A stretch of 64,000 bases of DNA, taken from NCBI RefSeq assembly GCF_026810445.1, contig NZ_CP113949.1:3286001-3350000 (forward strand), read 5' to 3'. The DNA comes from Pseudomonas sp. BSw22131. Its GTDB lineage: Bacteria > Pseudomonadota > Gammaproteobacteria > Pseudomonadales > Pseudomonadaceae. The notes under the pieces are model-generated. The model was given only the letters and a program-made list of their open reading frames with translations. It did not search any database and was not told the origin of the DNA. Both the position numbers and the translations under genes were made by a program. The stretch's first letter is position 1. Each line of letters starts with the position of its first letter. Shown here in pieces: positions 1 to 64,000 of this stretch.

Positions 1-14
1 TGAGAGAAAGAATT

Positions 15-42
15 ATGTAGTGATCAAAAATAATCACTACAT
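15..42. repeat. Inverted repeat at window start
   Basis: Two perfect 10-bp arms (ATGTAGTGAT at 15-24 and its complement at 33-42) are separated by eight AT-rich bases. There is no T-run, so it is not an obvious terminator. It could be an operator or the end of a structure starting outside the window. Confidence 0.4.
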
Positions 43-469
43 ATCGGTTGACGAAGGGGTTTTTCGCTTGCATAGTTCAACCGTCTCCCCGATCGGGAGA
101 ACTGGCAAACGTAACCCGAGCACGTTCGGCAAGCCGTCGAACCGTTACCTGATGTGTGCTGCCCACAAGGCAGATTGATGAAGCTGAACCGGCATGATCG
201 TCCAACCAAGGACCGAGAGAAGCTGGCGAAACGTCCTCATGACGCTTGTGGTCGACCGCGTAAAGTCGCCAGTGTCCTCATGACGTCCGCCACTTCTCCC
301 CCTTCGTTTCGACCCTTCCCGTAGTCTTCCTCCATCAACACTACATCAGCCCGGCCCAGACCCGGCTCCGTGTATCAACGGACCTTGCCTGTTTGCCCGT
401 TACACAGTGATGCACCCAAACGCTCGAACCAACCAGATGGATTAACACGCGGTCAAAGGGGTATTAAAA
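43..469. other. Non-coding leader before the first gene
   Basis: No convincing gene is seen here. The 12-mer GTCCTCATGACG occurs twice (about 233-244 and 274-285). The last 20 bases hold an AAAGGGG ribosome-binding site for the gene at 470. Confidence 0.35.
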
Positions 470-799
470 ATGAACCTGAACAATCAACCAACCATTGATC
501 AACTGGCTCAGTTGTTTGCAACACGTAAAGACTCCCTCGACAGCCATATCCTGTGGGTCTGTGAGAAAGGCGATGTGCACATGGACGGGCTGGGTGCGTG
601 CAGCCAGGAGCAAGAGTTCGACCAGGAACATCCGCATATGCGGGCGCGCCTGAAGATGTACCGCAAAGGCCAGGGCTACGTGGGCAAGAAGGCCGCTGCC
701 GACAAGGATTTTCTCGGCCGTGTGCTGCAAACCCTCAGCAGCGAATGGGGTTCGGCACAACGTGAGCCGGGGCTGAGGGTCATCGATAAGCTTTGCTAG
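470..799 (+). CDS. Small conserved hypothetical protein
   Basis: A 109-residue soluble protein with no signal peptide or membrane segment. I do not recognise a named family. Visible features are a charged middle (EQEFDQEHPHMRARLKMYRK) and a basic stretch around residues 65-80. The ATG at 470 is preceded by AAAGGGG at good spacing, and no other start fits better. It stands alone, 135 bp before the DUF6482-type gene on the same strand, among short genes of the kind Pseudomonas genomes carry as stress-related hypotheticals. Function unknown. Confidence 0.6.
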   Translation: MNLNNQPTIDQLAQLFATRKDSLDSHILWVCEKGDVHMDGLGACSQEQEFDQEHPHMRARLKMYRKGQGYVGKKAAADKDFLGRVLQTLSSEWGSAQREPGLRVIDKLC

Positions 800-934
800 G
801 CAGTAGCACTGCAACCATCGGGTAATGGCGTTGAACTCGGCGGCGCTGAATGCTTCAAATTCAAAGCGTGCGAGAACTGCCTTCGCACGCCTCCCTGAAC
901 ATTCAGCGCCCTGCGGGGCGATCAAGGTGCTGTC

Positions 935-1240
935 ATGGATCTGAACAAGCTCACCCAACACATCAAGGCCGGCGAGATCGAGGATTTGAATCTCATGTCG
1001 ATTGAGGGCGGCTCCTACGTCCTTCACGCCCGCATGAACGGTAAATCCCACCCGATCAGCAGTGCAAACGGCCAAGTTCTGCATGTGGCCTCTGTCAATG
1101 AAGCGCGCAAATGCCTGGCCGGTGTGCCTGAAGTGCCGCTCTTTATCGTTCATCCCGTGGTGTACGACGAAATGGTTGGACAAGCCCGTGACGACCAGCT
1201 GGCCTCTCGTGAGCGGATTCCGTTTCGCTCTTCCCTCTGA
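935..1240 (+). CDS. DUF6482-like small protein
   Basis: A 101-residue cytoplasmic protein beginning MDLNKLTQHIKAGEIEDLNL. Its pattern (short N-terminal helix, a GGSYVLHA strand, then a segment ending in a predicted beta edge) resembles the DUF6482 proteins common in Pseudomonas; this is family recall, not a search. It has no catalytic motif and no signal peptide. The C-terminal tail is polar (RDDQLASRERIP). It lies on the same strand as the hypothetical gene at 470 and the HAD phosphatase at 1362, but gaps of over 100 bp make one operon uncertain. Confidence 0.6.
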   Translation: MDLNKLTQHIKAGEIEDLNLMSIEGGSYVLHARMNGKSHPISSANGQVLHVASVNEARKCLAGVPEVPLFIVHPVVYDEMVGQARDDQLASRERIPFRSSL

Positions 1241-1361
1241 TTGACCCTGCCAATGGCCGGACGTAAAGTCCGGCATTCTTGCTCTCACAATGTGCGATTG
1301 CCGGGCAGCCCTGCCAGGTCAGCGCGCTGCATGACTTCCCCTCTTTCAAGGTTTGCATTGC

Positions 1362-2012
1362 ATGCTGGAAAACACGAAGTTCTCTGCGTTCCTGTTCGAC
1401 ATGGACGGCACCCTGATCAATTCGATTGCCGCCGCCGAGCGCGTATGGACGCACTGGGCGCGTCGCCACGGACTGGATGTCGACGCATTTTTGCCGACCA
1501 TTCATGGCGTGCGTTGTATTGAAACCATACGCAGGCAAAACCTGCCGGGCGTAGACCCCGAGCGGGAAGCCGAGGCGGTTACCCAAGCCGAAATGGATGA
1601 TGTTGAAGGCGTTGTGGCCATTGAAGGTGCGGCAGCGTTTCTTGCATCGCTGCCCGCCCATCGTTGGGCCGTGGTGACGTCGGCACCCAGAGCGCTGGCG
1701 GAAAAAAGGATGCGGGCCGCGGGTCTGCCCTTGCCAGCGCTGATGATTGCCTCTGAAGACGTCACTCAGGGCAAACCCGCACCTGACTGTTTCCTCTTGG
1801 CTGCGCAACGGTTGGGCGTCAATCCAAGCGATTGTCTGGTGTTCGAAGACGCTCCAGCCGGGATCGAGGCCGCAGAGAAGGCCGGTGCCAGCGTTATGGT
1901 GATCAGCGCCGCTCATGTTCATCCCTACCAGACAGCTCACCCGACGTTGAATCGCTACACCAACGTACGGGCGCAGGTCGACGGCGAAACGCTGACGTTA
2001 GCCTCTGTGTAG
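1362..2012 (+). CDS. HAD-superfamily sugar-phosphatase-like hydrolase
   Basis: A 216-residue haloacid-dehalogenase fold phosphatase, probably acting on a small sugar phosphate or phosphoglycolate-like substrate. All four HAD motifs are present: FLFDMDGTL near the N-terminus (nucleophile and acid aspartates), the serine of VVTSAPRAL, the lysine of GKPAPD, and VFEDAPAG with its acidic metal ligands. The helical cap between motifs I and II is of the small beta-phosphoglucomutase/2-deoxyglucose-6-phosphatase type. A TTG nine bases upstream (1353) is in frame; the ATG at 1362 is preferred. Substrate cannot be read from sequence. Confidence 0.85.
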
Positions 2013-2057
2013 GCGCCATCGGAGGTGAGTGCGTTGGCCATGGACTGCATAGCGGTC

Positions 2058-2085
2058 CTGCCCGGCGCCATTCGCCTCCGGGCAG
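2058..2085. terminator. Stem-loop between convergent genes
   Basis: Eight-bp GC-rich arms (CTGCCCGG / CCGGGCAG) with a 12-base loop lie between the HAD gene and the convergent gene ending at 2101. There is no U-tract, so it may only act as an mRNA 3'-end structure. Confidence 0.35.
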
Positions 2086-2100
2086 CATCAAATGCCGGAA

Positions 2101-2298
2101 TTACTCCTTTGAATCATACGGCGGGTACTGGTCGTCCTTGACCCGCTTCTGCTCCTGAATATTTTCGCCGCTTTCAGGTGACTTCGCGGGGCCTTGCGGG
2201 TCCACCTGGGGATCGGCCAGATCTGGCGAGTCAGGATCAAAACCCAGGTTTTCTTTGGGCTCGTCGTGCTTGGACGGGTTGTGGTCTTGAGGCTTCAT
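2101..2298 (-). CDS. Small acidic disordered protein
   Basis: A 65-residue, highly hydrophilic protein (MKPQDHNPSKHDEPKENLGF...), rich in Asp, Glu, Pro and Lys with almost no hydrophobic core, so probably intrinsically disordered. No family recognised. The start is preceded on the minus strand by a purine-rich GAGATG stretch. It converges on the HAD phosphatase gene. Proteins of this composition recur in Pseudomonas genomes, but I assign no role. Confidence 0.55.
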   Translation of the reverse strand: MKPQDHNPSKHDEPKENLGFDPDSPDLADPQVDPQGPAKSPESGENIQEQKRVKDDQYPPYDSKE

Positions 2299-2530
2299 TC
2301 GGACATCTCCATCTCGGTTGCCATGGGTTTCAGTTAAGAAAGGACGCTGCCGGATAAGTGCGGCCGGACTGATGAATGGGCCATCGGGCGGGCTCTTAAT
2401 CTGTCAGAACTGGGCGGAACCACCGATCCGAGAGCCTCCGCCCGCGCTAAACCTTCCGCCTTGGCTGTCGATAATCTTTCTGTGGATTCCGGATTTGCCG
2501 GACAGCACTTGAAGAATGACAGGCAGGCGC

Positions 2531-2794
2531 ATGGACACTATTTTTCTGTTGGTTGAACACGGTCGCGAACAAGGCGAGGTTTACGTCCTCGGCTGGTTTG
2601 ATAACGAAATGACAGCGAAAGAAACCGCTGAAGCGATGGAGTGGAAAACCTATCGCGAAGAGGTGAAGCGCCAGCAACAATGGTCAAGCCAGGCGCCACT
2701 GTCTCCGGCGCAGACCGCCCACCGACGTTTCTGGGTGAAGAATATCGCCAAATTCGGCCACGCTTTCACCCAGAAATCAGCCTCCGTGCATTGA
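2531..2794 (+). CDS. Small hypothetical protein
   Basis: An 87-residue protein from the ATG at 2531 (MDTIFLLVEHGREQGEVYVL); an in-frame ATG at 2516 would add five residues. The first part looks like a beta-strand/helix mini-domain with a helical segment (ETAEAMEWKTYREEVKRQQQ). The last 30 residues read less naturally, and another frame stays open over the 3' half, so a late frameshift is possible. It converges on the xylulokinase-like gene, leaving seven bases between them. Function unknown. Confidence 0.4.
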   Translation: MDTIFLLVEHGREQGEVYVLGWFDNEMTAKETAEAMEWKTYREEVKRQQQWSSQAPLSPAQTAHRRFWVKNIAKFGHAFTQKSASVH

Positions 2795-2801
2795 GCCCGA
2801 A

Positions 2802-4286
2802 TCAACCACGCAGTGCTTTGGCAGCGCCCAGTAACCCGCGAAACCGTTGATAGCGCGCCTGCAATGCAGTGTGCGCCTGTGGGTCAGGGAAGAACCGCGC
2901 CTTGATCGGCATCCCGATTTCGAGCAAAGCCGCGCCCTTGCCCACCGAGAGAAAACCCAGCTTGGCAGCGCCGATACACGCACCCAGTTCGCTGCCCTGC
3001 AAGGTGTGAATTTCGCGATTCAGAATAGTGGCCAGCAATTGCGCCCAGTACTCACTGCGCGCACCGCCACCCACCAGCGCACACGCATTGACCTGTGCCC
3101 CCGCTGACTGCACGGCGTTCAGCGCATCGAGCAAGCCAAAACCGACCCCTTCCAGCACTGCGTAACCCAACATCGCGGGCGTGCTGTCGTGGCCCAGATT
3201 CATGAATCCGCCGCGCAGCAATGGATCGTTGTGGGGCGTGCGCTCGCCTGCCAGATACGGCAGAAACAGCGGATTGGACAGCGCGACCATACGCCCGTGG
3301 GGCAACGCATCCGCGACCCGCTGCAGCAGCGTCTGCTCGTCAGGCTGGCCGAGCAGTCCGGTAACCCAGCGCAAACAACTGGCGCCCGCCAGCATGGCGC
3401 CCATGGTGTACCAGCGTTGCGGCAAGGCGTGGCAAAAACTGTGCACCGCGCTGGGCGGATCACCTGCTGGCGTGTCGGTGATTGCCACAAGCGCGGCGCT
3501 GGTCCCCAAGGTAATAAACGCGTCCCCGGCATTGATCGCACCGATACCGACTGCTGAAACCGGGTTGTCACCACCGCCACAGGCGACCGGCAACTGCGGG
3601 GCCAGCCCAAGCTGCTGCGCGGTCTGCTGCGTGAGCCGTCCGGCGAGCTCGGTGGATTCTCGCAGCACCGGCATCTGCGCAAGCGACAGTCCGGTGGCGC
3701 GCAGCATCGGCTCGTACCAGGCGCGCTGCTCGACATTCAGCCACAGCGTGCCCGCCGCATCTGACATGTCACTGACGCGCTCGCCGGTCAGCCGCAGGTG
3801 CAGATAATCCTTGGGCGACAGCACGCAACTGATGCGCGCGAACACGTCGGGTTCATTCTGCTTGAGCCACAACAGTTTGGGCGCGGTGAGGCCGGCCATC
3901 GCCAGGCTACCGGTGGTTAACGCATACGCCGGGTACTGAGCGTTGAGCTGCTGGGCCTGGGCAATCGCACGGGAATCATCCCAAAGGATCGCCGGGTACA
4001 GAATCTGATCATCTTCATCCAGCAGAACTGCGCCGTGCATCTGCCCGGACATCCCGATGCAGGCAATCGCAGCCCAGGCGTCAGGGTGGTTTGCACGAAG
4101 CTGCTGCAATGCTGACAGGCACGCTTGCCACCAGTCTTCGGGATTCTGTTGCGACCAGCCTGTTTGCGGGCGCGACACCTCCAGACGCGCACCCGCGTGG
4201 CCGACGACCTGGCCGTTTTCATCCATCAATATCGCTTTGAGCTCGGACGTCCCCAGATCGATTCCCAGTGAAACGCAACCCTGCAT
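2802..4286 (-). CDS. xylB: Xylulokinase-like FGGY sugar kinase
   Basis: A 494-residue FGGY-family kinase, the usual xylulokinase length. It should phosphorylate D-xylulose or a related pentulose with ATP after import. Visible motifs are the N-terminal phosphate loop GIDLGTSELKAILMD, the sugar-site segment GMSGQMHG, GTSAALV in the second ATPase half, and the adenosine motif LVGGGARSEYWAQLLA. The ATG at 4286 follows a GTGAGGG ribosome-binding site. It is the last gene of a minus-strand operon with a LacI regulator and a complete sugar ABC importer. No isomerase or dehydrogenase accompanies it, so the imported sugar (xylulose, xylitol, arabitol, xylose) is undecided. Confidence 0.85.
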   Translation of the reverse strand: MQGCVSLGIDLGTSELKAILMDENGQVVGHAGARLEVSRPQTGWSQQNPEDWWQACLSALQQLRANHPDAWAAIACIGMSGQMHGAVLLDEDDQILYPAILWDDSRAIAQAQQLNAQYPAYALTTGSLAMAGLTAPKLLWLKQNEPDVFARISCVLSPKDYLHLRLTGERVSDMSDAAGTLWLNVEQRAWYEPMLRATGLSLAQMPVLRESTELAGRLTQQTAQQLGLAPQLPVACGGGDNPVSAVGIGAINAGDAFITLGTSAALVAITDTPAGDPPSAVHSFCHALPQRWYTMGAMLAGASCLRWVTGLLGQPDEQTLLQRVADALPHGRMVALSNPLFLPYLAGERTPHNDPLLRGGFMNLGHDSTPAMLGYAVLEGVGFGLLDALNAVQSAGAQVNACALVGGGARSEYWAQLLATILNREIHTLQGSELGACIGAAKLGFLSVGKGAALLEIGMPIKARFFPDPQAHTALQARYQRFRGLLGAAKALRG

Positions 4287-4315
4287 AAACCCTCACTTAC
4301 CGTTGGCGGACGCGC

Positions 4316-5314
4316 TCAGGGGCATCCACATGAATTTCGGATACGCAGCGTTGGTGCCAGGCGCACGGTTTGCCGCGGGGCATCGGGGTTATCGATGCAG
4401 CCCAGCAGTAAGCCAACTGCACGTGCACCCAGTTCGTTGACCGGCTGAGCGATGACGCTCAGGCGCGGCAGAAAGAAATCCGCCCAGTCGAAATCGTCGA
4501 AGCCGACCAGGGCCATCTGTTGCGGTACTTCAATAGCGGCCTCGCGCAAGGCCTGCATGGCGCCGATGGTCATCAAGTTGTTGCCCGCCATGATCGCCGT
4601 CGGAGGGCTGCTCAGCGCCAGCAATCGGTGCGTCGCCGCGCAGGCGGACTCACTGCGCGAGTCACCTTCGACCAGCAGCATGTCGTCCCACGGCAAGCCC
4701 GCGTCCAGCAAAGCGGCGCGATAGCCGTCGATGCGCTCTTGCGTAGTACTCAAGCCTTTGGCACCCGCCACCATGCCGATGCGCCGATGCCCGTGCGCCA
4801 CAAGATGTGCGATTAACCCTTGGGTGGATTCGCGATTTTCGACGCCAACCTGATCGAATCCGTGCTCGGCCAGTCGATCGACCAGCACTGTCGGTATGGC
4901 GTTGTTCTGCAAATACGTAAGTGCGCGGTGCTGCGGGTCTCTCGAAGGGGCCAGCAAAATCCCGTCCACCCGCCGATGATGCAGGGTCTTGACCACGCGC
5001 AACTCTTGCTCCGGGTCATCGTGGGTGTCCACGAACAGCATCATGATCCCGTGCTTGGCGCATTCGGTTTCGATGGCGTGCACGGTCTCGCTGAAATAGT
5101 GGTTGGACAACGCCGAAATGGCCACGCCGATGGTGTTGGTGCGCGACCGGGCAAGCGAGCGGGCCACGGTGTTGGGGATGTAACCCAATGCCTTGACCGC
5201 CTGCTCAACCGCCTGCACCGTTTGCGCGCTGACCTTGCGCGTGCCGTTCAACACATGGGACACCGTCGAGGTCGACACCTTGGCCTGCCGCGCCACGTCC
5301 TCCATCTTTACCAC
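4316..5314 (-). CDS. LacI/RbsR-family transcriptional regulator
   Basis: A 332-residue repressor with an N-terminal LacI helix-turn-helix and hinge (MEDVARQAKVSTSTVSHVLNG) and a periplasmic-binding-like effector domain (NTIGVAISALSNHYFSETV onward). It probably senses the imported sugar and controls the operon it lies in, between the binding protein and the kinase. The GTG at 5314 is chosen because GGAGG lies six bases upstream; a GTG at 5320 and an ATG at 5305 are also in frame. The palindrome at 9207-9218 upstream of the first gene matches the central pattern LacI-family proteins bind. Confidence 0.85.
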   Translation of the reverse strand: MVKMEDVARQAKVSTSTVSHVLNGTRKVSAQTVQAVEQAVKALGYIPNTVARSLARSRTNTIGVAISALSNHYFSETVHAIETECAKHGIMMLFVDTHDDPEQELRVVKTLHHRRVDGILLAPSRDPQHRALTYLQNNAIPTVLVDRLAEHGFDQVGVENRESTQGLIAHLVAHGHRRIGMVAGAKGLSTTQERIDGYRAALLDAGLPWDDMLLVEGDSRSESACAATHRLLALSSPPTAIMAGNNLMTIGAMQALREAAIEVPQQMALVGFDDFDWADFFLPRLSVIAQPVNELGARAVGLLLGCIDNPDAPRQTVRLAPTLRIRNSCGCP

Positions 5315-5385
5315 TGACACCCTCCGATTTTCAGAGTCTGCTGGAGTGCGGGCCTCCCATACGCCATGGGCTGCCCGCTAAGTGC

Positions 5386-6327
5386 TCAGCGCTTGCTAGA
5401 CCAGCCTTTGTACTCACCGATGTTGTCACGGGTGATCAGTTTGGGGGTCAGCAAAGTCAGCGCTTCGGCCGGCTTGCGGTCATTGAGGATGTCGTTGCCC
5501 AGCACCACGGCGTCCTGCGCCATGGCCCACGGATCCTGACTGGCGGAGGCCTGGATCGAGGTGTCGGTTTTCAAGGCGTTTTCGATGTCTGGCGCGCCGT
5601 CTACCGAGGTGATGATGATGCCGCTGCGTTTCAGCTGTTTGGCGGCCAGGTCGCTACCGATGGCTTGCGGGTCGTTGATTGCGAACAGCCCGTCGATTTT
5701 CGGGAAGCGCGTCAGGTAGCCCTGCATCGCATTCAAACCGCCTTCACGCGACCCTTTGGCGTCTTGATCATCTGACAGCACCTTGATATCAGGCGCTTTG
5801 GCCAGGGCATTTTTACACCCTGTGACGCGGTCCATCACCGACGTCACTTGCGGACCGTTCTGGATGATCATGTTGCCCTTGCCCGACAGCTTGTCGATGA
5901 TGAACTGACACGCCAGACGACCGGCTTCCACGTTGTCGGTTTGCACAGTGGCGTCCACGCCCTTGGCGTTCACGTCTACTGCTACCACCACGATTCCGGC
6001 TTTGCGGGCCTTCTTGATGGCCGACTCGATGGCCGACGGATCGACCGCGTTGAGCAGGATCAAATCCACGCCCGCCGAGATGAAGTTATCGATTTGGGTG
6101 AATTGCTTGCTCAAGTCGTAATCGGCTGACACCGACGTCACTTTGGCGTTGGGATTGAGCTCCATCACCTTGGCCTTGGCACCTTCGGCCAGGGTCACAA
6201 AATAAGGATTGCCCAGCGAGCCGAGCGTGATGCCGACCGATTTCAGCTCTTTCGCCTGAACACCTTGGGACAACAACGCCGCCAGGCACAGGGTCACGAC
6301 AGCGGGAAATTTACGTTTGAAGTTCAT
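5386..6327 (-). CDS. Sugar ABC transporter periplasmic binding protein
   Basis: A 313-residue exported binding protein of the ribose/galactose class. It has a Sec signal peptide (KRKFPAVVTLCLAALLSQGVQA), then the typical LKSVGITLGSLGNPYFVTLA strand and two Rossmann-like lobes (VDLILLNAVDP, IDGLFAINDPQAIGSD, IIITSVDGAPD). The ATG at 6327 follows AAGAGAGC. A longer upstream reading lacks both a ribosome site and an N-terminal signal. It is the third gene of the operon, after the ATPase and permease; in rbs operons it normally follows or precedes them in varied order. The ligand is probably a pentose or pentitol given the kinase. Confidence 0.88.
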   Translation of the reverse strand: MNFKRKFPAVVTLCLAALLSQGVQAKELKSVGITLGSLGNPYFVTLAEGAKAKVMELNPNAKVTSVSADYDLSKQFTQIDNFISAGVDLILLNAVDPSAIESAIKKARKAGIVVVAVDVNAKGVDATVQTDNVEAGRLACQFIIDKLSGKGNMIIQNGPQVTSVMDRVTGCKNALAKAPDIKVLSDDQDAKGSREGGLNAMQGYLTRFPKIDGLFAINDPQAIGSDLAAKQLKRSGIIITSVDGAPDIENALKTDTSIQASASQDPWAMAQDAVVLGNDILNDRKPAEALTLLTPKLITRDNIGEYKGWSSKR

Positions 6328-6395
6328 GATTGCTCTCTTGTGATTATTGTTGAGTCCACTTTTGAAGCGCAGCAGGTGTTGCATGCAGCGACCGA

Positions 6396-7388
6396 TCAGG
6401 TTCTTGCCCCCGACTGGCGATAACGGTCCAGCGCCACGGCGCCGATGATCACGATGCCCTTGATGATGTATTGCCAGATGTCCGAGACGCCCATCAGCAC
6501 CAGACCGTTGGTCAAAACAGCGATGATCAGTGCGCCAATCAGCGTGCCGCCGATGGTGCCGACGCCACCGGTAAAACTGGTGCCCCCCAGGATCACCGCG
6601 GCGATGGCATCCAGCTCATAGGATTGGCCCAGTTGCAGGCCGTTGGCGGCAAACAGTCGCGAGGCACTCATCACCGCGCCAAGCCCGGCCAACGCACCGG
6701 ACAACGCGTAGACGAACAGCAGGACTTTCCACACCTTGATCCCGGAAAGCCTCGCAGCCTCCGGGTTACCGCCCACTGAATAGATTTGTACGCCCATCAC
6801 CGTTCGCCGCAGGATGAACCACGACATCGCGATCACCGCCACCGCGATGATCACCAGCCACGGTACGCCGAGCACAGAGTCGTTGCCGATGAAAGCGAAA
6901 GGCAAATCAGGGTTGAACACGGTTTTGTCGTCCGCCAGCAAGCGTGCCAGACCGCGCATCGCGGTCAGCGCGCCAAGGGTGACAATAAACGGCGGCAGGC
7001 GCATGAAGGCAATCAGCCCGCCGTTGACCAGCCCCAGCAACAGGCCGAAACCGACACCGGCGAATATACCGAGCATGCCGTATTGCGGCGACATCGACGC
7101 CTGCAACGCAACCACTGCAGACGCCGCCAGAATGGCCCCCACCGAGAGATCGATGCCGGCCGTGAGAATCACGAAGGTCATGCCCGCCGCCAGCACCACG
7201 TTGACAGACGCCTGCTGCGTGATGATCGACAGGTTCTGCCAGGTCAGAAAGCTCTCGCTCATCAACGCAAAACCTGCCAGCAACAGCACCAACACCGGCA
7301 GCATGCCCACCGTACGCATCAGCTCGCGCACACGTTCACGCTTGTTGACCACCGCAACGCTTGCGGGTTTGTCTACGATCAGACTCAT
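6396..7388 (-). CDS. Sugar ABC transporter permease, RbsC type
   Basis: A 330-residue inner-membrane permease of the ribose/branched-chain class, with about ten hydrophobic segments beginning MLPVLVLLLAGFALM. The conserved central stretch GIDLSVGAILAASAVV and the C-terminal VILGGTSFTGGVGTIGGTLI are family signatures for the transport pore and coupling region. It is translated 70 bp after the ATPase gene and 69 bp before the binding-protein start, and would form the homodimeric channel of this importer. Confidence 0.9.
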   Translation of the reverse strand: MSLIVDKPASVAVVNKRERVRELMRTVGMLPVLVLLLAGFALMSESFLTWQNLSIITQQASVNVVLAAGMTFVILTAGIDLSVGAILAASAVVALQASMSPQYGMLGIFAGVGFGLLLGLVNGGLIAFMRLPPFIVTLGALTAMRGLARLLADDKTVFNPDLPFAFIGNDSVLGVPWLVIIAVAVIAMSWFILRRTVMGVQIYSVGGNPEAARLSGIKVWKVLLFVYALSGALAGLGAVMSASRLFAANGLQLGQSYELDAIAAVILGGTSFTGGVGTIGGTLIGALIIAVLTNGLVLMGVSDIWQYIIKGIVIIGAVALDRYRQSGART

Positions 7389-7457
7389 GGTCTGAAGCCC
7401 TCTTTCTTGTTATTGGAAGGATGTGCTGCTGTCGCATGCACTCTGCGTTTCGCTGCC

Positions 7458-9014
7458 TCAGGCAGCGCCGCCCGTGGCCAGATCGATGATCCGTTCCTGG
7501 GAAATTTCACTGCCCGATGCACCGCCGACTTCGGCCACCAACTGCCCTTCGCGCATCACCAGCACGCGGTCGCAGGTGCCAATGATTTCCGGCAATTCGC
7601 TGGAGATCACCACAATGCCGACACCGGCTTTTGCCAGCTCATTGATGATGCGATAAATCTCCGACTTGGAGCCGATGTCCACGCCGCGGGTCGGCTCATC
7701 GAGCAGCAACACTACCGGCTTGACCTCAAGCAACCGCGCCAGCAGGACTTTCTGCTGATTACCGCCCGACAACGCGCCCACGCTCACCTTGCCCGATGCC
7801 ACGCGGATCGACAGCGCACGAATCGCATCGATGGCACGTCTGGCGCCGCGCGGGCGGTCCAGCACGCCACCGCTGTGGGCGTCTGGCACGCACGCGCAGA
7901 CGTTGATGTTGTCACGCACGCTCATGTCGAGAAACAGCCCTTGGGCCTTGCGGTCTTCGGTGAGGTAAACCACACCGGCGCGGATGGCGTCAGCGGGGTT
8001 ATTCAATTCAGTCACGGGCTTGCCGGAGATCTCCAGCGTGCCGGAGATGCGTGAATCGGCCGCGAAAATCAGCCGGGCCAATTCGGTACGTCCGGCACCC
8101 ACCAGCCCGGCAATGCCCAGCACTTCCCCGGCGTGCAGGTCGAAGCTGCAAGGGCGCACGCGTTTGCCGTCCGCCATGTCACGCACGCGCATCACCACCG
8201 CGCCGGGATCGTAAGCCGCGTGTTCTTTTTTGTAGAAGCCGGACAAATCGCGGCCCACCATCATCTTCACCAACACTTCAGCGGACAGCCCGTCGCGCTG
8301 TAGCTGGCCGACGTACTCGCCGTCGCGCAGCACAGACACCCGGTCCGACAGCTCGTAGATTTCAGCCATGCGATGGCTGATATAGATGATCGCCAGACCC
8401 TGATCGCGCAATTGCTTGATCAGCGCAAACAGGCGGTCGGTCTCGCGGGATGACAGCGGCGTGGTGGGCTCGTCCATCACCAGAATTTTGGCGTTGGCAT
8501 GCAGCGCACGGGCAATCTCGACCAGTTGGCGTTCGGCAATCGACAACGAGCTGACTGTGGTGGTCGCGCTGAATCCAGCGCCCAGCCGTGTCAGCACCTC
8601 GACAACGCCCGCCTCCATCGACTTTCGGTCGATGGTCCATCCCCGGCGCAGCTCACGGCCAAGATAGATATTCTCGGCGACGCTAAGATTGGGACACAGG
8701 CTCAGCTCTTGGTAAATCACCGCAATGCCATGGGCTTTGGCCGTTAACGGGTCGAAGACTGACAAGACCTGCCCATTGACCCGGATATCAGCGCCGGGAT
8801 CGGCCTGGTAAGCACCGGACAGGATTTTCATCAGTGTCGACTTGCCCGCCCCGTTCTCCCCCATCAGCGCATGCACTTCACCGGCATACACCTGCAACGC
8901 GACATCTTTGAGCACGCGCAGGCCGTTGAAGGTTTTGGAAATATTGCGCATTTCCAGAACAGGCGTGGGCTGGGCTTCGGAAAAATCAGGTTGTGCAGCA
9001 GAAGGCACGCTCAT
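7458..9014 (-). CDS. Sugar ABC transporter ATPase, RbsA type (tandem ATPase domains)
   Basis: A 518-residue protein with two fused ABC ATPase domains, as in RbsA/XylG. The N-terminal domain has Walker [10 protein letters not shown], signature LSIAERQ and Walker [16 protein letters not shown]. The C-terminal domain has a degenerate Walker A ([10 protein letters not shown]), signature LSGGNQQK and Walker [12 protein letters not shown], the usual asymmetry. The ATG at 9014 is chosen over an in-frame TTG at 9041; neither has a strong ribosome site. It is the first gene of the operon, 190 bp downstream of the LacI-type palindrome. Confidence 0.9.
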
Positions 9015-9206
9015 GACAGAGCGCTCGAAACGGGAGTGCAAGGCGCGTCGCTGAGGGAGCGAACGAGCGTGAACCGACCATGATGGCTGTTCATTTCAAA
9101 CCTCGAGGTTTCTTGTTTTTATACCTGTGACTCCTCGTCGGATGGCGCTGACGGAAGACACTCGGGAAGCAACTGGAAACACTCTAGAACAGCTGAATCG
9201 TTTCAC

Positions 9207-9218
9207 GCAAGCGCTTGC
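9207..9218. promoter_or_regulatory. LacI-family operator palindrome of the sugar operon
   Basis: GCAAGCGCTTGC is a perfect 12-bp palindrome centred on the CG step typical of LacI/GalR-family sites (AANCGNTT core). It lies about 190 bp upstream of the ATPase start and is the only such palindrome noticed there. It probably binds the LacI-type protein encoded in the operon. Confidence 0.65.
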
Positions 9219-9269
9219 TTTTACTTTTGCAAAATAACCTGCGAAGTGCGCAGGCGTACAAATCGGGGA

Positions 9270-9473
9270 CTATTTGTTTTCGGGATCGTTGTCAGGCTCA
9301 GGGAACAACGTGTCGACACGCTGTCTGTTGCCGCTGCGCACGGGCGCCATGGCGGCAGACTCCGCCAGCTTTGTGGCCATCTCCCAGTGCCGGTCCTGCT
9401 GCCCATCCGGCTTGCCTTCGGTCTCCCAGATCGCCTCGGCCAACTGACGAATTGTGTCTTGATCGATGCTCAT
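9270..9473 (-). CDS. DUF2934 small protein
   Basis: A 67-residue protein, MSIDQDTIRQLAEAIWETEG..., with the DUF2934 pattern: a short helix containing IRQLAEAIWE, then G(K)PDGQQDRHWEMA. Role unknown. The ATG at 9473 follows GGGGGAG at good spacing; the longer open frame upstream is basic, unlike the family, and was rejected. It is one of five very small minus-strand genes between the sugar operon and the TonB receptor. Confidence 0.8.
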   Translation of the reverse strand: MSIDQDTIRQLAEAIWETEGKPDGQQDRHWEMATKLAESAAMAPVRSGNRQRVDTLFPEPDNDPENK

Positions 9474-9650
9474 TTCCACTCCCCCTGTATAGGCCCATGT
9501 GCCATCGCCCGGCATCAAGTGAACGCCGTGACAGTTTTTTGTGACAACACTTTGCCGAGAAAGTACGCCACGGCGTACTCCTTTCGAACACATCGACACC
9601 TTGGGCTTACGCAGCGGGGGCACGCTGCGTGTGTATCGGCGATTCATGTT

Positions 9651-9773
9651 TCACCAAGCGCCTGGTGGAATGCCGTCTTTTTTGAAGTCCTTGAGACGCT
9701 CTTTTTCCTCGGGTGTGGAATGGGCAGGCGTATCGTCGGCAGGCTTTTCCGGAGTTTTTTCGGGTTCGCTCAT
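9651..9773 (-). CDS. 40-residue acidic/lysine-rich mini-protein
   Basis: A short open frame encodes 40 residues starting MSEPEKTPEKPADDTPAHST and ending KDFKKDGIPPGAW. It is charged, proline-rich at the N-terminus and probably disordered there. The ATG at 9773 is preceded by GAGGATTAAC, a good ribosome site, which is the main reason to accept it. No family recognised. Confidence 0.5.
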   Translation of the reverse strand: MSEPEKTPEKPADDTPAHSTPEEKERLKDFKKDGIPPGAW

Positions 9774-9828
9774 GGTTAATCCTCGTGCCCAGTCAGTGAT
9801 CATGGGCCGTGATAGCGGATCGGCTGGA

Positions 9829-10158
9829 TCAGGGTTGACGTCGGTTCAGCACAATACTGACCACCAGACCTACGCCTGCTGCTGCCGCAACCGCATGCCA
9901 GGGTTTTTCCTTGACGTAGGCCTTGGCCTTTTCAAACGCCGGCAGACCGTGCTCCACGAGCGGGCCTTCGGACGTCACCGATCTGGAGGCGCTGTCCAGA
10001 AACGCCCTCAGACGGCTGCGTGCCACATCAGTGCGGTCTTCGTTAACGGCGTCGCCAGCTTTAAGCAGTGCGTCAGTCTCTTTGAGAAACGCGTTCAGCT
10101 CGGAGCGCGTTTTCTCGTAGAGATCGTCAGTCAGGGTGTTCGTGAAGTCTTTGGACAT
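9829..10158 (-). CDS. DUF883 (ElaB/YqjD-like) membrane-anchored protein
   Basis: A 109-residue protein of the ElaB/YqjD family: a long amphipathic helical region (about residues 5-75), then the conserved YVKEKPWHAVAAAAGVGLVV segment forming one C-terminal membrane helix and a basic tail (LNRRQP). In E. coli such proteins sit in the inner membrane and associate with stationary-phase ribosomes; that role is inferred only by family. The ATG at 10158 starts MSKDFTNT; 13 upstream in-frame residues look untranslated. Confidence 0.85.
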   Translation of the reverse strand: MSKDFTNTLTDDLYEKTRSELNAFLKETDALLKAGDAVNEDRTDVARSRLRAFLDSASRSVTSEGPLVEHGLPAFEKAKAYVKEKPWHAVAAAAGVGLVVSIVLNRRQP

Positions 10159-10257
10159 GAGTGCATTCCTGATGGGTTGCTCGAAATGGATTGACACGGC
10201 GCAAGGCGGCTTCGTTCAACCGAAGTAGACCTTCGCGCACCTGGGTCACCCAGCACG

Positions 10258-10506
10258 TCAGTCACCCGAGATCACGCCGGTCATGGCGGTGAATTCACTT
10301 TGACGATTGTTCAGTTTTTCGAGGACGTCGGCCGGGGTCGACTCACGAAAGACCACCATGTGGCCGACCTCTTTGCCGCCTTCAGTGACACGTTCGATGT
10401 CATTGATCATCCATGTCTTGAGCTCGTCGACGGAAATGCCTAACTGCTCTGCAATCTGGAGATGAAAGCGTTCCTGGTCGTACTGATTGAATGCTTCGCT
10501 GTTCAT
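10258..10506 (-). CDS. Hypothetical 82-residue protein
   Basis: A soluble protein starting MNSEAFNQYDQERFHLQIAE with a helix-turn-like segment (IAEQLGISVDELKTWMIN) followed by an alpha/beta tail. The helical part is reminiscent of a small HTH, but no DNA-binding family can be named. GAGGCACCTCCC precedes the ATG at 10506. It lies in the run of small minus-strand genes. Confidence 0.55.
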   Translation of the reverse strand: MNSEAFNQYDQERFHLQIAEQLGISVDELKTWMINDIERVTEGGKEVGHMVVFRESTPADVLEKLNNRQSEFTAMTGVISGD

Positions 10507-10612
10507 GGGAGGTGCCTCGCTCGTCAGTGATGTAGTTGAGGCTGCGAACTGGGCCAACAGTTCAGCGCGATGTACAACGCCATGACCTGAGGTCAGGTTC
10601 GCAAAGCGATGG

Positions 10613-10843
10613 TCAGTGGAGGGAAGAAATCATCAGCCGTCCGCCGGCCAGTCCAGCCTGCTGCGCAGCTTCAAGCTTGAAGTAGCTGCGGTTGTATTCG
10701 CGCCACACCGGGGAGATGCGCTCACCCGCTTTGCGCGTTACAACGTCAATGGTCCACGGTGTGGCCGAGCCATTTCGGTAGGCGTTGACGGTAATCTTGA
10801 AAGCGCCTTCAACGAAGTCGCGGGAATGGTAGGTGCTCTGCAT
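10613..10843 (-). CDS. Hypothetical 76-residue protein
   Basis: A compact protein (MQSTYHSRDFVEGAFKITVN...) with alternating beta-strand-like segments (FKITVNAYRNG, WTIDVVTRKAG) and a helical C-terminal region (FKLEAAQQAGLAGGRLMI). AAAGGAGCACGTC gives a strong ribosome site for the ATG at 10843. Unrecognised family. It is the first of the small-gene group in the direction of transcription. Confidence 0.6.
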   Translation of the reverse strand: MQSTYHSRDFVEGAFKITVNAYRNGSATPWTIDVVTRKAGERISPVWREYNRSYFKLEAAQQAGLAGGRLMISSLH

Positions 10844-11041
10844 GACGTGCTCCTTTGGACGGATCCCGCGATTGCGGGAGTCAGGGCAGTCAAAGTGGTC
10901 ACTGGCATCAGCAACATTCAACCGGGCCACTTCGCATGGCCACATTCATACGAGTGATGGACACAGCCTTTCGTTCCTATTCAAACAGCCTTTCAACAGC
11001 CCGTTTCAAACCTTCGCAAAATCAGTAAACGGAAGCTTTCT

Positions 11042-11060
11042 GATAACAAGAATAATTAGC
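11042..11060. promoter_or_regulatory. Fur-box-like site upstream of TonB receptor
   Basis: The 19 bases from 11042 match the Fur consensus GATAATGATAATCATTATC at 14 positions by my count. The site lies about 84 bp before the receptor start, where Fur sites of siderophore receptors usually sit. It suggests iron repression of that gene. Confidence 0.6.
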
Positions 11061-11143
11061 ATTAAACAATTGTGAAAATTTTGTTAGGATTCGCCCCCCT
11101 CACGTAGTCCTTTGCCTGCATTCAGCTTTCCAGGAATCCTACA

Positions 11144-13315
11144 ATGCTCCGTCCCGTATTCCCCGCGTTGGCCACCACAATTGCGCTCGGTTTTTGCTCC
11201 TCCTCAATGGCGGCACCTGTTGATCCCGACATTCCTGCGGCACCAGGGACCATTTCTCTGGACGGTGTGAATATCAACGCCGACTACGGCCTGGCGGGTA
11301 TGGCGACTACCGAAAGCAGCGGCTCTTACACGACGGGCTCCATGAACACCGCGACCAAGCTGCCTCTGTCGATCCGCGAGACTCCACAATCGGTCAGCGT
11401 GATTACTCGTCAGCGCATGGAAGATCAGGGCATGAACGACCTCAATGACGTGGTCAAATATGCACCCGGCGTGACGCTGCACAAGACTGCGTCTGATCGC
11501 CAGGAGTTTCTGGCGCGCGGCTTCAAGATCGACAACATCATGTACGACGGGCTGCCCACCAGTATCAGCACGTACACCCAGGACGTCATATCCGCGGCTG
11601 ATCTGAGCATTTACGACCGCGTTGAAGTGGTCCGCGGTGCGACAGGCCTGATGACGGGCGCCGGCAGCCCGGCCGCTACGTTGAACCTTGTGCGCAAGCG
11701 CCCGACTGCCACGCCGCAGGTCAGCATTACGACGAGCGCCGGCTCTTGGGATCGCTACCGGACTGAAGTCGATGCGTCCAACAAGCTCAATGATGCCGGC
11801 ACCGTCCGTGGCCGCGTGGTCGCGGCGTATCAGGACAACAACAGTTTCACCGATGTGCGTGAAAATCAGCGGCAGACGTTTTACGGCGTCCTCGACATGG
11901 ACCTCAACGACTCAACAACCTGGACGATCGGCGCCTCCAAGCAGCGCGATGACAACACTTCAGACTGGGGCGGCCTGCCAAGCGGTCCGAATGGCGAAGA
12001 CCTGCACCTCAAACGCTCAAGCTTTCTGAGCAATGACTGGTCGTATTGGGACAAGGATAACGTCAGCGTCTTCACCGACCTGACGCATCGGTTCGACAAT
12101 GGCTGGTCCACCAGGCTTGCCGCTGCAAAAATCTGGGCCAAGGCAGACACCTTTTCCAGCTATCCGGGCAACTACGACGGCGCCGGTTTCCAGCAGTACT
12201 CCGGCAAGTACATCGACAATGATGACCAGACCAACCTCGACGCCTCCCTCTCCGGCCCTTTCCAGCTATTGGGTCGCGAGCACGAGTTGGTGGTGGGCGT
12301 CAGTCATCGTCAGGAAAAGTTCGATCAATGGGGCGGCTGGACTGCGGGTACACCGATCGACATTTACAACTTCGATCACGCAATTTCCAAGCCGGCAGTG
12401 GACACGACGATGTACGAAGGCCGTAACACCACCACCGAAAAAGGCGTGTATGCCGCTGCCCGCCTGAACCCTATTGGTCCGCTGCATATCATCCTGGGTA
12501 GCCGGGTCAGCTGGTATGACTACGACAACCGTGCCGGCACCGGGGATTACTCCGTCACCCGTGAAGTCACGCCGTACGCCGGGATCATCTATGACCTGAA
12601 CGACACCTATTCGGCGTACGTCAGCTACACCGAAATCTTCAAGCCGCAGAGCGAGATGGACGCCAGCCGTAAAGTGCTGGAGCCCATGACCGGCAAGAAC
12701 TATGAAATCGGCCTTAAAGGGGAGTACTTCGAAGGCGCGCTGAACGCTTCTGTCGCGTTGTTCGAAATGGAGCAGGAAAACCGTGCGTACCTGCTCGACA
12801 ACCAGAACTCGACCAACTGCCCGTCGTTCCCGGCAACCAGTTGCTACGGCGCCGCTGGCAAAGTGCGCAGTCGCGGTATCGACACCGAACTGACTGGCGC
12901 CCTCACCGCCGACTGGCAGTTCTCGGCGTCCTACACCTACGTCCTCAGCCAGTACATTGAAGACGGCACCGAGAGCAATGAAGGCAAACTGTTCGCGCCT
13001 GACCAGCCCAAGCATTTGTTCAAGGCAGCGACCAGTTACACCCTGCCTGGCGAGTTGCACAAATGGCGCGTTGGCGCAGACGTTTACGGCCAGAGCAAAA
13101 CCTTCAACCGCGTGGGCAACGGCACCGCCGATCAGGACGCTTACGGCATCGTCGGCCTGATGGCAGGTTACAAGTTCGATGAGAACTGGGACGGCCGGGT
13201 CAACGTCAACAACCTGCTCGATACCCGCTACTGGCAAGGCATCCCGAATGCCGGGGGCGCCGGACAGTACGGTGACCCACGCAACCTGATGTTTTCGTTG
13301 AAGTGGACGCTCTGA
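11144..13315 (+). CDS. TonB-dependent siderophore receptor
   Basis: A 723-residue outer-membrane receptor that should take up a ferric siderophore using TonB energy. Order: Sec signal peptide (to about residue 23, ending SSSMAAP); plug domain about 60-200 with the typical IRETPQSVSVITRQRMEDQG, DVVKYAPGV and YDRVEVVRGATGLMTGAGSP segments; and a 22-strand barrel ending NLMFSLKWTL, where a terminal aromatic is usual. It has no N-terminal signalling (STN) domain, so it is not a surface-signalling FpvA/FecA type. The Fur-box-like site upstream and terminator at 13354 make it monocistronic. No siderophore biosynthesis genes are nearby, so it may import a foreign siderophore. Confidence 0.9.
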   Translation: MLRPVFPALATTIALGFCSSSMAAPVDPDIPAAPGTISLDGVNINADYGLAGMATTESSGSYTTGSMNTATKLPLSIRETPQSVSVITRQRMEDQGMNDLNDVVKYAPGVTLHKTASDRQEFLARGFKIDNIMYDGLPTSISTYTQDVISAADLSIYDRVEVVRGATGLMTGAGSPAATLNLVRKRPTATPQVSITTSAGSWDRYRTEVDASNKLNDAGTVRGRVVAAYQDNNSFTDVRENQRQTFYGVLDMDLNDSTTWTIGASKQRDDNTSDWGGLPSGPNGEDLHLKRSSFLSNDWSYWDKDNVSVFTDLTHRFDNGWSTRLAAAKIWAKADTFSSYPGNYDGAGFQQYSGKYIDNDDQTNLDASLSGPFQLLGREHELVVGVSHRQEKFDQWGGWTAGTPIDIYNFDHAISKPAVDTTMYEGRNTTTEKGVYAAARLNPIGPLHIILGSRVSWYDYDNRAGTGDYSVTREVTPYAGIIYDLNDTYSAYVSYTEIFKPQSEMDASRKVLEPMTGKNYEIGLKGEYFEGALNASVALFEMEQENRAYLLDNQNSTNCPSFPATSCYGAAGKVRSRGIDTELTGALTADWQFSASYTYVLSQYIEDGTESNEGKLFAPDQPKHLFKAATSYTLPGELHKWRVGADVYGQSKTFNRVGNGTADQDAYGIVGLMAGYKFDENWDGRVNVNNLLDTRYWQGIPNAGGAGQYGDPRNLMFSLKWTL

Positions 13316-13353
13316 TCGGTCAGACCCATTGACACCAGACGCGCCGAAAAATG

Positions 13354-13385
13354 AAAAAGCCCACGCCATTGCTGGTGGGCTTTTT
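13354..13385 (+). terminator. Rho-independent terminator after TonB receptor
   Basis: Eleven-bp arms (AAAAAGCCCAC / GTGGGCTTTTT) with a 10-base loop end in a T-tract, 39 bp after the receptor stop. The chemoreceptor remnant begins just beyond it. Confidence 0.85.
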
Positions 13386-13393
13386 ATTCAGGC

Positions 13394-14244
13394 ATGGTCC
13401 TGGACGAGGATTACGCTTCGCTGTTCATGATCGACCAAAGCACCTTGCGCCTGCCCCGCCAGATCAACATCGTCGGCCAGTTGAACGGGTTCTCCAGCGG
13501 CTTGCGCAACGGACAACCTGTCACTGAAGCCGACCGCAGCTCGTTGCGCGCGCTTCTTAAACAAGAAACCCAGCTTCGTCAGGAACTGCAGCAGAGTCTG
13601 AAATTACTCCGCCGTAACGAGCCCGTCCTGACAAAATCGAGCCGCCTATCATGGCCGCCCTGACCAGTCTGGACGGGTTTCGCCAGAACCTGCAAAACCT
13701 GATGAGCGCCAGCGATGGGGTGATCCGCAGCGTTGAAACCCTGACCACGGAAGGCAATTCAGCCGTCGCACAGCTCTACAAAGCCCAAGACTTATTGCAG
13801 GAGACCTTGCACAACGAACTGGCGAGTCGCGGATTTGCCGTGGTGGCCGATGAAGTGCGCACGCCGGCATCGCGCACCCAGACCTCCACAGAGGAAATCC
13901 GCCGCATCATTCAGGAACTGCAACACAACACCAAGGCCGCCGTCGACCAGATGACCGCAGGTCAGACCCGGGCTCGCGACTGCATAGATTCGGCCGTCAA
14001 AGCCTCGACCAGCCTGACTGACATCAATGAAGAAGTGGAACGTATTGTCGGCATGAACACTCAGATTGCCAGCGCAGCCGTTCAGCAGCATGCGGTCTCC
14101 GAAGACATCAATCGCAACGTCATCGAGATTCGTAACGGCAGCATGACGCTGATGCAAGGGGTCGAGGACAACGAAGTCACGGCTGACGAATTGTCGTTGC
14201 TGGCGGGCGAGCTGCGTACGGTGGTCGCGCGCTTCAAGTGGTAA
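13394..14244 (+). pseudogene. Methyl-accepting chemotaxis protein remnant (three lesions)
   Basis: A broken copy of the chemoreceptor type encoded intact at 26421-28445. Three defects show by alignment with it. The N-terminal ~180 residues, including the first membrane helix, are missing, and homology starts at [16 protein letters not shown] frameshift near 13633 separates LRRNEPVLTK from IEPPIMAALTSLDGF. An in-frame deletion near 13835 joins the periplasmic segment KAQDLLQETLHNELASR directly to [11 protein letters not shown], removing the second membrane helix, HAMP and most of the signalling hairpin. The C-terminus ([15 protein letters not shown]) is intact. It cannot encode a working receptor. 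Confidence 0.85.
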
Positions 14245-14278
14245 GTTGGGCGACCAACCTGATGAGAGGAAAGCGTTG

Positions 14279-15400
14279 ATGTTTCACGTTATGTTCAGCC
14301 TGCCATGCCTGTACGTCGTTGTCCGGTTCATCTGGCCCATGCCGTGGTCGCGCCCCATCAGAATCGCGATTGCCCTGCTGATCGTGCTCGCTTCGCAATA
14401 CCATCTTTACTGTCGGCTCTCCTCCGGCAGCGTGTTCTCGCCGGAATTTCCGCGCAGCATCGTGATGCTGTTCAACGTGGGATTCGGGGCAATCCTGTTG
14501 ACTGCCGTGTTTCAGATTCTGGTCGATATCGGGACGCTGCTGACGATGCTGGCGCGTCGTCGGTGGCTGACCATCCCGGCAGCGCTGCGCTACGGATTTG
14601 GTGCCGCCGCGCTGCTCTTGGCTGTGGTCGGTGTGCAGCAGGCAGTACGTGTGCCGGAGATAAAGGACATCGACATTGCGATCAAGAACCTGCCGCCCCA
14701 ATTCGAGGGCTACACGATCCTTCAGTTGACCGACTTGCACATCAGCCGGCTTTTCGATGAGCCGTGGACGCAGGCCGTCGTCAGCCGCTCCAACGAGTTG
14801 GGTGTGGATCTGATGGTGGTGACGGGTGACTTGATCGATGGATCGGTCAGCAATCGCACACGCGACATTGCCCCGCTGCGCGGTCTTCATGCACCGGATG
14901 GCGTGTATGTCATCCCGGGCAACCACGAGTACTTCTTCGATAACGCCGCCTGGATGCAACACTTCGTCTCGCTGGGAATGATCCCGCTCGCCAACAGCCA
15001 CACGCTGCTCAATCGTCAAGGTGCGCAGATTGTGCTGGCGGGTGTCACGGATCTGACCGCTCCAAAAACCGGTTTCCCGGCGCCTGATGTGAAACAGGCG
15101 ATAGCGGGCGCGCCCAGTAATACGCCGATCATTTTGCTCGATCATCAGCCAAAGCTTGCCAGGTCTGCAGCGAGCGAAGGCATCGCACTTCAGCTGTCAG
15201 GCCATACCCATGGCGGCATGATTCTGGGGATTGACCGGTTGCTGGCCTTGGCCAATGGAGGGTTTGTCTCGGGACTCTACGACGTGCAAGGCATGCAGCT
15301 GTACGTCAACAATGGCACCGCGCTGTGGCCCGGATTTGCCCTGCGTTTGGGCGTGCCGTCTGAGCTGACACGCATCACGCTGCGAAGAGCGGTCGATTGA
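14279..15400 (+). CDS. Membrane-anchored calcineurin-like metallophosphoesterase
   Basis: A 373-residue protein with about four N-terminal hydrophobic segments (residues 1-145) and a C-terminal metallophosphoesterase domain. The dimetal motifs are complete: LTDLHISR (DxH), VVTGDLIDG (GDxxD), IPGNHEYF (GNHE), LLDHQP and SGHTHGG (GHxH). This architecture matches YkuE/YaeI-type phosphodiesterases, some of which act on lipid substrates at the inner membrane; the substrate here is unknown. The ATG at 14279 follows GAGAGGAAAG; an in-frame TTG at 14246 was rejected. It begins 35 bp after the chemoreceptor remnant. Confidence 0.85.
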   Translation: MFHVMFSLPCLYVVVRFIWPMPWSRPIRIAIALLIVLASQYHLYCRLSSGSVFSPEFPRSIVMLFNVGFGAILLTAVFQILVDIGTLLTMLARRRWLTIPAALRYGFGAAALLLAVVGVQQAVRVPEIKDIDIAIKNLPPQFEGYTILQLTDLHISRLFDEPWTQAVVSRSNELGVDLMVVTGDLIDGSVSNRTRDIAPLRGLHAPDGVYVIPGNHEYFFDNAAWMQHFVSLGMIPLANSHTLLNRQGAQIVLAGVTDLTAPKTGFPAPDVKQAIAGAPSNTPIILLDHQPKLARSAASEGIALQLSGHTHGGMILGIDRLLALANGGFVSGLYDVQGMQLYVNNGTALWPGFALRLGVPSELTRITLRRAVD

Positions 15401-15466
15401 AGCCCGAAGGCGATGGGCAGAGTCGCGCACATGAAACAGCCCAGCCTTCCCGGATTGGGCTAGATC

Positions 15467-15755
15467 GTCAAGTCACTGAAGTACGCCAGGTTGATTCGCG
15501 CAATCGGCACCTTCGGCCGGCCGGGTGTTTTCCCGTGACCAACTGCTCGACAAGATCTACTCCAACCACTGCGTGATCACTGACCCCACGGTGGAAAGCC
15601 ATATCCGCAATCTGCGGCGTAAGCAGGAGCAGGCGTGCCCTGGGGAAACGCCCATCGAGTCAGTGTATGGAGTGGGTTATCGGTTTCAGCTTTCCTGGCC
15701 TGAGGTCTCGCCGACCACGGGTAGTTGTCGATCCCGGCGCGCGGTGAGGCGCTGA
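15467..15755 (+). pseudogene. Fragment of OmpR-family response regulator
   Basis: Only the C-terminal winged-helix DNA-binding domain survives: FSRDQLLDKIYSNHCVITDP, VESHIRNLRRK and IESVYGVGYRFQ are OmpR/PhoB-class signatures. The preceding helix (LKYARLIRAIGTFGRPGVF) is readable only in another frame, giving a frameshift near 15528. No receiver domain or partner kinase is present. A GTG at 15525 could start a 76-residue product, but decay is the simpler reading. Confidence 0.75.
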
Positions 15756-15844
15756 AATCGGCTATGAGCAGCCGACCCCAGACGCCTTGATGCCTGGTGA
15801 AAATGAAAAGCGCCGAAGCGATGTTCTAGATCTTCAGAGCCCAG

Positions 15845-17773
15845 TTACATCTTGAACCGCGCCACCATGCTCTGGAGTGTGCTTCCCAAGCGTGCCAGTT
15901 CCATCGTGGAGACTGCGCTTTGTTCGGTCGCGGCCGCGGATTGGTCAGCTACGTCACGGACGTTAATAACGCTGCGGTTGATTTCGTCGGTGACTACAGT
16001 CTGTTGCTCAGCGGCGGCTGAGATTTGCTGACTCATCTGCTCGATGGTGCCTATTGACTGAGTAATTTCCAGTAGCGCCTGTTCGGCCTGACGAGACAGT
16101 TCAACGGTGCCTTCAGTACGCTGTTGGCTGGCGGACATCAGACTCGATGCCGCGCCAGTCCCTTGCTGCAGAGCCTTGATGAGCTCTTCGATTTCCATTG
16201 TGGAGTTCTGCGTGCGCTGGGCCAATGACCTTACTTCATCTGCTACCACGGCAAAACCACGGCCTTGTTCGCCCGCGCGTGCGGCTTCGATAGCGGCATT
16301 GAGCGCGAGCAGATTGGTCTGCTCAGCGACCGCCTTGATAACGTCAATCACGCTGCCAATCTTGTCGCTGTCATGGGTCAGGCGCTGCATGGCCACGCCT
16401 AGTTGCTCCACCTCTCCCGCCAGTTGACCGATTTCCCGCGTGGCGTTTTGCACGACGCTGCTGCCATGGGCCGCGCGCTCGCTGGCTTGTTTGGCGGCTC
16501 GTGATGCGTCTTCGGTGTTTTGCGCAACTTCCTGCACGGTCGAGGCCATTTCATTCATCGCAGTAGCGACCTGATCGACCTCCATTTTTTGCTGGGTAAC
16601 CCCGGCGCTGGTCTGCTCGCTCACGGCCGAAAGCTCCTCGGCAGAGGTCGCAATCTGTGTCACTCCGTGGCTAATGCCCCCGATCAGGTCGCGCAATGAT
16701 GTCGTCATGTGCTGCATCGTGTTCTGCAGTAAGCCCAACTCGTCTTTACGGGTGGTGCTTATGTCGTTACTCAAGTCGCCATCGGCAATGCGTCGGGCTG
16801 CAATGACACTGGCGCCGAGCGGGCGAGTGATTTGGCGCGTGATCAGCACTGCCGCGAAGATACCTAAAAGCAATACAACTAAAGCCACGCTAAGTAGCTG
16901 GATGATCGCGTTACGCTTTTCTGTATTGGCGGCAACAATCTGTGCGGCCATCAGCTCGTCAGCGCTTTTAACTGCATCGGTCGCGTTTTGTTGCAACGCG
17001 TCGCGCAGTTGATCGTTTTGTTGCAGCATCTGCGAAATGGTCGCCATCAATTCCTTGTATTGACGCAGTGCCATAAGGGCGGTGTCGACGGCTGCACTGG
17101 CCTGGCTTGGCAGCTGGTTACGGGCGTCTGTGACTTGCGCTATCAGCGCGTCGGCACTCTTGAAAGTTGCCTGACGGTTATCGTCGTTAGGAATACTCAG
17201 GTAGCGGCGGAATACAAGGCGAAAGTTGGTCATGCCATTGCGAAGGTCACCCGCGATCTTCACCTGCTCGATACCGTTTTGATCCGGTGAGCGCGAAGCA
17301 TCGTTTAACGTGCTCTGCAGCAGGCTTTCAAAGGTTGCGCTCACCTCATCGGAAACTTTGATGAGTGGTTTAAGAGCGCCATCCACTTTCTGGTTGTTAT
17401 TCACCAGTTGGTCGAACGTCTGCTTGAGGCTACCGGCTTGATCGCCAATACCTCTGAGCATGGCAACGTTGGCGGGCACTGTCAGAACCTGCAAACCTTC
17501 TTGGATGGCTTCGTTGAGAGCCACCAGCTTGAGGTCGTAGGCCTGCGCTGCGCCGGCATTCGGGCTAGCGGAATAGGCTTGCGCAGCGACTCTCACGTCC
17601 AGCACATTGACTTTCACTTCTGAGACTCTGGCAGCTTTGGCCAGGCGCTCAATCAGCAGGTTGGTGCTGGCATAGCCAATGGCTGTCACCGTGAGCACGC
17701 CAAGCAGAATGGCACCAAAGCCTATGCCCAGTTTTTTACTCACATTCAGATTATCCAACCATGTAGATTTCAT
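15845..17773 (-). CDS. Methyl-accepting chemotaxis protein with HBM-type sensor domain
   Basis: A 642-residue chemoreceptor. Membrane helix 1 is at about residues 14-36, followed by a ~250-residue all-helical periplasmic region of helical-bimodular (HBM) size and pattern. Membrane helix 2 ([20 protein letters not shown]) lies near 290-312, then HAMP and the cytoplasmic signalling hairpin with the invariant tip [23 protein letters not shown] receptors such as McpS of P. putida bind TCA-cycle acids in the membrane-distal bundle; the ligand here is inferred only by architecture. There is no CheR-tethering pentapeptide at the C-terminus (MVARFKM). The gene is monocistronic. Confidence 0.88.
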
Positions 17774-18384
17774 TGCGTTCTGACCGTTGATTAGTATTCA
17801 TGTGGTTTATCGACGTGGACGACTAAAAGTTGACGGCTAAGTTATTGAAATAACTGATTGATATGATCAAAACCCTCAATAGCTGTGAGCGTAATCCTAA
17901 GTCAGGTTGAATGGATGCGTTGCGTGCCCACCACGCTACGGCCTCGACCTGTTCCGCAGAGCAGTGGCGTAGCTGTCGGGACACTCTGCGGCCCCGTGGC
18001 AAGGGCTATAAAAATCGACCTTATAGGTCAGAACCGGAGGTTGAATTTTCAGCCCCGTTACAAGCGCGTCAGCAGCAACTAATGGCTTTCGGGCTAATAG
18101 CACGTCTGTTCAATCTGCAGAATGCTCTGCGCCCTAAGCTGATTTCGCAGGACTCTCGTATGCAGAGGCCTGGTGTTATCCAGTTAAAAGACTCACCTTT
18201 TATGCGGCAACGCTGTGGTTCTACCCAACTATTCATTAGTTCTAACCGACGTCCAGTCAGCCGCACCGGCAGATTGAAAATACCCTTGCCTTATCACATC
18301 AACACTTCAGCACCCTTCCACGCTCAGTTGGTGAGCAATAACCCTGAGTCTGACTGCCGTGCCCTACCAAGAAAAGGAGGTCCT
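17774..18384. other. Intergenic region before hydrolase remnant
   Basis: About 610 bp. The plus-strand frame is open from 17911 but its translation is compositionally unlike protein, so I read it as non-coding. It ends with AAAAGGAGGTCCT, a near-perfect ribosome site for the GTG at 18385. Confidence 0.4.
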
Positions 18385-18963
18385 GTGTCCGATCAGTACT
18401 ACGCTCCATCAACTTCCCACAGGCAGGTACTCAAAGTCGGCGCCGCTGCGCTGGCTGCCGGAACCATCGCGGGAATCGTACCGGGCAACAACGTTGCTCA
18501 GGCTGCAACCTCGGCCCCAACCAAAGAAGGAAAAACCGAAATGACCAGCTTCACTACCCTCGATGGGACTGAAATATTCTACAAAGACTGGGGCACCGGT
18601 CAGCCCATCGTTTTTCACCACGGCTGGCCTCTCATTTCCGACGACTGGGACGCGCAAATGCTGTTCTTCGTTTCCAAGGGCTACCGCGTGATCGCTCATG
18701 ATCGACGGGGTCATGGTCGCTCGACGCAGACCACCATCGGCAACGACATGGACACTTACGCGCAGGACGTTGCAGCCTTGGTCGCGCACTTGAAGTTGAA
18801 GGACGCCGTGCATATCGGCCACTCCACAGGCGGAGGTGAAGTGGCTCGCTATGTCGCTCAGCACGGTGCTGGCCTGAGAGCCCTTTACGTTGAAAAGGTA
18901 TCAATGATGTTAGCGACCAGTACGATTGGATCGTCACGATTGGCCTACATTTCATATTTATGA
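18385..18963 (+). pseudogene. Truncated alpha/beta hydrolase (non-haem haloperoxidase type)
   Basis: The N-terminal half of an alpha/beta hydrolase close to bacterial chloroperoxidases: [19 protein letters not shown] (oxyanion HG motif), [12 protein letters not shown] and the nucleophile elbow [19 protein letters not shown]. After that the sequence leaves the family, and the cap, catalytic Asp and His are absent, so activity is very unlikely. The N-terminal extension looks like a Tat signal, but the twin arginine reads S-H-R-Q-V-L-K, with one Arg replaced. The GTG start has an excellent ribosome site. ATG 18541 is the usual start of leaderless relatives. Confidence 0.8.
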
Positions 18964-19057
18964 CATTAACGTTAAGCGATCGCCGCACATAACAGAGATT
19001 TAAGGAAACAAATTCAGTGTTATGAGAGACTTAGCCTTTTTTCCAGGAAGGTAAAGC

Positions 19058-19330
19058 ATGACAGCACTCGATCTGTTGAGAACGCAAATGCAGGATGCTG
19101 AGCCTGTGCTTAAGGCGCTTGACATTGAACTGGAGCGTATCGCCTTCGACCCTACCAAAGGTGCGAGTGTTGATGCTGCCATCACTCAAGTGAGCAATGT
19201 GATAGATGCTCACCTGGCGGACTTTCGGGAAAACCCAATCCTTGGGCCTATGGCAGAGCAGCTCAAGTCGCAATATGTAGACGGGATTTACGAACAGGTT
19301 GCTTTAGCTGACAACTGCGCGGCGTCGTAA
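19058..19330 (+). CDS. Hypothetical 90-residue helical protein
   Basis: Starts MTALDLLRTQMQDAEPVLKA and is predicted largely helical and acidic (VDAAITQVSNVIDAHLADFR, MAEQLKSQYVDGIYEQVALA). No signal peptide and no recognised family. CCAGGAAGG lies before the ATG at suitable spacing. It stands alone between the hydrolase remnant and the phosphate transporter cluster. Confidence 0.55.
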   Translation: MTALDLLRTQMQDAEPVLKALDIELERIAFDPTKGASVDAAITQVSNVIDAHLADFRENPILGPMAEQLKSQYVDGIYEQVALADNCAAS

Positions 19331-19683
19331 CGCCGAAAGACAGTGAGGACATCAGACTTTACGAGCGCAAGCGTGGAACTGACTCGGAGCGTCGCTGCGC
19401 TCAAGGTAAAGCGCGGATGACACGACATTCAGCGTGGAAGTTCAGAGCACCCGCAAAGCTTCCTTCACTTCGATGCTTGGCACTGCCCGCTGAGAAACGG
19501 GAGAAGAATCTGACAGTAGCTCGCTGCCATTCGTGCTAACTCTCTACCAACGATGTTGCCAAATGGCACTGCTTTTCACCGCCGGTCACTTCTCCCCCTC
19601 AACACATCGCAGCGTCGTCGCGCTGTAGGAAAACTGTCACTTTAAGATTCTAGCTTGAAGTATCGAGCAACTTTGAGGTGCAC
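19331..19683. other. Promoter region of phosphate cluster
   Basis: About 350 bp with no gene seen. The only notable site is the Pho-box-like pair at 19623-19640. Confidence 0.4.
19623..19640 (+). promoter_or_regulatory. Weak Pho-box-like site upstream of PiT transporter
   Basis: CTGTAGG-AAAA-CTGTCAC has the 7-4-7 spacing of a PhoB site, with the second half matching CTGTCAT at six of seven positions and the first at four. It ends 43 bp before the transporter ATG. The -10 region is poor (TAGCTT), so this is only a candidate. Confidence 0.4.
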
Positions 19684-21285
19684 ATGGAACACACCCTTTC
19701 GGATAACTCTCATGTAGTCCGCCCGCGCCTTGACCATCGCATGGGCCCCTTTACCTTGCTGCTGTTCGGCGCGCTGCTGATCGGGGGAATTATCTTCAGC
19801 GCATGGGGCATCTTTCAGGACATTGATAAAGCCGGTGCAGTCGTGACGACCTGGCTGCCCTATGGGTTGTTGACATTGGCGCTGATCATCGCGCTGGGAT
19901 TTGAGTTCGTTAACGGTTTCCATGACACCGCAAATGCCGTTGCCACCGTCATTTATACACACTCCCTTCCCGCCAATGTCGCAGTGATCTGGTCGGGGCT
20001 GTGCAATTTTACTGGCGTGCTGCTTTCAAGTGGTGCCGTAGCGTTCAGCGTCGTTGCGCTGCTACCCGTGGACATGATCTTGCAGGTGGGCTCCAGCAAC
20101 GGCTTTGTGATGATCTTTGCTTTGTTGATTGCCGCCATCATCTGGAATCTCGGCACTTGGTGGATGGGACTACCAGCCTCTTCATCCCACACGCTGATCG
20201 GTTCGATTCTTGGCGTAGGCATCGCCAGTTCCTGGCTGGACGGACGCCCAGGCACACAGGGCGTTGACTGGTCACAGGTCACGAAGGTTGGTTACGCACT
20301 GTTACTTTCTCCGCTGGTAGGTTTCGTGTGCGCAGCAGGGCTGCTGTTGCTCATGCGCCTGCTGGTAAAACAAAAGGAGCTTTATCAGGAGCCGTCGTGT
20401 AACAAGCCGCCTCCCACCTGGATCCGTGGCTTACTCATCCTCACTTGCAGCGGCGTGTCGTTTGCTCATGGCTCCAACGATGGCCAGAAAGGCATGGGCC
20501 TGATCATGCTGATACTGGTCGGCACGTTACCAATGGCGTACGCCCTCAATCGGGCCGTACCGGTTACGCAAACCACGCAATTTGTAGCAGTTGCGCAAGT
20601 GACACACGACAGTTTAGCCAAAGCGGTGCCAGCACCCTCTCCCACCGACCCACGAGCCGTGCTGTTGCAATACGTGCGCAGCCGTGAAGCGCCCAGTGAT
20701 CTTGTACCGGCGTTGACCGGGGTGGTTGACCTGATCGCAAAGGAAGTGCGCAGCTATGGCACCCTGAACAATGTGCCGTCGCAGGCGATGCATAACGTGC
20801 GCAATGACATGTTTCTGACCTCCGAAAGCATTCGCCTGATGAACCAGCAAAAGCTGGTCGACTTTCCTCAGGACACCCGTGACAACCTAAACGAATTCAA
20901 GAAGCAGATAGATGAAGCGACGCGCTTCATACCGTTCTGGGTGAAGGTTGCGGTGGCGATTGCATTGGGTCTTGGGACATTGGTGGGCTGGCGACGGATC
21001 GTCATCACCGTCGGTGAGAAGATCGGAAAAAGCCATCTGACCTACGCACAGGGAGCCAGCGCCGAGATGGTCACTATGGCCACTATCGGTGCCGCTGATG
21101 CTTTTGGCCTGCCTGTCTCGACGACCCATGTGTTGTCGTCCGGCGTTGCTGGTGCAATGGCGGCAAACGGAAGCGGAATACAAATGGCGACAGTCCGCAA
21201 TCTACTCCTTGCCTGGGTCTTCACACTGCCAGCGGCGATGCTGCTTGCTGCCGGCTTGTACACGCTGTTTCACGCCATTTTCTAG
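19684..21285 (+). CDS. Inorganic phosphate transporter, PiT family
   Basis: A 533-residue inner-membrane permease for low-affinity phosphate (metal-phosphate/proton symport). The two PiT signature repeats are visible: FVNGFHDTANAVATVIYT near residue 75 and SFAHGSNDGQKGMGLIM near 260, each followed by membrane helices. A hydrophilic segment of about 130 residues (TQTTQFVAVAQ to DEATRFIPF) separates the halves, and the C-terminal half repeats the fold (AADAFGLPVSTTHVLSSGVAGAM). The ATG at 19684 has GAGG six bases upstream; a GTG at 19678 is in frame. It leads a three-gene cluster with a pyruvate-kinase-like protein (9-bp gap) and a CHAD protein. Confidence 0.9.
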   Translation: MEHTLSDNSHVVRPRLDHRMGPFTLLLFGALLIGGIIFSAWGIFQDIDKAGAVVTTWLPYGLLTLALIIALGFEFVNGFHDTANAVATVIYTHSLPANVAVIWSGLCNFTGVLLSSGAVAFSVVALLPVDMILQVGSSNGFVMIFALLIAAIIWNLGTWWMGLPASSSHTLIGSILGVGIASSWLDGRPGTQGVDWSQVTKVGYALLLSPLVGFVCAAGLLLLMRLLVKQKELYQEPSCNKPPPTWIRGLLILTCSGVSFAHGSNDGQKGMGLIMLILVGTLPMAYALNRAVPVTQTTQFVAVAQVTHDSLAKAVPAPSPTDPRAVLLQYVRSREAPSDLVPALTGVVDLIAKEVRSYGTLNNVPSQAMHNVRNDMFLTSESIRLMNQQKLVDFPQDTRDNLNEFKKQIDEATRFIPFWVKVAVAIALGLGTLVGWRRIVITVGEKIGKSHLTYAQGASAEMVTMATIGAADAFGLPVSTTHVLSSGVAGAMAANGSGIQMATVRNLLLAWVFTLPAAMLLAAGLYTLFHAIF

Positions 21286-21294
21286 GTAAGCGCC

Positions 21295-23148
21295 ATGACG
21301 CCGCTGAAAGCATCCGTTGCACCCGCCGACGATCGCGCACGTCAGGGCGCTCTCAAGACGCTGTTGTTCTTGCGCAGGAAAATACAGGTCGCTGCCGAGA
21401 ACGCGGCGAACTATGCGCACGTGCACGAGGATTACCGCAGCAGCGCCGTGAATCTGCTCAGCTATCTTGCGTTGCGAAGGCACGATATCCGGCTACTGCA
21501 AACGCAACTGAGTGAGCTTGGCTTGTCCTCATTAGGACGCTGCGAACGCAACGTGACCCGTTCCGTCGATCAAGTGATTGACGTGCTGCAGCAACTGACC
21601 GGCGCGACAGAAGATTCGCGCGCCTTGGCTCAGCGTGACAACGCGCCAATCAGCACCACCTCGCTACAAGACCACGGCAAAGCGCTGTTCGGCGACCCTC
21701 CTCGCGACAGGGCTGTGCGCATTATGGTCACCATGCCCACGGAGGCCGCTGATGATTACGCCATGGTGGAAAGCATGCTCGCGGCAGGGATGAACTGCCA
21801 ACGCATCAATTGCGCACACGATGGGCCTGAAGTCTGGGGAAGGATGATTGAACATCTTCACAAAGCCAGTCAGAAACTCGGTAAACCCTGCGAGGTCGTC
21901 ATGGATCTCGCAGGGCCCAAGCTGCGCACGGGCCCAATTGCGGCTCGTCCGCCAGTAATGAAAATACGTCCCGAGCGGGATAAAAAAGGGAAAGTACGAG
22001 CGCCAGCAAGGGTGTACTTGAGCGCTCACGAAATTGATGAAAACTGTCTGCAAGTGCCCTGTAAATGGCTGATGGGACTTGAGGTGGGCGATGTTCTGAG
22101 CCTAAGGGACGCACGGGATTCGAAGCGTCAAATGCTTGTGACGGATTGTGATGAATCAGGCTGCTGGGTCGAGATGCATAAGACCGCCTACATCGTTCCC
22201 GGCACGGTACTAAAACTCAAGAATGCAAAAGGGCGCAAACCGCATGCAAGAGTGGTCGCAGTACCTTCGAAGCCCTGCTCCATCAAGCTTCGAGAGGGTG
22301 ATCACTTGGTGCTGGTGCATGGTAATCAGGAAGGTCAACCCGCCCTCCTCGACGAGCACGCCCACGTCATCTCGCCCGCCCGAATCAGCTGCAACTCAAA
22401 CGCTGTCTTCAACGCAGCAGCCGCCGATCCCATCTGGTTCGATGACGGCAAGATTGGTGGGGTGGTGCTGTCCACTTCACAGGACGAAATGCAGATCTCG
22501 ATTCACCACGCCCCTGACGGTGTGAAGCTCAAGGCGGACAAAGGCATCAATCTTCCCGCCACCGATCTCAAGTTGGGCGCCCTCTCCGATGACGATCTAT
22601 TCGCGCTCGAATTTGCGGCGCAGCATGCTGACATCGTCGAGTTATCGTTTGTGAATAGCGCTAACGACGTGAACGCCTTGATGACTGAACTTAAGCGACT
22701 GGACGCTTTACGCCTTGGCGTTGTGCTAAAGATCGAAACGCAGCGTGGCTTTGAGAGTCTTCCAGAATTACTAATTGCAGGCATGGCCACCTCACGATTA
22801 GGGGTCATGATCGCGCGTGGGGATCTGGCGGTAGAGACAGGTTTCGAACGTACCGCCGAGCTGCAAGAGGAAATGCTCTGCTTGTGCGAGGCTGCACACG
22901 TCCCGGTTATCTGGGCTACCCAGGTTCTGGAGACGCTTGCCAAGACCGGAGCGCCCACAAGAGCGGAAATCACCGATGCCGCCATGGGAGTTCGTGCCGA
23001 GTGTGTGATGCTCAACAAAGGGCGGCACATTCTTAAAGCGATCAAAACCCTCGACGATTTACTCAAGCGAATGCAACACCACCACGACAAAAAACGCGAC
23101 ATGATGACAAAGCTGCACGTGGCGTCATCGCCAAGACTTTCACCTTAG
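21295..23148 (+). CDS. Pyruvate-kinase-like protein with extra N-terminal helical domain
   Basis: A 617-residue protein with about 110 N-terminal helical residues, then a pyruvate-kinase barrel. Recognisable parts are MDLAGPKLRTGPI, VVLKIETQRGFESLPEL (catalytic Lys-Ile-Glu), MIARGDLAVETGFERTAELQ (substrate and Mg site), VIWATQVLETLAKTGAPTRA and AECVMLNKG. It differs from housekeeping pyruvate kinase: the first-strand TKI motif is replaced (VRIMVTMP), the B domain is enlarged with basic patches (RPERDKKGKVRAPARV), and the C-terminal allosteric domain is absent. It is not the main glycolytic enzyme. Its place between a phosphate carrier and a CHAD protein suggests phosphoryl metabolism, but no reaction is proven. 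Confidence 0.8.
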   Translation: MTPLKASVAPADDRARQGALKTLLFLRRKIQVAAENAANYAHVHEDYRSSAVNLLSYLALRRHDIRLLQTQLSELGLSSLGRCERNVTRSVDQVIDVLQQLTGATEDSRALAQRDNAPISTTSLQDHGKALFGDPPRDRAVRIMVTMPTEAADDYAMVESMLAAGMNCQRINCAHDGPEVWGRMIEHLHKASQKLGKPCEVVMDLAGPKLRTGPIAARPPVMKIRPERDKKGKVRAPARVYLSAHEIDENCLQVPCKWLMGLEVGDVLSLRDARDSKRQMLVTDCDESGCWVEMHKTAYIVPGTVLKLKNAKGRKPHARVVAVPSKPCSIKLREGDHLVLVHGNQEGQPALLDEHAHVISPARISCNSNAVFNAAAADPIWFDDGKIGGVVLSTSQDEMQISIHHAPDGVKLKADKGINLPATDLKLGALSDDDLFALEFAAQHADIVELSFVNSANDVNALMTELKRLDALRLGVVLKIETQRGFESLPELLIAGMATSRLGVMIARGDLAVETGFERTAELQEEMLCLCEAAHVPVIWATQVLETLAKTGAPTRAEITDAAMGVRAECVMLNKGRHILKAIKTLDDLLKRMQHHHDKKRDMMTKLHVASSPRLSP

Positions 23149-23199
23149 ACCCGAATACGTCTGCTACGCTGATCTCACTTTTTTCGAGTGAGAATCGCA

Positions 23200-23973
23200 A
23201 TGTCATTCGTAGATGAATATGTACGCCAAATCATTGGATTAGAAGTCACGCTTTACCATGCGCGCGCCAGGCTGGAAGCCGATAGCGATGCTGAAGCTCT
23301 ACATGATTTGAGAATCGCTATTCGTCGACTCAGAAGCTTGTTGCGACCTGTGCGAACCAGGGATGAAATCATTCCGCTCAATATTGCCGCTGCTGAAGTT
23401 GGCCGTATCACCACACCTGCCAGGGATCTGGAGGTGATGATTGGTGAGCTGGCACGCCATGGATATCTTCAGCAAGCCGATCGGCGAAAAGCGATACTCA
23501 AAAGCAACTATGCCTCTATCCTGAAAAGCCCGGCACTCGTTACGCTGTTCAATGAACTCGATAACTGGCCTGCCGCTTTTCGGCGCGCCGAAATTAACGG
23601 AGAGCTGGCCTGCGTCGAGACCGAAATCGATAAGTCACTGAATAATCGGGTCAAGCGACTTGTCGTCGGGCTCGCCGACCCCGGACATGACCGGCACGAC
23701 ATTCGGATCATGGTCAAAAACACCCGATATTTAGCCGAGGCCTTCCCGCACATTTCTTCACTTCGCAAGAAGTCCAGGGAAGAGCTGAAAACTGTTCAAT
23801 CTGCGTTGGGATCGTGGCACGACCATTTTCAGTGGTGCGTCAAAGCCAAAATAGAACCGGACTTACGACCGTTATCCAGGCAGTGGGCAACTGCTTCCGA
23901 AACAGCACTGATGAAGGCCGAGAGCAAGTTGGTCTCGCTCCACCACCATCTTAAGCAAGACTTGAAGAAATAA
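23200..23973 (+). CDS. CHAD domain protein
   Basis: A 257-residue protein consisting essentially of one CHAD domain: an all-helical fold with conserved His and Arg/Lys residues (ALHDLRIAIRRLRSLLRPVR, DPGHDRHDIRIMVKNTRYL, LGSWHDH). CHAD proteins bind inorganic polyphosphate through that basic surface. The ATG at 23200 is preferred to a GTG at 23188. It follows the pyruvate-kinase-like gene by 51 bp on the same strand. Together the three genes suggest phosphate import linked to polyphosphate handling. Confidence 0.85.
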   Translation: MSFVDEYVRQIIGLEVTLYHARARLEADSDAEALHDLRIAIRRLRSLLRPVRTRDEIIPLNIAAAEVGRITTPARDLEVMIGELARHGYLQQADRRKAILKSNYASILKSPALVTLFNELDNWPAAFRRAEINGELACVETEIDKSLNNRVKRLVVGLADPGHDRHDIRIMVKNTRYLAEAFPHISSLRKKSREELKTVQSALGSWHDHFQWCVKAKIEPDLRPLSRQWATASETALMKAESKLVSLHHHLKQDLKK

Positions 23974-24206
23974 ATCAGCAGACCAGTCTTAGCGGCCAGG
24001 GACTGGCCACGTTTGCTTGGCTAACACTCGGGCGCTGGCTAAATCAGAGACTTTCGCCCGGCCCACCTGTGCGAAGCACAATGACTGGTTTGTCTAACTA
24101 CCGGTCGTCGCTTCTCATGATAAATCCTCGCAAACACCTCTACATCGGTCGCAATATCCGGGTGATTTTCACCCGAACATCCCCAACCTTGTATGGAGGA
24201 GTTGCT

Positions 24207-24362
24207 ATGACAATCAAAGTGGAAAAGGCCTTGGGTTGCCAGGACTGGCTTGTGAAGCTGGACGATTACCCCGTGAAATTTCGAAGCATGCTGGAAGCCG
24301 TAGAGTTTGCCGAGAGGTTGAAAGCGCGAATTGACGCTCCGCACGTCCTCCCTGGAGCCTGA
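24207..24362 (+). CDS. 51-residue hypothetical protein
   Basis: Starts MTIKVEKALGCQDWLVKLDD and ends PHVLPGA. The pattern is two beta-strands followed by one helix (MLEAVEFAERLKARID), resembling tiny DUF2188-like proteins, though I would not assign that family. TATGGAGGAG gives a strong ribosome site at 24207; the longer open frame upstream has none. A terminator follows at 24476. Confidence 0.6.
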   Translation: MTIKVEKALGCQDWLVKLDDYPVKFRSMLEAVEFAERLKARIDAPHVLPGA

Positions 24363-24475
24363 CCCTGAAGCCAGTACAAAGCACAGAACGAGGATGATGC
24401 ATCACCTGCTCCGGCAACACGTCACGTAATGTTCATTGTTACCGGTGCATCATCACTGCTCCCTTCGAATACTTC

Positions 24476-24499
24476 GCCCGCACTCGAGCGGGCTTTTTT
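24476..24499 (+). terminator. Rho-independent terminator
   Basis: GCCCGC / GCGGGC stem with a six-base loop and six T residues, between the 51-residue gene and the nuclease gene on the same strand. Confidence 0.85.
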
Positions 24500-24519
24500 C
24501 AATTTGCAGAGACAGTGTA

Positions 24520-25467
24520 ATGCCGACAAAACGCGTCCCTGTCGATCTTGCACATCGACCTCGTCTTGCTGATCTTCGGCCCATAGTTGCCACCTCATCC
24601 CTGCTCGCCACTGCCCAGCGATCAGCCCCGCAAGTCCGGGTCACGCCGGCGGAGCAATTGATAGATCGAAAAGGTTACAAGAGCGATTTTCTTGGCGACT
24701 TCTCAGTGCCTTGGCCAACGACGCCGAGCCTGATGGAGGATGTTTATCAGGTCGGCAATACAGACAACCGCCTGGACTACACCCACTTCTCGATAACCAT
24801 GTCCCGCAGTCGGCGCATCGCACTTTATGTCGGGGTCAACGTGGAGGGTTCCAGCAGCGTGGAGATAGCTCGGCAACAGGACGTCTGGGCATATGACGGT
24901 CGCATACCCACCGAAGCACAGATTGGAGAGGATTTGTATCGCGACAATTTATTGGACAGAGGGCACCTGGTTCGCCGTCAGGATCCAAACTGGGGAGCCG
25001 AGGCGCAAATCGCTAACAACGACACTTTCCATTTCACCAACTGCTCGCCGCAGATGGCGGCATTCAATCAAAAGACGTGGTTGGAACTTGAGGATTATAT
25101 TCTTCAAAACACTCGCCGCTGGAAAGCGCGGGCAACGATCTTCACCGGGCCTGTTTTCCGCGATGACGACCCGACGTACAGAGGCGTGCGAATACCCAAG
25201 GCATTCTGGAAAGTCGTCGCCTTTCTCGCAGACGACGGCAGACCTTCCGCCAGCGCTTACATGATTAGCCAGACTTCAGAGCTCGGAAAACTCGAACTGG
25301 TCTTTGGCGAACTCAGGACATATAGGCGCAGCGTCTCCCAGATCCAACAGCTGACAGGTATTAATTTTGGGGAGCTCGCTAACTATGATGGTTTTTCAAA
25401 CGAAGAGCAGATCACAGGAACCCGAATCGAAGCACTGATTGGCGGGCCGGATGACATCCGTCTGTGA
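24520..25467 (+). CDS. DNA/RNA non-specific endonuclease (NUC1 family)
   Basis: A 315-residue beta-beta-alpha-metal nuclease. The DRGHLVRR motif (residues 146-153, catalytic His149) and the metal-site asparagines in FHFTNCSPQMAAFNQ (about 171-185) are intact, followed by ATIFTGPVF, typical of Serratia-type nucleases. There is no clear signal peptide; the N-terminus is basic and proline-rich, so export by Sec is not indicated. Possible roles are nucleic-acid scavenging or use as a toxin, but no immunity gene sits next to it. The ATG at 24520 is 20 bp after a terminator, so the promoter must be close or upstream of the terminator. Confidence 0.88.
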   Translation: MPTKRVPVDLAHRPRLADLRPIVATSSLLATAQRSAPQVRVTPAEQLIDRKGYKSDFLGDFSVPWPTTPSLMEDVYQVGNTDNRLDYTHFSITMSRSRRIALYVGVNVEGSSSVEIARQQDVWAYDGRIPTEAQIGEDLYRDNLLDRGHLVRRQDPNWGAEAQIANNDTFHFTNCSPQMAAFNQKTWLELEDYILQNTRRWKARATIFTGPVFRDDDPTYRGVRIPKAFWKVVAFLADDGRPSASAYMISQTSELGKLELVFGELRTYRRSVSQIQQLTGINFGELANYDGFSNEEQITGTRIEALIGGPDDIRL

Positions 25468-25575
25468 TTGTTAATGCTTTTGGGTTGGGTTTGTCGTACC
25501 GGTTGCAAGACTTGCAGTCTAACCGGGCTCACAAGCCACCTGGCAATTACAAGCCCACCCTGGATAACTACATGT

Positions 25576-26010
25576 CTACCCGGCGTCGAGCAGGATCTGG
25601 CGGTCATGCACATCAGAGGCACTGCGCTTCAAAAGTGATCTGATAGGAGCACGGACATTTCGCCTGGACGCTTCCTTGGCATTCAGCCAACGGCAGGCGT
25701 CGATCTCGTTGCTGGGCCGCGGTTTCTGACGACCTGACCTCTGCGCTTCGAAAAGAAAATGGATGACATTGTCTTCTTCGTACTGGGAGACATAGGACAA
25801 CTGATCGAAAGTCAGACCGGTTTCTTCTGCCATTTCGCGCATGGCCGCTTGCAGCGGCGTCTCACCCCGTTCGACACGGCCACCCGGAAGGTTCCACTTT
25901 GCATTGCGTTTGCGGACAAAAAGTATCTGCTCATCCCGGCGGCATATGACTGTGGCGCGCCTTTTCAGACCTTTGTCTTTCCCGTAGACGGCGTCCAATG
26001 CAGACATCAT
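25576..26010 (-). CDS. Nudix hydrolase
   Basis: A 144-residue Nudix protein. The full Nudix box is present (GRVERGETPLQAAMREMAEE followed by TGL), giving the Mg-binding glutamates for hydrolysing a nucleoside-diphosphate-linked substrate. The fold is a single domain with an N-terminal KRRATVICRRDEQILFVRKR strand pair. GAAAGG precedes the ATG pair at 26010/26007. Substrate unknown. The in-frame upstream extension would run into IS-related sequence and was rejected. Confidence 0.85.
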   Translation of the reverse strand: MMSALDAVYGKDKGLKRRATVICRRDEQILFVRKRNAKWNLPGGRVERGETPLQAAMREMAEETGLTFDQLSYVSQYEEDNVIHFLFEAQRSGRQKPRPSNEIDACRWLNAKEASRRNVRAPIRSLLKRSASDVHDRQILLDAG

Positions 26011-26236
26011 TGTTATCCTTTCGGTACTAAAAGCCGTAGGGTTGAAATCGCGACTCTTCGCCAAACATGCGCCACGAAGGTGTCGGTATCATGACCGTCC
26101 AACTTTCTTGCAAGTTAAAGCCGTAAACGTCATTTCCTCCTGCGCCAGATATGCAGTCATTTTCCAGCAACGTTCTGTTTACCAGCAGAAAAGCGACGTC
26201 CAATGAGGATGCATTTGCCGCCAAGGCTGCAGCGCA

Positions 26237-26335
26237 TTTGAATTCAGCGGAAAACGAACGACGTTGTTTGGTCATCAGACACCTTTATCTGGCGAGAATA
26301 ATCGCCTAAACGGGTGTCCGGTTTCATTAGACCGC
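26237..26335 (-). mobile_element. IS3-family end fragment
   Basis: The minus strand carries what looks like the terminal region of an IS3-type element (GAAACCGGACACCCG and the leader) followed by the first 13 residues of its OrfA, MTKQRRSFSAEFK, at 26275-26237. After that the reading leaves the family. About 100 bp therefore survives, with no transposase core. Confidence 0.6.
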
Positions 26336-26420
26336 TACAATCCATACTTTCAAGGGGCTATGGGTTGACGGCAAACAAAGGCAGGGGATCCCTATAATTA
26401 GAGAGTTCCCCTGTGTCGCC

Positions 26421-28445
26421 TTACAGCTTGAAACGCGAAACGACAGTACGCAGTTCCCCTGCCAGCAGCGAAAGCTCTTGCGCCGTCAAGGCGTTGTCTT
26501 CGATGCCCTCCATCAGCGCAACACTGCCGTTACGAATCTCCGTCACATTGCGGTTGATATCTTCCGAGACTGCATGCTGCTGAACCGCTGCGCTAGCTAT
26601 CTGGGTATTCATGCCGACGATCTGCTCGACGCCGTCATTGATTGCTTCCAGGCTTGTCGAGGCCTGGTCGGCCGACTCGATACATTCCTGCGCGCGTAGT
26701 TTGCCTGCTTTCATTTGCTCGACGGCGGCGCCCGTCGCCAGTTGCAGCTCTTGGATAATCCGGCGGATCTCTTCAGTGGAGTTTTGTGTGCGCGAGGCCA
26801 GGGTTCTGACCTCATCCGCGACCACCGCGAAACCTCGACCCTGCTCACCGGCGCGCGCCGCTTCAATGGCGGCGTTCAACGCAAGCAGGTTAGTTTGATC
26901 GGCGATGTTGCGAATCACCTCTATAACGCCGCCGATCTGCTGGCTGTGTTGTGCAAGCGCCGACACCTTTTCAGCGCTGCGCTCCACTTCATTGGCCAAG
27001 GCTTCAATAGTAACGCGGGTTTCCTGCATTTTCTCCAGACCGGCGTTGGAGGACTGGCTCGCGTGCTCGGCGGCTTGCACTGCACCTTCGGTGTTTTGCG
27101 CCACGTCCGCAACGCTTGTGGTCATCTCATTGATGGCCGTGGCGACTTGTTCGGTTTCGCTCTGCTGGGCGCTCATTGAGCGTTTAGCACGGTCAATCGA
27201 CACGCCTATGCGCTCAGCCGCATCGGAGACCGATTGTGAACTGCGCTCAACCTGAGCAAGCGAGGAGCTAAAGGCTTGGACCATATGGTTTAGGCCGCTG
27301 CCGACGTCGGCCATTTCATCTTTGCCTCGCACCTTAATCCGCACGCTCAGATCACCCTGCGCAATGAGCTGGGTGGCAATCAAAACGTCGTTAATGGTGC
27401 GGCGCATGGCGCTGTAAATGCCGCTGAACGCATACACCAGCAACAGGCCAAAAACGGCAAACATGCCAATGATGGATAACCGCTCCGAGTTTTTTTCCTG
27501 AACTCGGCGTTCAAGCGAATTCAGCAATGCGTCTTGCAGGGTGTCTTGCGCCTTGTACAACTCAGCCACCACCGCATTGCCCTTGGCCGGCAAGTTCTGT
27601 GCGCCGCTAATGGTGTCGCTTGTCGCGCCAATTACTGCTTCGAGGTCAGCGCGGAAGCTGTCCAGGCCCACGAAAGCTCTGTTGATCGGTGCCTGAATAC
27701 TGTCGGAGAGTCCGGGTTCTCTGCGACCCAGCAGCGCAAGACTTTGCTGAAGTTCTTGATGGATGAGTAACTCATTTTTGAGCGTCGACTTCATTACGCT
27801 GCGCGCGCCTGCACTCAAGGTTTGCCCGTCATGCAGCCCACTGGCCAGCCCACGCAATTGCCCGACGATATTGATTTGCCGTGGCAACCTCAGGGTGCTC
27901 TGGTCGATCATGAACAGCGATGCGTAATCTTCATCCAACACCATCCCCGATGTGGCCGATATGAAGTAAACAAAGTTCAACGTCTCGGTGAGTTGATCGT
28001 TCCAATCGTCGAATATCGCGCTTTGGTTGGCATCAGCCTTCGCCAATTCGACCAACCGCTGGGCCCCCATATGCAGGCGCTGGACTCGGTCACCGGTTTC
28101 CAACTGGGTGTTGAACTGCCTGTCGGTGGCCGCCAATTTCGAAAATGCGTCCTCTAGCTTCACCTGGTTGGCAGATAAATCGGCTTGTGCGGTTTTATCA
28201 CCGCTGAGCAAGCGGTTGGTGAGCGCGCGTTGCAACATCGATAAACGCAGTACAGGCGTCACGTCCAATAGATAGCCCTGTCCCGATTGTTCCAAGCGAA
28301 TGACCTCTAGGCTATCGCTGATCTGATTGATGACGCGCGTACCAAGCAGAACCAGAGGGATCAGGACGATGATGGCAAGCACGCCGAATTTCGTTGGAAA
28401 GCGTAATCGGTTAGCCAGGTGTACGGCAGGAGCAAGGATATTCAT
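26421..28445 (-). CDS. Methyl-accepting chemotaxis protein with large periplasmic sensor
   Basis: A 674-residue chemoreceptor. Membrane helix 1 ([20 protein letters not shown]) is near residues 20-40, followed by a roughly 290-residue helical periplasmic domain. Membrane helix 2 ([20 protein letters not shown]) precedes a HAMP domain ([20 protein letters not shown]) and a full signalling hairpin with [24 protein letters not shown] tip. The sensor resembles nitrate-sensing-like helical modules, but the ligand is unknown. The ATG at 28445 is chosen over a TTG at 28463. It is the intact relative of the remnant at 13394-14244. Confidence 0.87.
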
Positions 28446-29119
28446 GAGGTTCTCGCAGCCCAAATGGGACAGTTTGTAGGTGGTTTATGGGCAAGAACGC
28501 TCAGTTTTCTCGAATGCCCTGGTCTGTCTGTCGGATTCGGCTATCCACAACTTTTTATGACTAAACGTTTCAGCCACGATGTCGGCACGAAGATTGAGAA
28601 CTTTATCGAAAACTGTACAGATATTTATTTTTGTACAGCTTTGGTCCAGCTTGTGAGTGGTGATGCATCTGTGACATCAATGCTCCGGTCGCGCTTCGTC
28701 ACTGGAGATGCTGGGTTCGCCACTGGTATGGCTCAACAAAGCTCGATGTCCGGTTCGCGGCACCACAAAACGGCGACGGAGCCGGAATCATCCAAAACTC
28801 TTTAGTCGCCAAGACTATTCAGGGCTTCCAAATCACCAAGGGCTACCCACTCACCAGCAGCTAGTCGCCAGCAGCGCACACTCAAACGCGCCCAGCCTCT
28901 GCGAAACAACCGCTGTCGTTTATGACTTCAGCCCAAGCCGCCCAGGGGGATGCACCTAACGTCCTGCGAGACTGGAAAGACAAGCTGGCGTGGGCGGCAT
29001 AACGCTTTCAATTTTAAGTTTCAAAGGTTTTTCTTTTGAGCCTATGCGTCTGCCGCGCGCATCTCGCCTGGCAAAAGATGCCCGTATACTGCGGCGCTTG
29101 ATCTTCCAATGACGTGAAC
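28446..29119. other. Gene-free region between chemoreceptor and nuclease
   Basis: About 670 bp. Short open frames on the plus strand lack ribosome sites and protein-like composition. A TATACT hexamer near 29090 may be the -10 of the nuclease promoter. Confidence 0.35.
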
Positions 29120-30088
29120 ATGAAAAGAATACTGCTTGCTGTAGCGCTCTCTCTATCATCAATCCTAACCGCCCTCGCCGCCCCTCCTGCCACGTTCACC
29201 GAAGCTAAAATCGTCGCAAAACAGAAGGTCTATCTCGACCAGGCCAGTAGCTCAATGGGCGATCTCTACTGCGGCTGCAAGTGGACGTGGGTAGGTAAAT
29301 CCGGCGGTCGCATCGACGCTGGATCTTGCGGTCTTAAAGCGAGGAAACAAGAGAAGCGCGAGCAAAGAACTGAATGGGAACACATCGTTCCAGCCTGGAC
29401 ATTCGGACATCAGCGCCAATGCTGGCAGAACGGCGGTCGCGAACACTGCGTGAAAGATGACCCGGTATTTCAATCGATGGAGGCTGACCTATTCAACCTG
29501 TACCCGTCGGTAGGTGAGGTGAATGGCGATCGGAGCAATTTCAACTACGGGATGGCGTCTGGTATCGCTCCGCAGTACGGTCAATGCAAGACCAAGGTCG
29601 ATTTCGATCAGCGTGTCGCAGAACCGCGCAATGAAGTGAAGGGCCTGGTAGCGAGGACGACGTTCTACATGTTTGATCGCTACAACCTGAACATGTCGCG
29701 TCAGCAGCAACAGTTGTTGATGGCATGGGACAAACAGTTTCCAGTTACACCCTGGGAGCTTGAGCGAAACAAACGCATCACGGCGATCATGGGCCATGCA
29801 AACCCTTTCGTTACGGGCCAACGTTCCTGGGCATCGGGGTACAAGCCATCTGGCGACGGTGTTGTAAGCGCCCTCCCCCCACGCGCGGTGAAGACTTTGC
29901 CCGCCGAGCCTAAGGTGATCAGCTCAAGTTCCGCTGGAGCAATCGTCGGGAACAAAAACAGCCACATTTATCACCTACCAACAGGCTGTCCGAGCTACGC
30001 CAAAGTATCGTCCAAAAACCGAATTTCATTTGGCTCAGAATCTGAGGCGACCGCAGCGGGCTATCGAAAAGCGGGTAATTGCAGATAG
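29120..30088 (+). CDS. Secreted endonuclease I family DNase with extra C-terminal domain
   Basis: A 322-residue exported nuclease. It has a Sec signal peptide (KRILLAVALSLSSILTALA) and an EndA/Dns-type endonuclease I domain with the EWEHIVPAW catalytic motif, paired cysteines (YCGCKW, CGLK, CWQNGG) and LFNLYPSVGEVNGDRSNF. After a proline/serine linker it carries a ~45-residue C-terminal module (SHIYHLPTGCPSYAKVS to AGNCR) like the small Cys-containing domain on some bacterial secreted nucleases. It probably degrades extracellular DNA. A GTG two codons upstream (29114) is a possible start. Confidence 0.88.
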   Translation: MKRILLAVALSLSSILTALAAPPATFTEAKIVAKQKVYLDQASSSMGDLYCGCKWTWVGKSGGRIDAGSCGLKARKQEKREQRTEWEHIVPAWTFGHQRQCWQNGGREHCVKDDPVFQSMEADLFNLYPSVGEVNGDRSNFNYGMASGIAPQYGQCKTKVDFDQRVAEPRNEVKGLVARTTFYMFDRYNLNMSRQQQQLLMAWDKQFPVTPWELERNKRITAIMGHANPFVTGQRSWASGYKPSGDGVVSALPPRAVKTLPAEPKVISSSSAGAIVGNKNSHIYHLPTGCPSYAKVSSKNRISFGSESEATAAGYRKAGNCR

Positions 30089-30232
30089 GTTGCCAGCATT
30101 GCTGGACGTAACGAACCCATTTGCAACCCGCATGACGCTCGGACTTGATCGCGGCTATGTCGCTATCGATCAGATCCTCCGGATGCTAGCCTGCTAAGGA
30201 CTCATCGGCCCGCTGCGCTTGGCAAGCTTCAA

Positions 30233-32422
30233 TCAATTGAGCTTTGCGATCTCCTGCGCAGTTGAGACATAACGCTCAGTGAACTCCTGAGCCCTCATAG
30301 GACGACCATACAGGTAGCCTTGGCCCTCTTCGCATAAATAATGCCGCATCAGACTTTCCTGTTCGCGGGTTTCTATGCCTTCCGCAGTGACTTGAAGATT
30401 AAAGCCTGCAGCCAGCCTGACAACAGCCTCGATGATGACTTCATCTTTTTTGCTACGTTCGACGCCACTTACAAACGAACGGTCAATCTTCAGGCGTGTG
30501 ACCGGGTAGTCTTTCAGAAGGCTCAAAGACGCATAGCCTGTACCAAAATCATCGAACGCAATGCCTACACCCAACGAGCGAAGGTAGCGCAGGGGCTCCA
30601 TAATTCGCTGTTCGTTTCGCAAAATTATATTTTCTGTAATCTCCAGTTCGAGTGCGCTCGCCGGTAAAGAAAAGTCGTTAAGCGCACTTTCGACCGTTTC
30701 AGCAAAGTCGCGCGTACGAAACTGGGCTGCGAACAAATTGACGCCGATCCTGAAGCCGTCACAGCCAATATTTCGCCAATGAGCTGCCTGTTCACAGGCT
30801 GAGCGCAATATCCATTCGCCCACCGGTACCGCTAGAAGGCCTGCTTCCAGTACAGGTAAAAAAAACGCAGGAGACATGACACCCAATGTTGGATGGTTCC
30901 AGCGTATAAGTGCTTCGGCCCCGGTAATAGCGCCATCTGCAAGTCGTACCTGGGGCTGGTAATACAGTTCAAACTCTTTGTTCGCCCATGCCTGGCGCAT
31001 CGATGAGCTCAGAGCCCCTCTCTTTGATGCGGTGTGTCGATGTTCGGAGGTGAACATACGAACAAGGGATCGCCCGTCAGACTTGGCTTGATAGAGCGCC
31101 AAATCAGCGTTGCCTAGCATTTGCTCCCCATCGTAATCGGAGCCTGACCTCATCGACACGCCAATACTGGCTCCGATATAAATAGAATTATCTTCAAACT
31201 CTATAGGCTCCTCAATGAGTGCGATTAGCGCCAAACCAAGCTCAATCGCTGTGGGCTCATCTACAATCTCTGGCATGAAAACTACAAATTCGTCCCCACC
31301 CAGACGGGCCACCATATGACACATCGGTACGCGTTCGCGAAGACGATTTGACGTCACTCTGAGGACAAAATCACCAGCGGCGTGGCCTAACGTATCGTTA
31401 ACATCCTTGAAACCATCCAGGTCGATCAGAAGAATTGCCGCTGTTATTTGCGCGTCACAAGCCTCTTTAATCCGCTGCTTAAGTGTTGATCGATTAGCGA
31501 GGCCCGTCAGATGATCGTATTCAGCAGCGTGCTTCAGAAGTTTGTCAGCCGCCACACGTTCGGTGACGTCACGAATGATCGCCCCAAATTGAGGCTCCCC
31601 GGCTTCAGTCCATTGTGAGAGCGAGAGCTCGATGGGTATTTTATGGCCGTCACGATGCAGGGCCATCAGGTGGACGGATTTTCCGATGATGCGGGTTGGG
31701 CCGCCTGAGACTACCCTCGAAAAACCTGCATGATGCCTGGAGCGCATCTCTTGCGGAATAATGATGTCGAGAGTCTTTCCAACTGCGTCTTCGGAGCTAT
31801 GTCCGAAAATAAGCTCGGCCGAATTATTCCACGAGGTGATTTGATTTTTGCTGTTTGAGCAAATAATGGCATCGGGTGAAGTAGACGTGATATTCGTGAA
31901 CCGAGTGCGACTGTCTTCATTCTTGAGTTCGAGCCGCCGTAACTCCATTTTTTCGATAACGAAGACTGCCAAGTCCTGAAGAACAAGCTGGTCACGGTCT
32001 GAGAATGTCTCTCGGGGCTTATGGTCGATCAGGCATAAGCTACCCAGCACATGTCCCGTGGCCGTTATCAGTGGCGCCCCCGCGTAAAAGCGAATATGGG
32101 GAGCTCCGACAACCAAGGCGTTTGAACTAAACCTCTCATCCTTCGATGCATCAGGTATCAAAAAAACGTTACGACCCATGATCGCAAAATTACAAAATGA
32201 GACGTCACGACCCGTTTCGCACACATCGAGGCCAACACGTGCTTTGAAGAATTGTCGGTCGCGGTGTACTAAAGAAATCAGAACGATGGGTACATCAAAA
32301 ATCCGAGATGCCATTTGGACGATCTGATCATATTCGTGCTCAGGTGGCGTATCCATCAGCGCGAAAGCATTCAAAATCTGAATGCGCTCTTCATCATTAT
32401 CACTTACTGGGTAGGTACTCAT
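30233..32422 (-). CDS. GAF-PAS-GGDEF-EAL cyclic-di-GMP signalling protein
   Basis: A 729-residue soluble protein. A GAF domain (about 20-165; RDVSFCNFAI, GHVLGSLCLIDH) is followed by PAS (about 175-290; TSWNNSAELIFGHSSEDAVG), GGDEF (about 300-465) with an intact ARLGGDEFVVF active site, and EAL (about 480-725) with ITGAEALIRW, FDDFGTGYASL and AEGIET. Both catalytic motifs look intact, so it could make or degrade c-di-GMP; which activity dominates is not readable. There are no membrane segments, so the GAF/PAS input is cytoplasmic. Its ribosome site is weak. It lies among chemoreceptor genes and is transcribed alone. Confidence 0.9.
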   Translation of the reverse strand: MSTYPVSDNDEERIQILNAFALMDTPPEHEYDQIVQMASRIFDVPIVLISLVHRDRQFFKARVGLDVCETGRDVSFCNFAIMGRNVFLIPDASKDERFSSNALVVGAPHIRFYAGAPLITATGHVLGSLCLIDHKPRETFSDRDQLVLQDLAVFVIEKMELRRLELKNEDSRTRFTNITSTSPDAIICSNSKNQITSWNNSAELIFGHSSEDAVGKTLDIIIPQEMRSRHHAGFSRVVSGGPTRIIGKSVHLMALHRDGHKIPIELSLSQWTEAGEPQFGAIIRDVTERVAADKLLKHAAEYDHLTGLANRSTLKQRIKEACDAQITAAILLIDLDGFKDVNDTLGHAAGDFVLRVTSNRLRERVPMCHMVARLGGDEFVVFMPEIVDEPTAIELGLALIALIEEPIEFEDNSIYIGASIGVSMRSGSDYDGEQMLGNADLALYQAKSDGRSLVRMFTSEHRHTASKRGALSSSMRQAWANKEFELYYQPQVRLADGAITGAEALIRWNHPTLGVMSPAFFLPVLEAGLLAVPVGEWILRSACEQAAHWRNIGCDGFRIGVNLFAAQFRTRDFAETVESALNDFSLPASALELEITENIILRNEQRIMEPLRYLRSLGVGIAFDDFGTGYASLSLLKDYPVTRLKIDRSFVSGVERSKKDEVIIEAVVRLAAGFNLQVTAEGIETREQESLMRHYLCEEGQGYLYGRPMRAQEFTERYVSTAQEIAKLN

Positions 32423-33004
32423 TTGACGTAATCGCTTAAAGCTGACCGCACATAGAATGCGAAGCGATTGATATGGATCGTTGCTACTTCAGCACCGATG
32501 AAAATAAACTGCAAAAATATGCTCATATCATAAAAAAAAAGGAAAATTCTGTACATTTCAACACCTGTCGGCAACGTATTGGCAGCTGTTTCGAGCAGTT
32601 CATAAGCTGTATCGTCAAAAAAACGGATATCTGTAGAAATCTCTCAGCGAGCAGCATGCCAGGCATGAAGCGCACACCCACGCCAGGATTACCCAGACTG
32701 TTTTATTGCCCCGAATAAGCGATAGGGTTTTAACAACCTTGTCGGTAGCTGCGGCCTGCGAAACGGTGGAAAGATCCTCTGGGTAACCATCGCGCTGACA
32801 GAGATTAAGCAGAACTACCTCCGCTCTGCTATCTATGAAGCCAGGTCGACAAACCCGGCCTACCGCTTCCAAAGCAGTTTTTTCATCAACCTAATCGCGT
32901 CTGAGAGCAAGGTGTGGGAATGGCCTGATAAAGCCGCGAGGTTGCTAGCTCTGGCTCGGCTGGTGTGATTACGTAGAAAACCGAAAAATTGGCCGACGCT
33001 AACG
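32423..33004. other. Gene-free region
   Basis: About 580 bp, AT-rich near 32500-32560. Two short opposing open frames (around 32473-32718 and 32615-32872) have no ribosome site or recognisable similarity, and I do not call them. Confidence 0.35.
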
Positions 33005-34636
33005 CTAGAGCGCAAACCTTCCCACCAGTTTGCTCATGTCCACAGCAAGGCGTGAAAGCTCGGAACTCGCTGCGGCGGTCTGATTAGCCCCCGTTGCGCT
33101 CTGAATAGAAAGATCGCGAATACTCATCAGGTTGCCGTCGACTGAACGGGCGACCTGCGCCTGCTGCTCCGATGCGGTAGCAATCATCAGGTTCATTTCG
33201 TTGATTTCATTGATTGCTTTCGCGATCAGGGTCAGCGCGGCACCTGCTTCATGAGCGATGCTGAGGGTGCCATCGGCCTGCTCACAACTTTCACTCATGG
33301 CCTTGGTGGCCTGAGCAGTGCCCTTGAGTATATCGCCGATCATTTGTTCGATTTCCTGAGTCGAGGTCTGGGTGCGATGTGCCAGAGCCCTGACTTCATC
33401 GGCCACTACAGCAAAACCGCGTCCCTGCTCACCCGCCCGTGCAGCTTCGATTGCCGCATTTAATGCCAGGAGATTGGTTTGTTCGGCAATCGTGCGAATG
33501 ACTTCCAACACCTTGCTAATGTCCTTGGATTGAACTGCCAGACGCTCTACATCGACACTGGTGTTCTGCACCGTCTTGCTTAGTTTCTCGATGGCGCTGA
33601 CCGTGCTCGTTACCCGCGCCGCTCCTGTACGTGCTGATTGATCAGAGGCTTTAGCCGCATCCGACGCGCTAGCAGCGTTACGCGCCACTTCATCGACCGC
33701 AGCGGTCATTTGATTGACTGCGGTGGCTGCCTGATCGATTTCATTATTCTGGCGAAGTAAACCTTTACTGGACTCTTCGGTGACCGCATTCATTTCCTCG
33801 GCAGCGGACGCCAGTTGAGTGGAGGAATCCCCAATCAGCTTGATAGTATCGCGCAAATTGTTTTGCATGATTTGGGTAGAGCGCATCAGGTCGGAAAATT
33901 CGTCTTTGCCTGTAACGTTAATCACGCTGCGCAGATCACCTTTAGCGATTGTTTCGTTGATAAGCAACATGTCGCGCAAGGGTGTAACGATACTGTTGGT
34001 AAACAGTACGGCCAGAATCACAGTCGCCAGCAATGCAGCTGTGATTATAAAAACAATAAACGTCAAACCACTTTGATACGAATCCTCAGATTCTTTTCCG
34101 GAGATTGCCGCCTCATCAATGTTCAGTTGAACAAGTCCGCTCACGGCTTCGTCAAGAACAGGTGTAACAGGAGTCACATTGGAGCCTAGATAAGCCAGCG
34201 CTTTAGTCGGCTCGTTTCGCCGCATAAGTGAGCTCACTTCGTCAAATGCAACCAGCATGTTTTCAGTGTTGTCAGACATGACCTTGAACAATTGCACTTC
34301 TTTTGGATTCGCATCTTCGCCTGAAACAAAAGGGCCATAGAGCTTGATTTGCTTTTTTAATTCCTCGCCAAGCGCGGCTATCGTACTGATCGACGTGGCA
34401 ATGTCTTGCGAATCGGTCTTGAACAGCAGTCGGCGGACTTCCAGCCTCAGGCGCAGCATCGCGGAATTAATTCGGTCGGCAACCACCACGCTGGCGAATG
34501 CATCGTCTTGAAGAGCTCTGGCAGTCTCGCGGACTTCCCCCATTTTCCAAACGGAAATACCACCCAGGGCAACCAATAACAAGGCGATAAACATAAAGCT
34601 GAGTGCTGCGCGTACTGATACTTTAAGGTTTCTCAT
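33005..34636 (-). CDS. Methyl-accepting chemotaxis protein (four-helix-bundle sensor type)
   Basis: A 543-residue Tar-like chemoreceptor. Membrane helix 1 ([20 protein letters not shown]) precedes a ~150-residue periplasmic helical bundle. Membrane helix 2 ([20 protein letters not shown]) leads to HAMP and a signalling hairpin with [20 protein letters not shown]. The C-terminus ([10 protein letters not shown]) lacks a CheR pentapeptide. The ATG at 34636 begins [13 protein letters not shown]; the upstream in-frame extension overlaps the rulB fragment region and is rejected. Ligand unknown. It is arranged like the gene at 35613: an orphan rulB 3' end lies just upstream on the same strand. Confidence 0.87.
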
Positions 34637-34749
34637 CGCAACAAATTCCTGGCGTTGATCGATTTTTTGCTCGCTTAGGAATTGTCGGCAAACTAAAGCA
34701 AAGCTTGAGTGAAGTAGCCCCCCACCCACGGCGTTCTGCCGAACCCAAA

Positions 34750-34963
34750 CTACTTGGGTTTCACTGTCCAGAGCTGATCCACCTTCGTGGTATCGCTCTG
34801 CCTCATGAAGTCGTGGCGCATTGAGCATTTCGGGTTGTTGGGAACGCTACCTGAGCGCAGCGAGCCCCGCCCCCATCGACCGTTGATCTCGTCCAGCACG
34901 CCCATGACCTTGCCCGATGCGCCTGGTTGCAATACCGCGACAAGGTCATCGGTGGACTCTCCT
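34750..34963 (-). pseudogene. rulB: 3' fragment of rulB/umuC-type DNA polymerase V subunit
   Basis: The minus strand reads STDDLVAVLQPGASGKVMGV, then [19 protein letters not shown] and the C-terminal [15 protein letters not shown]. This is the extreme C-terminus of RulB/UmuC Y-family polymerases, including the GRGT/S-L and TTKVDQLW signatures. Only the last ~70 residues remain and the catalytic palm is absent, so it is a relic. It ends 114 bp before the chemoreceptor start. A second, differently truncated copy lies at 37619-37745. Confidence 0.8.
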
Positions 34964-35612
34964 GGCTGACAGATCCATCAGGAGACCGGCGTGCCGGAGC
35001 TCCATCAGGATTCACGACCTCAAAGCATTCGTTGGGTAGTTGCCTTCGCGCCATGGGTGTCACCGAAGAGGACCGCAAGACTCAATTCGGCCAAAAGAAC
35101 GGCAGCATTGCTACCGTGGGTGCAGGAATACTTACGGGATTGCTGGTCATGGCAATCGCTAATACCATTGGACGTTGAGGTTACCGTTACACCTGCATAC
35201 AGGATGGATTGCCATAGTAGCGGCTACTGGGTGCTTCGCTTGGTATCCGTTGCACGGTATCTTCGCAATGAGCACAGTCCCTATTTCTGTCGCGTTTGCT
35301 ACGGGAATGTGCTCGGTTATTTTGTGGTAACCGGAAGCGACTTCAGACTCATCTGTTTGAGTGCTTTGAGGATGTAGTGGCGAGAACGCTGAATCAGCGA
35401 GTGGTGAAATTGAAAGATATTATCAACAGCAGGTTCGCACCTAAATCCTAACCCACGGCCTTACTCTCCAGCATTAACCCTGATGTGTTGACCTGAGGAT
35501 GCCTGATGTGAAACATCTGGCGTTCTGTGTTTGGGAAGACCGTAACGCTGTCGCTAACGCCAAGCGTGGATCGCACCTTACGGTATTAATGGTGGCTAAT
35601 GACCTCGTCTGA
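34964..35612. other. Gene-poor region upstream of rulB fragment
   Basis: About 650 bp. A plus-strand frame to 35178 ends with a possible membrane helix (IATVGAGILTGLLVMAIANT) after TEEDRKTQFGQK. It could be the tail of a small membrane protein, but it has no ribosome site and no family I recognise. Nothing else is seen. Confidence 0.35.
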
Positions 35613-37253
35613 TCAGATTTTGAATCGGCTAATCAGCACGCCAAATGACGTCGCCAATCTCGACAACTCTAAACTCGAGGTATTAGTTTGATGTGCCCCC
35701 GTTGCCGTTTGTACGGACAGGTCCTGAATATTGACCAGATTACGGTCAACCTCTCGTGCAACTTGAGCCTGCTCTTCAGCAGCGCTCGCGATCACCAGGT
35801 TCTTTTCGTTGATGATTGAAACGCCATCGGTGATGCGGTCAAGGGCCTGGCCGGCCTCAATGGACTGCGCCCGCGTATCGGCCGCCAACGCTTTACTTTT
35901 ATTCATCGCGAGAACGGCCTCTTCAGCGCCCAAACGTACCTGTTGCATCATCGACTCGATGTCCGCCGTGGACGCTTGGGTTCTATGGGCAAGCGCACGG
36001 ACCTCATCAGCTACAACTGCGAAACCCCGACCTTGCTCCCCTGCCCGTGCTGCTTCGATAGCTGCGTTCAAAGCAAGTAGATTGGTCTGCTCCGCGATGG
36101 CCCTGATTACTTCAAGCACCTTTGTAATCTCTTTAACGCGAGTTGCCAGAACTTCAACTTTGCCGGTTGAGTTCTCAATTTCGTCCGCCATTGCAGCCAC
36201 AGAATTAACAGCGCTACGGACTTGATCACGCCCTTCTAAAGCATTTCGACTAGTTTGCTCAGAAGCTTCAGAAGCGCCTGTCGCATTTCGGGCAACCTCT
36301 TCGACTGCGGCGGTCATTTCATTCACTGCTGTTGCCGCTTGCTGAATCTCATCATTCTGCCGCGTCAGGCCACGTGAGCTTTCTTCCGTGACTGCATTCA
36401 GCTCTTCAGATGCCGAGGCAAGTTGGTCAGCAGCACCGCCAATCTCTCTTACTGTGACGCGAAGATTCTTCTGCATTTTATCCAATGCACTCAGCAAGGC
36501 ACCGACCTCGTCACGCCCGCTGATTTCAATGCTTTTAGAAAGGTCACCATCAGCCACTTCCTCTGCGCTGCGTACCGCGATGTAAAGCGGACGCGTGATT
36601 GAGCGGGTAATGATCATTCCCAAAGCGACGGCAGCGAGGAAGGCTGTCAGTACCCCGATGCCCAATGCCCAGTAAGCACTCGCAGTAGCGACCTGTGCTG
36701 CTACTGCAGACTCACCGCTTTGGCGATAGTTGGACGCAACCACGGCTTCAAGCGCATCAACATTGGCCTTGAAAGCAGGCGAAACTCGCTCCCGGAATAG
36801 TTGGGTAGCTCCATCAAGGTCGCCCGACGCTGCCAAAGCGATAACTTTGCTCGCGCCCTGAGTATAGGCTGGCCAAGTTTTTTCGAATTGGTCCCCCGCC
36901 ACACGCTCATCATCATGCAGAGGTGTTTGGCGATAGTCTTTGAATAGCCGCTCAACCTCCTTCTGATTATCAGACATTGATTGCACTGCCGCGTCAAATG
37001 CCGCCTGGTCTCCCTTAGAATACTTGATTAACAGGGCAGCATGCAGAGCTCTCGAATACGCAAAAGCCTTTCCGCGGGCATTGGCAGTGTTGTAAACAGA
37101 AACAAGGTTATTGCTAACGATTCCGTTTATTTTTTTATCGAGTGTTGTTACACCCGAATATCCTACGATCCCCACTCCCAGCGTGATGATGGCGCACGCG
37201 ATAAACGCAGACATCAATCGTGTAGAAAGCTGGATGTTACGTAATATCTCCAT
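35613..37253 (-). CDS. Methyl-accepting chemotaxis protein (four-helix-bundle sensor type)
   Basis: A 546-residue chemoreceptor. Membrane helix 1 is at about residues 12-32 ([20 protein letters not shown]), followed by a ~155-residue helical periplasmic domain of the 4HB type. Membrane helix 2 ([20 protein letters not shown]) is followed by HAMP ([20 protein letters not shown]) and the conserved signalling hairpin. CCTGGAG precedes the ATG at 37253. The signalling half closely resembles the receptor at 33005 ([19 protein letters not shown] versus [19 protein letters not shown]), while the sensor halves differ. An orphan rulB fragment lies ~370 bp upstream. Confidence 0.87.
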
Positions 37254-37618
37254 AGAATACTCCAGGAATTTTTATTTAGCTGAGCCACAGAAGTCAGGCC
37301 TTCACTGTATCGGGAGGTGTCTCCGTTTACTTGAGGGATTTATTTTTAAAAACAGTAACTTAAATAGGCAGCTAACAATAATCACTGCAATGTAATCCCT
37401 TTGAATTGAGTTACCAATCAAATGGATATGGTTACTCTTTGGATTAGCGGCCAAGAATGGCGGATAGCAATCCTATCAATAAACTCTATTCCACATCCCT
37501 TTTACAAAATAACGACATAAAGATCACTGTCTTATAGTTTTCGAGCCTCCCGAATAATATAGCTTCCTTAGTATTTAATAGATCTGACAGTTATCCGCGT
37601 TGTGGGGACGACGGTTAA

Positions 37619-37745
37619 CGCCCATTCCGGGTTACTGGGAACGCTGCCAGAGCGCAGAGTGCCTCGCCCCCATCGACCGTTGATTTCGTCCAACACGCCC
37701 ATGAACTTGTCCGCTGCGCCTGGCTGCGATACTGCTTCGAGTTGA
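37619..37745 (-). pseudogene. rulB: Second rulB/umuC 3' fragment
   Basis: Reads QLEAVSQPGAADKFMGVL then DEINGRWGRGTLRSGSVPS and NPEWA, the same segment as the copy at 34750-34963 (about 40 aligned residues, nearly identical in the core). Here the final TTKVDQLW tail is lost, and unrelated sequence begins after NPEWA. It is truncated at both ends. Confidence 0.75.
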
Positions 37746-37955
37746 CCGCTCGGCTGGCTGAGAGTTAGGGCGCCAATTTGCCTTCGAATACGCAAAAAAA
37801 TTTGTTCAGCAAACAGACAGGATTTTCCGTTGCGACAAAATATTGCTGGGTTAGGTTGAAATGCCGGCCAGCTAGCGTGTCGCGTCAATGCTCATAGCAG
37901 CGATGCGGCATGAAATTGTCCGGACATGCTTTAACCCTTTACCAGGAGAGCAACA

Positions 37956-38135
37956 ATGAAAATTGTAACCAGCGTCACTGCTTTAAGCGTTGCATTCGCA
38001 GCCTGCTCGTCTGTTTCCGCGTCTCAAATTCAAGCCCCAGCAGGGCAGCAACCCAGCAGTCACGTAATCAACGTTTCACCACCTCTGCTGCAATTGGCAG
38101 GGAATGGTGGTGGCGATGGCGGCGGACGCGATTGA
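37956..38135 (+). CDS. 59-residue secreted glycine-rich-tail protein
   Basis: A small gene encoding a Sec-type signal (KIVTSVTALSVAFAACSSVSA; a lipobox-like FAAC is present, so it could be a lipoprotein), a short polar stretch, and the tail LAGNGGGDGGGRD. CCAGGAGAG provides a strong ribosome site. It is followed after 32 bp by another secreted glycine-rich protein, so the two probably form one transcript. No family recognised; small exported glycine-rich pairs can be matrix, toxin or peptide-precursor proteins, but nothing here decides. Confidence 0.6.
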   Translation: MKIVTSVTALSVAFAACSSVSASQIQAPAGQQPSSHVINVSPPLLQLAGNGGGDGGGRD

Positions 38136-38167
38136 AACCTGATCTTTAACCTTCGAGGAGTTAACCC

Positions 38168-38521
38168 ATGAAGAAGCTGATCATCTTTCCGCTATGCAGC
38201 GTGTTTGCGGTCTTACTGACACCTTCGCATTTCGCAATGGCCTTTGAGCGCCCAACCACCCAAACAACACTCTTAGTAACAACCATGGCCGCCAATGATA
38301 CGCCCACGGACATACGTTCAGGCTCCGGAGGGAACCGCGGCAACGGTGGACATGGTGGTGCCGGCGGTGCTGGAGGGAGTGGAACTCTACCCGGAAAAGG
38401 AGGCTCTGGCGGCAAGGGTGGCGCAGCGGGCCCTGGCGGTACGCCAGGCGCCGATGGCGCTCCAGGTGCGGACGGTGCTCGCGTCCCTAGCGACCCGCCT
38501 GACAAAAAATCCAGCACCTGA
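38168..38521 (+). CDS. Secreted glycine-rich protein with collagen-like triplets
   Basis: A 117-residue exported protein with a signal peptide (KKLIIFPLCSVFAVLLTPS to about FAMA) and a ~30-residue spacer. A long glycine-rich region follows from about residue 50 (GSGGNRGNGGHGGAGGAGGS), passing into five G-X-Y triplets (GTP GAD GAP GAD GAR) and a charged tail (DPPDKKSST). CTTCGAGGAG precedes the ATG. It pairs with the 59-residue gene upstream and is followed by a hairpin. It probably acts outside the inner membrane. Function unknown. Confidence 0.65.
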   Translation: MKKLIIFPLCSVFAVLLTPSHFAMAFERPTTQTTLLVTTMAANDTPTDIRSGSGGNRGNGGHGGAGGAGGSGTLPGKGGSGGKGGAAGPGGTPGADGAPGADGARVPSDPPDKKSST

Positions 38522-38533
38522 ATGCTCGAAATA

Positions 38534-38564
38534 GTTGGAACAGAGGGAGCAGCTCTCTTCCAAC
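38534..38564 (+). terminator. Hairpin after the glycine-rich gene pair
   Basis: GTTGGAA / TTCCAAC arms with an inner AGAG/CTCT pairing, 12 bp after the stop codon. Only a weak T-rich tail follows, so termination is plausible rather than certain. Confidence 0.5.
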
Positions 38565-38592
38565 TTATTTGTGATTGAACTGAGTTGGTTTT

Positions 38593-38703
38593 ATGCGCAA
38601 TCTATCTGTTGTGTGTTCGATAGTCCTTACAGGGCTTATGAGCTCAGGAGCTGAGTTAGCACTTTGGCAATGCGTAGCGCCACGGGTACGCGACGCGGAC
38701 TGA
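38593..38703 (+). pseudogene. Possible truncated small secreted protein
   Basis: A 36-residue frame starts with a signal-peptide-like segment (RNLSVVCSIVLTGLMSSGAE) and stops after WQCVAPRVRDAD, inside the integrase remnant, which is read in another frame. It may be a third member of the small secreted group cut by recombination. Its ribosome site is weak. Confidence 0.25.
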
Positions 38704-38848
38704 CGAGCAGATGCCAAGCTTCCACGAGGTCCGGGCATTGTCACTGCACCTTTACAAGAGGGACGGAAAAGATGGTCAGAAGATCGCTGGGCACGCAACC
38801 GAGAAAATGACACGTAACTACCCGCGAGACCACATAGAAATCGTCTGA
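38678..38848 (+). pseudogene. Tyrosine integrase C-terminal remnant
   Basis: Without a start codon, the plus strand reads the catalytic tail of a phage-type tyrosine recombinase. It shows MPSFHEVRALSLHLYK (the H-x-x-R box), QKIAGHATEKMTRNY (the GH box and the nucleophilic Tyr) and a terminal RDHIEIV. About 45 residues are recognisable and an in-frame stop lies upstream. It ends 67 bp before the 88-bp att-like repeat, the usual position of an integrase relative to its attachment site. Confidence 0.8.
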
Positions 38849-38915
38849 TGCGCTACCGGACCTGAATATCAGCGAAATCATCGGATAGTTTTGCACCAGC
38901 TTTGCGCATCTATTG

Positions 38916-39003
38916 CGCAGGCACAAAAAAGCCGGTTGAGATAACCGGCTTAACTGTCTGATGTTACTCAGGAATAAATGGTCGGGACGGAGTGATTCGA
39001 ACA
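38916..39003. repeat. Island left end: direct repeat with partial tRNA-Pro 3' end
   Basis: These 88 bp match 55121-55208 at 87 positions, the one difference being G/A at 38921. The repeat holds the tRNA terminator hairpin and the last 25 bp of tRNA-Pro (38979-39003), where identity stops abruptly. This is the expected signature of site-specific integration at a tRNA 3' end. Confidence 0.88.
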
Positions 39004-39154
39004 TATTTACGACGAGCAGATCAGCCCGCCGATGCAGCAGATCATCGTGGTTAGGGCGCTGAGCGTCGGGCCAAAGATTGCAGCAAACCAAATCGATTAA
39101 AACCAGCATCATTGCCGAGGCGGCATGCGGATCCACCCTTCGGCGATGTTAAAG

Positions 39155-39424
39155 CTATCCCTGACGATTCAGCGGAGAACTGGAGTCCCGTTTCGCCACC
39201 TGAACCAATCCGTACTCCTCCCTTACTTGAGCGACAAGATCGGACACAGACCTCATCGTGACCAAGGTAGCGATCGGGATACCTGGCGCAGTCAGATCCA
39301 CCCGATTCGTTGATGGATTTATCAGTTGAATTGTCATTGTGCCGACACCGTTGACGGTGCAAATACACTTCAGGGGCAAGAAGCTTGATTCAATGATATG
39401 ACGCAATTCGAGGCTGGAAATCAT
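39155..39424 (-). CDS. DUF1652 family protein
   Basis: An 89-residue protein starting MISSLELRHIIESSFLPLKC. This opening, with a Cys pair region (KCICTV) and a beta-rich TMTIQLINPSTNRVDL segment ending in a helix, is the DUF1652 pattern frequent in Pseudomonas. GGGAGGAAC precedes the ATG at 39424. No function is known. It is the first gene inside the island's left end. Confidence 0.75.
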   Translation of the reverse strand: MISSLELRHIIESSFLPLKCICTVNGVGTMTIQLINPSTNRVDLTAPGIPIATLVTMRSVSDLVAQVREEYGLVQVAKRDSSSPLNRQG

Positions 39425-40354
39425 GGCGTGTTCCTCCCTAAACATCTTCTCCGGTCCAACCATCATAGCAATAGCAGCTCAGCGTTCAAATGGCATGGCG
39501 ACAGTCACATCAAGGAAGAGCAAATTTGCTGCGCTGCTTGCTTTACTTCCCTGCAGTCGCCACCACACAGAGGATTCAGCCATGGTGTAACCGAAAATTA
39601 ACCGCCAGCTGCTCATGCAGCGGACGGCGCAAGGTGACGTATGGAGGCATGCTTACCTGTTGCCGCTGATGCAGAAGTGACCCAGCTGCCGAAATTTCGC
39701 TGACCCAGGCTTCTAATTCGTAAAGAGTTAGCAGGTCTGACTTTGGGCTGAATACTTATGGGGCAACGCCAAGTCGGCAGCAGGGTCAATGCTGCATCAG
39801 CGATAACACAATCGAGAAACGCTGCATCGCGCTAATACGGGCCCGGCCCTGCGGGTTGCGCGAAAAATATCGTCATGCGGTTTTGGAGGACTTGGTAAGG
39901 GAACAATCATTCGTGCCCTAGGTCAGCGCCCCAGCCACCAGTCCGGCCAGCGCTGCCCGCGGCAGGTTGCGGCGGCTAGCGCTGGCGCCGTCCGCCGAGG
40001 ATGTGGCGGCTTGGCTGGGGCGGTTCGGCTTGTTCATCACTGCTTTCTTGCGGATAGTTCTGTGACGCCACGAACCTTAATTCCTCAGCTATGGTTGAGG
40101 TCAAGTGTTTCTGCGGAAATGAGTGCATGGCAACGTGGTATCGCCGGGCTGACCGCGTGCTACCGTGCGTGCTCAACCATGCTTGAGGTGGACATGTCGA
40201 ACGCAGTGGAGCGACTCAAAGCCGATCGTGACGGTGGCCAGACGGGCCGCCTACATTTATGCGGCTATGTGCGGTAACGAACATACCAAACCAATCCAAA
40301 CAGCTACCCTCTGCCCCTCAGAAAAACTTCCAAAATTTCCAGAGAAATTTGCCT
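39425..40354. other. Gene-poor region with possible orphan Tat signal
   Basis: About 930 bp with no confident gene. On the minus strand 40037-39918, a 39-residue frame (MNKPNRPSQAATSS, then ASRRNLPRAALAGLVAGAL) resembles a twin-arginine signal with nothing after it. It may be the stump of a deleted exported enzyme. Confidence 0.35.
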
Positions 40355-41158
40355 GTGTATTTAAACGTTCGTCCGGAAGATAACTACTTGCTGGCAACTC
40401 TGCCAACTGCAGATTTCGATCGCGTGCTGCCAAACCTTGAGCTGGTGACCCTTGAGGCTGGGCAGGTGATGGCGGAGCCCGGACAGCCGATTTCGTACGC
40501 GTATTTCCCTACGACGGCAATCATCTCGATGATTTACATGATGGAAAACGGCGACTCTGCAGAGGTTGCAGTCGTGGGGCGTGACGGCGTGGTGGGCATT
40601 TCGCTCTTTTTGGGCGGCGGTAAAACTTCCAGTAGCACAGTAGTTCAGAACGCCGGTCAAGCCTATCGTCTGTCATCCCGCAATTTGGCATTGGAGTTTG
40701 ACCGACACTCGGCAATGATGCGCACCCTCTTGCGCTTCACCCAAGCTACGGTTGCTCAAATGACTCAAATTGCAGTTTGTAATTTGCATCACCGCCTGGA
40801 GCAGCAACTTTGCCGCTGGCTCCTCGTGCGAGTCGACCTTGTTCCCTCGGAACTATTGACGATAACGCACGAACTCATAGGGAAAATGCTCGGCGTGCGG
40901 CGAGAGGGCGTAAGCATCGAGGCGAGCAAACTACAAGCTGGCGGGTTAATCCGATACAAGCGTGGGCTGGTTCAGGTGGTTGACCGTGCAGGATTGGAGA
41001 GGCTGGTTTGTGAGTGTTTTGGGGCGGTGAAGGATGAATATGCAAGGCTGCTACCACGAATTACCAATGACATGCATAAGCCCAAGCATCCAAGCAATTT
41101 AAATTCGACTACCTCCATTACTACTGCTGAAATTAATCCGCTTAATTTGGAGCAATGA
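40355..41158 (+). CDS. Crp/Fnr-family transcriptional regulator
   Basis: A cyclic-nucleotide-binding-like beta-roll (LEAGQVMAEPGQPISYAYFP, AEVAVVGRDGVVGISLFLGG) joined by a long helix to a C-terminal winged HTH (LTITHELIGKMLGVRREGVS). It has no Fe-S cysteine cluster and no clear cAMP-binding signature, as in many Crp-like proteins of unknown signal. I start at a GTG at 40355 because family homology begins there (VRPEDNYLLATLP); an ATG at 40259 would add 32 residues. A serine/threonine/asparagine-rich tail of ~30 residues is unusual. A BLUF photoreceptor gene follows closely, suggesting a light link. Confidence 0.8.
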   Translation: MYLNVRPEDNYLLATLPTADFDRVLPNLELVTLEAGQVMAEPGQPISYAYFPTTAIISMIYMMENGDSAEVAVVGRDGVVGISLFLGGGKTSSSTVVQNAGQAYRLSSRNLALEFDRHSAMMRTLLRFTQATVAQMTQIAVCNLHHRLEQQLCRWLLVRVDLVPSELLTITHELIGKMLGVRREGVSIEASKLQAGGLIRYKRGLVQVVDRAGLERLVCECFGAVKDEYARLLPRITNDMHKPKHPSNLNSTTSITTAEINPLNLEQ

Positions 41159-41230
41159 TAAACGGACATGCCCAGCCCTGAACTTAATGAAGAAAATGCA
41201 CACTCTTTTAACTGTGGAGCAAACAGAGCC

Positions 41231-41662
41231 ATGCCACTCATTCAGTTGATTTACACCAGTTGTTTGGTCAGCAGTGCACCAGAAGTGATTGCCGAAATTC
41301 ATCAAACTGCAAAACTTATCAATAAATCTCGCAACATCACTGGCATGCTTCTGTACGCAAATGGTGGAATATTGCAGGTGCTTGAAGGTGATGAGGCGGA
41401 CGTCAGCAAGACTTACCTGTCGATCGAAGCGGACAAGCGTCATACAGACATATTTCTGCTTTCAAAAAATAAAATAAGTGCGCGGAATTTTGCAGCTTGG
41501 GATATGGGTTTTAGACAATTGACTGACACAGAATACGGCGACACGCTACTTGATGCAGATATTTTCAAAGCAGACCGAAATGAAATCGAAAATCGGGTAA
41601 AGCCTGGCGCAGCATTGGCTATGTTGGTGCTGTTTGGGCACGGTATTGAGGTGATTAACTAG
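41231..41662 (+). CDS. BLUF-domain blue-light sensor
   Basis: A 143-residue BLUF protein that should bind FAD and sense blue light. The functional residues can be placed: the Tyr of LIQLIYTS, the Asn of NKSRNITGMLLYANG, the Gln of ILQVLEG and the Trp/Met of AAWDMGF. A short C-terminal helical extension follows the domain with no enzymatic output, so it probably acts through a partner. An in-frame start at 41168 would add 21 residues; the family usually starts at MPLIQLIYTS. It lies 72 bp (9 bp if the longer start is used) after the Crp-like gene, a natural output partner. Confidence 0.85.
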   Translation: MPLIQLIYTSCLVSSAPEVIAEIHQTAKLINKSRNITGMLLYANGGILQVLEGDEADVSKTYLSIEADKRHTDIFLLSKNKISARNFAAWDMGFRQLTDTEYGDTLLDADIFKADRNEIENRVKPGAALAMLVLFGHGIEVIN

Positions 41663-41979
41663 CGATTAGGCTTCCCCCGGCTCCCCGGACACAGCGGGTC
41701 CCTAGAAAGTCTTGTGCTTACAGCATAAACCAGTCCAGTTTGTTGCCTCGACAGCCCAGGCAGGGTGGTTAAACCAAGCCCTGCCATTGCCCCTTACCGT
41801 ACATCACGAGAACAGACCAGCCGCCGGAACCGTCCACAGCATTTGCATCCCGTCTTCATCTGCTTGAATGAAACCAGGGTTGAAAGACCTGGAGCGCGAG
41901 GAAAATTCTGCGCTTGAGCGTAGAGCGAAATCACGCCGAGTTCGATGACACCGAAGGCGACCAACAGACGGGTTCTAGG

Positions 41980-42275
41980 GACACTCTGCAAACGTGGACC
42001 CGCGTCGTGCATCCCCAGCTCGAAACGGTCTGCAGTGCCCGCCACCACCAAGTGAATCTTGCTGGTGTTGCCGGCCCGAATTTTCCCTATGGCTTCATCA
42101 TCTCCGCTGATGGCGCCGGCACTGTGCTGGTGGGCCTTGGCATAACTGCAATCAATGAAAGCCCACTCCATGCCGGGGTCAGCCACAAGCGCCTTGAAGA
42201 TCCTGAGCCACTTACCGCAAGCAGACCAGGCATCGAAGCGTTTGTAGATCCTGTTCCAATCCCCAAACTCACAGG
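41980..42275 (-). pseudogene. IS5-family transposase fragment
   Basis: The minus strand reads EFGDWNRIYKRFDAWSACGK, then ADPGMEWAFIDCSYAKAHQH and AIGKIRAGNTSKIHL, the catalytic middle of an IS5-type DDE transposase (first Asp in FIDCSYAKAH). The N-terminus and the C-terminal D/E region are missing, and downstream translation drifts out of family. It is a relic inside the island. Confidence 0.8.
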
Positions 42276-42590
42276 TACTCGGACAAAGATTTCACTTAGC
42301 AGCTTCCCGTCAGCCGTCAACTGACTGTAAGAAGGCCGGCCTTTTCAGAAATCGACGAGCAAACGAGCGATTGATCACCATGTCTCACAAGTGTGTTTGG
42401 ACCAAGTCACACAATGAGCCCTAAATATTAAGTCGAACACAGGTTGTGGTGAGGGTGGCCGAACGGTCGATAGCCAGCCGTCACTCGTAGCTACTAAAGA
42501 CGGCTATTTCGTGACCAGCGCCGGGGCAAACTTCTATGCAGCCATCAACAGGAGTAGTTTCAGTGCACCACTAAACGTCTACCGCCATGA
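42276..42590. other. Gene-free stretch before phosphatase gene end
   Basis: About 315 bp between the IS5 relic and the phosphatase stop codon. I see no gene or clear terminator. Confidence 0.35.
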
Positions 42591-43856
42591 TCACGGGTTG
42601 TCGTAGTGCTGTACCTCAGTCGCAGACCGATCGATGCGCTTTTCCATCTCGCCAACAAACCCGTTCAATGGCATCAATCCCTCTCCCGCATACCCCTGGT
42701 ACTGCACCTGATAGGGCGGTGCATCGGACAAACTGCGTAATTGGTCCAGGCTCTGCGCCACATAGGCAACGCTTACAAACTGCGCGCCTGTGCGGTCGTT
42801 CGCCCAGCGTTCAAACACAATAGTGCCGCCCGGTGCTGCGTCATTCTCGGGGTATTCGGCGATTTTCCAGTCAAAGCCCAGCAGCGTGCGCAACTGCGCG
42901 ATGTTGCTGTCGTGGCCCACGTACGCCAACCATTTGGTACCAGGCGGGCTGCCCACTGATGTCGGTTGCAGGGCCAGCAGGATTTGTCCGAGCAATTGCG
43001 AAGCCCCCCGCTGGGCGATGTAAGGTACGTGATTGCTCAGCGCGTATTTTCCCGAACGCAAGGCCATTAAGGTAGATACGTCTGCGGCGGTGCGACCTTC
43101 GCCAAACGCCACTTGGTCCAGTGGCAAGCCTTCGGCGTATTGCATGCGGAAAGTTTCGCTCATGGCCGCGCCCACACTCAACGGACCGCTGAGCTTGATG
43201 ACGCCTGCGTTCTCTTTCAGCGTCCAGGGTTGCTTGCTCAGGGCGCAGGTCTTTTTCCCGCAGAGCGTCGGCACGCCTACCAAGTGCTGCATGGCCAGCA
43301 ACGGCGCCGCAAAGCGCTCGCGAGCTGCGTCTACGCTGCCACCCATGGCTGCCAGCATCGCCACCTGGGTGCGCACCGGGTCCAGTGGTGCCAGGCCATT
43401 TTCGTCGCCGTGGAACAGCCGGTCTTCACTCTCACGCACATGGTGTATCGCTACGTTGCAACCCGGGAACATCCCCTTTACCAACGCCGTACTGGTGTCC
43501 TGAGCACGCGCTACCGGGCTGGACCACACGTAGGCATCCCCCGCCTGCGGGCACTGCCCCGCGTTGAACAGGCCGAGCGAATCCAGCGTGTGGCGTTGCC
43601 ATTGGCCGAGCAGCACGGTGGCAGCACGGCCATGGGCGGTCAACTGACCGTCGCGGGCACCAAACGCTGGCCAGGTCTTGGCCGACCAGCGTTGCAACTC
43701 GGCGGTGTTGGTAGCCGCGCGGATACCGTGGCGCATCACCAGTACCACCTTGTCCAGGCGCAGGCCGGTGGTGTCCAGAGGCGCGGCCACCGCTGGAAGC
43801 GCCAGGCACACGCCCAGCGCCAACCCCGCATATTTCAATAACTTCGATTTCATCAT
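42591..43856 (-). CDS. Secreted histidine acid phosphatase (phytase-like, AppA family)
   Basis: A 421-residue exported phosphatase of histidine-phosphatase branch 2. It has a signal peptide (LLKYAGLALGVCLALPAVAA), the nucleophilic-His motif VVLVMRHGIRA, where the family's usual final Pro is Ala, and the proton-donor motif YVGHDSN in place of HDTN. The cysteines are compatible with periplasmic disulphides. Family members release phosphate from phytate, glucose-1-phosphate and other monoesters. It is the last gene of the tonB-exbB-exbD-receptor operon, four bases after the receptor stop, so it probably generates or processes the receptor's substrate. GTG 43859 and ATG 43853 are alternative starts. 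Confidence 0.87.
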   Translation of the reverse strand: MMKSKLLKYAGLALGVCLALPAVAAPLDTTGLRLDKVVLVMRHGIRAATNTAELQRWSAKTWPAFGARDGQLTAHGRAATVLLGQWQRHTLDSLGLFNAGQCPQAGDAYVWSSPVARAQDTSTALVKGMFPGCNVAIHHVRESEDRLFHGDENGLAPLDPVRTQVAMLAAMGGSVDAARERFAAPLLAMQHLVGVPTLCGKKTCALSKQPWTLKENAGVIKLSGPLSVGAAMSETFRMQYAEGLPLDQVAFGEGRTAADVSTLMALRSGKYALSNHVPYIAQRGASQLLGQILLALQPTSVGSPPGTKWLAYVGHDSNIAQLRTLLGFDWKIAEYPENDAAPGGTIVFERWANDRTGAQFVSVAYVAQSLDQLRSLSDAPPYQVQYQGYAGEGLMPLNGFVGEMEKRIDRSATEVQHYDNP

Positions 43857-43863
43857 CACGGGC

Positions 43864-45984
43864 CTAGAAGTCGTAGCGGGTATTGAGGCTTAAAGTACGT
43901 GGCGAACCCGGCTGCAGGTAGTTTTCCTGGTAGTAGGTCCAGTACTGTTTGTTGGCCAGGTTGGTGACGTTGGCACCCAAGGTCAGCGCATGACCATCGC
44001 CCAGACGCAGACGATAGCCGCCCCCTGCATCGAACAGGCTGTAGGCCGGCAGGGTATGCACGTCGCCCGAATCCACTGCCATTTCGCCGATACGCTGGAC
44101 GCCGGTGTGCAGGAACATCCCCTGCACCATGGGCACACGGTACGTAACCTGGGTTGCGGCCTGATAGCGCGCCGCACCTGCTGCGCGGTTTCCGTCCACA
44201 CCGTCCCCCGCATCGTGGTAGGCCGAGTCCAGTGACATGACGCTACCTTCCACTGTCAGGTCCGGTGTGGCATCGACGCTGGCGTTCAGCTCCAGGCCCT
44301 GATAGCGGATGGTGCCGCTTTGCACGTAGACGTTGGCGTCGTTGGTGTACTCGGCGCCACGGTCGATGCGAAACGCTGCGGCGGTAGCACTCCAGTTACG
44401 TTGCTGGGCTTTCACGCCCACCTCGTATTGCTTGCTGCGCAGCGGGCCCAGGGTCTGGTCGGAGTTGAAGGCGTTACTGGGTGCGGTACCGCCGCTTTCC
44501 AGAGATTCGACATAACTGGCATACAGCGTCATGTCCTGGGTCGGCTTGTACATCAGCGCAAGAGTTGGGGTTGCGGGCCGGGCCTTGTACTGTGTCGCCG
44601 CCGAGGTGGCGGAGTCGTGGGTTTGCTCCTGGAAGTTTTCGTTGCGCAGGCCAGCCAGCAACGACCAGTGTTCGCCCAGGCCGATGGTGTCGCTGGCGAA
44701 CACCGCGCTTTCCTTGACGTTGTCGTCGCCGTAGGTACCGCCGCTGTAGTCGATGTTGTACACCGAGAAGATCGTCGGGTTGTACAGGTTGCCCTTGCCC
44801 ACGGTGGTCTTGGGGGTGACCACGGATTTGTCCGAGTTCAGTTGCGAATAGCTGGCGCCGAGTACCATGTCGTGAGTGAACCATCCCGTGGTGAATTTAC
44901 CTTCCAGGGTGCCCATGGTGTCGTTGTAGTCGTAGGCGTGGTACTCGGACGTGACCTTGTCGGTGTAGCCGCCGGCGTCGCTGGAAATCTGGTATTGGTC
45001 CTTCACATAACGGCGTGTCGAATCGCTGTAGCGGTAGGCCAGCTTACCGGTCCAGTCGGGAGAAAACTTGTAGGTGGCGCTCACGGTCGACAGGCTGTAG
45101 TCGACATCGGTATAGGAGCCATTGCTGTACAGGCGTTTGCTGCCGTCAATAGGGCTGGGCAAGGCGTTCTTGGTGTTGACGATGATGTCGGTGCCACCGC
45201 TGGTATTGCGTTTCTGGTACAGGGTGTCGAAGTCAACGCTCAGGTCATCACTGAGCTGCGCGTTCAGCGCAACGCTGACTGCCGTTCGGTTGACCTTGGC
45301 GTTACCCGAAGCGGCATCGCCCTCCTCGTGTACCACATTGACCCTGTAGCCGAAACGCGGGTCATCCAGACGCCCTCCGGCGTCCAGATGCTCCTTATAA
45401 AGGTTGTTGGACTGGTAGCCGGCATCAACGCTGAGGGTGGTCTTGTCGGTAGGCCGCTTGGTCACGTAGTTGACGATGCCGCCCGGGCTGCCGAAGCCAT
45501 ACATGAAGCCCGACAGACCTTTAAGCACATCGACCCGCTCGAACATCTCAAGAGGCATTTCCACACCGCGGTTGATGTTGGCCATGCCGTCGACTTTGTA
45601 GCCGTTCAGGTCATCCAGGGGCAGGCCGCGAACGGCCAGCGTGGCTGGGTGGGTGCCATAGCTGGAGCTGATGGAGGTGACCGAGGCATCATACTTGACG
45701 GCCTCAGACAGGATGCCCGCCTGACGGGCCTGGATTTCGTCGCTGCCTACGCTCTTGAACGAAAACGGCGTGTCGATCACCGCGTGGCTGCCCAAGGCAC
45801 CGCTGTTGGTCTGCTGGCGCAACGCCGGCTTGCGCTTGGTTGCCTTTACTGTGACTTGAGGCAACGTGGCCAACGTACTGTCGTCGATGGCCGGTGGTGC
45901 ATCGGCCGCAAACGATGGCAAGGCCAGGGCAAACGCTGCGAAACCGAGACCTGCACGCACATACAGCTGAGATTTGCGAAACAT
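43864..45984 (-). CDS. TonB-dependent receptor of the phosphatase operon
   Basis: A 706-residue outer-membrane receptor. It has a signal peptide to about residue 27 (LALPSFAADA), a plug domain about 60-200 (FKSVGSDEIQARQAGILSEA, LAVRGLPLDDLNGYKVDGM, VDVLKGLSGFMYGFGSPGG) and a beta barrel ending SPRTLSLNTRYDF with the terminal Phe needed for outer-membrane insertion. The plug is siderophore-receptor-like, but the operon contains a phosphatase and a Pho-box promoter rather than iron genes. An organophosphate or phytate-metal complex is therefore a plausible ligand. It lies between exbD (113-bp gap) and the phosphatase. Confidence 0.88.
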   Translation of the reverse strand: MFRKSQLYVRAGLGFAAFALALPSFAADAPPAIDDSTLATLPQVTVKATKRKPALRQQTNSGALGSHAVIDTPFSFKSVGSDEIQARQAGILSEAVKYDASVTSISSSYGTHPATLAVRGLPLDDLNGYKVDGMANINRGVEMPLEMFERVDVLKGLSGFMYGFGSPGGIVNYVTKRPTDKTTLSVDAGYQSNNLYKEHLDAGGRLDDPRFGYRVNVVHEEGDAASGNAKVNRTAVSVALNAQLSDDLSVDFDTLYQKRNTSGGTDIIVNTKNALPSPIDGSKRLYSNGSYTDVDYSLSTVSATYKFSPDWTGKLAYRYSDSTRRYVKDQYQISSDAGGYTDKVTSEYHAYDYNDTMGTLEGKFTTGWFTHDMVLGASYSQLNSDKSVVTPKTTVGKGNLYNPTIFSVYNIDYSGGTYGDDNVKESAVFASDTIGLGEHWSLLAGLRNENFQEQTHDSATSAATQYKARPATPTLALMYKPTQDMTLYASYVESLESGGTAPSNAFNSDQTLGPLRSKQYEVGVKAQQRNWSATAAAFRIDRGAEYTNDANVYVQSGTIRYQGLELNASVDATPDLTVEGSVMSLDSAYHDAGDGVDGNRAAGAARYQAATQVTYRVPMVQGMFLHTGVQRIGEMAVDSGDVHTLPAYSLFDAGGGYRLRLGDGHALTLGANVTNLANKQYWTYYQENYLQPGSPRTLSLNTRYDF

Positions 45985-46097
45985 GACTGCACCTTCGAAA
46001 ACGGCCGTTCACGGCCTGGTTGATTTCTGTCGCGCGCACTTCACCGTGACCGGCTGTAACAGCCGACCAAGGGGTGTGGACGAAGGCGACGAGGTTG

Positions 46098-46523
46098 TTA
46101 AGGCGTAACGGCCTGGGTCACGAAGCCGATCTTGTCCAGGCCACCGGACTGCGCCGCGGCCATTACCTGCACCACCTTTTCATACGGGGTGTTACGTGCG
46201 GCGCGCAGGTGCAACTCAGGTACCGGCTGACGCGCAGCGGCCTCGGCGATCAGTGCCGGCAAGTCGCTGTCGCCGATGTCGCGGTCGTCCCAATGCAGGT
46301 GGCCTTCGTTGTCCAGCGCCAGATCCACGGAGGGCGGCGGTTTGTTGTCCTGCTGCGCGGCGGCCTTAGGCAGGTCAATCTTCACCGAGTGCTGGATGGC
46401 CGGCACGGTGATGATGAAGATCACCAACAGCACCAGCATCACGTCCACCAGCGGCGTGGTGTTGATTTCGGGGTTAAAGCCGTCCTCTTCCAGCTCATCC
46501 CCGCCCAGCAATCCACCGGCCAT
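46098..46523 (-). CDS. exbD: ExbD-type energy transducer subunit
   Basis: A 141-residue protein with the ExbD/TolR layout: a short cytoplasmic N-terminus, NPEINTTPLVDVMLVLLVIF containing the proton-conducting Asp in the single membrane helix, and a periplasmic domain ending in VVQVMAAAQSGGLDKIGFVT. It starts inside the exbB stop codon (TGATG), so the two are translationally coupled. It would form the ExbBD proton channel that powers the TonB encoded upstream. Confidence 0.92.
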   Translation of the reverse strand: MAGGLLGGDELEEDGFNPEINTTPLVDVMLVLLVIFIITVPAIQHSVKIDLPKAAAQQDNKPPPSVDLALDNEGHLHWDDRDIGDSDLPALIAEAAARQPVPELHLRAARNTPYEKVVQVMAAAQSGGLDKIGFVTQAVTP

Positions 46524-47251
46524 CAGACGTACTCCGCCTGGGCGTTGAACGTGCTGCGCGCAGGCTGCCCGCCGCGTGGGGTCGCACGGGCGCCGATTAC
46601 CAGCAGGTCGTGCAGTTCGAAGGCAAACTTGCCCAGTTCAGCGAGGGTCTGCTTGTTACTGCGCACCAGCAGGTTGTAGCCCAGGGTGGCCGGAATGGCC
46701 ACGGCCAGTCCCAGAGCGGTCATTATCAGCGTTTCGCCGACGGGGCCTGCGACCTTGTCGATGCTCGCGTCGCCGGTCAGGCCGATCTTCATCAAGGCGT
46801 GATAGATGCCCCACACGGTGCCGAGCAAACCGACAAAGGGGGCGCTGGAACCCACGGTGGCCAAAATCGCCATGCCGCCTTGCAACTGTCCGCCCACGGT
46901 CAAGGTGGCTTGGCGCAAGGCGCGGGTCAGCCATTCACTGAAGGCCGGCGGGTTCATGTCGCCATCCAGCGCATCACGGTGCTGGCGTGCGGCGCTGATG
47001 CCTGCATGGGTGAGTTCGGTGTAGGCACTATGATGATCCAATTGCTGCAAGCCATCCTTGAGCGTCGGTGCGTTCCAGAACGCCGCCAGCAACTTCGGCG
47101 AACGCAGGCGATGCAGTGCCAGGCGCACCAGCTTGTCGACCATCACGTACCAGGACGCAACCGACATCACCAACAACGTCAAGGCCACGGTACGGGTGAC
47201 AAAGTCGGCCTGTTGCCACAAAACATTCAAACCCAGTGTTCCGGTTTCCAT
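46523..47251 (-). CDS. exbB: ExbB-type proton channel protein
   Basis: A 242-residue MotA/TolQ/ExbB-family protein with three membrane helices: TRTVALTLLVMSVASWYVMV at residues 19-38, a middle one in ILATVGSSAPFVGLLGTVWG, and GETLIMTALGLAVAIPATLG. The last two carry the conserved channel residues. AAAGGAAAT precedes the ATG at 47251. It lies 84 bp after tonB and overlaps exbD by one base. It belongs to a dedicated TonB system separate from any housekeeping copy. Confidence 0.92.
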   Translation of the reverse strand: METGTLGLNVLWQQADFVTRTVALTLLVMSVASWYVMVDKLVRLALHRLRSPKLLAAFWNAPTLKDGLQQLDHHSAYTELTHAGISAARQHRDALDGDMNPPAFSEWLTRALRQATLTVGGQLQGGMAILATVGSSAPFVGLLGTVWGIYHALMKIGLTGDASIDKVAGPVGETLIMTALGLAVAIPATLGYNLLVRSNKQTLAELGKFAFELHDLLVIGARATPRGGQPARSTFNAQAEYV

Positions 47252-47335
47252 GTGTATTTCCTTTCTTTGGGGTGAGCGCTGCCCTGAGCGGGAGGCCCGT
47301 CGATAAAAGATGGTGGGTTTACGCCTGCTTGAGTA

Positions 47336-48067
47336 CTAACTGTCGAGCTGGAATCGCAGTGGCACGATCACGTACACCGACGCCGCATGCCCCTCCTGCA
47401 AATAAGGCTTGAACAGTGCTCCGCGCACAGCCGTCCTGCCCGCCTCGTCGAGGTTGCCAAAGCCCGACGAGCGTACGATGTCCACCGCGCCGGGCTTGCC
47501 GTGCTCGTCCACCAGTACCCGCAGGATCACGGTGCCCTCGTGGCCCTCTTCACGTGCACTGTCGGGATATTCGGGTTGTGGTTCATGCACGTATTCGACG
47601 CCACGGGTGAGGGTCTTGGGCTGAGGCGGTGGTGCGGGAATTTGCGCGACTACCGGCGCGACTACCGGCGCGGCGGCCGCAGTGCTGATGGTCGCGGGTG
47701 CGGTCGTTGCGACGGCCGCAACGGGGCGTTGCATCACATGCGGCTTGGCTGCGGGCTTGGGCCGGGCTATCGGCTGAACGGCCACAGGTGCAGGTGCAAC
47801 CGAGGCAACGGGAGGCGGTGGCGTGGGGGGTGGCGTGGGCGCGGCACTGGCGGCTGGCGCCGGAGTCGGTTCATTGATGACCGAGGCATAAATAGTACGA
47901 ATCAACGGTGGTGCAAGCGCCGGGGTTGATGACCGGGTCACCATACTCAATGCCAAAACATGCACCAACACCACCAGCGCTACCACGCATCCTCGGCGCA
48001 GCCATCGCGAGGCACTGCCGGCAGGCAATGGCTGAAGGTACAGCAGGGGTGTAAGCGTTGCATCCAC
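47336..48067 (-). CDS. tonB: TonB protein of the phosphatase operon
   Basis: A 243-residue TonB: an N-terminal membrane anchor (RRGCVVALVVLVHVLALSMV), a long Pro/Ala-rich periplasm-spanning segment, and the C-terminal TonB domain (VHEPQPEYPDSAREEGHEGT, VDIVRSSGFGNLDEAGRTAV, VYVIVPLRFQLDS). The GTG at 48067 is chosen because CTGGAG precedes it. The frame stays open to 48205, but starting there would place the start codon at the Pho box, upstream of the -10 element, so it would lie outside the transcript. First gene of the operon. Confidence 0.88.
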   Translation of the reverse strand: MDATLTPLLYLQPLPAGSASRWLRRGCVVALVVLVHVLALSMVTRSSTPALAPPLIRTIYASVINEPTPAPAASAAPTPPPTPPPPVASVAPAPVAVQPIARPKPAAKPHVMQRPVAAVATTAPATISTAAAAPVVAPVVAQIPAPPPQPKTLTRGVEYVHEPQPEYPDSAREEGHEGTVILRVLVDEHGKPGAVDIVRSSGFGNLDEAGRTAVRGALFKPYLQEGHAASVYVIVPLRFQLDS

Positions 48068-48167
48068 GATTGATTTTCTCCAGGCCGGTATGCCGGGTAC
48101 ATCGGGCGCATTCCCTGCGAAGGTTGGGTATAAGGCCTGTAAAGGCCTTCTTAACGGGTGTCGGAGG

Positions 48168-48201
48168 AATATAGGAGTGACGAATGACAGATGCATGACA
48201 G
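48168..48201 (-). promoter_or_regulatory. Pho-box promoter of the tonB-phosphatase operon
   Basis: On the minus strand CTGTCAT-GCAT-CTGTCAT (48201-48184) matches the PhoB consensus repeats at all 14 positions with the exact 4-bp spacer. Ten bases later comes TATATT (48173-48168), a -10 differing from TATAAT at one position. This is the standard layout of a PhoB-activated promoter lacking a -35 box. The tonB start lies about 100 bp downstream. Phosphate-starvation induction is inferred. Confidence 0.88.
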
Positions 48202-48452
48202 ACAAGAATTATCATGTAAGCATTTTGTTACAATTTCATGGGCACCAACAGGCGTGACCTTATAAACGGTCATTGCGGGATTGAATCCGCAGTCAAAGGT
48301 AGCCTTTCGGGACTGGCAGCTATTGGCCGATTCTGTTGAAAAGTCGATTTTTCAGGAAACGTGACGCTGAGCTTGGCCTCTTCAAAGAACCTATTCACCA
48401 CTGTTAAGTGGCTTTTCGATCTTTCGTTGACCGTTGCTGCTGTGTCAGTGGG

Positions 48453-49252
48453 TTAATTTGAGGGTTTTTGCTTGAAACAGGCGTACCTATCCTGTGGCGG
48501 GTGGCCCTTGAGATGTAAGTTGGCCAGTCGGCGCAGGTTCTGTACCGCAGCCGCTAACGTGAATTCATCGGTCGCGCCACTCATCCCTCGTAGTCGCAAG
48601 CGATCCAGTTTCAAGATGCGCTTGAGGTGGGCGAACAACATTTCTACCTTCTTACGTTCGTGACGAGAGCGCACATATTCCGGCGTTTTCGCGATTCGCC
48701 GAGCCACATCGCGAGCCGCTTCATGAACACTGCGGGCGATCTTACGAACCTCAGTGTTCGGGCAGCACTTGGCTTTCATCGGACATGTCGCGCAGTCGGT
48801 TTGGCTGGATCGGAAGTTGATGGTGTTGGCTTTCGTTACGTGTGAGCGCAGGTTCTTGAAAGCTCGCCATTCGCTACGTAATGCCTTACCAGCAGGACAG
48901 CGATACTCCTCAGCGTCTTTGTTCCAGTGGAAGTCGCTGATCGAAAAACTGTCGTCCTTGCGCTCTGTTTTATCCCACAGCGGCACATGCGGCTCGATAT
49001 CTTTCTCTTCCACCATCCAGGCCAGCATCGGTGCTGTGCCGTAAGCGGTGTCGCCGACCAGCATGCGGATCATCAGCTCAGGATCAATCGAAGGACGCCC
49101 AATCGGGCTATAGAAGTCGGCGAGATAGTGGCGCAGGTCGCTCAGATCGAGACACCGATCAATGCTGCGCAGCAGATTATTTGTTGGGATGTGGTCTTCA
49201 AGGTTGAACGAGTAAAACAGCCGATCCTGCCCCTCGATAACTGTCCCATCAT
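48453..49252 (-). pseudogene. Damaged IS1182-family transposase
   Basis: Recognisable segments are RLFYSFNLEDHIPTNNLLRS, FYSPIGRPSIDPELMIRMLV, GDTAYGTAPMLAWMVEEKDI and the zinc-like CATCPMKAKCC. The native start at 49252 (MMGQLSRG) is shifted out of frame near 49238. An in-frame deletion joins IRMLV directly to GDTAYGT, removing the first catalytic part of the DDE core. The long open frame fused to unrelated N-terminal sequence is an artefact of the frameshift. Not active. Confidence 0.8.
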
Positions 49253-49342
49253 GCTGCGTATTCTCCCGCTGGCCGATGGATATATTTTGCCGCAAGCCAG
49301 ACAGGAGCGATACGAGCCAATCAAGAATGATCCGAATGGGCG

Positions 49343-49876
49343 TTAATTTTCGCAGGTATCGTTTCGTAGATCGTGCCACATATGCACTTTCGAAATGTAT
49401 TGCTGCCCTACTGCTACCGCCAAAGGTTCTATTCCAAATGGCTTGAATCCCATTCGCTCGTAGAGCCCTTGTGCACCTCGATTACCCTCGGTGACGGTGA
49501 GCTGAACGAGCAAAAGCTGAGACTGGGATTTCGCATAGGCCAGGACGCTGCGCAGCAGTTTATATCCGATGCCTTTCTCTCGATGAGCGAGTGGAACGTA
49601 CATTCCGAAGAGCGTGGATTTGTGGCTGGCCTTCTTTCTTCTTTCAACAGAAAGTCCAGCGACACCAAGCAAATCCTCACCCTCAAACGCAGCGAACACC
49701 AGATCGGCAGCATCAGATCCACTATTAAGCCTTTTCTCCCACCAGTCGATGGGTAAGGCTTCGCGCTCGCCGACATCGGAAGTAAAAGCATCGGGATGAA
49801 GGCGATAAGCCTCAAGCATTAGCGCTCGATACGACGAGGCATGATCCGGGGTCAGTCGTTTGATTATCGTGGTCAT
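49343..49876 (-). CDS. GNAT-family N-acetyltransferase (passenger)
   Basis: A 177-residue GCN5-type acetyltransferase. Acetyl-CoA motif A is visible as YVPLAHREKGIGYKLLRSVL, followed by LLLVQLTVTEGNRGAQGLYE and RMGFKPFGIEP (motif B). Substrate unknown; relatives acetylate small amines or protein N-termini. The ATG at 49876 starts MTTIIKRLTP; an alternative lies three codons upstream. It sits inside the inverted repeats of the IS1182-like element, so it may move with it. Confidence 0.85.
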   Translation of the reverse strand: MTTIIKRLTPDHASSYRALMLEAYRLHPDAFTSDVGEREALPIDWWEKRLNSGSDAADLVFAAFEGEDLLGVAGLSVERRKKASHKSTLFGMYVPLAHREKGIGYKLLRSVLAYAKSQSQLLLVQLTVTEGNRGAQGLYERMGFKPFGIEPLAVAVGQQYISKVHMWHDLRNDTCEN

Positions 49877-49982
49877 CGAAATCACATTTCATGGTCGTGC
49901 ACTGATTATGTCCTTTCTAGGCCCAAGGCGACACGGACGGAGATGCTTGAGTTTTTCAACAGAATCGGCCGATAGCTGCCAC

Positions 49983-50930
49983 TCAACTTGGAAACGGCAG
50001 TTGTGCTAGCAACTTCACAATGCTAGAGGCCAAGCATCCGTCCGGGTCTAGATCAGGATCGAATACCGTTACAGTCATTCCCTTACATAGAGGGTTGGCA
50101 ACGAATGATGCAATGATGATCAATAAGTCGTCAGGTGGAATGCCTGGAGAACCGGGCGAGTCCACAGCGGGCATTACAGTCTGATCCAGCACGTCTATGT
50201 CCAGGTGTATCCAATAGCCCTGGTCAGGCTTTCGAGCCAGCACTTCACTAATGCGTCCTATAACGGCCGTCGGACCTATCCTCAAGGCTTCGAAGACATC
50301 GACACGATTAATAGCCGTGCTATTTACATCGGGCCAGGCAAAGTCGTCGTCGCGGTTCTCGCGCTCACCCAGTTGGATGACATCGGCGTCAGCAACAAGC
50401 GGACCGGCAATGCCTGGCCATTCCGTTGCCAGTTGCTCACCACGACCAGTAGCCAGCGCCAGGTCCATGCCCGCAACCGCGCCTAGGCTCTGCGTCGGAT
50501 CGTAGTTACCCGGATGGCGGAAGTCGCTGTGTCCATCAATATGAATGAGGGAAATAGGGCCCGCTTCGCGGACTCCGGCTAACGCGCCCAGCAGAATTGA
50601 ACAATCACCCCCGATGACAAGCGCGAAGTCGCCTTGTCTACTGGCTTCACTCACCAGATTCGCCAAAGCAATATTGAACGAACGAATAGTATGGCCGTTA
50701 CGCAAACGTGTTCCTGGCTGCTCTTCCGTCGAGTATTTGGGCCGAGGTAAAGCCTTAAACTCGCGAGGGATGAGTGCTTGTAGCAGGCCCGCAGCAACCA
50801 GCGCAGCTGGAGCCCGCCACGTACCCGGTTCATGACCAGGCCTCAAGGGACTTAATCCAAGGTTCGATGGCGCAGCAATCACAAGCATGGGGTAAGGGTC
50901 AGCATTCAGCGTTCTTCCAACGGATTTCAT
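49983..50930 (-). CDS. Arginase/agmatinase-family protein with variant metal motif
   Basis: A 315-residue ureohydrolase-fold protein. The family's metal motifs appear as VIGGDCSILLG, HIDGHSDF and HLDIDVLDQTVMPAVDSPGS, with FDPDLDPDG near the end. Compared with true arginase, the first-motif His (GGDH) is Cys and DAHxD is DGHSD. Many arginase-family proteins of unproven substrate share such changes. It may hydrolyse a guanidino or amidino compound. Its stop codon lies two bases from the right repeat of the IS1182-like element, so its extreme C-terminus may have been altered by insertion. Confidence 0.82.
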   Translation of the reverse strand: MKSVGRTLNADPYPMLVIAAPSNLGLSPLRPGHEPGTWRAPAALVAAGLLQALIPREFKALPRPKYSTEEQPGTRLRNGHTIRSFNIALANLVSEASRQGDFALVIGGDCSILLGALAGVREAGPISLIHIDGHSDFRHPGNYDPTQSLGAVAGMDLALATGRGEQLATEWPGIAGPLVADADVIQLGERENRDDDFAWPDVNSTAINRVDVFEALRIGPTAVIGRISEVLARKPDQGYWIHLDIDVLDQTVMPAVDSPGSPGIPPDDLLIIIASFVANPLCKGMTVTVFDPDLDPDGCLASSIVKLLAQLPFPS

Positions 50931-51042
50931 CGGATGCTTTAGTTTGAGTATTTCTCAGGGTAGCACCCACCTTTTCGGTGCGAGTGGGAATACCCTGTGC
51001 CAGATTTCCTGGTGACGAAAACTGCTGCGACAGGCCGCTATC

Positions 51043-51228
51043 GGCCGATTCTGTTGAAAAGTCGATTTTCTCAAACTGCCATAATACTGATCAGTGAAAG
51101 TGTCTTTTTTATGCGCTGCCACGTGAAGTCTGAGTCCGAATACCTCTGCGCCGACTCTAGATTTCAATCTCACGCGCATACTTTTCTAACGTAAAAACCA
51201 CGCCGGACTTTTTCAACAGAATCGACCC
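51043..51228. mobile_element. MITE copy 1 (186 bp)
   Basis: Bounded by inverted repeats of the GATTCTGTTGAAAA type (left GGCCGATTCTG, right complement GGGTCGATTCTG), matching the ends of the IS1182-like element at 48315. It has no coding capacity. The interior, read on the minus strand, is homologous to the element at 53607 in opposite orientation (shared AGAAAAGTAYGCGC then TGAGATTGAAATCT). Confidence 0.8.
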
Positions 51229-51355
51229 AAAGCTGACATTTACTGTAGCTGAAGTTGACCGACCATGAACCCGTATTGCAGCATGGAATTGACGTGTGGC
51301 AGCGCTGTGCGGCCAATCTGCAAGCGCTACCTTCGCACTTAACCGGAAGAAGCTC

Positions 51356-51742
51356 ATGATCATGGTCTTGCCGAAGATCGAACTCAAGGAACTGTCGGTG
51401 AAAGCGGAATCAGACGGTTTGACGCTGAGTGATCTTGTCCCCATTTGCGAAATGTTCGACGTTGCACCGCATGATGTGCTTAACGAGCTGTCCGTCGCGG
51501 TTGCGGAAGGCTATCTACAAGGATCTCTGCTCTATGACTTTTGCGACGGCGTTATGAATGGGATCATAAATGCCGTGGTTGAAGTAGGCATGACTAACGA
51601 CATGCCTCAGCCCGCTTTCTCGCTTTACCAAGCATTCGATCAAGGCGAATGGTTCCGCAGTAACGACCCCCTGGAGACTGACCCCAGTGAGAAATACACG
51701 AAGCCGGTGGTCGAGGAAATAATGCGTACCCTTAGAGACTAG
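51356..51742 (+). CDS. Hypothetical 128-residue protein
   Basis: Starts MIMVLPKIELKELSVKAESD; a second ATG two codons on is possible. It is acidic and soluble, with a helical middle (DVLNELSVAVAEGYLQGSLL) and a GVMNGIINAVVEVGM segment. No family recognised. The upstream sequence has only a weak AAGAAGCTC ribosome site. It lies between the two MITE copies, beside the aldo-keto reductase gene. Confidence 0.6.
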   Translation: MIMVLPKIELKELSVKAESDGLTLSDLVPICEMFDVAPHDVLNELSVAVAEGYLQGSLLYDFCDGVMNGIINAVVEVGMTNDMPQPAFSLYQAFDQGEWFRSNDPLETDPSEKYTKPVVEEIMRTLRD

Positions 51743-51998
51743 CTTTCACAGATCGAGAGGTTTTCGCTTTTGTGCTGGACGGTAGTGGATCGAATTCCGC
51801 TTTTGGCCGTTAAAGGCCGGTCGCCGTGCGAGATCAGTATGCGATGTCCCGCCCCGTGAGCGACTTGGCCCGGCACTACTAATAAAGTCATATGGTCAGA
51901 CGTATGGGACTGGCGACGGGGTATGACCGTCGCTCTCTTTCAGGCATCGCTAACCTGGTCAGCAGCTGTACTGACCGTTTCCACCGTTGGCATCCGGG

Positions 51999-52865
51999 TT
52001 AGTCCGCGATTGCATTCAGCTCTGCCAGCACCTCATCTCGCAGATGAAGATCGGCCACAGCGAGGTTTTCGCGCAAGTGGGCTAATGACGAAGTCCCCGG
52101 AATCAATAGAATATTGGGTGAACGACGCAGTAGCCATGCCAGCGCTAACTGCTTCGGCGTAACTCCGAGTCGTTGCGCAGCGCTAGACAGTGCGGAGGAC
52201 TGGATCGGGGTGAAACCGCCCAGAGGGAAGAACGGCACGTAAGCAATGCCATCCAGAGCCAACTCGTCGATCATGGCGTTGTCGTGCTGATGAGCGATGT
52301 TGTATAAGTTCTGCACGCAGACGACATCAACGATTTTTCGCGCCTCGGCCACTTGGGTCGGTGTGACGTTGCTAATCCCGATATGGCGGACGAGGCCTTG
52401 CTGTTGCAGCTCCGCCACAGCAGTCAGTGAAGCTTCGATTGATCCTTCGCCGGGTCCCATTGCGTTGTGCATCGCCCGAAAATTGACGACATCCAGAACT
52501 TCCAGGCCCAGATTGCGCAGATTGTCTTGCACTGCCTGGGTCAGCTCTGCTTTTGAACCGGCCGCGAGCCAGGCGCCATCGTCCCCGCGCCGGGCGCCGA
52601 TCTTGGTTACGATTGTCAGATCGTCCTGATAGGGATGCAGGGCCTCTCGGATAATCTGATTGGTTATGTGCGGTCCGTAGAAGTCGCTGGTGTCTATGTG
52701 GTTCACACCCGATTCAACGGCCTCGCGCAGTACTGCCAGCGCCGCATTACGATCCTTGGGCGGGCCGAACACGCCCGGACCGGCCAATTGCATTGCGCCG
52801 TAGCCCAAACGCTTGATTTTGCGGTCGCCAAGAATGAAAGTGCCGCTTTTATCTAACCCAGCCAT
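51999..52865 (-). CDS. Aldo/keto reductase
   Basis: A 288-residue NADPH-dependent oxidoreductase of the AKR TIM-barrel family. It shows NHIDTSDFYG with the catalytic Asp and Tyr, IVTKIG with the catalytic Lys, VVNFRAMHN near the usual His, RHIGISNVTPTQVAEA, and the C-terminal coenzyme loop LIPGTSSLAHLRENLAVADL. Substrate unknown. It is transcribed divergently from a TetR regulator across a ~70-bp gap containing a 14-bp palindrome, a typical repressor-controlled detoxification pair. GTG 52880 is an alternative start. Confidence 0.88.
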   Translation of the reverse strand: MAGLDKSGTFILGDRKIKRLGYGAMQLAGPGVFGPPKDRNAALAVLREAVESGVNHIDTSDFYGPHITNQIIREALHPYQDDLTIVTKIGARRGDDGAWLAAGSKAELTQAVQDNLRNLGLEVLDVVNFRAMHNAMGPGEGSIEASLTAVAELQQQGLVRHIGISNVTPTQVAEARKIVDVVCVQNLYNIAHQHDNAMIDELALDGIAYVPFFPLGGFTPIQSSALSSAAQRLGVTPKQLALAWLLRRSPNILLIPGTSSLAHLRENLAVADLHLRDEVLAELNAIAD

Positions 52866-52903
52866 ATCGATTGTTCTCACTTCATTTGAGGAGAGCTATG
52901 ATA

Positions 52904-52917
52904 TGAAGGATCCTTCA
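52904..52917. promoter_or_regulatory. Palindrome between AKR and TetR genes
   Basis: TGAAGGATCCTTCA is a perfect 14-bp palindrome, 20 bp before the TetR start and 39 bp before the AKR start. It is the best candidate operator for the divergently encoded TetR repressor. Confidence 0.6.
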
Positions 52918-52937
52918 GGTTTTAGAATTCGCATTCC

Positions 52938-53570
52938 ATGAACAACCTAAAAGCGTCTTTAAAGCCAAGAAAATCAGCGGTTCAGGCCCGATCCACGGCG
53001 ACCGTTGACGCTCTTCACACGGCAACCCTTCAGGTTTTGACCCAGCATGGTCTTGTCCGCTGCACGACGACCCGCGTCGCCGAGCGTGCTGGAATGTCCG
53101 TGGGCAGTGTCTATCAGTACTATCCAAACCGCGATGCGTTGCTTGCTGCGGTTCTTGAAAAGCACTTGCTGGAAGTCGCCGAAACGGTGGAGCGGACTTG
53201 CGAACAATGCCGGGGCAAGCCGGTTGCCGAGATGGCATCGGAGCTAGTTTCGGCATTCCTGGCTGTCAAACTGCGTAATCCAGCAATGTCCAAGGCGCTT
53301 TACGCGATTGCTGCGGAGCGGGGTGGAGCTGAATTGGTCGCGCGTATCAACATCCGAATGGTGACAGCCACTGCTGCCATGTTGGTGAGCGCACCGGACG
53401 CAGATTTTGAAGACCCGACATTGATCGCCACTGTTTCGCTCACCGCTCTCACCGGACCGGTGCGAGCTCTGCTCGAAGGCTACGCGACACCGCTTTTCGA
53501 AAGCTGTCTCGAACAGCAGGCAACACTACTTTTGACGGCTTACCTTGGGATGTACCGCAGACCCGCATAG
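52938..53570 (+). CDS. TetR-family transcriptional regulator
   Basis: A 210-residue repressor with an N-terminal TetR HTH (HGLVRCTTTRVAERAGMSVG then SVYQYYPNRDALL) and a helical effector-binding domain. It probably represses the divergent aldo-keto reductase gene, and itself, through the palindrome at 52904-52917, being relieved by a small hydrophobic or electrophilic compound. The ATG at 52938 begins MNNLKASLKPRKSAVQARST. The effector cannot be deduced. Confidence 0.87.
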   Translation: MNNLKASLKPRKSAVQARSTATVDALHTATLQVLTQHGLVRCTTTRVAERAGMSVGSVYQYYPNRDALLAAVLEKHLLEVAETVERTCEQCRGKPVAEMASELVSAFLAVKLRNPAMSKALYAIAAERGGAELVARINIRMVTATAAMLVSAPDADFEDPTLIATVSLTALTGPVRALLEGYATPLFESCLEQQATLLLTAYLGMYRRPA

Positions 53571-53606
53571 GTTCCTCTTAAAGATTGCGTGCAAGTGTCT
53601 GCTTCT

Positions 53607-53793
53607 GGCCGATTCTGTTGAAAAAGTCGGCTTCGAATTCCACGGCAGAAAAGTACGCGCCTGAGATTGAAATCTGAGTTTTGCGCAGAAGGTTCAGGAA
53701 TCGGATTTCACGTTGCAGCATGCAAAAGAGATGGTTTCATCCATCAATAGTCGATCGTTTTGGGCAAGCCGACTTTTTCAACAGAATCGACCC
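53607..53793. mobile_element. MITE copy 2 (187 bp)
   Basis: Same family as 51043-51228 but inverted. Terminal repeats read GGCCGATTCTGTTGAAAAAG at the left, and on the complement of the right end GGGTCGATTCTGTTGAAAAA. It is non-coding and ~187 bp. The pair brackets 2.4 kb holding a hypothetical gene, the aldo-keto reductase and the TetR gene. Confidence 0.8.
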
Positions 53794-53994
53794 ATAACGG
53801 ACGTTGGTGTCTATTCCTGAAACAGGGGTGATCCTTATTCAGGACTAGACAATGGGTAAAAATAAAGTTTTCCCCTTTTTCCAGTTCCCTTTTTTCACTA
53901 GATGATTTGAGCCAATCGAAGCGCCACCGTCGGGCTGGCAGTTCCGGCGATTGCAGACTGGCCGCGCTGAAGGGTCGGCGCCCAAAGTGCAGAG

Positions 53995-54124
53995 AGCCCG
54001 CCGCGTGCGGGCTTTCTGCTTTCACGACATCCTTTTCACCTGGTATTCACAGGGCCGAGTGCAAAATCACTCTACTCCTTTGAAGAATTCCCTTTAGGCC
54101 CGCACATAAGCGGGCCTTTTTTTT
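53995..54124 (+). terminator. Two consecutive terminators with no gene upstream
   Basis: AGCCCGC/GCGGGCT (53995-54013) and GGCCCGC/GCGGGCC plus eight T (54097-54124) point rightward, yet no gene lies between the MITE and them. They may be leftovers of a lost gene or mark a small RNA. The rest of 53794-54241 shows nothing else. Confidence 0.6.
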
Positions 54125-54241
54125 GCCCGTGGCTATGCTTTCCTTGCCCTCTACTGGAGACCAACCAATGCGTCCCTCGGATACTCCCTAAGGCCGAATC
54201 AACAGATAACCCGCCCTAGCGCCGGGCTTCTTATATCTGGT

Positions 54242-54463
54242 CTACCCCGGCCCGCCCATACAACGTGCAGTACTGCAAAGCAATGCTCCGGCGTGCTTCA
54301 CAAGCCCTCTCCACTCATCACTTGTGATGATGTCGGCTCGCTCCATGGCGTCAGCCCGTCTCAGCAATTCGAAGTATTTAACCTCTGCGTCTATTCGACT
54401 TCCAGCCAGTACAGAAAGCTCGCGCCAGGCTGTCAGGTTCAGTTCTCGCTGTGCATCTTTCAT
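54242..54463 (-). CDS. Hypothetical 73-residue protein
   Basis: Starts MKDAQRELNLTAWRELSVLA and is helical throughout, ending CSTARCMGGPG. AAGGAGGTCTCG before the ATG at 54463 is a near-perfect ribosome site, so expression is likely. It is unlike any family I know. It lies near the right end of the island, 113 bp downstream of another hypothetical gene on the same strand; small genes of this sort are often phage-derived. Confidence 0.55.
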   Translation of the reverse strand: MKDAQRELNLTAWRELSVLAGSRIDAEVKYFELLRRADAMERADIITSDEWRGLVKHAGALLCSTARCMGGPG

Positions 54464-54576
54464 CGAGACCTCCTTATTGGTGGCATACGTGAGTATGGGC
54501 CTGCTTGCGGAGTGCGTCAGGACAATTGGGCCTGGAGTGACCAATGGTGGGTGTACGCCACAAAACACATAATTGG

Positions 54577-54957
54577 TTACCCGGCGTACCGACCGAACTT
54601 TTCACGCCAGTTACCTGGAATGAAATCAGCATGCTTGTTGTACCGACCCAGCACGCACACTTTGATCTTTCGATCCTGTTCACCTGATATAGTCCCGTCG
54701 ACCAGCCCCTGAGCCAGAACGCCCAGATACTTGGAAACCGCGTCTTGGGTGTCGCTCTTTCTCTTCCCTACACACGCTTGCAGAGCTGGCCCGATGGATG
54801 GCGTTTTCGAGTGAACGCGTTTGCAGATTTGCATAGGATTTTTTGTGACGAACCGACTGGAAATGTCACAAATGGCTTGTGGGCAGCCAAATGTTTCCTG
54901 CGGCTTCAACATCTGGCCTGAGCCAAATTGTTTTACGAACTCGGTCATGACGGACAC
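54577..54957 (-). CDS. Hypothetical protein near island end
   Basis: Up to 126 residues (MSVMTEFVKQFGSGQMLKPQ...), with several cysteines (CPQAIC, ICKRV, QACVGK, VCVLG) and a basic C-terminus (NWREKFGRYAG). The start is uncertain: no strong ribosome site is seen and internal ATGs exist. It could be a truncated gene. No family recognised. Confidence 0.4.
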   Translation of the reverse strand: MSVMTEFVKQFGSGQMLKPQETFGCPQAICDISSRFVTKNPMQICKRVHSKTPSIGPALQACVGKRKSDTQDAVSKYLGVLAQGLVDGTISGEQDRKIKVCVLGRYNKHADFIPGNWREKFGRYAG

Positions 54958-55120
54958 ATCGGCACCGGCAAAGCGGTTGATAGACTGCCATTCATCCCCT
55001 ACCGCGAAAATCTCGTCTGCCTAGCCCCAACAAGCACGCGCAGCCAGCAGTATTTTGAAATTAACGTGAAGTGCCCGCCAGGCGATGTGACCTATATGAG
55101 CCCTACCCCGCGCAACAAAT

Positions 55121-55208
55121 CGCAGACACAAAAAAGCCGGTTGAGATAACCGGCTTAACTGTCTGATGTTACTCAGGAATAAATGGTCGGGACGGAGTGA
55201 TTCGAACA
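55121..55208. repeat. Island right end: direct repeat overlapping tRNA-Pro
   Basis: Counterpart of 38916-39003, offset by exactly 16,205 bp. It contains the tRNA-Pro terminator and the 3' 25 bp of the intact tRNA gene. The intact tRNA marks this as the chromosomal side of the integration site. Confidence 0.88.
55130..55156 (-). terminator. tRNA-Pro terminator
   Basis: AAGCCGGTT/AACCGGCTT stem with a five-base loop, followed on the minus strand by seven T residues, 28 bp beyond the tRNA 3' end. The same hairpin is duplicated at the island's left end. Confidence 0.85.
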
Positions 55209-55260
55209 CTCGACCCCTTGCACCCCATGCAAGTGCGCTACCGGGCTGCGCTACGCCCCG
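55184..55260 (-). tRNA. tRNA-Pro (anticodon GGG)
   Basis: A 77-nt gene including encoded CCA. The acceptor CGGGGCG pairs with CGTCCCG (one G-U). The anticodon stem CTTGC/GCAAG encloses the loop ATGGGGT, giving anticodon GGG. The T arm carries GTTCGAATC. Its 3' 25 bases are duplicated at 38979-39003, so it is the integration target of the island. Confidence 0.95.
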
Positions 55261-55348
55261 ACTAAGGCGTGTATCAGTTTCCATAACCGCGAAAACTTCG
55301 AGGAATATACCCTAAGCTTTTGAATTGTGGAAGTATCTGGGGAATTTT

Positions 55349-55705
55349 CTACTTGCTCAGCACCACAAGAACATCTTCAAGCTCGGTAATCATCTGACGG
55401 AACAACACTTTGTACTGTTGGGTATCGTCCTTTTCTTCCCCGCTGGACATACGCAATCGCGCACCGCCAATGGTGAAGCCCTGCTCATACAGCAAACCGC
55501 GGATTTGCCGAATCATCAACACGTCTTCGCGCTGATAATAGCGGCGATTTCCGCGGCGCTTCACGGGGTTGAGTTGAGGGAATTCCTGCTCCCAATAACG
55601 CAAAACGTGCGGTTTTACCGCGCAGAGCTCGCTTACTTCACCGATGGTGAAGTAGCGTTTGCCTGGAATGGGCGGTAGCTCGTCGTTATGACTTGGTTCC
55701 AGCAT
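55349..55705 (-). CDS. MerR-family regulator downstream of ihfA
   Basis: A 118-residue MerR-type protein with the N-terminal winged [23 protein letters not shown] followed by [21 protein letters not shown] short dimerisation helix follows ([19 protein letters not shown]), and there are no metal-binding cysteines in a C-terminal loop. A MerR gene at this position after ihfA is widespread in Pseudomonas and relatives; its target is unknown to me. The start at 55705 overlaps the ihfA 3' end by 20 bp, so the two are co-transcribed. Confidence 0.88.
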
Positions 55706-55988
55706 AAGCCTCAACTCGGGCCTTCAGTTTCTGCCCTGGGCGAAAGGTGACCACACGGCGAGCGGTAATCGGAATTTCTTCCCCTGTCTTTGGGTTCCGA
55801 CCCGGTCGCTGGCGCTTGTCTCGCAAGTCAAAATTACCGAATCCCGACAGTTTGACTTGCTCGTTATCTTCCAGAGCGTGCCTGATTTCCTCAAAGAACA
55901 GCTCAACCAGTTCCTTGGCTTCTCGTTTGTTCAGGCCTAGCTCTTCGTACAGACGTTCGGCCATCTCAGCTTTCGTCAGAGCCCCCAT
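55686..55988 (-). CDS. ihfA: Integration host factor subunit alpha
   Basis: A 100-residue DNA-bending protein of the HU/IHF family. It starts [20 protein letters not shown], contains [20 protein letters not shown] with the DNA-intercalating [11 protein letters not shown] arm, and ends [11 protein letters not shown]. It pairs with IhfB to bend DNA in transcription, recombination and replication. It follows pheT by three bases, the conserved pheST-ihfA arrangement. Confidence 0.97.
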
Positions 55989-55991
55989 ACG

Positions 55992-58370
55992 CTACTTCCT
56001 TAACGTGGCGTTTAACCGTTCCTCGAGCGAGGTGAGAATTTTCTGCGTTGCAGCGTTAGTCTCATCGTCAGTAAGAGTGCGCGATGGATGTTGCCAGGTC
56101 AAGCCGACTGCAAGGCTTTTTCTATGCGGATCAATGCCTTTACCCTGATAAACATCAAATAGCCTGAGGTCTGTGAGCCACTCCCCTGCATTTTCTCGGA
56201 TTACAGCCATCATCGCACTGGATGCGACGTCGCGATCAGCCAGCAACGCCAGGTCTCGGCGCACCTCAGGGAAACGCGACAATTCATGGAATTTCGGCAA
56301 GCGACCTGTGGCAACCTCCGCGAGCACCAGCTCAAAAACGAAAACGGGACGGTCCAGCCCCAGCGTTTTCGACAGCTCAGGGTGCAGCGTTCCGATGAAA
56401 CCTACTTCACGCCCGTCACGCTCGATGCGGGCAGTCTGGCCCGGATGCAGAGCAGGATGGTGACCTGACGAAAAGGTGAAATCATCCAGCGCGCCGGCGA
56501 AACCCAGCACCGCTTCTACGTCGGCCTTGACGTCGAAGAAGTCGACCGCGTCCCGGCCTTGCGCCCAGCCTTCTGGCAGGCGGCTACCGCAAATGACACC
56601 CGCCAGCATTGGCTCTTGCTTCAGCCCATCAAGCTGACCGACAAAACGCAGACCACTTTCGAAAAGGCGAACACGATCTTGCTGCCGGTTGAGGTTGTGC
56701 TGCAGCGCTTTCACCAACCCGGGCCACAACGACGACCGCATTGCTGCCATATCATTGGAAATAGGGTTCGCCAGCAGCAGCGGCTCTGCGCCCGGGCTGA
56801 ACAGTTCAAACCATTTTGGATCAATGAAGCTGTACGTGATTGCTTCCTGATAACCGCGGGCCACTAACAGGCGGCGAAGTGCCGGCAATTCGCCCTTGGA
56901 CTCAGACTTCGCCTGCGGCGCCAAACGCGCTTGCGGATAACGAACCGGCAAGCGGTTGTAACCATAAAGCCGCGCCAGCTCTTCGATCAGATCGACTTCA
57001 AGCGTGATATCGAACCTGTGGCTTGGTACTTCGACACGCCACTGCCCCGCCACTTCCGACGAAATCTTGAGATCCAGTGCAGTCAGCAAACGCTCGACTT
57101 CAGCCGTTTCAATCTTCAGACCCAGCATTTGCTCGATGCGGTCTGCACGTAAGATAACCGGGGCTACAGAAGGCAAATTGCTTTCGCTCACTGACTCAGT
57201 GACAGGACCTGCTTCACCGCCAGTGATTTCAATCAGCAAACCAGTTGCACGCTCCATGGCTTCGCGGGCGAGCTGCCAGTCGACACCACGCTCATAACGA
57301 TGGGACGCATCGGTGTGCAAGCCATACGAACGGGCCTTGCCAGCGACGGAAATCGGCTCGAAGAAGGCACTTTCGAGAAAGATGTCACGCGTTGTCGCCG
57401 TAACACCGCTGTGCTCGCCACCCATGACGCCAGCAATCGCCAGCGCACGTTGATGGTCGGCGATTAACAGCGTATCTGCACGCAGACTGACTTCCTGACC
57501 GTCGAGCAGGACGAGCTTCTCGCCCTCCTCTGCCATACGTACACGGATGCCGCCGTTAATCTCGGCAAGGTCAAACGCGTGCAGCGGCTGACCGAGTTCA
57601 AGCATCACGTAATTGGTGATATCCACCGCCGCGTCAATGCTGCGCACGTCGGAACGGCGAAGGCGCTCGACCATCCAAAGCGGCGTAGGGCGCGACAGAT
57701 CGACATTGCGAATGACACGACCCAGATAACGCGGGCAAGCAGCCGGCGCAAGGACTTCAACTGAGCGCACTTCATCGTGTGTAGCCGGCACTGCGCTAAC
57801 GTAAGGACGTGTCACGGTTGCGTCATAAAGGGCGCCCACTTCACGCGCAAGCCCGGCGACGGACAGACAGTCGCCGCGGTTCGGCGTCAAGTCGACTTCG
57901 ATGCTGGCGTCGTCTAGTTCCAGATAGATGCGGAAGTCCTGACCCACTGGGGCGTCGGCAGAGAGCTCCATGAGACCGTCATTGCCTTCACCCACCTGCA
58001 GCTCTGACTGGGAGCACAGCATGCCGTTGGATTCGACACCACGCAGCCTGGCTTTCTTGATCTTGAAGTCGCCGGGCAACTCAGCGCCGATCATCGCAAA
58101 AGGAATCTTCAGGCCTGGACGCACGTTGGGGGCACCACAGACAACCTGAAAGGTTTCCGAGCCATTGCTGACCTGACAAACACGCAGTTTGTCTGCATCA
58201 GGATGCTGCTCTGTGCTGAGCACTTCGCCCACGACCACACCGCTGAAAACACCAGCTGCCGGGGTGACGCTGTCGACCTCCAGACCAGCCATCGACAGAC
58301 GAGCAACCAGCTCGTCGCGCGATACTTGCGGGCTTACCCAGCCACGCAACCATTGTTCACTGAATTTCAT
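55992..58370 (-). CDS. pheT: Phenylalanyl-tRNA synthetase beta subunit
   Basis: A 792-residue beta subunit of the (alpha-beta)2 enzyme. It has the N-terminal tRNA-binding domain (VVVGEVLSTEQHPDADKLRV, CGAPNVRPG), the B3/B4 editing region, the B5 DNA-binding-like part, the catalytic-like core (FEPISVAGKARSYGLHTDAS) and a C-terminal ferredoxin-fold anticodon-binding domain (FPEVRRDLALLADRDV to ERLNATLRK). Length is normal. It follows pheS by 82 bp. Confidence 0.96.
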   Translation of the reverse strand: MKFSEQWLRGWVSPQVSRDELVARLSMAGLEVDSVTPAAGVFSGVVVGEVLSTEQHPDADKLRVCQVSNGSETFQVVCGAPNVRPGLKIPFAMIGAELPGDFKIKKARLRGVESNGMLCSQSELQVGEGNDGLMELSADAPVGQDFRIYLELDDASIEVDLTPNRGDCLSVAGLAREVGALYDATVTRPYVSAVPATHDEVRSVEVLAPAACPRYLGRVIRNVDLSRPTPLWMVERLRRSDVRSIDAAVDITNYVMLELGQPLHAFDLAEINGGIRVRMAEEGEKLVLLDGQEVSLRADTLLIADHQRALAIAGVMGGEHSGVTATTRDIFLESAFFEPISVAGKARSYGLHTDASHRYERGVDWQLAREAMERATGLLIEITGGEAGPVTESVSESNLPSVAPVILRADRIEQMLGLKIETAEVERLLTALDLKISSEVAGQWRVEVPSHRFDITLEVDLIEELARLYGYNRLPVRYPQARLAPQAKSESKGELPALRRLLVARGYQEAITYSFIDPKWFELFSPGAEPLLLANPISNDMAAMRSSLWPGLVKALQHNLNRQQDRVRLFESGLRFVGQLDGLKQEPMLAGVICGSRLPEGWAQGRDAVDFFDVKADVEAVLGFAGALDDFTFSSGHHPALHPGQTARIERDGREVGFIGTLHPELSKTLGLDRPVFVFELVLAEVATGRLPKFHELSRFPEVRRDLALLADRDVASSAMMAVIRENAGEWLTDLRLFDVYQGKGIDPHRKSLAVGLTWQHPSRTLTDDETNAATQKILTSLEERLNATLRK

Positions 58371-58452
58371 CCTGCTCTCCTAATCAATTCTTTACTGACA
58401 TACGACCCGGGCGATACGAGAAGGCCGCCGGCACGGTGCCCTTCCCCTACGC

Positions 58453-59469
<1,017 letters not shown>

Positions 59470-59487
59470 TTACAGACTCCAGATACA

Positions 59488-59523
59488 AAATAGGGGAAGA
59501 GCTGAAAGGCTCTTCCCCTATTT
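59488..59523 (-). terminator. Strong hairpin between rplT and pheS
   Basis: A perfect 15-bp stem (AAATAGGGGAAGAGC and its complement) with a six-base loop ends in a U-rich run, only 18 bp before the pheS start. It may terminate most infC-rplT transcripts or act as an attenuator for pheST. No Phe-rich leader peptide was found. Confidence 0.75.
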
Positions 59524-59573
59524 ATGACGTTTAACACCGAACCTCGAGAGAAGGCCCGATGATTGCCGGGGAC

Positions 59574-59930
59574 TTAGGCCAAGGTGGCTTTAGCTTTCTC
59601 GACAATCGCAGCAAACGCCGCTTTTTCGTTCACTGCCAGATCAGCCAGGACCTTGCGGTCAATCTCGATCGACGCTTTTTTCAGGCCAGCGATGAAACGG
59701 CTGTAGGACAGACCGTTGATACGCGCACCAGCGTTGATACGAGCGATCCACAGAGCGCGGAACTGACGTTTTTTCTGACGACGGTCACGGTAGGCGTATT
59801 GGCCGGCCTTGATAACCGCTTGCTTGGCAACACGGAATACGCGTGAACGCGCGCCGTAGTAGCCTTTAGCAAGTTTCAGAATTTTCTTGTGACGCTTACG
59901 CGCCATGACGCCACGCTTAACACGAGCCAT
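59574..59930 (-). CDS. rplT: 50S ribosomal protein L20
   Basis: A 118-residue, very basic 23S rRNA-binding protein starting [20 protein letters not shown] and containing [20 protein letters not shown], both hallmarks of L20. In many gamma-proteobacteria L20 represses translation of its own operon. It follows rpmI by 29 bp. Confidence 0.97.
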
Positions 59931-59959
59931 GAGTAACTTCCTCTATATCTTGATCAAAA

Positions 59960-60154
59960 TTAACGAAGGCGCAGCATTCGCTCGACTTTTGCCACGTCAG
60001 ACGGATGCAGCAAGCTGCTACCGCGCAGTTGACGCTTACGCTTGGTCGACATTTTGGTCAGGATGTGGCTCTTGAAAGCATGTTTGTGCTTGATGCCGTT
60101 AGCAGTTTTCAAAAACCGCTTAGCTGCACCACTTTTAGTCTTCATCTTTGGCAT
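59960..60154 (-). CDS. rpmI: 50S ribosomal protein L35
   Basis: A 64-residue basic protein, [20 protein letters not shown]..., with the C-terminal [15 protein letters not shown] typical of L35. It lies between infC and rplT in the standard order. Confidence 0.97.
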
Positions 60155-60214
60155 GTTCGGATACTCCGCATTCAGTTGATAAACATAACCGCAAGGCCTG
60201 CCGTGCCCTGGTGG

Positions 60215-60760
60215 TTATTTCTTCTTTTTCGGGGCGATGACCATGATTAGCTGGCGTCCTTCCATCTTAGGATGCTGTTCAACGGTACCGTATTCGAGCA
60301 AGTCACCTTCAACCCGCTTCAACAGTTCCATGCCCAGCTCCTGGTGGGCCATCTCACGACCGCGGAATCTTAACGACACCTTGGCCCTGTCCCCGTCACT
60401 CAGGAAACGTACCAGGTTGCGTAGTTTTACCTGGTAATCCCCTTCCTCCGTCCCTGGACGAAACTTGATTTCTTTAACCTGGATCTGCTTCTGGTTTTTC
60501 TTGGCGGCAGCAACCTGTTTCTTCTTCTCGAAGATCGATTTGCCGTAGTCCATCAGTTTGCAAACAGGAGGTACTGCATCGGCAGAAATTTCTACCAGAT
60601 CCAGTTTGGCCTCTTCAGCCTTAAGAAGCGCGTCTTCAATTGACACAATCCCAAGCTGTTCTCCCTCAGCCCCAATTAACCGAACCTCGCGTGCCGAGAT
60701 ATTCTCGTTGATCGGGGCCTTCGGTGCAGCTCGTTTATCTTGTCTCATTTCACGCTTAAT
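60215..60760 (-). CDS. infC: Translation initiation factor IF-3 (AUU start)
   Basis: A 181-residue IF-3 with the N-terminal domain ([20 protein letters not shown]), linker helix and C-terminal domain ([20 protein letters not shown]). I place the start at an ATT at 60760, four codons before the first ATG (60748). It has GGAGTAATTACT upstream at correct spacing, and infC genes conventionally start with AUU for autoregulation. The ribosome site overlaps the thrS stop, so the two are coupled. Confidence 0.93.
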
Positions 60761-60765
60761 AGTAA

Positions 60766-62688
60766 TTACTCCGAATCTTGGCGACCACGCCGGGAAACCG
60801 CTTGTGCAAGAAACTCCGAGAATTGGGCGACCGGCATCGAGCCAAGGTCTGCGCCTTCACGGGTACGCACAGCGACAGTTTGCGTTTCAACCTCCCGATC
60901 TCCGATTACCAGAAGATAGGGAACCTTGAGCAAAGTATGCTCGCGGATTTTAAAGCCGATCTTTTCATTTCTCAAGTCGGACTTGGCACGAAACCCGCTT
61001 TCAGCCAAAGTTTTTTCCACTTCAAGGGCAAAATCTGCCTGTTTGTCAGTGATATTGAGGATCACTGCCTGAGTTGGAGCCAACCAAGCCGGAAATGCGC
61101 CTTCATAGTGCTCGATCAGAATTCCGATGAAGCGCTCGAAAGAGCCGAGAATCGCGCGGTGCAGCATCACTGGATGCTTGCGACCGTTGTCTTCGGTGAC
61201 GAATTCGGCACCCAGACGTACAGGCAGGTTGAAATCGAGCTGCAATGTACCGCATTGCCACACGCGACCCAAGCAATCCTTCAAGGAGAATTCGATTTTA
61301 GGGCCGTAGAAGGCACCCTCACCCGGCTGCAAATCGTAAGGCAGCCCAGCGCTGTCGAGTGCGGCAGCCAGTGCAGCTTCTGCACGATCCCACAATTCGT
61401 CTGAACCTACGCGCTTCTCGGGACGAGTCGAAAGCTTGAGCTCGATATCCTTGAAGCCAAAATCTTCGTAGACAGCCAGCGTCAGCTTGATGAATGCCGC
61501 CGACTCTGCCTGCATTTGATCTTCAGTGCAGAAAATGTGGGCGTCATCCTGGGTAAAGCCACGCACACGCATGATGCCGTGCAGCGCGCCCGAAGGCTCA
61601 TTGCGGTGACACGCGCCAAATTCAGCCAGACGCAACGGCAACTCGCGGTAGCTTTTCAGGCCTTGATTGAAGACCTGCACGTGACACGGGCAGTTCATCG
61701 GCTTGATGGCGTAGTCGCGGCTCTCGGACTGAGTGGTGAACATGTTGTCGGCGTAGTTGGCCCAATGGCCAGACTTCTCCCACAGGGAGCGATCAACCAC
61801 TTGCGGAGTCTTGATCTCCAGATACCCGTTGTCGTGCTGCACCTTGCGCATGTACTGCTCGAGCACTTGATAAAGGGTCCAGCCGTTGGGGTGCCAGAAC
61901 ACCATGCCCGGTGCTTCTTCCTGGGTATGAAACAGGCCCAGACGTTTGCCAATCTTGCGATGATCGCGCTTTTCGGCCTCTTCGATACGCAGAACGTAAG
62001 CTGCGAGCTGCTTTTTGTCAGCCCAGGCGGTGCCATAGACGCGCTGCAACTGTTCGTTCTTGGCGTCGCCGCGCCAGTAAGCGCCAGACAGCTTGGTCAA
62101 CTTGAACGACTTCAGAAAACGCGTGTTCGGCACGTGCGGGCCGCGGCACATGTCTACGTATTCTTCGTGGTAGTACAGCCCCATGGTCTGCTGTTCTGGC
62201 ATGTCTTCGACAAGGCGCAGCTTGTAGTCTTCATGACGGGCGGTGAACACGTCGATCACTTCGGCGCGCGGCGTGACCTTCTTGATGACGTCGTAATCTT
62301 TTTCAATCAGCTGCTGCATGCGCTGCTCGATCGCCAGCAGATCATCAGGCGTGAACGGGCGCTCGTAAGCGATATCGTAATAAAAGCCATCATCGATGAC
62401 CGGACCAATGACCATCTTTGCAGTGGGGTACAGCTGCTTGACGGCGTGACCGACCAAGTGGGCGCAGGAGTGGCGAATGATCTCCAGGCCTTCCTGATCT
62501 TTGGGGGTGATGATTTGCAGGCTTGCGTCAGCATCAATCATGTCGCTGGCGTCGACCAGTGTTCCGTTGACCTTGCCGGCTACGGTGGCCTTGGCCAGAC
62601 CAGCACCAATGGAAAGCGCAACCTCGGCTACGGAAACCGGGTGATCGAACGAACGATGACTGCCGTCGGGAAGAGTAATGGTGGGCAT
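60766..62688 (-). CDS. thrS: Threonyl-tRNA synthetase
   Basis: A 640-residue class II synthetase. It has an N-terminal TGS domain ([20 protein letters not shown]), an editing domain with the HxxxH pattern ([16 protein letters not shown]), a catalytic core with [10 protein letters not shown] and [20 protein letters not shown], and a C-terminal anticodon domain. GAGAGGAGGCGCC precedes the ATG at 62688; eleven in-frame residues upstream are rejected. First gene of the block. Confidence 0.97.
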
Positions 62689-63086
62689 GGCGCCTCCTCT
62701 CCTAGTGGTGACCCCTACCAAAGGTCACGTGGGTGGGATAGTGCCAGTAACGCGATTCGGCGGTGTGCCTGCCTCACAGTGGCAGGAGCCTTGAGGCCAA
62801 CCTGTTAACGAACCGCAGTGACTGGAATTAACGATTTCAAAAAATAGGGTCTGCGCCGAGCCAAGTAGCCGCTCGCAAGTTTTCAGGAAATCCGCAGGAC
62901 GCGCATCCTAGCACAGCCAATCGTCAGACAGGCGGTCCGAAGCCACGCTATTACGCATTCAGCTTCTTGTAGAGCCCGGAAGAAACCTGCGCTCGGTGAA
63001 CTGCCGGCATTCATCGCCGTCAGATTACCCGTAACCCCCGTTCAAGGCTGTCGATATCACGGCCCATAGACAAGAAGGAAACCACC
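62689..63086. other. thrS leader and intergenic region
   Basis: About 400 bp between divergent genes. No tRNA-like or terminator structure was obvious beyond the thrS ribosome site. The right part holds AAGAAGG ahead of the small secreted protein at 63087. Confidence 0.35.
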
Positions 63087-63401
63087 ATGAATCTTCTACG
63101 TGCTGTTGCCCTGCTGACCCCACTGGCGCTGGCTTTCCCTTTGAGTGCGCATGCCGCGATGGATGCCAAGACCAAAACCACCTACATGAACGAGTGCGCA
63201 GCCGCCGCCACCCAGAACAATCCGGGCATGGACGCAAAAGCAGTTCAAACCCACTGTGAGTGCGGCGCCCAGCAGATCAACAAAAGCTTTACCGACAAGG
63301 AGATCGCATCCTTGAGTGATACGAACAAGGCGCCGATCCCGGAATTGACTGCGCGCTTGCAAAAAAACGTCGGTGAGCACTGTCTACCGAGCAAAAAATA
63401 A
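63087..63401 (+). CDS. Small secreted cysteine-containing protein
   Basis: A 104-residue exported protein with a signal peptide (NLLRAVALLTPLALAFPLSA, cleavage near HAA) and a mature helical domain with four cysteines (NECAAAAT, HCECGAQQ, EHCLPSKK) that could form two disulphides. It has no enzymatic motif and no family I can name. AAGAAGGAAACC precedes the ATG. It is monocistronic and divergent from thrS. Confidence 0.7.
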   Translation: MNLLRAVALLTPLALAFPLSAHAAMDAKTKTTYMNECAAAATQNNPGMDAKAVQTHCECGAQQINKSFTDKEIASLSDTNKAPIPELTARLQKNVGEHCLPSKK

Positions 63402-63698
63402 AAAATTTACATTTCTGCGGATTTTGGATGATCACTCAGGATGATCAAGCGTCAGATGAACGCTGAACCCCTCGTAAATCAAGGCGTCCAGCGGTCCGTC
63501 AGTGATGGATTGCAGCAGAAATCCGCAGTCAAAAAACCAGTGATAGAAATCAATTTCGCGTCAATATTTCCGGCAGTTGCGCAAAGTTGTTACTGAAAAA
63601 GTTCTGCATTCGCACAATTCGACTATGATAGCCGGGTGTGCCCAGTTGGCCTGAGCAGCACAGTACTACTGAAAAAATTATGTTCTTGGAGATACACC
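63402..63698. promoter_or_regulatory. Cold-shock gene upstream region
   Basis: About 300 bp before the cold-shock gene, containing its promoter and a likely long 5' UTR. GACTATGATAG near 63622 could be a -10 region. CTTGGAG is the ribosome site at 63686. Confidence 0.35.
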
Positions 63699-63911
63699 AT
63701 GTCTAATCGCCAAACCGGCACCGTAAAATGGTTCAACGATGAAAAAGGCTTCGGCTTTATCACTCCACAGGGTGGCGGTGACGACCTGTTCGTACACTTC
63801 AAAGCTATCGAAAGCGACGGTTTCAAAAGCCTGAAAGAAGGCCAGACCGTTTCGTTCGTGGCTGAGAAAGGCCAAAAGGGCATGCAAGCTGCTCAGGTTC
63901 GCGCGGAGTAA
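63699..63911 (+). CDS. Cold-shock protein, CspA family
   Basis: A 70-residue single cold-shock domain with RNA-binding motifs [12 protein letters not shown] (RNP1) and DLFVHF (RNP2), starting MSNRQTGTV. It acts as an RNA chaperone; P. fluorescens/P. syringae relatives are called CapB or CspA. The ATG at 63699 follows CTTGGAG; 21 in-frame upstream residues are untranslated leader. A strong terminator follows at 63927. Confidence 0.95.
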
Positions 63912-63926
63912 TCCGAGCGTTCTAAA

Positions 63927-63951
63927 AAAACCCCGTCATGGACGGGGTTTT
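63927..63951 (+). terminator. Terminator of cold-shock gene
   Basis: AAAACCCCGTC / GACGGGGTTTT stem with a three-base loop and a run of seven T, 15 bp after the stop codon. Confidence 0.92.
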
Positions 63952-64000
63952 TTTATGCCTGCAACAAACTGGTGTTACCCGCAGTTGACGCGATTCACGC

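Follow-up and report, generated by a model that had tools for sequence, protein, structure and literature searches.

Phytate is a large soil pool of organic phosphorus. As far as the accessible parts of the papers go, proposals that it is taken up through TonB-dependent transporters (TBDTs) draw solely on which genes lie side by side or are induced together (PMC3400609, PMC8115612, PMC11208175). In Citromicrobium bathyomarinum a TBDT gene adjoins a phytase gene and phytic acid was proposed as the substrate; the accessible part of that report mentions neither an energiser nor a Pho promoter, nor any exchange of the phosphatase, and does not give the type of phytase (PMC3400609). The Flavobacterium johnsoniae phytase Fjoh_1367 (PF02333) and TBDT Fjoh_1368 share one context and are both induced by phosphate depletion, and that receptor carries PF13715 (PMC8115612, seen in part). 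In the unit described here the phosphatase is of family PF00328, and a Pfam scan of the receptor did not find PF13715. Several TonB-dependent receptors and a phytase are under PhoB in Caulobacter, where uptake of phosphate donors was proposed, but the portion of the paper available to us describes no single receptor-energiser-phosphatase unit (PMC11208175). Finally, the exbB2D2-tonB4 promoter of the P. aeruginosa PUMA3 regulon requires PhoB at low phosphate. It also requires the sigma factor VreI, and the genes are associated with secretion systems and with proteins that are secreted; the accessible text mentions no pair of receptor and phytase (PMC4971064). We liken these genes to the present unit by their description.

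The original prediction held that phytase genes lie beside TonB receptors in other bacteria, as the Citromicrobium and Flavobacterium cases bear out (PMC3400609, PMC8115612, both seen in part), and that a complete dedicated energiser under a Pho box is unusual. The second statement stands in part: the PhoB-dependent exbB2D2-tonB4 genes are a precedent for the energiser (PMC4971064, in its accessible part), but neither the complete five-gene unit nor the exchange of phosphatase reported below was found in a literature search of titles and abstract openings that left out bioRxiv preprints and most subscription papers. Precedents in print exist for parts of the unit.

The five-gene unit

Open reading frame calls and a Pfam scan of the window (the whole 64-kb stretch of DNA analysed) place five genes on the minus strand in the predicted order tonB, exbB, exbD, TonB-dependent outer-membrane receptor and histidine phosphatase, with 84 nt between tonB and exbB, a 1-nt overlap of exbB and exbD, 113 nt between exbD and the receptor gene and 4 nt between the receptor and phosphatase genes. 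Every product exceeds its Pfam cut-off: TonB (47336..48067, 243 aa; PF03544 TonB_C, 66.7 bits with the longest ORF scanned), ExbB (46523..47251; PF01618 MotA_ExbB, 98.7 bits), ExbD (46098..46523; PF02472 ExbD, 100.8 bits), the receptor (43864..45984; Plug PF07715 and barrel PF00593) and the AppA/phytase-type phosphatase (42591..43859; PF00328 His_Phos_2, 77.1 bits). The longest tonB frame opens with a TTG at 48205, which is an unlikely start because that frame reads through the Pho box (below); judged by the Shine-Dalgarno-like GGAG ten bases ahead of it and by the position of the Pho box, the GTG at 48067 appears to be the best start (stop at 47336). The unit's exbB is the only match at E<=1e-30 within its own genome. 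Besides the unit in G671, the closest other energiser is one in G639 (46% ExbB), which neighbours SbmA-like and TldD/PmbA genes and has no phosphatase match beside it.

The receptor has the two domains of a TonB-dependent transporter, and the STN domain of cell-surface signalling receptors (PF07660) is absent from it at E<=0.001. Its AF2 model has barrel strands and a poorly modelled plug region, with a mean pLDDT of 64.5; residues 1-175 fall below pLDDT 50 and the model was used for assignment of class only. The phosphatase belongs to histidine phosphatase branch 2 (PF00328, with the motifs RHGIR and GHDSN), has an N terminus that looks signal-peptide-like by eye, and finds its best PDB match in a 3-phytase (2wnh, E 5.1e-64). 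It differs from AppA-type phytases in lacking the proline of the RHGxRxP signature (RHGIRAA in the window, RHG[IV]RPA in the other six Pseudomonas-type loci) and in scoring 221 bits against the NCBIfam AppA equivalog PRK10172, under its cut-off of 585.

One receptor clade with two types of phosphatase

In a tree with 12 other receptors, the receptor groups with Pseudomonas-type and Oxalobacteraceae-type relatives in a clade that numbers 41 rows and has a support of 96/100, and a histidine phosphatase gene is next after the receptor gene in 40 of the 41, the remaining locus (L054) being a 4.6-kb contig. The phosphatase matches the window enzyme in all seven Pseudomonas-type loci, with RHGxR and HDxN motifs, and in 33 of the other 34 it matches the enzyme of L030 and L040, with RHGxR and HAE. 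The best PDB match of the L030 enzyme, the only one of these 33 compared, is a multiple inositol-polyphosphate phosphatase (MINPP; 7zgf, E 1.5e-78). The partner enzymes resemble known AppA-type and MINPP phytases, respectively, across most of their length and in active-site motifs; blastp gave no meaningful alignment between the two kinds of partner found here. By sequence, then, one receptor clade is associated with two partner types, AppA/phytase-like in 7 loci and MINPP-type in 33, a combination that points to inositol phosphates. The predicted pairing with an inositol-phosphate-type phosphatase is in this way backed by comparison, although the sampling behind it is narrow, covering two bacterial groups with most of the Oxalobacteraceae loci close kin.

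No energiser was detected beside the receptor in the Oxalobacteraceae loci outside Herbaspirillum. Among 398 sampled genomes of the phylum only the window's own unit was recovered, and 21 other AppA-type and 4 MINPP loci had no HMM-detected receptor within 1.5 kb. Two of 72,556 plasmid records had short exb matches and none had the unit. More distant receptors (34-39%; nine loci in eight genomes) had no HAP, MINPP or exb match within the surrounding 12.5-16.5 kb, and ten proteins scanned from their neighbourhoods were of mixed families (L106 has FecR and PepSY). A charge signature of the receptor was considered and rejected as evidence: comparison of 40 clade rows with the 12 other receptors gave 12 clade-specific K/R against 14 D/E, so basic residues are not in excess.

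The Pho promoter

A Pho box (CTGTCATGCATCTGTCAT, CTGTCAT-GCAT-CTGTCAT) lies on the minus strand at 48184..48201 and agrees with all 14 consensus positions without mismatch; the -10-like TATATT at 48168..48173 (minus strand) begins 10 nt past its second repeat, the canonical distance for the Pho regulon and the same spacing as in the relatives. Both elements are as the original prediction described them. This is the sole perfect match in the window, in which the seven sites at <=3 mismatches are together no excess over chance (mean 4.5), and one of two in the 5.74-Mb genome, which has 34 sites at <=2 mismatches versus 8 for a reversed control pattern. No phosphate gene was recognised beside the second perfect box (C1:4922440), so a perfect match alone proves nothing. 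Of the sites at <=1 mismatch in this genome, the four besides the unit's own precede no recognised phosphate-related gene (one ORF was Pfam-scanned and gave no family), and a single 2-mismatch site lies ahead of an ORF judged PstC-like by eye.

Across the clade, 27 of the 41 units have a composite Pho promoter ahead of them, where 0.06 are expected from 3 composite sites in 1.51 Mb elsewhere within the same loci, and the spacing in this pattern was first noticed in an earlier promoter count of the same loci, so the pattern is not fully independent. A narrower earlier run of the pattern found it in 26/41 units and on the opposite strand in none. The first promoter count itself was set aside (17/41 at >=11/14 positions and 17/41 at p<=0.05 by shuffling, with the tonB regions of L019 and L020 badly anchored). 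Conservation of the box in homologous loci thus holds for the 27 units but is not seen in 14, including both Herbaspirillum loci and two of the seven Pseudomonas-type loci. The strict composite pattern occurs at 10 sites in the Rugamonas (L047) genome and 14 in that of Duganella (L030), against 0 for the control; ten of these 24 sites precede genes for PstS-like (2), PhoD (2), Phosphodiest/PafA-like (2), PHO4, metallophosphatase, SurE or PF13449 proteins, and seven lie ahead of a gene with no obvious connection to phosphate, or of nothing clearly recognisable as a gene. This comparative evidence backs the predicted Pho promoter.

Mobility

Two 88-bp direct repeats (plus strand, 99% identical) bracket 16.2 kb that includes the unit, as in a tRNA island: the right one, at 55121..55208, overlaps the 3' end of tRNA-Pro (55184-55260, minus strand), and the left one, at 38916..39003, is an att-like copy of that 3' end region. 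No integrase was recognised between them (12 ORFs, five of the unit and seven others, by Pfam scan and the remainder by eye). Homology among relatives ends at the edges of the unit. These repeats and this limited homology agree with the proposal of a transferable tRNA island, and the unit is probably a movable five-gene cassette.

What the unit may import

We consider it probable that the unit, under the control of PhoB and with an energiser of its own, imports and hydrolyses inositol polyphosphates, of which phytate (InsP6) or a metal complex of it is the most likely; an uptake role is likely from the gene neighbourhood. At low phosphate, the promoter suggests, PhoB bound at the Pho box would turn on all five genes. 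On the outside of the cell the receptor would capture the phosphate ester, whose import would be driven by the proton gradient through the TonB-ExbB-ExbD set that the unit itself encodes; dedicated, energised import is proposed because a polyanion of ~660 Da should cross the Pseudomonas outer membrane poorly. Phosphate would then be released by the phosphatase, most likely in the periplasm (given its N terminus and AppA-type relatives), and taken in by Pst. The unit may spread as a cassette, and in the Oxalobacteraceae version the same receptor would be coupled to a MINPP-type phosphatase.

The receptor might instead take in another phosphorylated compound, such as a sugar phosphate or nucleotide, with the phosphatase a broad acid phosphatase. 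The AppA type does grade into glucose-1-phosphatase (the window enzyme scores 174 bits with PRK10173 and 221 with PRK10172, both short of the cut-offs), and a 41%-identical receptor (L018) neighbours a nucleoside hydrolase, a xanthine/uracil-family permease and a PF13449 protein. That receptor, however, falls outside the phosphatase-linked clade, the window enzyme's closest solved relative is a 3-phytase and the partner is of MINPP type in 33 loci, and we regard this explanation as unlikely.

Uptake of iron in the form of ferric phytate or of a xenosiderophore, with a phosphatase that frees the iron or is incidental, seems less likely still. It draws on the receptor itself, whose nearest solved structures by sequence and by fold are FemA and BauA and which NCBIfam places among siderophore receptors (TIGR01783, 323.5 bits against a cut-off of 223.5); in addition, InsP6 reportedly has siderophore activity in P. 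aeruginosa. Against it are the phosphatase next to the receptor in 40/41 loci, the lack of any iron reductase or iron-binding protein among the five genes by Pfam scan, and the promoters: the 27 Pho promoters compare with a single, weak Fur-like site (L056), none being present in the other 40 loci, the window's included, at <=6 mismatches to a 19-mer Fur consensus. In this promoter test the loci do not behave as Fur-controlled siderophore loci. The cassette-like edges and tRNA-Pro repeats would also fit a chance or selfish grouping in which receptor and phosphatase travel together without a joint pathway, but the pairing is held in two bacterial groups despite different phosphatase types, with the promoter architecture in common, which makes such a grouping very improbable.

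Under the inositol-polyphosphate reading, the Pho-box-led unit contrasts with proteomics of three Pseudomonas strains, which, in the accessible part of the report, gave no evidence of phytase control by PhoBR (PMC5082522). With somewhat less assurance than for the unit itself, we lean towards a dedicated family of inositol-polyphosphate importers, PhoB-controlled and horizontally mobile, in which the receptor would be constant, the phosphatase exchanged between AppA and MINPP types and the TonB-ExbBD motor gained or lost. With a compact movable unit, one receptor clade and two inositol-phosphate-type phosphatases, TonB-dependent uptake of phytate becomes testable.

Composition of the unit

The genome that carries the unit is a single contig of 5.74 Mb from the Pseudomonas group, and the original prediction of five genes on one strand was correct: behind a Pho promoter, tonB, exbB, exbD, a TonB-dependent receptor (TBDR) gene and a histidine phosphatase gene follow one another on the minus strand (window 42591..48201). 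The Pho box (CTGTCATGCATCTGTCAT, minus strand, 48184-48201) agrees with the consensus at 14 of 14 repeat positions, as had been claimed, and a TATATT begins 10 nt past it. The longest tonB reading frame overlaps this box; the GTG at 48067 is a better start. The receptor has plug and barrel domains (a domain scan detected no STN domain), its closest solved structures are FemA and BauA, and its NCBIfam class is siderophore receptor. The best solved relative of the phosphatase is the Klebsiella 3-phytase 2wnh (E 5.1e-64), followed by other phytases including AppA. It scores beneath the NCBIfam AppA equivalog cut-off and retains RHGIR and GHDSN motifs, the former within RHGIRAA versus RHG[IV]RPA in six relatives.

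One receptor clade and two kinds of phosphatase

Receptors at E<=1e-100 are present in six of 199 genomes of the genus, including the window's own, and one of the six is just 41% identical; the distribution is patchy by species. The receptor may be common within carriers, because one 93%-identical phosphatase cluster comprises 223 sequences; a partial 90% match carries the name P. syringae pv. solidagae. A GTDB contig scan gave 39 loci, which with the window and locus L017 make 41: seven Pseudomonas-type (one labelled 'gamma proteobacterium L18') and 34 Oxalobacteraceae-type (one a Burkholderiaceae MAG). Their receptors form a single clade (support 96/100) against 12 other receptors. All seven Pseudomonas-type loci have the full five-gene unit with a window-like (AppA-type) phosphatase downstream of the receptor. 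Among the 34 others the TonB-ExbB-ExbD energiser was detected solely in two Herbaspirillum loci, and a phosphatase of the multiple inositol-polyphosphate (MINPP) type lies downstream of the receptor in 33, the exception, L054, being a 4.6-kb contig. The Duganella enzyme (L030) best matches MINPP structure 7zgf (E 1.5e-78), and the remaining 32 were assigned by similarity to the L030 or L040 enzyme plus RHGxR and HAE. Both kinds belong to PF00328, and blastp gave no meaningful alignment between them. At 21 other AppA-type and 4 MINPP loci in 398 genomes of the phylum, our own HMM found no receptor within 1.5 kb. Pseudomonas sp. T1-3-2 (L016/L021) has two copies each of the tonB end and the Pho box, spaced by 1,061 bp, which resembles a tandem duplication.

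The composite Pho promoter

The composite pattern GTCAY-N6-GTCAY-N9-11-TANNNT lies upstream of 27 of the 41 units; these loci are related, and the spacing of the promoter elements was known before the pattern was set. Elsewhere in these loci the pattern has 3 sites over 1.51 Mb of strand, a density at which 0.06 would be expected upstream of the units. With a narrower pattern the count was 26 of 41, against zero for the opposite strand and a shuffle expectation of 0.00. The composite site is absent at 14 units (L017, L022, L024, L026, L037, L040, L041, L043, L044, L045, L049, L051, L053 and L054), although in some of them weaker boxes occupy this region. A single Fur-like site, a weak one, turned up at L056.

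A strict form (GTCAT first, N10) was used as a genome-wide outside check and has 10 sites in the Rugamonas genome (L047) and 14 in the Duganella genome (L030), with none for a control pattern. Ten of the 24 precede PstS-like (2), PhoD (2), Phosphodiest/PafA-like (2), PHO4, metallophosphatase, SurE or PF13449 genes, 'PstS-like' and 'PafA-like' being our interpretation of the Pfam matches. The rest precede one solute-binding protein, the two units themselves, four other TBDRs and, in seven cases, either genes not evidently linked to phosphate or no gene that was clear. Besides the receptors of the units, the plug-domain (TBDR) genes at L175, L183, L194 and L200 in Duganella and Rugamonas lie behind the composite Pho promoter, and control of TBDRs by phosphate may thus be common in these bacteria.

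The window's genome has two sites of the strict form, one at the unit and one ahead of an ORF without a Pfam family. No recognised phosphate-related gene follows any of the other four sites with at most one mismatch to the classic box; by eye, a two-mismatch box precedes a PstC-like ORF. The genome's only other perfect box (G000:C1:4922440-4922457) is beside reading frames that by eye appear integrase-like and HsdR-like, with no phosphate gene recognised.

The unit as a cassette

DNA homology between the window and three other loci covers the unit alone: 42591-48282 with L015 (93%), 42603-48250 with L014 (92%) and 42579-48085 with L023 (85%). Eight of nine neighbouring proteins have no match at E<=1e-10 in seven loci, and the remaining one, a chemoreceptor, has a partial-length match in a single locus. 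The GC content is 0.615 in the unit versus 0.50-0.53 in its flanks (36.0 to 55.2 kb). The suggestion of a tRNA island holds in that two 88-bp repeats, copies of a tRNA-Pro end, bracket the unit at a distance of 16.2 kb from each other. This setting is not general, because the 18 kb surrounding six units of the Pseudomonas type and two of Herbaspirillum yielded no tRNA gene. A search of 72,556 plasmid records found no copy of the unit. An IS1182-type element adjoins the unit; at 48311-49984, IS1182-like ends (32 nt, 94% complementary) surround a GNAT acetyltransferase gene together with an IS1182 transposase that is shortened, an arrangement that looks like an element with a passenger, and more copies of such ends are at 51029, 51206, 53593 and 53771.

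Two other TonB-linked loci were seen. At L018 (G044, 4983-13682) a 41%-identical receptor accompanies a PF13449 phytase-like protein, a nucleoside hydrolase, a xanthine/uracil-type permease and ExbB/ExbD matches, possibly a TonB-driven nucleoside uptake operon. At L173 (G639, 2686-8513) tonB-exbB-exbD adjoins SbmA/BacA-like, thioredoxin and TldD/PmbA genes, and a receptor whose STN match falls below the cut-off lies 3 kb away; this looks like a peptide uptake and processing locus.

Proposed function

Published papers already describe a TonB-dependent transporter (TBDT) adjoining a phytase (PMC3400609), a TBDT and a PF02333 phytase that are both induced by phosphate depletion (PMC8115612), TBDRs under PhoB regulation (PMC11208175) and a PhoB-dependent exbB2D2-tonB4 (PMC4971064). 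The open-access literature searched gave no description of the whole five-gene unit, the two-phosphatase pairing or the cassette.

The strongest argument that inositol phosphates would be the ligand is that two enzyme kinds with the same predicted type of substrate stand beside one receptor clade. The sequences show the order of the genes, their protein families, the promoter, the conservation, both kinds of phosphatase and the edges of the cassette. We infer PhoB control, import, its ligand and the site at which phosphate esters would be hydrolysed, and the unit probably serves to import inositol phosphates.
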